Below are positions 1-23,527 of a stretch of DNA of 23,527 bases, in pieces. The number at the start of each line of letters is the position of its first letter. Position 1 is the first letter of the stretch. Origin of the DNA: Sphingomonadales bacterium (lineage in GTDB: Bacteria; Pseudomonadota; Alphaproteobacteria; Sphingomonadales; Sphingomonadaceae). The stretch spans positions 1-23,527 of the forward strand of contig JAIVHR010000222.1 of NCBI GenBank assembly GCA_020200935.1, read 5' to 3'. A model generated the notes under the pieces. The model ran no database searches and was not told the DNA's origin. It worked only from the letters and a program-made list of their open reading frames with translations. The translations under genes were made by a program, and so were the position numbers.

Positions 1-648
1 GATTATCTGACCACCGCGGTGCGCACCGGCGGCGACGGGGCGGGCGGCATCTCGCTGCTGCTGATCGAGATGGAATCGGACGGCGTCAGCCGCACGCCGC
101 TCGAAAAGATGGGCTGGCATTGTTCGGATACGGCGGCGATCCATTTCGACGATGTCCGCGTCCCTGCCGCCAACCTGATCGGCGAGGAAAATGGCGGTTT
201 CCTCGGCATCATGCAGAATTTCAACCGCGAGCGGCTCGGCATGGCGATGGGGTGCTGCGCCTTCGCGCGCGTCTGCCTCAAGGAAGCCGCCGACTGGGCG
301 CGCGAGCGGCAGACTTTCGGCAAGCCGCTCGTCGGCCACCAGGCGATCCGCATCAAGCTCGCCGACATGGCGCGGCGGATCGGCGCGACCCAGAGCTGGG
401 TCGACCTCCTCGCCTGGCAGCAGCGCGAAGGCGCCGGCCAGCCCGCCGACTATGCGATGCTGAAGGTACAGGCGACGCGAATGCTCGAGCATGTCGCGCG
501 CGAAGCCTGCCAGGTGTTGGGCGGCGCATCCTATCTCAAGGGATCGAAGGTCGAGCGAATCTATCGCGAGGTCCGCGTCAACGCGATCGGCGGCGGATCG
601 GAGGAGATCATGCTCGATCTCGCCGGGCGGCAGATTTTTGGGCGCTAG
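1..648 (+). CDS. Acyl-CoA dehydrogenase, C-terminal part (5' end outside window)
   Basis: The frame is open from the first base, so the start codon lies upstream of the window; 215 residues remain. The flavoenzyme family oxidises acyl-CoA to trans-2-enoyl-CoA and passes electrons to ETF. Visible family features are a middle-domain segment ending in DDVRVPAANLIGEENGGF, the helix ERQTFGKPLVGHQAIRIKLADM, and the C-terminal QVLGGASYLKG and AIGGGSEEIM motifs. The loop that carries the catalytic glutamate in medium-chain enzymes reads IGGGSEEI, with Gly at that position. Several long-chain and isovaleryl-type members also have Gly there and keep the base elsewhere in the protein. Substrate chain length cannot be told from this fragment. 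It ends in TAG, and the next gene follows after about 80 bases. Confidence 0.93.
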   Translation, partial: DYLTTAVRTGGDGAGGISLLLIEMESDGVSRTPLEKMGWHCSDTAAIHFDDVRVPAANLIGEENGGFLGIMQNFNRERLGMAMGCCAFARVCLKEAADWARERQTFGKPLVGHQAIRIKLADMARRIGATQSWVDLLAWQQREGAGQPADYAMLKVQATRMLEHVAREACQVLGGASYLKGSKVERIYREVRVNAIGGGSEEIMLDLAGRQIFGR

Positions 649-730
649 GTGTGGCGTCTCAGCCGACGCGGCAGGAACGCGCGCGCATCCCGAGCGTTGG
701 ACCCTGCGACGATGCCGAAAGGAAACACTG

Positions 731-1027
731 ATGAAAAGATTTATTCTGACCGCCACGCTCGGCTCAGTGGGCCTCGCTCTCGCTGCTTGCGGCGGCACCG
801 AGGAGGCAACGACCGTCGAGACGCCCGAGCCGGCCGACGCCGATGCCGGCAACTATGAAGCCGAAGGCGAAACGATGGCCGCACCGGCCAATATTGAAGG
901 CGCCAACGGAGAGGGCACACGCCTCCGCGTTGGCCCGGACGGCGCGCGACTCGACGTTGGCGGTGAGGACGCCGATGTCAGCGTCGATACCGAGGGCGCG
1001 GAATTCGAAGTCGACACGGGCGAATAA
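731..1027 (+). CDS. Small acidic lipoprotein, function unknown
   Basis: This encodes 98 residues. The N-terminus is a classic lipoprotein signal: MKR, a hydrophobic stretch, then the lipobox LALAAC with Cys20 as the predicted lipidated residue. The mature part is rich in Glu, Asp, Gly and Ala, with no recognised domain; its second half has a repeated look (RLRVGPDGARLDVGGEDADV). The start was chosen because AAGGA lies about 7 bases upstream of this ATG and the signal peptide begins there; the frame is open further upstream but without a signal. It is probably anchored in the cell envelope. I do not recognise a named family. The downstream gene is separated by about 160 bases. Confidence 0.8.
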   Translation: MKRFILTATLGSVGLALAACGGTEEATTVETPEPADADAGNYEAEGETMAAPANIEGANGEGTRLRVGPDGARLDVGGEDADVSVDTEGAEFEVDTGE

Positions 1028-1191
1028 TCCTGCTTCACCGCGTCAAGTGAAAGGCGACGTCTACGAACCCTGCGATCGACAGCCGTCACCGGAGCGCGGA
1101 CAGTTCCATGGTCAGCGCATCCACCGGACCGTAACCGAGCAACTGGCTGGCTGTTTGCCTGCTTGAAAATCAATCTCTTAGGAACAAAGAC

Positions 1192-2298
1192 ATGGTGAGC
1201 TTCAGTGGCGCTAACGACGTGGTCTGTGCGCCGCTGGACGACACCCGTCTCGATCGCCCCGCGGCCCGCCAGGCGAGCCCCGGCGCCGGGGGTATCGATA
1301 CGCGGCGACTGGTCCGCGAGCTGCAAGCGTTCGGGAACCCGCGGCCGGGCCGCAGCGGATACGAACTCGCAATCACCCTGGTGCCTTTCCTGTTGTTGTG
1401 CGGGCTGATGTTGGTCGCGGTCCAGGCCGGGCATTTCCTCGCCCTTGCGCTCACCGTGCCCGCCGGACTTTTTCTGCTCAGATTGTTCCTGATCCAGCAT
1501 GATTGCGGCCACGGAGCATTCCTCGCCAGCAGGTCCGGCAATGACTGGCTCGGCCGGGCGCTCGGCGTGCTGACGCTCACCCCATACGATTGCTGGAGGC
1601 GTTCGCACGCGCTGCACCACGCGGGCACAGGCAACCTCGACGCGCGTGGGTTCGGGGACGTCGATACGCTCACGGTTCGCGAGTTCCAGGCGCTGACCCA
1701 TCGCGGGCAACTGCTCTACCGCTTCTACCGCCACCCGATCGTGCTGTTGGGGATCGGCCCGGCCTATCTGTTCTTCCTGCGTCACCGCCTCCCGATCGGG
1801 CTGATGAAGGCCGGATGGATCTATTGGGCCAGCGCGATGGCAACCAATGCGGCATTGGCCCTCCTGCTGGCAGCGCTGATTTTCCAGTTCGGAATCGGCG
1901 TTGTTGCGCTGGTCCTGCTGCCCGTGCTGCTAATCGCCGCCTCGATGGGCGTATGGTTGTTCTACATCCAGCATCAGTTCGAGGACGCTCACTGGGATCA
2001 GGGCGCCGACTGGTCCTTCCACGATGCTGCCTTGCGCGGAAGCTCTCACCTCGAGCTCCCCGCGGTGCTGCGGTGGTTCACCGCTAATATCGGCGTTCAC
2101 CATGTCCACCACATGGCCAGCCGGATCCCCTTCTATCGGCTCCCCGAAGCGCTGAGGGCATATCCCAGATTGAGAGGGATAAATCGGTTCACGGCGCTGC
2201 AGACGCTCGGGACGCTGCGCCTGGCTTTGTGGGATGAAGATCAGCGACGACTGGTTCCGTTCCAAGATGCGCCGCGCACGTCGGCAGTGGGATCATAA
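1192..2298 (+). CDS. Membrane fatty acid desaturase (acyl-lipid type)
   Basis: This encodes 368 residues of the membrane di-iron desaturase family, which introduces cis double bonds into acyl chains of lipids using O2. The three histidine boxes are present: HDCGH at residues 103-107, HALHH near 139-143, and HHVHH near 303-307. The segment after box two, GNLDARGFGDVDTLTV, is typical of the bacterial acyl-lipid group related to Bacillus Des and DesA-type enzymes. Hydrophobic segments lie near residues 60-100 and 195-260. The start ATG has AGGAAC about 6 bases upstream. The regiospecificity (delta-5, delta-12 or other) cannot be read from sequence. The gene stands alone between a lipoprotein gene and a tRNA gene, so it probably has its own promoter; adjustment of membrane fluidity is an inference. 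Confidence 0.93.
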   Translation: MVSFSGANDVVCAPLDDTRLDRPAARQASPGAGGIDTRRLVRELQAFGNPRPGRSGYELAITLVPFLLLCGLMLVAVQAGHFLALALTVPAGLFLLRLFLIQHDCGHGAFLASRSGNDWLGRALGVLTLTPYDCWRRSHALHHAGTGNLDARGFGDVDTLTVREFQALTHRGQLLYRFYRHPIVLLGIGPAYLFFLRHRLPIGLMKAGWIYWASAMATNAALALLLAALIFQFGIGVVALVLLPVLLIAASMGVWLFYIQHQFEDAHWDQGADWSFHDAALRGSSHLELPAVLRWFTANIGVHHVHHMASRIPFYRLPEALRAYPRLRGINRFTALQTLGTLRLALWDEDQRRLVPFQDAPRTSAVGS

Positions 2299-2354
2299 GC
2301 CGGCAGTTTGGGCGTTTACGGCGGCCCCTGCAAATTTGAGAACAGTTGGTCGAT

Positions 2355-2370
2355 CGGCTGGCGGACACGG
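2355..2370 (-). repeat. 16-bp copy of the tRNA-Ser 3' end
   Basis: The 16 bases here are identical, in the same orientation, to 2413-2428, which hold the 3' acceptor strand, the CCA end and the first flanking bases of the tRNA-Ser gene. The copies are offset by 58 bases with 42 bases between them. A repeated tRNA 3' end is what integrase-driven elements leave at their far attachment site, but the space between copies is far too small for an element and no integrase is in the window. It could be an excision scar or chance duplication. Confidence 0.55.
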
Positions 2371-2416
2371 TCCAGCGGCCTAGAAGCATTAAAGATACGG
2401 AGAGTAAAAAGGCGGC

Positions 2417-2509
2417 TGGCGGACACGGAGGGATTCGAACCCTCGATACGGGTAATCCCCGTATGCCGGTTTAGCAAACCGGTGGTTTCAGCCACTCACC
2501 CACGTGTCC
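2417..2509 (-). tRNA. tRNA-Ser (anticodon GCU)
   Basis: On the minus strand the gene begins GGACACG and ends CGTGTCC, G, CCA, giving a perfect 7-bp acceptor stem with encoded CCA. The anticodon stem CCGGT/ACCGG encloses the loop TTGCTAA, so the anticodon is GCU, which reads AGC/AGU serine codons. A long variable arm and the T-arm sequence GGTTCGAATCC are visible. The length of 93 nt including CCA fits a type II serine tRNA. It sits alone, transcribed against the surrounding plus-strand genes. Confidence 0.96.
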
Positions 2510-2716
2510 TGGTCCAGCCGAAGCAGGGCGTATAGCGGGGGGCGCCAAGCCTTTCAACAAGCGCAATTCGCGGGGCCGAACATGCCCATATCGGCTCCGA
2601 AGCCCCCCGGGACTCGCTTCGGCGCGATATCGACTCGCCTCGTCCCGGCGGCGATTGCGCGCGAGTCCAGGAAGGCGGTAATTCCCTCGGGTTCAGCATT
2701 TTCCGGGGACAAACCG

Positions 2717-3418
2717 ATGGTTCGATCGAATTTCGCGCTTCTGGCCGTAGTGATCGGCCTCGCTGCGGCGATGCCGGCGGCCGCACAGATCGATGCCGTC
2801 GATCCCGACGATGCCATGCAGTCCGAATGGAACGAAAGCGACTATGGCGGCAACGGCACGACCACCGACGCCGGAGCCTATGACGAACCCTACGAGCGGG
2901 CCGGTAGTGGCGAGGCGGCGGCGGATCTGAGCAGCGGGGGCTATATCCCGCCCGATACGCCGGGCAACGAGCCCTCCGCCGACGGCGTTGCTGCCGGTCC
3001 GTCGGCTGATCCGTCGATCGACGAACCGGCCACCACATACCAAGAGGACGACCTGATCGCCGCGGCAGGTGGGCTGTTCGGCGACGGCGCCGAGGGGCTG
3101 GCGCGGATGATCGAGCGGGTCCTCGCCGACCAGGGCGAGCCCAACGGCTATATCGTCGGCCGCGAGGTGGGCGGCGCCTTCATTTTCGGGCTGCGATACG
3201 GCTCGGGAACGCTGTTCCACAAGGTCGAGGGGCAGCAGCCGGTTTACTGGACCGGCCCCTCGGTCGGCTTCGATGTCGGTGCGAACGGCGCCTCGACCTT
3301 TGTCCTTGTCTACAACCTCTACGACACCGACGAGCTGTTCCAGCGCTTTCCGGCGGTCGAGGGCGATGCCTATTTCATCGGCGGGCTTACCGCGAGCTAC
3401 ATGTGGCTGCCCTTCTGA
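2717..3418 (+). CDS. Secreted DUF1134 family protein (EipA-like)
   Basis: This encodes 233 residues. A signal peptide is clear (residues 1-23, hydrophobic core then MPAAAQ), so the protein is exported to the periplasm. A low-complexity acidic linker (about 24-108) is followed by the conserved domain from about 110 to the end, with GGLFGDGAEGLARMIERVL, GLRYGSGTLFHKVEGQQPVYW and TGPSVGFDVGANGASTFVLV. This matches my memory of DUF1134, whose Brucella member EipA is a periplasmic protein needed for envelope integrity. The start was placed at the ATG that begins the signal peptide, although the frame is open upstream to the tRNA region. The preceding 200 bases hold no other gene I can support. It converges on the Anbu gene. 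Confidence 0.88.
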   Translation: MVRSNFALLAVVIGLAAAMPAAAQIDAVDPDDAMQSEWNESDYGGNGTTTDAGAYDEPYERAGSGEAAADLSSGGYIPPDTPGNEPSADGVAAGPSADPSIDEPATTYQEDDLIAAAGGLFGDGAEGLARMIERVLADQGEPNGYIVGREVGGAFIFGLRYGSGTLFHKVEGQQPVYWTGPSVGFDVGANGASTFVLVYNLYDTDELFQRFPAVEGDAYFIGGLTASYMWLPF

Positions 3419-3432
3419 CGCGCCACGGTAGC

Positions 3433-3476
3433 GGGCGGCGCCGCATGCCGCCCTGGACCCCGGATCAAGTCCGGGG
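3433..3476. terminator. Two stem-loops between convergent genes, one a REP-like palindrome
   Basis: Between the convergent DUF1134 and Anbu genes lie two hairpins. The first pairs GGGCGGC (3433-3439) with GCCGCCC (3447-3453). The second pairs CCCCGGA (3458-3464) with TCCGGGG (3470-3476) around TCAAG. The second matches a short palindrome that, from memory, is scattered between genes in many sphingomonads and other alphaproteobacteria. No T-run follows, so intrinsic termination is not proven; its location fits a two-way transcription end or an RNA-stabilising element. Confidence 0.55.
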
Positions 3477-3487
3477 GTGACGGAAAA

Positions 3488-4261
3488 CTATGTGTCCTCT
3501 CCCTCCCCGCTCACCCCTTCCATGAAGGGCGGCATCGGGATCGCGGCGCGGGCTTCGGCGAGCGCCAGCGCCCATTTGGACGACAGCATGTCGAAATACT
3601 CGTCATGCTCTTCGATCCGGCGGGTGACGGTCGGCTTGCCCTCGTCGGTCGGGATAACGACGATGTCGAGCGGCCGGCCGACCGACAGGTTCGATCGCAT
3701 CGTCGAATCGAAGGATACGAGCCCGGTCTTCACCGCATCGTCGAGCGGCGTCTCGTAGGTCAGCGCACGATCGAGGATCGGCTTGCCGTATTTGGTCTCG
3801 CCGATCTGCATGAAAGGCCGGTCGGGCTGGCAGCTGATGAAATTGCCTTCCTTGTAGATATGGAAGAGCCGCAAGGGCCGCCCCTTGAACCGGCCGCCGA
3901 GCAGCATCGAGCCTGAAAAGCTGTACTGGCTGTCCTCGCCGGCGGTGTCCTTGATATCGGAGCGAGCCTCGTTGAGCGCTTCGCCAATCAGCCCAGCCAC
4001 GCGGTGCATGTTCGTCTGGTCGGCAAGAAAGCGGGGATCGCCGCCGTCATCCGCGTCCGCAAGCCCCTCCTGGAGCAGGGCGAAGGCAGTCTGGGTGACC
4101 GAAAGGTTTCCCGCCGTGCAAGCGATCAGCGTACGATCCTCGCTCTGTTCGAGGATATGGAGTTTCTTGTAGGAGGAGATATTGTCGATGCCCGCATTGG
4201 TCCGGGTGTCGGCGATCATCACCAACCCGTCCTTCAGCAGCATGCCCAGGCAATAGGTCAT
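3488..4261 (-). CDS. Anbu, proteasome-like (Ntn-hydrolase) peptidase
   Basis: This encodes 257 residues. Anbu is a bacterial relative of the 20S proteasome beta subunit and HslV; family members assemble into rings or open helices in the cytoplasm. The ORF begins MTYCLGMLLKDGLVMIADTR, so removing Met would expose Thr1 as the nucleophile. ADTRTNAG and the following YKKLH supply the conserved Asp and Lys positions of the fold. The start was chosen at this Met because the family begins here; an in-frame Met further upstream would bury the nucleophile. The length is normal and no damage is visible. It is the last gene of a minus-strand cluster, 93 bases after the transglutaminase gene. The substrate is unknown; the partnership with ATP-grasp and alpha-E genes points to breakdown of a ligated peptide, which is inference. 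Confidence 0.92.
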   Translation of the reverse strand: MTYCLGMLLKDGLVMIADTRTNAGIDNISSYKKLHILEQSEDRTLIACTAGNLSVTQTAFALLQEGLADADDGGDPRFLADQTNMHRVAGLIGEALNEARSDIKDTAGEDSQYSFSGSMLLGGRFKGRPLRLFHIYKEGNFISCQPDRPFMQIGETKYGKPILDRALTYETPLDDAVKTGLVSFDSTMRSNLSVGRPLDIVVIPTDEGKPTVTRRIEEHDEYFDMLSSKWALALAEARAAIPMPPFMEGVSGEGEDT

Positions 4262-4354
4262 CAAAAACCGGCTATTGTTGCCCCTGCGGAGCGGAGTAGC
4301 GCCTAAGCTGGGGTGCGCGGAAGCCGGATGCAAATCGCACTGTGGATGGCCGGC

Positions 4355-5173
4355 TTACTGTTCGGCCTGCGCCTGGGTCACGCGTACTTCGACGGTGAGG
4401 GCCTCGTCGCCGCCGCCGAGCCGCTGACCGGCGACCGGCGCCGCGTCGCGATAGTCCAACCCGCAGGCGAGGCGGACATAGGCGTCGTCGGGGCTGATGC
4501 CGTTCGCCGGATCGAAGCCGACCCAGCCGATATCGGGCAGATGCGCCTCGGCCCAGGCATGGCTCGCCTCCTGCAATTCGGCGCCATCACGGCGATAGAG
4601 ATGACCGGAAATATAGCGCGCCGGAACCCCCATCGCGCGGGCGGCGGAACAGAAGATATGCGCGTGATCCTGGCAGACGCCCCGGCTCGCCCCAAAGGCG
4701 GTCGCCGCGTCGCGCTCGACGGCATCGAGCGTCGGTTCGAAGGCGATTTCGTTGAGCAGCCGCGACATCAGCACATGCATCCGCTTGAGCGGGTCGGTTT
4801 CGCTCTCGCGGACGTCCCTCGCGAACTGGCGGATCGCCTCGTCGGCCCTTGTCAGTTCTGTCGAGCGGCGAAAGGCTTCGCGGGGCAAGGGCTCGGGCGC
4901 GTCTTCGATCATCCCGGACCGGTCGTCGGTCAACACCTCGCCCGACACGGCGATTTCGATCTCCTCGACCGGCCCGTCGATATAGAGCATCGTCATGATG
5001 TTGCCGTAGCCGTCGGTATGCCGCTTGAACCGCGCATCGCAATCGACTTCGATATGCCAGTCGACGACATGCTGGGCGGCGAAGCTGGTCGGCGTCATGC
5101 GCAGCAGCTGGACGAGCCGGCGCTGCGGCTCGCTATAGGCGTAACGCGTCGCGTGATGGATATCGAGCCGCAT
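4355..5173 (-). CDS. Transglutaminase-like cysteine protease of the Anbu cluster
   Basis: This encodes 272 residues. It belongs to the transglutaminase-like (papain-fold) family. An N-terminal beta-rich domain, MRLDIHHATRYAYSEP, precedes the catalytic domain. The likely triad is visible in order: Cys in SRGVCQDHAHIF, His in ASHAWAEAHL and Asp in GWVGFDPANG. The start overlaps the stop of the alpha-E gene by one base (TGATG), which suggests translational coupling and places it firmly in the operon. Although the frame is open far upstream, that part lies antisense to nothing useful and overlaps the alpha-E gene, so this Met is chosen. Family members of this type probably cut or form amide bonds; the actual target is unknown. 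It appears intact. Confidence 0.92.
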   Translation of the reverse strand: MRLDIHHATRYAYSEPQRRLVQLLRMTPTSFAAQHVVDWHIEVDCDARFKRHTDGYGNIMTMLYIDGPVEEIEIAVSGEVLTDDRSGMIEDAPEPLPREAFRRSTELTRADEAIRQFARDVRESETDPLKRMHVLMSRLLNEIAFEPTLDAVERDAATAFGASRGVCQDHAHIFCSAARAMGVPARYISGHLYRRDGAELQEASHAWAEAHLPDIGWVGFDPANGISPDDAYVRLACGLDYRDAAPVAGQRLGGGDEALTVEVRVTQAQAEQ

Positions 5174-6108
5174 CAATCGAACCTGAATTGCCGGGTTATC
5201 GCTTGGTTGAGCAGGCGGTTCTCGGTAATGAAGGCCTGCAGGAATTCGTGCAACCCGCCGCGTATGATGTCGCCGACCCGGGTTCTTTCGAGCCGCTTCT
5301 GCCGCAGCCGCGCCATCCTGTCGGCCTCGCCCTGGAAGTTGGTGCGCTTGCCGAGATCGTCGAGCAGTTCGACCACCTCGTCGACCGCATAGGCGAGGCT
5401 GCGCGGCAATTCGCGCCGCAAGGTCAGCATCTCGACGACGCGGGTAGGGCTCAAGCTCTCGCGATAAAGCCAGCGGAAGGCGGTGTTGGCCGAAACGGTT
5501 TGCAGGATCGTCCCCCATTGGTCGCGATCGACGATGCCGCCGACCTTTTCGCCCTCGGGCAGAATCAGGTGATATTTGACATCGATCAGCCGTGCCGTGT
5601 TGTCGGCCCGCTCGATCGCCGCGCCCAGTCTCAGAAACCAATAGCTCTCATGATGCAGCATGCGGTGAAGCGCGCCTTCGAAACCGCGAATCTCGGCCTT
5701 CAGATCCTCGACGAGATTGACCGTCGCCTGCGCCCCGCCTGTCGCCGAGCGATCGCGCACCCCGAGCCAGGCCCGATTGATGCCTTCCCAGCCCTCGCGG
5801 GTCAGCGCGGTGCGCACCGCCCGCGCATTCATCCGCGCCGCGGAGAGGCAATTGCGGATCGAACTCGAATTATCCTCGGCGAGGGTCAGGTAATTGGACA
5901 CGTTGGTCGGATTGATCGGATCGCCGGTCGCGGCGAAGCCCTCATTCGCACCGGCGACGAACAGCGCGCTGTTCCAGGCACCCTCGCCCGCCGGCCGCGC
6001 CGACAGCGCATCGAGTCGCACCGTCGCCTCGACGAGCCGCGCTGTGAATTCGGCGCGCTCCATATAGCGGCCGATCCAGTAGAGATACGAGGCGGTCCGG
6101 GCGAGCAT
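5173..6108 (-). CDS. Alpha-E domain protein (DUF403)
   Basis: This encodes 311 residues, the usual length. The all-helical alpha-E family begins MLARTASYLYWIGRYMERAE, and this signature is exact here; further conserved pieces are MLHHESYWFLRLGAAIERAD and NTAFRWLYRESLSPTRVVEM. No catalytic motif is known. It regularly sits next to circularly permuted ATP-grasp and transglutaminase genes, and fused forms exist, so it is thought to act with them in making or handling a peptide. Its ATG follows directly after the TAG of the ATP-grasp gene with no gap, and its own stop overlaps the transglutaminase start. The gene looks undamaged. Confidence 0.93.
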   Translation of the reverse strand: MLARTASYLYWIGRYMERAEFTARLVEATVRLDALSARPAGEGAWNSALFVAGANEGFAATGDPINPTNVSNYLTLAEDNSSSIRNCLSAARMNARAVRTALTREGWEGINRAWLGVRDRSATGGAQATVNLVEDLKAEIRGFEGALHRMLHHESYWFLRLGAAIERADNTARLIDVKYHLILPEGEKVGGIVDRDQWGTILQTVSANTAFRWLYRESLSPTRVVEMLTLRRELPRSLAYAVDEVVELLDDLGKRTNFQGEADRMARLRQKRLERTRVGDIIRGGLHEFLQAFITENRLLNQAITRQFRFD

Positions 6109-6126
6109 CTAATTTGCCCCCCGCGC

Positions 6127-6148
6127 CTGGGACTGGGACTGGGACTGG
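6127..6148 (-). repeat. Hexamer tandem repeat coding a Ser-Gln tail
   Basis: On the plus strand ctggga occurs three times, followed by ctgg. Read on the minus strand in the ATP-grasp frame it codes SQSQSQ, and together with an adjoining imperfect stretch gives a C-terminal tail [17 protein letters not shown]. The unit is six bases, so copy-number change keeps the reading frame and only alters tail length. Confidence 0.85.
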
Positions 6149-6771
6149 CCGGCTTGAGACTGACTTTGGCGCTGGGGGTTGCTGTCGGCGCGCAGCACGA
6201 GGCTGTCCTTGGTGCCGCCGCCCTGGCTCGAATTGACGACCAGCGAGTTTTCGACGAGCGCTACGCGCGTCAGCCCGCCCGGCACGATCTCGACATGATC
6301 GGCCCCCGACAGCACGAAGGGCCGGAAATCGACATGGCGGCCCTTGACGCCCTTTTCGGTCAGGGTCGGCACGGTCGAGAGTTCGAGCGTCGGCTGAGCG
6401 ATATAGCCGCCTGGATTATCCTTGAGCACGGCGCGAAACTCCTCGACCTCTGCGCTGGTCGCGGCCGGGCCGACAAGCATGCCGTAGCCGCCCGATCCGT
6501 CGACCTTCTTGACGACGAGCTGTTCGAGATTGTCGAGCGTATATTGCAGTGCATCCTCTTCGCGGCAGCGCCAGGTCTCGACATTGGGCAGCTTCGCCTC
6601 CTCGCCCGAATAATATTTCACGATATCGGGCATGAAGGAATAGATCGCCTTGTCGTCGGCGATGCCGCCGCCCGGTGCATTGGCGATTGTCACATTGCCG
6701 GCGAAATAGGCAGCCATGAGGCCCGGCACGCCGAGCATCGAATCCGGACGGAACATCAGCGGATCGAGAAA

Positions 6772-6782
6772 ATCGTCGCGAG
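6772..6782. other. Deletion junction in the ATP-grasp gene (junction 1)
   Basis: On the minus strand EHSFLA runs directly into a different frame reading [11 protein letters not shown]. About 40 residues expected between these blocks are missing, and the loss is not a multiple of three. Size is estimated from recalled family members. Confidence 0.75.
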
Positions 6783-7528
6783 GAAACTGTGTTCGTAAAA
6801 GGCGCTGTTGAAATGGCCCGGGGTCAGCAGCACCGCCGTCGGTTCTTTCGAGGCGCTGTCGGGGGCGACCGAATGGAGCATCTCGCGCAGCGCGTCGGGA
6901 TAGCGGTCGACCGGTTCGACCTCGAAAATCTCGAACAGCTCGGGACACAGGCGCAGCATCGCCTCGCGATTTTCGAGCATGTAGGAGACCCCCGAGGGGG
7001 TGCGGGCATTGTCCTCGAGCACGTAGAATTCGTCGGGCCCGGTACGGACCATGTCGATGCCGGCGATATGCGCATAGATACCGTGCGGCGGGCGGCGGCC
7101 GTTGACGACCGGCGTGAAGCCCGGATTGCCGAGCACGAGATCGGCGGGGACGACGCCGTCGGCGATGATCTTGCGGTCGGTATAGACATCGGCGAGGAAC
7201 ATGTTGAGCGCGGTCACCCGCTGTTCGAGCCCCTCGCTCAGCGATTGCCATTCGCCATGGGTGAAGACGCGCGGGACGATATCGAAAGGAATGATCCGCT
7301 CGGCCTCTTCCTCCTCGCCATAGACGTTGAAGGTGATGCCGAGCTGGCGAAAGGCGGCCTCGGCCGAATCCTGGCGCCGCTTCATCTCGGGTTTGGGAGT
7401 CTCTCGAATCCAGCGCGCGATCTCCTCGAACCCCGGGCGCGGCTTGCGTCCGCAGCTATACCCCCAGATCTCGTCGAAAAACTTCTGCCCTGCCATCGAC
7501 CCATCAATGCGCGAGGACGGCCCAGGGT

Positions 7529-7738
7529 TCAATCGTGGATGTGGAATCCGATTTTCACCGTCACCTGGAAATGGACGACCTTGCCGTCGGCGACGTGGCC
7601 GCGGGTATCGATCACCTCGAACCAGCCGATATCGCGCACCGTCTGCGCGGTACGCTCGACGGCGCCGCGGATCGCGTCTTCGATGCTGGTTTCCGATGTG
7701 CCGACGACCTCGGTGATCTTGTAGACATTGTCGCTCAT
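7529..7738 (-). CDS. Dodecin family flavin-binding protein
   Basis: This encodes 69 residues, the normal dodecin length. Dodecins form hollow 12-mers that bind FMN, riboflavin or CoA and buffer free flavins. The family pattern is clear: VYKITEVVGTSETSIEDAI, then AQTVRDIGWFEVIDTRGHV with the conserved Trp that stacks on flavin, then a final strand HFQVTVKIGF. GGGAGG-type sequence (plus-strand cctccc at 7744-7749) sits just upstream of the ATG. It ends 32 bases before the ATP-grasp start on the same strand, so it may be the first gene of that transcript. Divergent from the DUF885 gene, with 133 bases between starts. Confidence 0.94.
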   Translation of the reverse strand: MSDNVYKITEVVGTSETSIEDAIRGAVERTAQTVRDIGWFEVIDTRGHVADGKVVHFQVTVKIGFHIHD

Positions 7739-7871
7739 ATGGGGCCTCCCTTGACGAATCTTCCGCTAAACAACCGTCTTCTTCGGCCAACGAGCCGCAG
7801 GCGTTTTTGCTCCGTCTTGCGATTTGCGCCGGGACCGCGATAACGGCGGCGAACCATTTCGGAGACTGACG

Positions 7872-9543
7872 ATGCGCCTTGCCCTTGCCGCCCTTGCCCT
7901 TTCGCTCGCCAGCCCGGCGCTGGCGACGCCGGACGAAGACCTCGCCCAACTCGAGCAGGATTATTGGCAATGGGTGCTGCGGGAGAGCCCCATCCTCGCC
8001 ACTACCGTCGGCGTTCGCGACTATGATGACCGGGTCGGCGATATCAGCCTCGCCGCGGAGGATCGCCGGGCGGGCGAAGCGCAGGTGTTTCTCGACCGGC
8101 TTCGCGCGATTCCCGAAGGCGGGCTCTCGCCAGTCAGCCTGGTCAATCGCGGCATTCTCGAACGCCAGCTCGCCGAGAGCATCGAGGCCAACAGCTTTCC
8201 GCAGCGGGTGATGCTGTTCACGACCCTATCTGGCCCGGCTGCGGCTCTATCCCGAGGTCAATGACGAGGCGATCGCGATCAGCACTCAGGCGATCGAACA
8301 GGGCTATACGCTGCCCTGCGCGGTGCTCGACGGCTATGAGACGTCGATCTCGGGCGTGATCGGCGAGGATGTGACCCAATCGCGCTTCTACGAGCCGTTT
8401 ACGCGGCCGCGGCCGAGCGGGCTCACCGAGGTGCAGTTCGAGCGCTATGCCACCGAAGCGCGCGAGATCATCGAAACCGTGCTGCGGCCCGAATTCGAGC
8501 AGCATCTCGCCTGGTACCGGACGCAATATCTGCCGGCCTGCCGCGAGCAAGTCGGCATCTCCGCGCAGGAGGGCGGCGCCGAATATTACGCCTTTCGCGT
8601 CCGCCAGATGACGACAACCGAGCTAACGCCCGAGGAGATCCACCAGATCGGCCTCGCCGAAGCGACGCGCATCCGCGGCGAGATGGTCGAAGTCGCCGCC
8701 GAAGCCGGCTTCGACAGCCGCGAGGCTTTCATCGAGCATCTGCGCACCGACCCGCAATATTACGCCGAGACGCCCGAGGAACTGATGCAATATGTCGCTC
8801 GCGAGCTGAAGCGTCTCGACGGGCTGATGCCGACGATGTTCGAAACCCTGCCGAGGCTGCCCTACGGCATCCGCGAGATCCCGGCCGAGATCGCCGAGGG
8901 GACGACCACCGCCTATTATGGCAGCGGATCGCCCGAGAGCGGCATTTCGGGCACCTATTACGTCAACACCTCGCTGCTCGACCAGCGGCCCCTATGGGAG
9001 GTGCCGGCGCTCAGCGCGCATGAAGCGGTGCCCGGCCATCATCACCAGATCGCCCTCCAGCAGGAGCTCGATCTTCCCGAATGGCGGCGGCACATTGCCT
9101 TCTTCACCGCCTTTACCGAGGGCTGGGGGCTCTATGCCGAGCGGATCGGTCTCGATATGGGGCTTTACGACACGCCGGCCGAGAATATGGGGCGGCTGAG
9201 CTACGAGATGTGGCGCGCGGCGCGGCTCGTCGTCGATACCGGAATGCACGCGATGGGATGGCCCAAGGAACGGGCGATCGCCTTCATGCGCGAGAATACC
9301 GCGCTGACCGACGCCAATATCGAGGCCGAGGTCAATCGCTATATCTCATGGCCGGGTCAGGCGCTCGCCTACAAGCTCGGCGAGCTCAAGATCCGCGAAT
9401 TGCGCGCACGGGCCGAGACGGCGCTCGGCGAGGATTTCGACCTCCGCCGCTTCAACGATGCGGTGCTCGCCCAGGGTGCCGTGCCGCTCGACGTGCTCGA
9501 AGCGCAGATCGACCGCTGGATCGCCGAACAGCAGGGGAGCTAG
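7872..9543 (+). pseudogene. Secreted DUF885 metal-dependent hydrolase, broken by internal loss and frameshift
   Basis: The protein begins with a signal peptide, MRLALAALALSLASPALA, so it is exported. The first frame runs to QRVMLFTT and then reads 12 unrelated residues to a stop at 8264. The family sequence resumes in another frame at YLARLRLYPEVNDEAI (from 8227) and continues to the end at 9543. Relatives, as I recall them, have about 25-30 residues (a YSGWH..F-like block) between these parts, so bases are missing near 8223-8230. The remainder is well conserved: the HEAVPGHHHQ motif that resembles the zinc-binding HExxPGH motif of the family, and TEGWGLYAE. Family function is poorly known; a peptidase or related hydrolase role is suspected. 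As it stands only a 130-residue fragment would be made. Confidence 0.87.
8223..8230. other. Deletion junction in the DUF885 gene (junction 2)
   Basis: The reading frame changes between FTT and YLARL, with a stretch of about 25-30 residues absent relative to recalled relatives. The total span of 1672 bases is not divisible by three. Confidence 0.72.
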
Positions 9544-9558
9544 ATTCGCTGCGACTCG

Positions 9559-9942
9559 TCAGAAGCGCAGCAGCGAACTCCCGCTGTCTTCGCGCGCTTG
9601 GCGCAGCAATTCCTGGGTGCAGCCGGTAAAGCCTCCGGGGCCGACCGGCGAGCAGCTCATCGTTCCCGACTGGCCGACATATTCGACCGCCTGCGCGCGG
9701 GCGAGCCAGCTCTGATTGGCCGACAGATCGCGCATTTCGCGCAATTCGGGCGGGATTCGGTAACGCTCATTTTCGTCGCGGCGCACGCAGACGACGATCT
9801 CCTCGCCATTGCTCGACGGGCAGGCATCGTTGCCATAAATGACCAACACGCGTTCGCTGACCTGGGCGGCGACCGGGGTCGCCGGCAGCGCGGCGAGGCC
9901 GACCATGAGGGTGCCGACAGCAATTCCGACCCTACGCATCAT
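9559..9942 (-). CDS. Small secreted protein with four cysteines, function unknown
   Basis: This encodes 127 residues. The N-terminus MMRRVGIAVGTLMVGLAALP ending PVAAQ is a signal peptide, so the mature protein is likely periplasmic. It contains NDACPSSNGEEIVVCVRR and, later, MSCSPVGPGGFTGC, giving four cysteines that could form two disulfides. I have a recollection of similar short proteins in sphingomonads, but no named function. The start was set by GGAG about 8 bases before the first of two adjacent ATG codons. It converges on the DUF885 gene, with only 15 bases between stops and no visible terminator. Confidence 0.82.
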   Translation of the reverse strand: MMRRVGIAVGTLMVGLAALPATPVAAQVSERVLVIYGNDACPSSNGEEIVVCVRRDENERYRIPPELREMRDLSANQSWLARAQAVEYVGQSGTMSCSPVGPGGFTGCTQELLRQAREDSGSSLLRF

Positions 9943-10051
9943 CACACTTTCTCCAACTGTTCGAAGACCCAACGTATGGGCTCCCGTCAAATTTCCGCGC
10001 CAGCATGAGTGTCCCCGGCTGTCGGCAAGCTGAACCTTCGCCGCCCCTCGG

Positions 10052-10606
10052 TCAAATCCGCTTGGATGCGGCGATGGCGAACTTGCAGCCGAGCCGGATC
10101 AACCCGCTCATCAGCGGATAGGCCGGCGCCTGCTCGGCCCCTTCGGCGATCGCCGTGTCGTGATGTTCGCGCTCATCCTCGCGAAATCGCTCGATCGTTT
10201 TGGCGAGCTCGGGGTCTTCGTCGCCGAGCGCTTCGAGCTGATCGGAATAATGCTTGTCGATCTCGGTTTCGACGGCGGCCGTGCAGGCCATCGCCGCCTC
10301 GGGCCCGATCAGCGCGGTCACCGCGCCGAGCGCGAAGCCGGCGCGGTCCCAGAGCGGCTGCAGAACCGTCGGCCGCACGCCCCGCTCGGCGATGATCTCG
10401 TCGAAGCGCGCCAGATGCTCGTCTTCCTGCCGTGCCATTCGAGTGATCGAGCGCGCCGCCGGGCTGCGGTCGCCGAGCACGGCGAGCTGGCCGGCATAGA
10501 TGCGCGTCGCGCCATATTCGCCGGCCTGGTCGACCCGGATCATCGAATGGATGTCGGGCCGCGGGTCTCCGGGCCGTCTCAGCGGGGCTTGCGAATCGTC
10601 AGCCAT
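10052..10606 (-). CDS. coq7: 5-demethoxyubiquinol hydroxylase Coq7
   Basis: This encodes 184 residues. Coq7 is a di-iron hydroxylase that adds a ring hydroxyl late in ubiquinone synthesis at the inner membrane. The ligands sit in repeated helix motifs: Glu in RVDQAGEYGA, Glu and His in QEDEHLARF, Glu in AAVETEIDKHY, and Glu and His in REDEREHHDTA. The start MADDSQAPLRRPG was preferred because the longer frame upstream overlaps dsbB completely; even so, the first 28 bases overlap the 3' end of dsbB. This overlap suggests the two are co-transcribed. It ends FAIAASKRI, as the family does. It looks intact. Confidence 0.95.
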   Translation of the reverse strand: MADDSQAPLRRPGDPRPDIHSMIRVDQAGEYGATRIYAGQLAVLGDRSPAARSITRMARQEDEHLARFDEIIAERGVRPTVLQPLWDRAGFALGAVTALIGPEAAMACTAAVETEIDKHYSDQLEALGDEDPELAKTIERFREDEREHHDTAIAEGAEQAPAYPLMSGLIRLGCKFAIAASKRI

Positions 10607-11046
10607 AGGATGGTGATAGCAGCCAGAAACGAGAAAATCGCGTTGAAGCCGGCGAGCGAGATTCCGGCCAGCGTCCATTGCGGCCGATCGCAGGCGATCA
10701 CCGGGGTCGCCATGATATCCTGGAAGAAATCCCCGCTATTGGCCGTCATCGCGCAGCCGGTGATGCCTTCCCACCAGCCATATTCGACGCCGGCATGGAA
10801 GACCCCGATCGCCCCGCTGGCCATGATCAGCAACCCGGCCAGCAGCAACAGCCCCCGGCCAATTGCGCCATCGCGGATCAGGATCGCAAGCAAGGCGACC
10901 GGCACCGCCGCATAATGTGGCCAGCGCTGCCAATGGCACATTTCGCACGGGTAGAGCCCGCCCAGATATTGCGAGACCAGCGCGCCGGCCAACATAACGA
11001 TCGGCGTCGCCTGAGCGATCAGCCGCGCAAGCCCGAGGTTGGTCAA
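10579..11046 (-). CDS. dsbB: Disulfide bond formation protein B (DsbB)
   Basis: This encodes 155 residues with a TTG start. DsbB is an inner-membrane protein that reoxidises DsbA and passes electrons to quinone. The first Cys pair is in LYPCEMCHWQRWPHY (Cys34 and Cys37), and the second is in GCAMTANSGDFFQDIMATPV followed by IACD. Four hydrophobic segments are visible. No ATG or GTG lies where the family begins (first helix GLARLIAQATPIVMLAGALV); TTG followed by ACCAACCTC fits, with GGGGGAC several bases upstream. An internal ATG at residue 18 would cut into the first helix. The stop overlaps the coq7 start by 28 bases, and quinone use links the two genes in a loose way. Confidence 0.9.
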   Translation of the reverse strand: MTNLGLARLIAQATPIVMLAGALVSQYLGGLYPCEMCHWQRWPHYAAVPVALLAILIRDGAIGRGLLLLAGLLIMASGAIGVFHAGVEYGWWEGITGCAMTANSGDFFQDIMATPVIACDRPQWTLAGISLAGFNAIFSFLAAITILWLTIRKPR

Positions 11047-11086
11047 TGCTCGGTCCCCCGAATGGCGCTTCGTGGCGGTGCGCAAT

Positions 11087-13516
11087 CTAGTCGTTCGACG
11101 AAGCGACCCGTTCGCCGCGCGCCAGCCGGGCGATCGTTTCGATCGCATAATGCATCTGGAAATCCTCGATGCCCAGTTCGGCCAGCTCTTCGGCGCTCTG
11201 CGAGAAGCGCGGATCGTCCTCGATATCGTCTTCGAGCACGTCATCCTGGACCGCCGCCTCGTTGATCAGGTGGCGTCTCAGATCCGCCTCGCGGAAACGC
11301 GGTGCGTCGCGCCAGTCGGGATTCGAAAGCTGCGGCACGTCGATATCGGGCTCGATGCCGCCCTCCTGCACCGAATGGCCGGCGGGCGTGAAATAGCGCG
11401 CCGTGGTGAGCCTGAGCGCGGTCGTTTCGGTCAGCGGCAGCAAGGTCTGCACCGAACCCTTGCCGAAGCTCTGTTCGCCCATGATCAGCGCCCGCCGGTG
11501 ATCCTGCAGCGCACCGGCGACGATCTCGGAGGCCGAGGCCGACCCGGCATCGACCAGCACAACCACCGGCAGACCATGGGCATAATCGCCGGGCCGCGCA
11601 TAATAGCGCTCGATATCGCCGCTCCGGCGCCCACGCTGCGAAACGACTTCGCCGCGTTCGAGGAACACGTCCGAAACGGCGATCGCCTGGTCGAGCAGCC
11701 CGCCAGGGTTCGAGCGCAGATCGATGACATAGCCGGTCGGCCGCCCGCCCGCCGCGCGGTCGATCGCGGCGATCGCGGCGCGGACTTCCTCGCCGGTATT
11801 GCGGTTGAAGGTGTTGACGTCGATGATGCCGACGCCGTTCTCGATTTCCCATTCGACGGCGCGAAGCTCGATGATCTCGCGGGTCAGCGTGACGTCGAAA
11901 GGCTCGTCGCGGCCGGGACGGACAATGCGCAGTTCGATCGAGCTGCCCGGTTCGCCGCGCATCTGCTCGACCGCCTCGTCGAGCGTGCCGCCGAAGATCA
12001 GCACATCGTCGAGATGGGTGATATAGTCGCCGGCCTGGATGCCGGCGCGATCGGCCGGCGTATCCTCGAAGGGCGCGATGACCTTCACCGCGCCGTCCTC
12101 CATCGCGACGGTCAGGCCGAGCCCGCCATATTCGCCCTCGGTCTGCGTCCGCAGCCGGTCGAAATCGCTGACATCGAGGAAGGAGCTGTGGGGATCGAGG
12201 CTCGAAAGCATGCCGTCGATCGCGCCGCGCATCAGATCTTCGTCGCTGATTTCATCGACATATTCGGCGCGCACGCGCTCGAATACGTCCATGAACTGAT
12301 CGAGCTCGCGATAGGTATCGACGTCGACGGCGGCGATGCCGGCGGTAAAGGTCGGCTCTCCGCGGCGGCGCAATTCTATCGTCACCGTCGGCCGTTCGTC
12401 GCCGGCGCGGCCGATCGGCGCGCCCTGGCGCACCTGCTGGCCGAGCGACACATCGAGCGCGGCGAGATCGGTGATCAAAGTCGTCCAGCCGCCGCCGTGA
12501 TCGATGATGACGATCAGGCCGTAATCGCGAAAATCGCCGGCATAGCTAATGCGGCCCGATGTCGGCGCGATCACCTGCGCGCCGGGTCGGGTGGCGATGG
12601 TCAGCCCGCGCGAGCGTATGCCGGCCTCCGACACTTCGCCGAGCCCGGCGACGACCTCGCCCATCACCGGCAGGCGATAGGGTGGCCGGTCCGATTCGCC
12701 GCGGCTGGCTGCGCGGCGCGGCGGGCGGGCTTCGCCAGGGCGGGTGGGCCGGATGCGGGGGCCCGGCAGTTCGATCAGCTCGGCGCGGATCGCGGCCTGC
12801 CGGTCGAGCTCGAGCATGAGTTCGCGGATATCGGCGGCATCCTCGCCGAGCGCCATCACCCGGTCGATCTCTATCATCGCTGATCGTTCGAGCCGACGCG
12901 CGCGCAGTCGGGAGGCGGCTTCGATCGCGGCGAGCTGTTCGCGCCGGGTTTCGAGCCCTTCCCGGCGGTTGTCGAGCACCGCGATCGCGCGGTCCGCCTG
13001 CAGCCGGAGATTGGCGCCGCGCGCGACCTCGGCGCGCAGATCGGCCGTGCGTTCGCGAACGATCGGCAGCGTCGTCGAAAACAGCGCCCGGACATGGACG
13101 AGATCGCGAATACTCCCCGGCTGAACGAGGGCGAGCACGGGCGGGCGGCGGGCCATCGTCTGCAAGGCGGCGGTCAGCTGGATGATCGAGCCCTGTCGAT
13201 CGGCGAGGTTCGCGCGTTGCGCGGCCCGCAATTGCTCGATCAGCGCGACCCGGCTCTCGGCGGCGGCGAGATCGGCCTCGGCCGCCTGCACCTCGGCCGC
13301 GGCCGCGGCCTCGGCCGCCGCCGCCCGTTCGGCCTCGGTTTCGGCGGCTGCCGCCTGCTGCTCGAATTGCGCAGCGCGCTGGCGGGCGATGTCGCGCTGG
13401 CGATTGGCTTCCTGCAGCGCCTGCGCTTCCTCGGCTTGCGTCCGCGGCTGAGCCAACGCGAGCGGGGCGATCACCGCTGAAAAAAGCAGGATCATGGCGA
13501 GGAGCCGCAGGATCAT
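11087..13516 (-). CDS. EnvC-like LytM protein joined in frame to S41 carboxy-terminal protease
   Basis: One open frame of 809 residues holds what are normally two neighbouring genes. Residues 1-22 are a signal peptide; about 25-240 is a long Ala/Glu-rich coiled coil; about 290-388 is a LytM domain without the usual metal-binding His residues, as in EnvC activators of amidases. Near residue 388 ELRRRGEP runs straight into FTAGIAAVDVDTYRELDQF, the start of a CtpA-type protease. The rest has a PDZ domain (about 455-540) and the S41 catalytic motifs GSASASEIV (658-665) and SFGKGSVQT. The EnvC C-terminus and the protease start codon and most of its signal peptide are absent. Both are envelope proteins of peptidoglycan handling and protein processing. 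The fusion may be an artefact of missing sequence. Confidence 0.85.
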   Translation of the reverse strand: MILRLLAMILLFSAVIAPLALAQPRTQAEEAQALQEANRQRDIARQRAAQFEQQAAAAETEAERAAAAEAAAAAEVQAAEADLAAAESRVALIEQLRAAQRANLADRQGSIIQLTAALQTMARRPPVLALVQPGSIRDLVHVRALFSTTLPIVRERTADLRAEVARGANLRLQADRAIAVLDNRREGLETRREQLAAIEAASRLRARRLERSAMIEIDRVMALGEDAADIRELMLELDRQAAIRAELIELPGPRIRPTRPGEARPPRRAASRGESDRPPYRLPVMGEVVAGLGEVSEAGIRSRGLTIATRPGAQVIAPTSGRISYAGDFRDYGLIVIIDHGGGWTTLITDLAALDVSLGQQVRQGAPIGRAGDERPTVTIELRRRGEPTFTAGIAAVDVDTYRELDQFMDVFERVRAEYVDEISDEDLMRGAIDGMLSSLDPHSSFLDVSDFDRLRTQTEGEYGGLGLTVAMEDGAVKVIAPFEDTPADRAGIQAGDYITHLDDVLIFGGTLDEAVEQMRGEPGSSIELRIVRPGRDEPFDVTLTREIIELRAVEWEIENGVGIIDVNTFNRNTGEEVRAAIAAIDRAAGGRPTGYVIDLRSNPGGLLDQAIAVSDVFLERGEVVSQRGRRSGDIERYYARPGDYAHGLPVVVLVDAGSASASEIVAGALQDHRRALIMGEQSFGKGSVQTLLPLTETTALRLTTARYFTPAGHSVQEGGIEPDIDVPQLSNPDWRDAPRFREADLRRHLINEAAVQDDVLEDDIEDDPRFSQSAEELAELGIEDFQMHYAIETIARLARGERVASSND
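12345..12357. other. Join point of EnvC and S41 protease (junction 3)
   Basis: The LytM domain ends at RRRGEP and the next residues are the tail of a secretion signal, FTAGIAAV, followed by the mature S41 N-terminus. An internal, normally N-terminal, signal sequence remnant marks the join. In this case the frame stays open. Confidence 0.7.
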
Positions 13517-13523
13517 GCACCGC

Positions 13524-13985
13524 TCATTCCCGATGATAGGGGTGGTTGGCAAGGATCGAGGTTGCCCGCCAGAGCTGCTCGGCAAGCATCGCACGCGCCA
13601 TCAGATGCGGCCAGGTCGCCTTGCCGAAGGCGATTGTCAGATCGGCGCTCCCCCGTTCCTCGTCGTTCAGCCCGTCGGCGGCGCCGATCAGGAAACGCAC
13701 TTCGCGGATGCCCTGGTCGCGCCAGTCTTCGAGCTTCCGCGCCAGCGCGACCGATCCCAGCTGCGTTCCGCCCTCGTCGAGCGCGATCGTTCGCGCGGGT
13801 TCCTGCGGCGGCGGCGGATTGCCGCCCGTCTCGGGGAGCTCCGTCTGCTTGAACGGCCAAGTCAACCGCTTGGCGTAGCGGTCGACCAGCTCGGCTTCGG
13901 GCCCGCGACCGATCTTGCCGCGAGCGATGATATGGAGCGTCAGGCTCAGCCGCGCACCGCTTCGGCCGGCTCGCCAAAGCCCCAC
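13524..13985 (-). CDS. rlmH: 23S rRNA pseudouridine1915 N3-methyltransferase RlmH
   Basis: This encodes 153 residues from the ATG used here. RlmH is a SPOUT methyltransferase acting on 23S rRNA in the assembled ribosome. LTLHIIARGKIGRGPEAELV, RFLIGAADGLNDEE (family usually GGADG) and the C-terminal MLAEQLWRATSIL followed by NHPYHRE identify it. The start is uncertain. The family normally begins close to LTLHIIARG, but no ATG, GTG or TTG lies there in frame; the ATG at 13985 adds about 12 residues and overlaps the upstream gene by 40 bases. A CTG at 13949, overlapping the upstream stop as CTGA, would give the usual length. It ends 7 bases before the envC start, which supports one transcript. 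Confidence 0.9.
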   Translation of the reverse strand: MGLWRAGRSGARLSLTLHIIARGKIGRGPEAELVDRYAKRLTWPFKQTELPETGGNPPPPQEPARTIALDEGGTQLGSVALARKLEDWRDQGIREVRFLIGAADGLNDEERGSADLTIAFGKATWPHLMARAMLAEQLWRATSILANHPYHRE

Positions 13986-14596
13986 ATTCGCTCAAGATTG
14001 TAGAAGCTGCGCACTTCGGGGCGGAACAGATGGACGATCACGTCGCCGGCATCGAGCAGCATCCAGTCGGCGACCGGGAGCCCCTCGATCTTCACCGGAC
14101 GCGGTCTCCATTCCGTCCAGTTACGCGACTGGCTTGCGGGCCGGACGTAGCGCCGCAGCCAAGCCATTGCCGGAGCGGTTCTGGCATCGTCATTATAGCC
14201 GGGCCGGGAAATGACGGCAATGGGCGTCTTGCGCGCTATTCCCCGCCAATCCTTCCAAAGGTGGAACTGGGCCAGATTGTCGGCGCCCATCAGCCAGATG
14301 AAGCGGCGCTTGGGATAGCGGCCGGCCAGCATGTCGAGCGTATCGACCGTGTATCGGGTGCCGAGCTCCTGTTCGATCGCGGTCGGGACGATCGGCACAC
14401 CGCGGGCCATTTCACGCGCTATGGCGAGCCGCGCGGCGAGCGGCGCCATGTCGTCCGGGTTTTTGAGCGGATTGCCCGGCGAGACCAGCCACCAGACCTC
14501 GTCGAGTCCCAGTAGGCGCAGCGCGAAGCGGCTGATCCCGCGATGGGCGGCATGCGCCGGATTGAAGGAACCGCCGAGCAGCCCGGTCCTGATCAT
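13946..14596 (-). CDS. NadD N-terminal part joined in frame to RsfS C-terminal part
   Basis: One open frame of 216 residues. The first 165 or so are nicotinate-nucleotide adenylyltransferase: GGSFNPAHAAHRG at residues 8-20 holds the nucleotide-binding HxxH, followed by EVWWLVSPGNPLK, TRYTVDTLDML, FIWLMGADNLAQFH and AVISRPGY, ending WTEWR. The following residues VKIEGLPVADWMLLDAGDV, then FRPEVRSFYNLERMW, are the C-terminal part of the ribosome silencing factor RsfS, normally the next gene. The NadD C-terminal part with its SSTxxR-type motif and roughly the first 70 residues of RsfS are missing. NadD is essential for NAD synthesis in most bacteria, so a real loss is unlikely unless another copy exists. 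The frame runs on into rlmH by overlap. Confidence 0.85.
   Translation of the reverse strand: MIRTGLLGGSFNPAHAAHRGISRFALRLLGLDEVWWLVSPGNPLKNPDDMAPLAARLAIAREMARGVPIVPTAIEQELGTRYTVDTLDMLAGRYPKRRFIWLMGADNLAQFHLWKDWRGIARKTPIAVISRPGYNDDARTAPAMAWLRRYVRPASQSRNWTEWRPRPVKIEGLPVADWMLLDAGDVIVHLFRPEVRSFYNLERMWGFGEPAEAVRG
14098..14112. other. Join point of NadD and RsfS (junction 4)
   Basis: The NadD sequence RNWTEWR passes into RPVKIEGLP of RsfS. Judging from recalled family lengths, roughly 350-400 bases are missing. The join keeps the frame open, which by itself hides the damage. Confidence 0.72.
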
Positions 14597-14716
14597 AGGG
14601 TGACCTGATCCATTGCTGCTCCGCAGGGTGGCGCACCCGCCCGCGCCGCGCAAGAGAAAGCGCCTATCGACGGCGGCAAAGGCATGCGGCTAAGAACAAA
14701 CGCCAGGGGAGGCGCA

Positions 14717-15817
14717 ATGGAAAGCGACATCGAAAGCATCGGCACGGCGATCACCGGCGGCCTGGCCGCCCGCGCCGTCGAGCCCGGTCATGGCGAAGTT
14801 GGGGGCGAGGGCGACGGCGAGGCACGCGTCTGCGCCAATTGCGCGACCGAACTCGTCGGCACCCATTGCCATTTCTGCGGCCAGAAGGCGCGCGTCCATC
14901 GCAGTCTGGCGGCGATCTTCCACGAGCTCATCCACGGCGTACTCCATCTCGACGGCAAATTCTGGCGCACATTGCCGCTGCTCTGCATCCGCCCCGGAGA
15001 GCTGACGCGGCGCTATGCCGAGGGCGAGCGCGCCAAATTCGTCTCGCCGCTCGGCATGTTCCTATTTTCGGTGTTCCTGATGTTCGCGATCCTGCAGGTT
15101 TCGGGAGCCTCGCTGAGCAATCTGGCGGGCGACACCGGCACCGTTTTCAATCCCGGTGCGGCGCAGGCGAATCTCGAGGAACGACTGACCCAAGCGCGCG
15201 CCGACCGGGCCGCGATCGATCGGCAAATCGCCGCCGCCGCCGATCCCGAACAACGAACAGAGCTCGAAGGCCGGGCAGCCGAACTCGACGAGGATATAGC
15301 CGGGCTCGAAGAAGGCGAAGAGGTGCTGGCCTCGATCGGCGGATCGGAGGATGGGGAGGGCAACAGCATCGGCTTCACCACGCGCTGGGATCGCCTCGAC
15401 CGGGGCATCGCCAAGATCAATGAAAATCCCGATCTGGCGCTCTACAAGCTCCAGGCCAACGGCTATAAATTCTCCTGGCTGCTGATCCCGATCTCGGTGC
15501 CGTTCGTGTGGGTTCTGTTCTTTTATACCCGGCGCTACCGGCTCTACGACCACACGGTCTTCGTAACCTATTCACTGGCTTTCATGTCGCTGCTGGCGAT
15601 CGCGCTGACGGCACTTGGATTTGCCGGTCTGGGGAGCACATGGATCGCGGCGGCGGCGCTAATTATCCCGCTCTTCCACATATATAAGCAGCTCAAATAT
15701 GGCTACCGGCTTGGGCGCGTCGGGGCGTTGATCCGCACCGCCCTGCTCGCCAATTTCTGCTTCATCACCGCGAGCTTCTATTTCGTGCTACTGCTCGGCA
15801 TAGGCGCGCTGGGATAG
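14717..15817 (+). CDS. DUF3667 family membrane protein
   Basis: This encodes 366 residues. Near the N-terminus CANCATELVGTHCHFCGQKA has two CxxC pairs spaced like a zinc ribbon, followed by helix HELIHGVLHLDGKFWRTL, the family signature. The first hydrophobic segment is SPLGMFLFSVFLMFAILQV. A charged, probably coiled-coil stretch (about residues 150-215, many Glu/Ala/Arg) separates it from later membrane segments near SWLLIPISVPFVWVLFF, TYSLAFMSLLAIALTALGF, WIAAAALIIPLFHIY and the C-terminal FITASFYFVLLLGIGALG. The function is unknown. The start was chosen because AGGGGAGG lies about 5 bases before this ATG; a longer start exists but has no such site. Confidence 0.85.
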   Translation: MESDIESIGTAITGGLAARAVEPGHGEVGGEGDGEARVCANCATELVGTHCHFCGQKARVHRSLAAIFHELIHGVLHLDGKFWRTLPLLCIRPGELTRRYAEGERAKFVSPLGMFLFSVFLMFAILQVSGASLSNLAGDTGTVFNPGAAQANLEERLTQARADRAAIDRQIAAAADPEQRTELEGRAAELDEDIAGLEEGEEVLASIGGSEDGEGNSIGFTTRWDRLDRGIAKINENPDLALYKLQANGYKFSWLLIPISVPFVWVLFFYTRRYRLYDHTVFVTYSLAFMSLLAIALTALGFAGLGSTWIAAAALIIPLFHIYKQLKYGYRLGRVGALIRTALLANFCFITASFYFVLLLGIGALG

Positions 15818-15874
15818 CGATCCCCTCCTTGAACCCGCGCGCCGGCTGCGCGATCATCGGTCGGAAACGAAACA

Positions 15875-15890
15875 CGGGAGCAATGCTGTG
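15875..15890 (+). promoter_or_regulatory. Ribosome binding site that decides a GTG start
   Basis: CGGGAG at 15875-15880 is followed after 7 bases by the GTG that opens the universal stress protein gene. An ATG at 15883 lies closer to the site but is in another frame and stops after six codons, so GTG is the start. Confidence 0.7.
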
Positions 15891-16709
15891 GACCACGCCT
15901 TGAATATTCTGCTCGCATCGGACCTGACGGCGCGGGGTGACCGGCCCTTCGACCGCGCGGTCACCCTCGCCGGCGAAACCGGCGGTCGATTCGCATTGCT
16001 CCATGTCGTCGAGCCCGGTTCGAAAATAGAATCGGCAAGAGAGGATGAGGTGATCGAGGCGATACGCGACGATCTTCCCGAAACCGGCGCGGAAATCGAG
16101 ATCCTGATCGGCAAGGGTTCGGCCCCGAAGACGATTTCCGAAGTCGCCGCACAGCGCGATGCCGACCTGATCGTGACCGGCCCGGCGCGGCACAATTCTC
16201 TCGGCGACATCACCCTCGGAACGGCCGTCGACTATGTGGTTCGCCGCGCCAGGGCGCCGGTGCTCGTGGTCAAGAAGCGGGCGCATGCACCCTACCGATC
16301 GATGGTGGTGGCGACCGATTTTTCAGACTGCTCGCGAGAAGCATTGATCGCGGCGGCAAAGATGTTTCCCGATGCCGAAATCGAATTGGTGCACGCCTTC
16401 CATCCCGCCTATGGCGGATTGGTCGACCAGGATGACGCGCGCGAAGAAGCCGGCGAGGAAACCCTAGAAATGATGGACGAATTTCTTGCGAAGCTGCCCG
16501 ACGAACTGCGCGAACGCCTCGAGATAAAAATCGGCGAGGGAGAGCTTCACACGGTCATCTGGCAGGAAATCGAGGCGCGCGCGGCCGACCTGCTGGTGGT
16601 CGGGACCCACGGGCGCAGCGGACTGATGCAGGCGGCGATCGGATCGAACGCCCAGACGATGCTGACCTGGTCGCCGGTCGACGTGCTGATGGTCCGGCAG
16701 CTCAAATAG
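15888..16709 (+). CDS. Tandem universal stress protein (UspA family)
   Basis: This encodes 273 residues with two UspA domains. Domain one (about 1-133) opens with [18 protein letters not shown] and domain two (about 137-273) with [18 protein letters not shown]. Domain two carries the full ATP-binding loop [15 protein letters not shown], matching G-x2-G-x9-G-S. The matching loop of domain one reads [15 protein letters not shown], with Arg in place of the second Gly, so its nucleotide binding may be weaker or lost. Such proteins act in the cytoplasm under stress; the exact target is unknown. The gene runs plus-strand and its 3' end overlaps the annotated end of ftsH by 8 bases, an overlap that arises only because the ftsH end appears to be out of frame. 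Confidence 0.92.
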
Positions 16710-16745
16710 GCGAAATGACGGCTCCGGTCAGGCGCCTTCGGTTGC

Positions 16746-16756
16746 AGGGCTTGTGG
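16746..16756. other. Deletion junction near the ftsH 3' end (junction 5)
   Basis: The conserved stretch [15 protein letters not shown] stops abruptly, where relatives continue with a LANALLEYETL-like block. In the +1/+2 shifted frame the following bases read SPATEGA and a stop. Tentative, since FtsH tails vary. Confidence 0.55.
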
Positions 16757-17689
16757 AGCTCGTCGATATTCTCGGTCAGCACCTTGCGCGCGGTTTGCTC
16801 GGCTTCCTCGATCAGCCGGCGCACCTCGATGTCGATCAGCTTGAAGGTCTCTTCGGAAACCTGCTGGTTGCGCGCGACGCTGTGGCCGAGGAACACCTCT
16901 TCCTGATTGTCGCGATAGCGCAGCCAGCCCAATTTCTCGCTCATGCCGTATTCCATGACCATCGAGCGGGCGAGGTCGGTCGCCTGCTGGATGTCGTTGG
17001 CGGCGCCGGTATTGAGCGCGTCCTCGCCATAGATCAGTTGCTCGGCGATGCGGCCGCCGAAGGCCAGCGCGAGACGCGCTTTCATCTGCTCCATCGACAT
17101 CGAATAGCGATCGCGATCGGGCAGGTTCCAGGTCACGCCGAGCGCGCGGCCGCGCGGGATGATCGTCACCTTGTGCAAAGGATCGCAGCCCGGCACGTGG
17201 AGCGAGACGAGCGCGTGGCCGCTTTCGTGATAGGCGGTCGCCTTTTTCTCATCCTCGGTCATCACCATGGATTTGCGTTCCGAACCCATCATGACCTTGT
17301 CCTTGGCCTCCTCGAACTCGTCCATCGCAACGAGCCGCTTGCCGTTGCGCGCGGCAAGGAGAGCGGCCTCGTTGACGAGATTGGCGAGATCGGCGCCCGA
17401 GAAGCCGGGCGTGCCGCGGGCGATCGTGCGCGGATCGACATCGGGCGCCAGCGGCACCTTCTTCATATGCACTTCGAGGATCTTCTCGCGACCCTCGATA
17501 TCGGGACGCGGCACGACGACCTGGCGATCGAAGCGGCCGGGCCGCAAGAGCGCCGGATCGAGCACGTCGGGCCGGTTGGTCGCGGCGATGATGATCACGC
17601 CCTCGTTGGCTTCGAAACCGTCCATCTCGACGAGCAGCTGGTTCAAGGTCTGTTCGCGCTCGTCATTGCCGTTTCCGAGGCCAGCGCCC

Positions 17690-17738
<49 letters not shown>

Positions 17739-18231
17739 AATTCTTCTTGGCCTGCTCGAACATGTCGCGGACACGGCTGGCGCCGACGCCGACGAACATC
17801 TCGACGAAATCGGAGCCCGAAATGGTGAAGAAGGGCACGCCCGCCTCGCCGGCGATCGCGCGGGCGAGCAGGGTCTTGCCGGTGCCGGGCGAGCCGACGA
17901 GCAGCGCGCCCTTGGGAATCTGGCCACCGAGACGCGAGAATTTCGCCGGATCCTTGAGGAACTCGACGATTTCCTGCAATTCCTCGCGCGCCTCGTCGAT
18001 GCCGGCGACGTCTTCGAAGGTCACCTTGCCCTGTTTCTCGGTCAGCAATTTGGCCTTCGACTTGCCGAAGCCCATCGCGCCCGATCCGGCATTCTTCTGC
18101 ATCTGGCGAATAATGAAGAAGGCGATGCCGAAGATCAGGATGAAGGGCAGCAGATTGACGAGGATATAGGTCCAGATGCCAGCGCGCTCCTCGGGCTTGC
18201 CCTGGATCTCGACATTATTCTCGCGCAACTC

Positions 18232-18244
18232 GTCGACTGCTGCC
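18232..18244. other. Deletion junction near the ftsH 5' end (junction 6)
   Basis: The ATG frame from 18274 reads [13 protein letters not shown] then runs out of the family; the FtsH frame picks up as [12 protein letters not shown]. The first membrane helix and periplasmic domain, normally between them, are absent. Confidence 0.75.
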
Positions 18245-18333
18245 GCCTTCGCGCGGATCCTTGTCGTCGCTCATACGCTCTCGCCTTTTCCTACGGAGCC
18301 AAAATAGGGATTTGGACGGAAAACACCAATAGC

Positions 18334-18374
18334 AACGCCCGATGAACAAGCGGTGGATGTGTCGGTCGGGCGTT
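18334..18374. promoter_or_regulatory. Inverted repeat upstream of ftsH
   Basis: AACGCCCGA at 18334-18342 is complementary to TCGGGCGTT at 18366-18374, a perfect 9-bp pair with 23 bases between. It lies in the 112-base gap between tilS and ftsH. On the plus strand the right arm runs into TTTTT, but no plus-strand gene ends here; on the minus strand no T-run follows. It may be a leader stem or binding site for ftsH; its role is not shown. Confidence 0.35.
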
Positions 18375-18386
18375 TTTCGAACCGTT

Positions 18387-19322
18387 TCAACCGGTTCGGC
18401 GCGGCGGTGCCGGTGAAAAGCGCCATTCGCTACCGCCTTCGCACACCACGCCGCCCAGGCTCCGTTTCTCTCCCGCCTCAAGCCCCGCGATCGCTTTCTC
18501 GAGCGCCGGACCCGAAGGCGCGGTGCCTGGCGCCACCCGGCCGAGACAGTCGCGCACCAGCCGTCGGCGGATTTCGGCGGGCAGCCCGGCCGGGTCGAGA
18601 CACAGGCAATCACCCTCGTCGCGCACCGCCCGCCGTGCCGCCCGGACGGTTGCCCATTCGAGCGCGGCGGCGGCTTCCGACAGTGCCGTGGCACTGCGCG
18701 CCAGCCCGGCGGGATCGAGATCGGGCAGGTCTTCCAGAATGCGCCGCAGCCTGACCCGGTCGAAACGCTCTTCGCGATTGCTCGGATCGTCGATGGCGGT
18801 GAAGGGGCTGTCGGCGACGATCGCCTCGAGCGCGCGCTTGCGGAAACCGAGCAGCGGACGAATCACCCGGCGGTTGATCGCCCGGACCGCCGCAAGCCCT
18901 TCAACCCCGCTGCCGCGCAGCAGCCGCATGACCATCGTTTCGAGCTGGTCGTCGGCATGATGGGCGGTGGCTACCCAGTCGAGCCCTTCGCTCTCGCGCC
19001 ACTCTTCGAGCAGCGCATAGCGCGCAGCGCGGGCGCCGGCCTGGAGGTTGCCGGTGATCGGTTCGGGCGGGCTGAGGATCGCGTGCGGGACGCCGAGCTC
19101 GGCGGAGATGGCGGCGACATGCTTCGCTTCATCGGCGCTTTCGGGGCGCAGCCGATGATCGACGGTGGCGGCGGCGACGGCATCGCCGAGCGTCCGATGC
19201 GCCAGCAGCAGCAGCGCGAGGCTGTCCGGCCCGCCCGACAACGCGATGCCGATGCGCTGGCTTTCCGGCCCGATCAGCCCTGCAAGATCGGCGCGAAAGC
19301 GCTTGAGGAGCGCGGCGTCCAT
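18387..19322 (-). CDS. tilS: tRNA(Ile)-lysidine synthetase TilS
   Basis: This encodes 311 residues, normal for the alphaproteobacterial form. TilS uses ATP to attach lysine to C34 of tRNA-Ile(CAU), which changes its codon from AUG to AUA. The PP-loop SGGPDS is at residues 29-34, followed by ATVDHRLRPESADEA, TAHHADDQLETMVMRLLRGS, VIRPLLGFRK and DDPSNREERFDRVRLR. The ORF extends upstream by 29 codons over cpoB, but MDAALLKRF is the family-like start and lies 16 bases after the cpoB stop. A 7-bp hairpin (18378-18398) overlaps the stop codon but lacks a T-run. The gene appears whole and is placed between cpoB and ftsH as is usual in the group. Confidence 0.93.
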   Translation of the reverse strand: MDAALLKRFRADLAGLIGPESQRIGIALSGGPDSLALLLLAHRTLGDAVAAATVDHRLRPESADEAKHVAAISAELGVPHAILSPPEPITGNLQAGARAARYALLEEWRESEGLDWVATAHHADDQLETMVMRLLRGSGVEGLAAVRAINRRVIRPLLGFRKRALEAIVADSPFTAIDDPSNREERFDRVRLRRILEDLPDLDPAGLARSATALSEAAAALEWATVRAARRAVRDEGDCLCLDPAGLPAEIRRRLVRDCLGRVAPGTAPSGPALEKAIAGLEAGEKRSLGGVVCEGGSEWRFSPAPPRRTG

Positions 19323-19338
19323 ATCGCGCCCTCCGTCA

Positions 19339-20045
19339 TCAATCGCATTCCGCCGCGGTGCGGGCGGCCGGCAGCTGTTCGGCGATATCGCTACGGATAT
19401 TTCCGCCATAGACCTCCTGCAGCTCGCCGAAGGCCAGGCAGGCGCGGTCCTTGTAGTTGAGCGCGGTCAGCGCGACGCCGAGGAAGAACAGGCTGTCGGC
19501 GGCGCGCTCTCCATTCGGCAGCTGCTGATAATTGCGGACGAAGATTTCGGTCGCGCTCGCCGGCTTGTCATCGTCGAGATAGGCGCGGCCCAGAAGGTTG
19601 CGCGCATAGCTTTCGAAGCGATGACCGGGAAATTGTTCGACCGTCTCGCGCAATTGGGTGCGGGCCGCCGCATAATCGCCGTCGCGCCAGAGCCGGTAGC
19701 CGCGAACATAGGCGGCTTCGCCCGGATCGTCGGGGAGCGGCGGCTCGCTGCCCTGGGCGGAGAAGGGCCCCTCACCGGATGACGCCGCCTCGGCCGCCTC
19801 TTCGCCGGCGCCATCATCATCCGCACCGGCCTCGTCGCGCTCTTCGTTGGCCATCGCGCGCAGATTGTCCGACACCGCCTGCCTTTGGCCTTCGTCGCTT
19901 GGGGCGCTTTGGGTACTCGTATCGTCGAAGCCGGGGACATCGTCGTCGAGGGCCGGTCGACGCGGCGGTCGGCATCGCCGCTCTGGGCCTGCAAGCCGGC
20001 CGGCGCGGCGCTCAACAGCAGGGCGGCGACAATCAGGTGGCGCAT
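19339..20045 (-). pseudogene. cpoB: CpoB/YbgF, Tol-Pal associated periplasmic protein, broken by internal loss
   Basis: CpoB works with the Tol-Pal system and coordinates peptidoglycan synthesis with outer-membrane constriction. The first frame gives a signal peptide MRHLIVAALLLSAAPAGLQAQ followed by SGDADRRVDR, as at the start of the coiled-coil domain. Then the frame changes; the remaining part in the second frame, preceded by acidic linker sequence, includes AYVRGYRLWRDGDYAAARTQ, RNLLGRAYLDDDKPASA and ADSLFFLGVALTALN, which are TPR-like repeats of the C-terminal domain. The coiled-coil block expected in between is missing near 19948-19962. The second frame has an ATG at 19875, but without signal peptide. 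The neighbours, tilS and ftsH downstream, support the identification. Total length is not divisible by three. Confidence 0.82.
19948..19962. other. Deletion junction in cpoB (junction 7)
   Basis: The CpoB N-terminus ADRRVDR, where the family goes on to a LExxM-type coiled coil, changes frame into ALDDDVPGFDDTSTQSAP, an acidic linker. The missing size is not well defined because CpoB linkers vary. Confidence 0.65.
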
Positions 20046-20092
20046 GGTATTTTTCCCCTCACTTGCTTCTTAACACGGGCTTTGTTGCGCGC

Positions 20093-20959
20093 CTATCCTG
20101 TCGGATCGCTGAAGCCGGGTGTATCCGCATCGTCGCCGGACGGCTCGGCCTCATCGCGGGCAAGCAGCGCGCGCGCGTCGATCCGGACATCGCGGATCGT
20201 CGTGCTGGCCGGGCCGAGCGGCGCGACTCTCTCGCCGCCGACCGTCACCCTGAGCGCTTCGGCGCGGCCGGTGCGGATCGCCGGCCTCTCGGCATCGGCG
20301 GGCAGTTCGAAGCGCTCGCCGGGCTGCAGCTCGCCTTGGAACAGCACCTCGTCACTTTCGATCTCGTAGATGCGGAGCCAGACCGCGTCTTCGGCCTCGA
20401 GCACCACCGCGCCTCCGACCGCCCGGGACACCGGCGCAGCCTCGTCCCGCCGCCCAGCCGACGCCGGACCGGGGACGGCCGGCCCTTCGAGCCGGGGTTC
20501 GCCCGCCGCGGCGAGCCGCGCGGCGTCCTCGTCGCTGTCGCCGAACAACCCGCTGCGCCAGAGGCCGTAGGCGAGCGCCAGCAGGATGGCGATGACACCG
20601 GCGGTCCAGGCGAGCAGCCGCGGCGGCACGCGCGCCGGATCGGTCGGCTCGAAATAATCGCGGCTGGTCTCACTGACGGTGCGGAACTGGATTTCTCCGC
20701 GAAATTTCTGGCCGATCTCGGCTTCATTCAGTCCGACCGCGCGTGCATAGGCCTTGACGAAGCCCGTCGCGTAGGTCGGCGCGGGCAGCGCCTCATACTC
20801 GCTTTTCTCGATATTCTCGAGCGAGCGCAGCGGCACGCGGGTCGTCTTGGCGATCTCTTCGAGCGATTTTTCCTGCTGCTCGCGGGCCGCCCGCAGCCGC
20901 TCGCCGACAAGCGGCTGCTCCTCTTGCGGCGCTTCGGATTCGTCGAACTCTTCGGACAT
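20093..20959 (-). CDS. rodZ: RodZ-like helix-turn-helix membrane protein
   Basis: This encodes 288 residues. The N-terminal helix-turn-helix (about 17-80, LVGERLRAAREQQEKSLEEI, YATGFVKAYARAVGL) is the Cro/C1-like domain that in RodZ binds MreB and links it to the cell-wall synthesis machinery. A single membrane helix covers about 114-134 (LLAWTAGVIAILLALAYGLW). After a Pro/Ala-rich linker comes a C-terminal beta domain, AVWLRIYEIESDEVLFQGEL and GERFELPADAERPAIR, matching DUF4115. The domain order is that of RodZ; a role in cell shape is from family knowledge. It lies 79 bases downstream of ptsP and 47 bases upstream of cpoB, both on the same strand. The start ATG opens MSEEFDESEAP; the longer frame runs into ptsP. 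Confidence 0.85.
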   Translation of the reverse strand: MSEEFDESEAPQEEQPLVGERLRAAREQQEKSLEEIAKTTRVPLRSLENIEKSEYEALPAPTYATGFVKAYARAVGLNEAEIGQKFRGEIQFRTVSETSRDYFEPTDPARVPPRLLAWTAGVIAILLALAYGLWRSGLFGDSDEDAARLAAAGEPRLEGPAVPGPASAGRRDEAAPVSRAVGGAVVLEAEDAVWLRIYEIESDEVLFQGELQPGERFELPADAERPAIRTGRAEALRVTVGGERVAPLGPASTTIRDVRIDARALLARDEAEPSGDDADTPGFSDPTG

Positions 20960-21038
20960 GGCGCGTTCCCGGTTTTCCGGCCCTTCGCAACAGCGCCGCA
21001 TGGCTGTCAATGGGCGACCGGACGGCGATGCGGCGAAA

Positions 21039-23315
21039 TCAGCTGATTGCGACCGACCGTGTCTCCGCCCAGTCGAGCAACGCATGCCGCAAATCGTCGG
21101 GCGGCTGGGCCAGCCATTCCTCCATCCGCTGCCTGAGCGCCCCGGCATCGAGCGACCGGATCATCGCCTTGAGCGCGCCGACCGCCGCCGGGGTGATCGA
21201 TACCTGCTCGATGCCGATGCCGATCAGCGCCATCGCCTCGAGCGTGCGCCCGCCCATCTCGCCGCAGACCGTGACCGGCACCTCATGCTCCTTGGCCTGG
21301 ATGACGATCCGCCGCAGAAACCGCAGGATCGCCGGGCTCAGCCAGTCATAGCGGTCGGCGAGCCGCGGATCGGCGCGATCGGCGGCGAACAGGAACTGGG
21401 TCAGATCGTTGGTGCCGATCGACAGGAAATCGAGATGCGGCAGCAGTACGTCGAGCATCTCGGCAAGCGCCGGCACCTCGAGCATGCAGCCATAATAGAT
21501 ATGCGTCGGCAGCATGTGGTGATTGTCCTCGAGCCAGACGCGCTGCGCCTCGAACAGCGCGCGCGCCTCGTCGAACTCCCACGGCTCGGAGACCATCGGG
21601 AACATCACCCGCAGCGTCTTGCCGGCGGTCGCTTCGAGCAGCGCGCGCGCCTGCACCTTCATCAGCCCCTCGCGATCGAGCGCGAGCCGCAGCGCGCGCC
21701 AGCCCATCGCCGGATTTTCCTCGGGAGCCCCGTCGTTGCGCAGATAGGGCACCGCCTTGTCGCCGCCGATATCGAGCGTGCGGAAGACGATCGGCTTGTC
21801 GCCCACCGCCTCGATGACATCCTTGTAGAGCCGCTGCTGGCGTTCGCGCCGCGGCAGGGTCGCCGAAACGAGGAACTGGAATTCGGTGCGGAACAGCCCG
21901 ACCCCGTCGGCGCCGACCATGTCGACCGCTTCGACATCGTCGCGCAGGCCGGCATTGATCATCACCGTCATCCGCCGGCCATCGACGGTCACCGGCTCGG
22001 CGTCGCGCAGCGAGCGCAGCTCCTCGCGCTGCTTCTGCCGTCGCGCCAGCCGCGCCTCGAACGCCTCGACCATGGTCGCCGAGGGACGGACATAGAGGCA
22101 GCTCTCCTCGGCATCGAGCAGCAACTCGTCGCCCTCGTTGATCAGCCGCCGGACATCCTTGACCCGGCCGAGCACGGGCACCCCCATGGCGCGCGCGACG
22201 ATCGTTACATGCGCGGTCAGCGAGCCTTCCTCGAGCACCACGCCCTTCAGCCGCCTCTTGTCATATTCGAGCAGCTCGGCCGGGCCGAGATTGCGCGCGA
22301 TGAGGATCGAATCGTCGCGCAGCCCCATCTGCGCCGCGGTGCCCAATTGCCCTGCGACGATCCTGATCAACCGGTTGGAGAGATCCTCGAGATCGTGCAT
22401 CCGCTCGGCGAGCAGCGGATCGTCAATCTCGTGCATCCGCGCGCGGGTGCGCTGCTGGACGCGCTCGATCGCCGCCTCGGCGGTCAACCCGCTGTCGATC
22501 GCGGCATTGATGCGCCGGCTCCAGCCCTCGTCATAGGCGAACATCTTGTAGGTTTCGAGCACGTCGGCATGGTCGCCGCCGACGCCGAATTCGGCGGATT
22601 TCGCCATGTCGTCGATCTGCTCGCGCATCTTGCGGAAGGCCTGATAGACGCGCTGGCGCTCGGCCTCGGTATCGTCGGCGACGGTATGCTCGATATTTAT
22701 CCGCGGCTGGTGAAAGACGGCGATGCCCTCGCCCATGCCGAGCACCAGCTTCTGGCCGTCGAGCCGCATCGCCATCGTCGCGCGCCCGGCTTCGGAATCG
22801 GCCGGCGTCTCGTCGATCAGCTCGGCATTGGCGATCAGCTCGGCAAGCACCATGGCGACGGTCTGCAGCGCCTCGATCTCCACATCGTCATAGGGTCGGG
22901 GGTCGGCATGCTGGACGGCGAGCACGCCGACCGCGCGCTCGTGATGGACGATCGGGACGCCGGCGAAGCTGTGATAGAGTTCCTCGCCGGTCTCTTCCTT
23001 GTAGGCGAAATCGGGATGGGTCGTCGCCTCGTCGAGATTGAGGATCCGCCCGGTCTTGGCGATCACCCCGACCAGCCCCTCGCCCATTGCCAGCTTGGTG
23101 ACGTGGACCGCCTCCTGCTTCAGCCCGCGCGTCGCATAGAGTTCGAGCACCCCCTCGCGCAGCAAATAGATCGAGCAGACTTCGCTCGACAGCGCCTCGC
23201 CGATGATCTCGACCACCCGGTTGAGCTTGGCTTGCGCGTGCGAGCGCGACGCCATCACGTCGTGGAGGCCGGTGAGGATCGTGCGGGCGGAGGTGGTGGC
23301 GTCGGCGAAGCTCAT
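21039..23315 (-). CDS. ptsP: Phosphoenolpyruvate-protein phosphotransferase PtsP (EI-Ntr)
   Basis: This encodes 758 residues, the normal length. PtsP takes phosphate from phosphoenolpyruvate and passes it to NPr in the nitrogen phosphotransferase system, a regulatory rather than sugar-importing pathway. Domains in order are a GAF domain (about 20-160, SSEVCSIYLLREGVLELYA), the HPr-binding helical domain (about 180-310), the swivelling phosphohistidine domain with His369 in EEGSLTAHVTIVARA, and the PEP-binding barrel with VGLFRTEF, FRTLDIGGDK, LSIGTNDLTQFLFAADR and Cys684 in VTVCGEMGG. It looks complete. Downstream is rodZ. In this group it often follows lysC, but the gene just upstream here is only a fragment and is not lysC-like. 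Confidence 0.96.
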   Translation of the reverse strand: MSFADATTSARTILTGLHDVMASRSHAQAKLNRVVEIIGEALSSEVCSIYLLREGVLELYATRGLKQEAVHVTKLAMGEGLVGVIAKTGRILNLDEATTHPDFAYKEETGEELYHSFAGVPIVHHERAVGVLAVQHADPRPYDDVEIEALQTVAMVLAELIANAELIDETPADSEAGRATMAMRLDGQKLVLGMGEGIAVFHQPRINIEHTVADDTEAERQRVYQAFRKMREQIDDMAKSAEFGVGGDHADVLETYKMFAYDEGWSRRINAAIDSGLTAEAAIERVQQRTRARMHEIDDPLLAERMHDLEDLSNRLIRIVAGQLGTAAQMGLRDDSILIARNLGPAELLEYDKRRLKGVVLEEGSLTAHVTIVARAMGVPVLGRVKDVRRLINEGDELLLDAEESCLYVRPSATMVEAFEARLARRQKQREELRSLRDAEPVTVDGRRMTVMINAGLRDDVEAVDMVGADGVGLFRTEFQFLVSATLPRRERQQRLYKDVIEAVGDKPIVFRTLDIGGDKAVPYLRNDGAPEENPAMGWRALRLALDREGLMKVQARALLEATAGKTLRVMFPMVSEPWEFDEARALFEAQRVWLEDNHHMLPTHIYYGCMLEVPALAEMLDVLLPHLDFLSIGTNDLTQFLFAADRADPRLADRYDWLSPAILRFLRRIVIQAKEHEVPVTVCGEMGGRTLEAMALIGIGIEQVSITPAAVGALKAMIRSLDAGALRQRMEEWLAQPPDDLRHALLDWAETRSVAIS

Positions 23316-23406
23316 GACCGGGCGGTTAGCAGACGGGGCGCAAGGGCGCTATCGCCGATATGGGGCGGACGGCGGCCCACCCTCGCGAATTTCAAGGCCC
23401 GATAGC

Positions 23407-23527
23407 TCAATCGGTTCCGGCCGCAAACATCTCGAGCAGCTCGGCCAGCCTGCTGTCGGCGCGCCGCCGGTCGTCGCGGGCCTCGGCGAGGCGCTCCGCC
23501 AGATCGCCTTTGTCCTCGGCGTGGGCG
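23407..23527 (-). CDS. C-terminal end of an unidentified short coiled-coil protein (5' end outside window)
   Basis: The last 40 codons of a minus-strand frame are open to the window edge and end in TGA at 23407-23409. The residues are rich in Ala, Glu, Arg and Asp with a heptad look (DLAERLAEARDDRRRADSR, LAELLEMFAAGTD), so a coiled-coil helix is likely. No family is recognised. The spacing of about 90 bases before ptsP and the amino acid content make coding plausible but not certain. Confidence 0.45.
   Translation of the reverse strand, partial: AHAEDKGDLAERLAEARDDRRRADSRLAELLEMFAAGTD

Follow-up and report, generated by a model that had tools for sequence, protein, structure and literature searches.

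Broken genes in a contig of a Parasphingopyxis genome bin are most likely an ordinary assembly artefact

The window analyzed here is the whole of a 23,527-bp contig (C13) from a Parasphingopyxis (Sphingomonadales) genome bin, and it raises the question of whether conserved genes that lack blocks of sequence reflect damage to the genome of the sampled organism or a fault in its assembly. The bin consists of 343 contigs that amount to 2.11 Mb, with a completeness of 66.09%; nine congeners have genomes of 2.4–3.7 Mb. Seven breaks had been reported in a first-pass annotation, near positions 6777, 8226, 12350, 14105, 16750, 18238, and 19955, and the comparisons show all of them close to these positions, as sharp breaks. 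They had been described as five frame shifts and two in-frame fusions; the fusions (joins 3 and 4) stand, but only four shifts do (joins 1, 2, 6, and 7), join 5 being a run-out. Joins 1–4 were sized by blastn against the relatives, together with search rows read by hand for G005, G007, and G002, and joins 5–7 were placed by protein alignment only. Order and orientation match those of G008 on both sides of the breaks. In the left arm of the window (positions 1–7515), collinearity with the relatives is incomplete: positions 1–649 and 1294–2265 match distant places in G009, in G002, G005, and G007 the counterpart of positions 5000–7510 is separate from the remaining sequence, and positions ~3515–7515 share one contig with the rest of the window in G008. 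This arrangement represents either a real rearrangement or further joins.

The first two joins interrupt a gene for a circularly permuted ATP-grasp protein and one for a DUF885 protein, as follows.

6109..6777, minus strand: C-terminal part (222 aa) of the circularly permuted ATP-grasp protein (Pfam CP_ATPgrasp_2 positions 205–374 of 374, E 1.2e-67)
6777..6778: join 1, 118 nt missing, frame shift (blastn, G008 and G001; by hand, G005, G007, and G002)
6778..7521, minus strand: N-terminal part (~247 aa) of the circularly permuted ATP-grasp protein
7872..8225, plus strand: DUF885 protein, aa 1–118, identical to aa 1–118 of P0001
8225..8226: join 2, 74 nt missing, frame shift (blastn; P0001 has 25 extra residues here)
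8227..9543, plus strand: DUF885 protein, aa 144–581 and stop, identical to aa 144–581 of P0001

The block missing at join 1 is 118 nt long in every relative that spans it (the five named above; G003 has no coverage across this join). At join 2 it is 74 nt in G009, G003, G008, G001, and G006 by blastn and in G005, G007, and G002 by hand, G004 being uninformative.

Joins 3 and 4 each bring two neighboring genes into a single open reading frame.

11087..12352, minus strand: CtpA (S41 peptidase) minus its first ~32 aa in G008 numbering (alignment and domain search)
12353..12355: join 3, ~164–185 nt missing (412 against G001), in-frame EnvC-CtpA fusion
12356..13552, minus strand: EnvC-like M23 protein minus its last ~10 aa (alignment and domain search)
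13946..14101, minus strand: C-terminal part of RsfS and stop (RsfS profile positions 59–98 of 98)
14101..14102: join 4, 377 nt missing, in-frame NadD-RsfS fusion (blastn, six of six relatives; P0121 against P0122)
14102..14596, minus strand: NadD aa 1–165, identical to aa 1–165 of P0122 (209 aa)

EnvC and CtpA thus share one frame of 835 aa. The length missing at join 3 is 164 and 166 nt against G009 and G008 (blastn) and ~164 and ~185 nt against G006 and G004 (by hand), but its size is uncertain because G001 gives 412 nt. At join 4 the block is 377 nt in all six relatives compared by blastn and 377–378 nt by hand (G005, G007, and G002). The missing length is therefore constant among spanning relatives at three of the seven joins (1, 2, and 4) and variable at join 3. 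The NadD-RsfS fusion is present in the protein database as a seemingly complete protein, P0121, which comes from the window's own 23,527-bp contig. Beyond nadD, the window has only 87 nt (positions 14597–14683) where G006, G009, G004, G008, and G001 have 1.8–3.4 kb, and in G006 the interval between nadD and the next gene carries a 427-aa Aldedh-family gene, which we take to be proA; a similar frame of 455 aa is present in G008. A search of the bin with the 427-aa protein, conducted without a positive control, gave no match. Here an eighth block, larger than the others, may have been lost, or the sequence may be genuinely absent from the organism.

The remaining joins affect FtsH, at two places, and a YbgF-type protein.

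16749..16750: join 5, C-terminus of FtsH (~63 aa) and the sequence beyond it missing (protein alignment)
16750..18246, minus strand: body of FtsH, ~aa 90–588 of 651 (~95% identity to G008)
18236..18246: join 6, FtsH ~aa 14–89 missing, frame shift (protein alignment)
18236..18274, minus strand: FtsH aa 1–13 (protein alignment)
19345..19911, minus strand: C-terminal part of a YbgF/CpoB-type TPR protein (alignment and domain search)
19911..19955: join 7 (near 19953), ~85 aa missing, frame shift (protein alignment)
19953..20045, minus strand: first ~31 aa of the YbgF/CpoB-type protein (protein alignment)

At join 5, FtsH, which lacks its final ~63 of 651 residues, continues into unrelated sequence. 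This break adjoins a gene for a universal stress protein that has two Usp stretches (positions 15888–16709); in G006 and G008 the room between the aligned genes is too small for it.

Intact copies of three of the broken genes, those for DUF885, NadD, and YbgF, were sought among public proteins, and for two of the three (DUF885 and NadD) there is a counterpart that is 100% identical over the residues present. P0001, a 581-aa NCBI MAG protein from an 11,189-bp contig of Parasphingopyxis sp., is identical to the window's DUF885 protein at all 118 residues before join 2 and all 438 after it, the sole difference being exactly the 74-nt block. P0122, the 209-aa NadD, is from a 3,007-bp contig of Parasphingopyxis sp. 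and shows 100% identity to the window at the 165 residues ahead of join 4. For YbgF, no intact copy from the same species was found among the matches listed (the best 120 of 208), where the window's own fragment is the only match of 100%. It may be that P0001 and P0122 come from another assembly of the reads behind this bin.

These whole counterparts bear on the possibility that the deletions are real and recent in the sampled strain, through a deletion burst or the onset of genome decay. We regard this as highly improbable, since such deletions would strike NadD and FtsH among other proteins and since the losses, both in the window and in the contigs discussed below, mostly disregard the reading frame: the lengths of 118, 74, 377, 220, 277, 289, 385, 143, and 194 nt are not multiples of three, as opposed to 180 nt (in contig C71). 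In addition, the pieces of the broken genes have no sign of relaxed selection. In codon comparisons with G008 and G006, ten pieces, comprising both sides of joins 1–4 and, for FtsH and YbgF, only the longer piece of each (the body of FtsH and the C-terminal part of YbgF), had dN/dS values of 0.08–0.43; the values for five intact genes of this contig were 0.18–0.66. For the ATP-grasp pieces and for one of the intact genes, G008 was the only comparison. Relaxed selection or decay was thus not detected by dN/dS in these ten pieces, in which purifying selection persists. One result is what a real deletion would likewise predict: a search of the bin with a 20-kb query from G008, which did not extend to the block of join 1, listed no match to those of joins 2–7 among the 40 of 332 candidates that were scored, although at this level of identity short blocks could be missed. 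Within the same limits, the search gave no sign that the blocks had been relocated elsewhere in the bin. That a natural Parasphingopyxis strain very recently lost many short blocks throughout its genome, some of them from nadD and ftsH, and still persists is extremely hard to credit.

Two other candidate causes were considered and rejected. Dropout driven by GC content does not account for joins 1–4, because the missing blocks, as represented in the relatives, are 52–70% GC and are not consistently richer than the sequence beside them; in contig C71, two blocks are richer in GC than their flanks (75–76% as compared with 66–68%). Regarding repeat-mediated deletion, none of the 20 direct-repeat families listed, out of 56, has copies at two joins (the listing also comprised 25 of the 45 inverted pairs), and it should be noted that a repeat partner inside a missing block is invisible from the window.

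The same defect occurs elsewhere in the bin. Proteins from 1.64 Mb of the 2.96-Mb genome of G009 were compared by tblastn with bin contigs and with controls; the sample included 29 of the 343 contigs, with a usable homolog in 15 of the 29 (contig C4, which is all N, was left out), and the controls were 23 contigs or stretches from G001, G003, G004, G006, and G008. The breaks exceed chance, with six internal losses in 58.3 kb of aligned sequence in the bin and none in 166.8 kb in the controls, although the control stretches were picked partly because they had already been found in earlier searches. The window contributes one of the six in 16.1 kb, the detector having scored one of its seven breaks as internal, and the other bin contigs contribute five in 42.1 kb, which differs from the control rate with a binomial p of 3e-4. 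The suggestion that the damage is clustered in 13 kb is therefore not borne out, the window being, by this detector, no richer in internal losses than the rest of the bin. The five losses outside the window lie on 3 of the 14 contigs for which the reference supplies a homolog (C7 with three, C15 and C292 with one each), and blastn agrees with tblastn on 220 and 385 nt in C7, 232 nt in C15 (234 nt by tblastn, in frame), and 277 nt in C292; a 289-nt loss in C7 is indicated by tblastn only. In C71, blastn shows losses of 143, 180, and 194 nt against one relative each, where the tblastn detector shows no internal loss. Blastn also shows two gaps, of 155 and 1,113 nt, in the control G001, and the control G006 has two small possible frame shifts (2 and 13 nt), which were left out of the count. 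When terminal truncations, with up to 183 aa unaligned, are included, the calls rise to 4 in the window's 16.1 kb, 17 in the 42.1 kb from elsewhere in the bin, and 10 in the 166.8 kb of controls, but natural divergence is behind some terminal calls, since one variable protein was called in G001, G003, and C71. The occurrence of the same kind of loss on other bin contigs is a further argument against real deletions in the sampled strain.

The earlier proposal that the breaks are contig joins with lost gap sequence is supported by the fact that joins 1, 2, and 4 each show one length of loss in all spanning relatives, by the lack of relaxed selection beside the breaks, by the similar breaks elsewhere in the bin, and by the whole, identical counterparts for two of the three genes searched. 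Additional support comes from N runs, of which the bin contigs examined have three short ones, of 47, 68, and 50 nt. The run of 47 nt in C9 stands where G006 has ~261 nt, and that of 68 nt in C71 stands where a 50%-identical homolog implies ~239 nt (both by hand); both gaps are therefore under-sized. Thus, the N runs understate the gap in both of the measurable cases, of three found, by ~170–215 nt. Contigs C71 and C9 also contain stretches of ~35–85 nt (locus L048 in C71 at ~12780–12880 and 14180–14320; locus L036 in C9 at ~3510–3660 and 9717–9790) that have many copies in G006 or G008, often on both strands, and may be palindromic repeats dispersed in genomes of this genus.

Taken together, comparisons at the level of sequence make it very probable that all seven losses are assembly artefacts in which contigs were joined and the gap sequence was dropped. 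Short gaps (~70–400 nt) would have been left between contigs of the bin, probably through low read depth; the contigs would then have been linked, probably via read pairs, with order and orientation correct, and the gap written out as a few Ns or none. In this explanation we infer the low depth, the use of read pairs, and the program that dropped the gaps. The largest loss measured from both sides, 385 nt (412 nt against G001 at join 3), suits gaps that lie inside a read-pair insert and speaks against real deletion. It should be recognized that the absence of Ns is evidence against this explanation: scaffolders usually write Ns at joins, so that N-free joins are untypical, yet the window contains no N at all and each of the seven joins is N-free. 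Furthermore, N-free losses of 277–385 nt do not fit a single constant underestimate of gap size. A variant of the artefact reading is that the scaffolds initially had Ns at the joins and that a later processing step removed most of them, which would reconcile the N-free joins with the three surviving runs of 47–68 nt; this is possible but rather doubtful, as the survival of those runs speaks against blanket removal.

Joins without Ns are also what would be expected if chimeric molecules or reads, arising for example in whole-genome amplification, had joined nearby sequences before assembly, and a completeness of 66% with small contigs would suit an amplified single cell as well. However, amplification chimeras are mostly inverted, whereas the measured joins leave order and orientation intact and omit a short block, and the bin has short N runs, as scaffolds do. 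We consider an origin in chimeras very unlikely. The broken genes of the window are most likely an ordinary assembly artefact and no real biological feature. Such joins make false frame shifts and false fusions, here EnvC-CtpA and NadD-RsfS, inside contigs, and anyone scanning for damaged genes or new fusions should begin by checking whether a defect recurs across the assembly.

A narrow search of the literature found no description of this artefact in MAGs, but its components have parallels. In BESST scaffolding (PMC4262078), as in the explanation favored here, read pairs link contigs and the size of the gap is estimated; N-free joins do not appear in the part of that description drawn on here, and the N-free step proposed for this bin would be an addition to it. 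The fragmentation of genes in draft bacterial genomes was documented by Klassen and Currie in 2012 (PMC3322347). In the part of their account considered here, open reading frames are broken by assembly quality and not by biology, more severely in poorer assemblies, and in this respect the present genes are similar. They differ in that the earlier account concerns fragmented genes in drafts generally, whereas in this bin the pieces appear to have been butted together within one contig, giving rise to false frame shifts and fusions.
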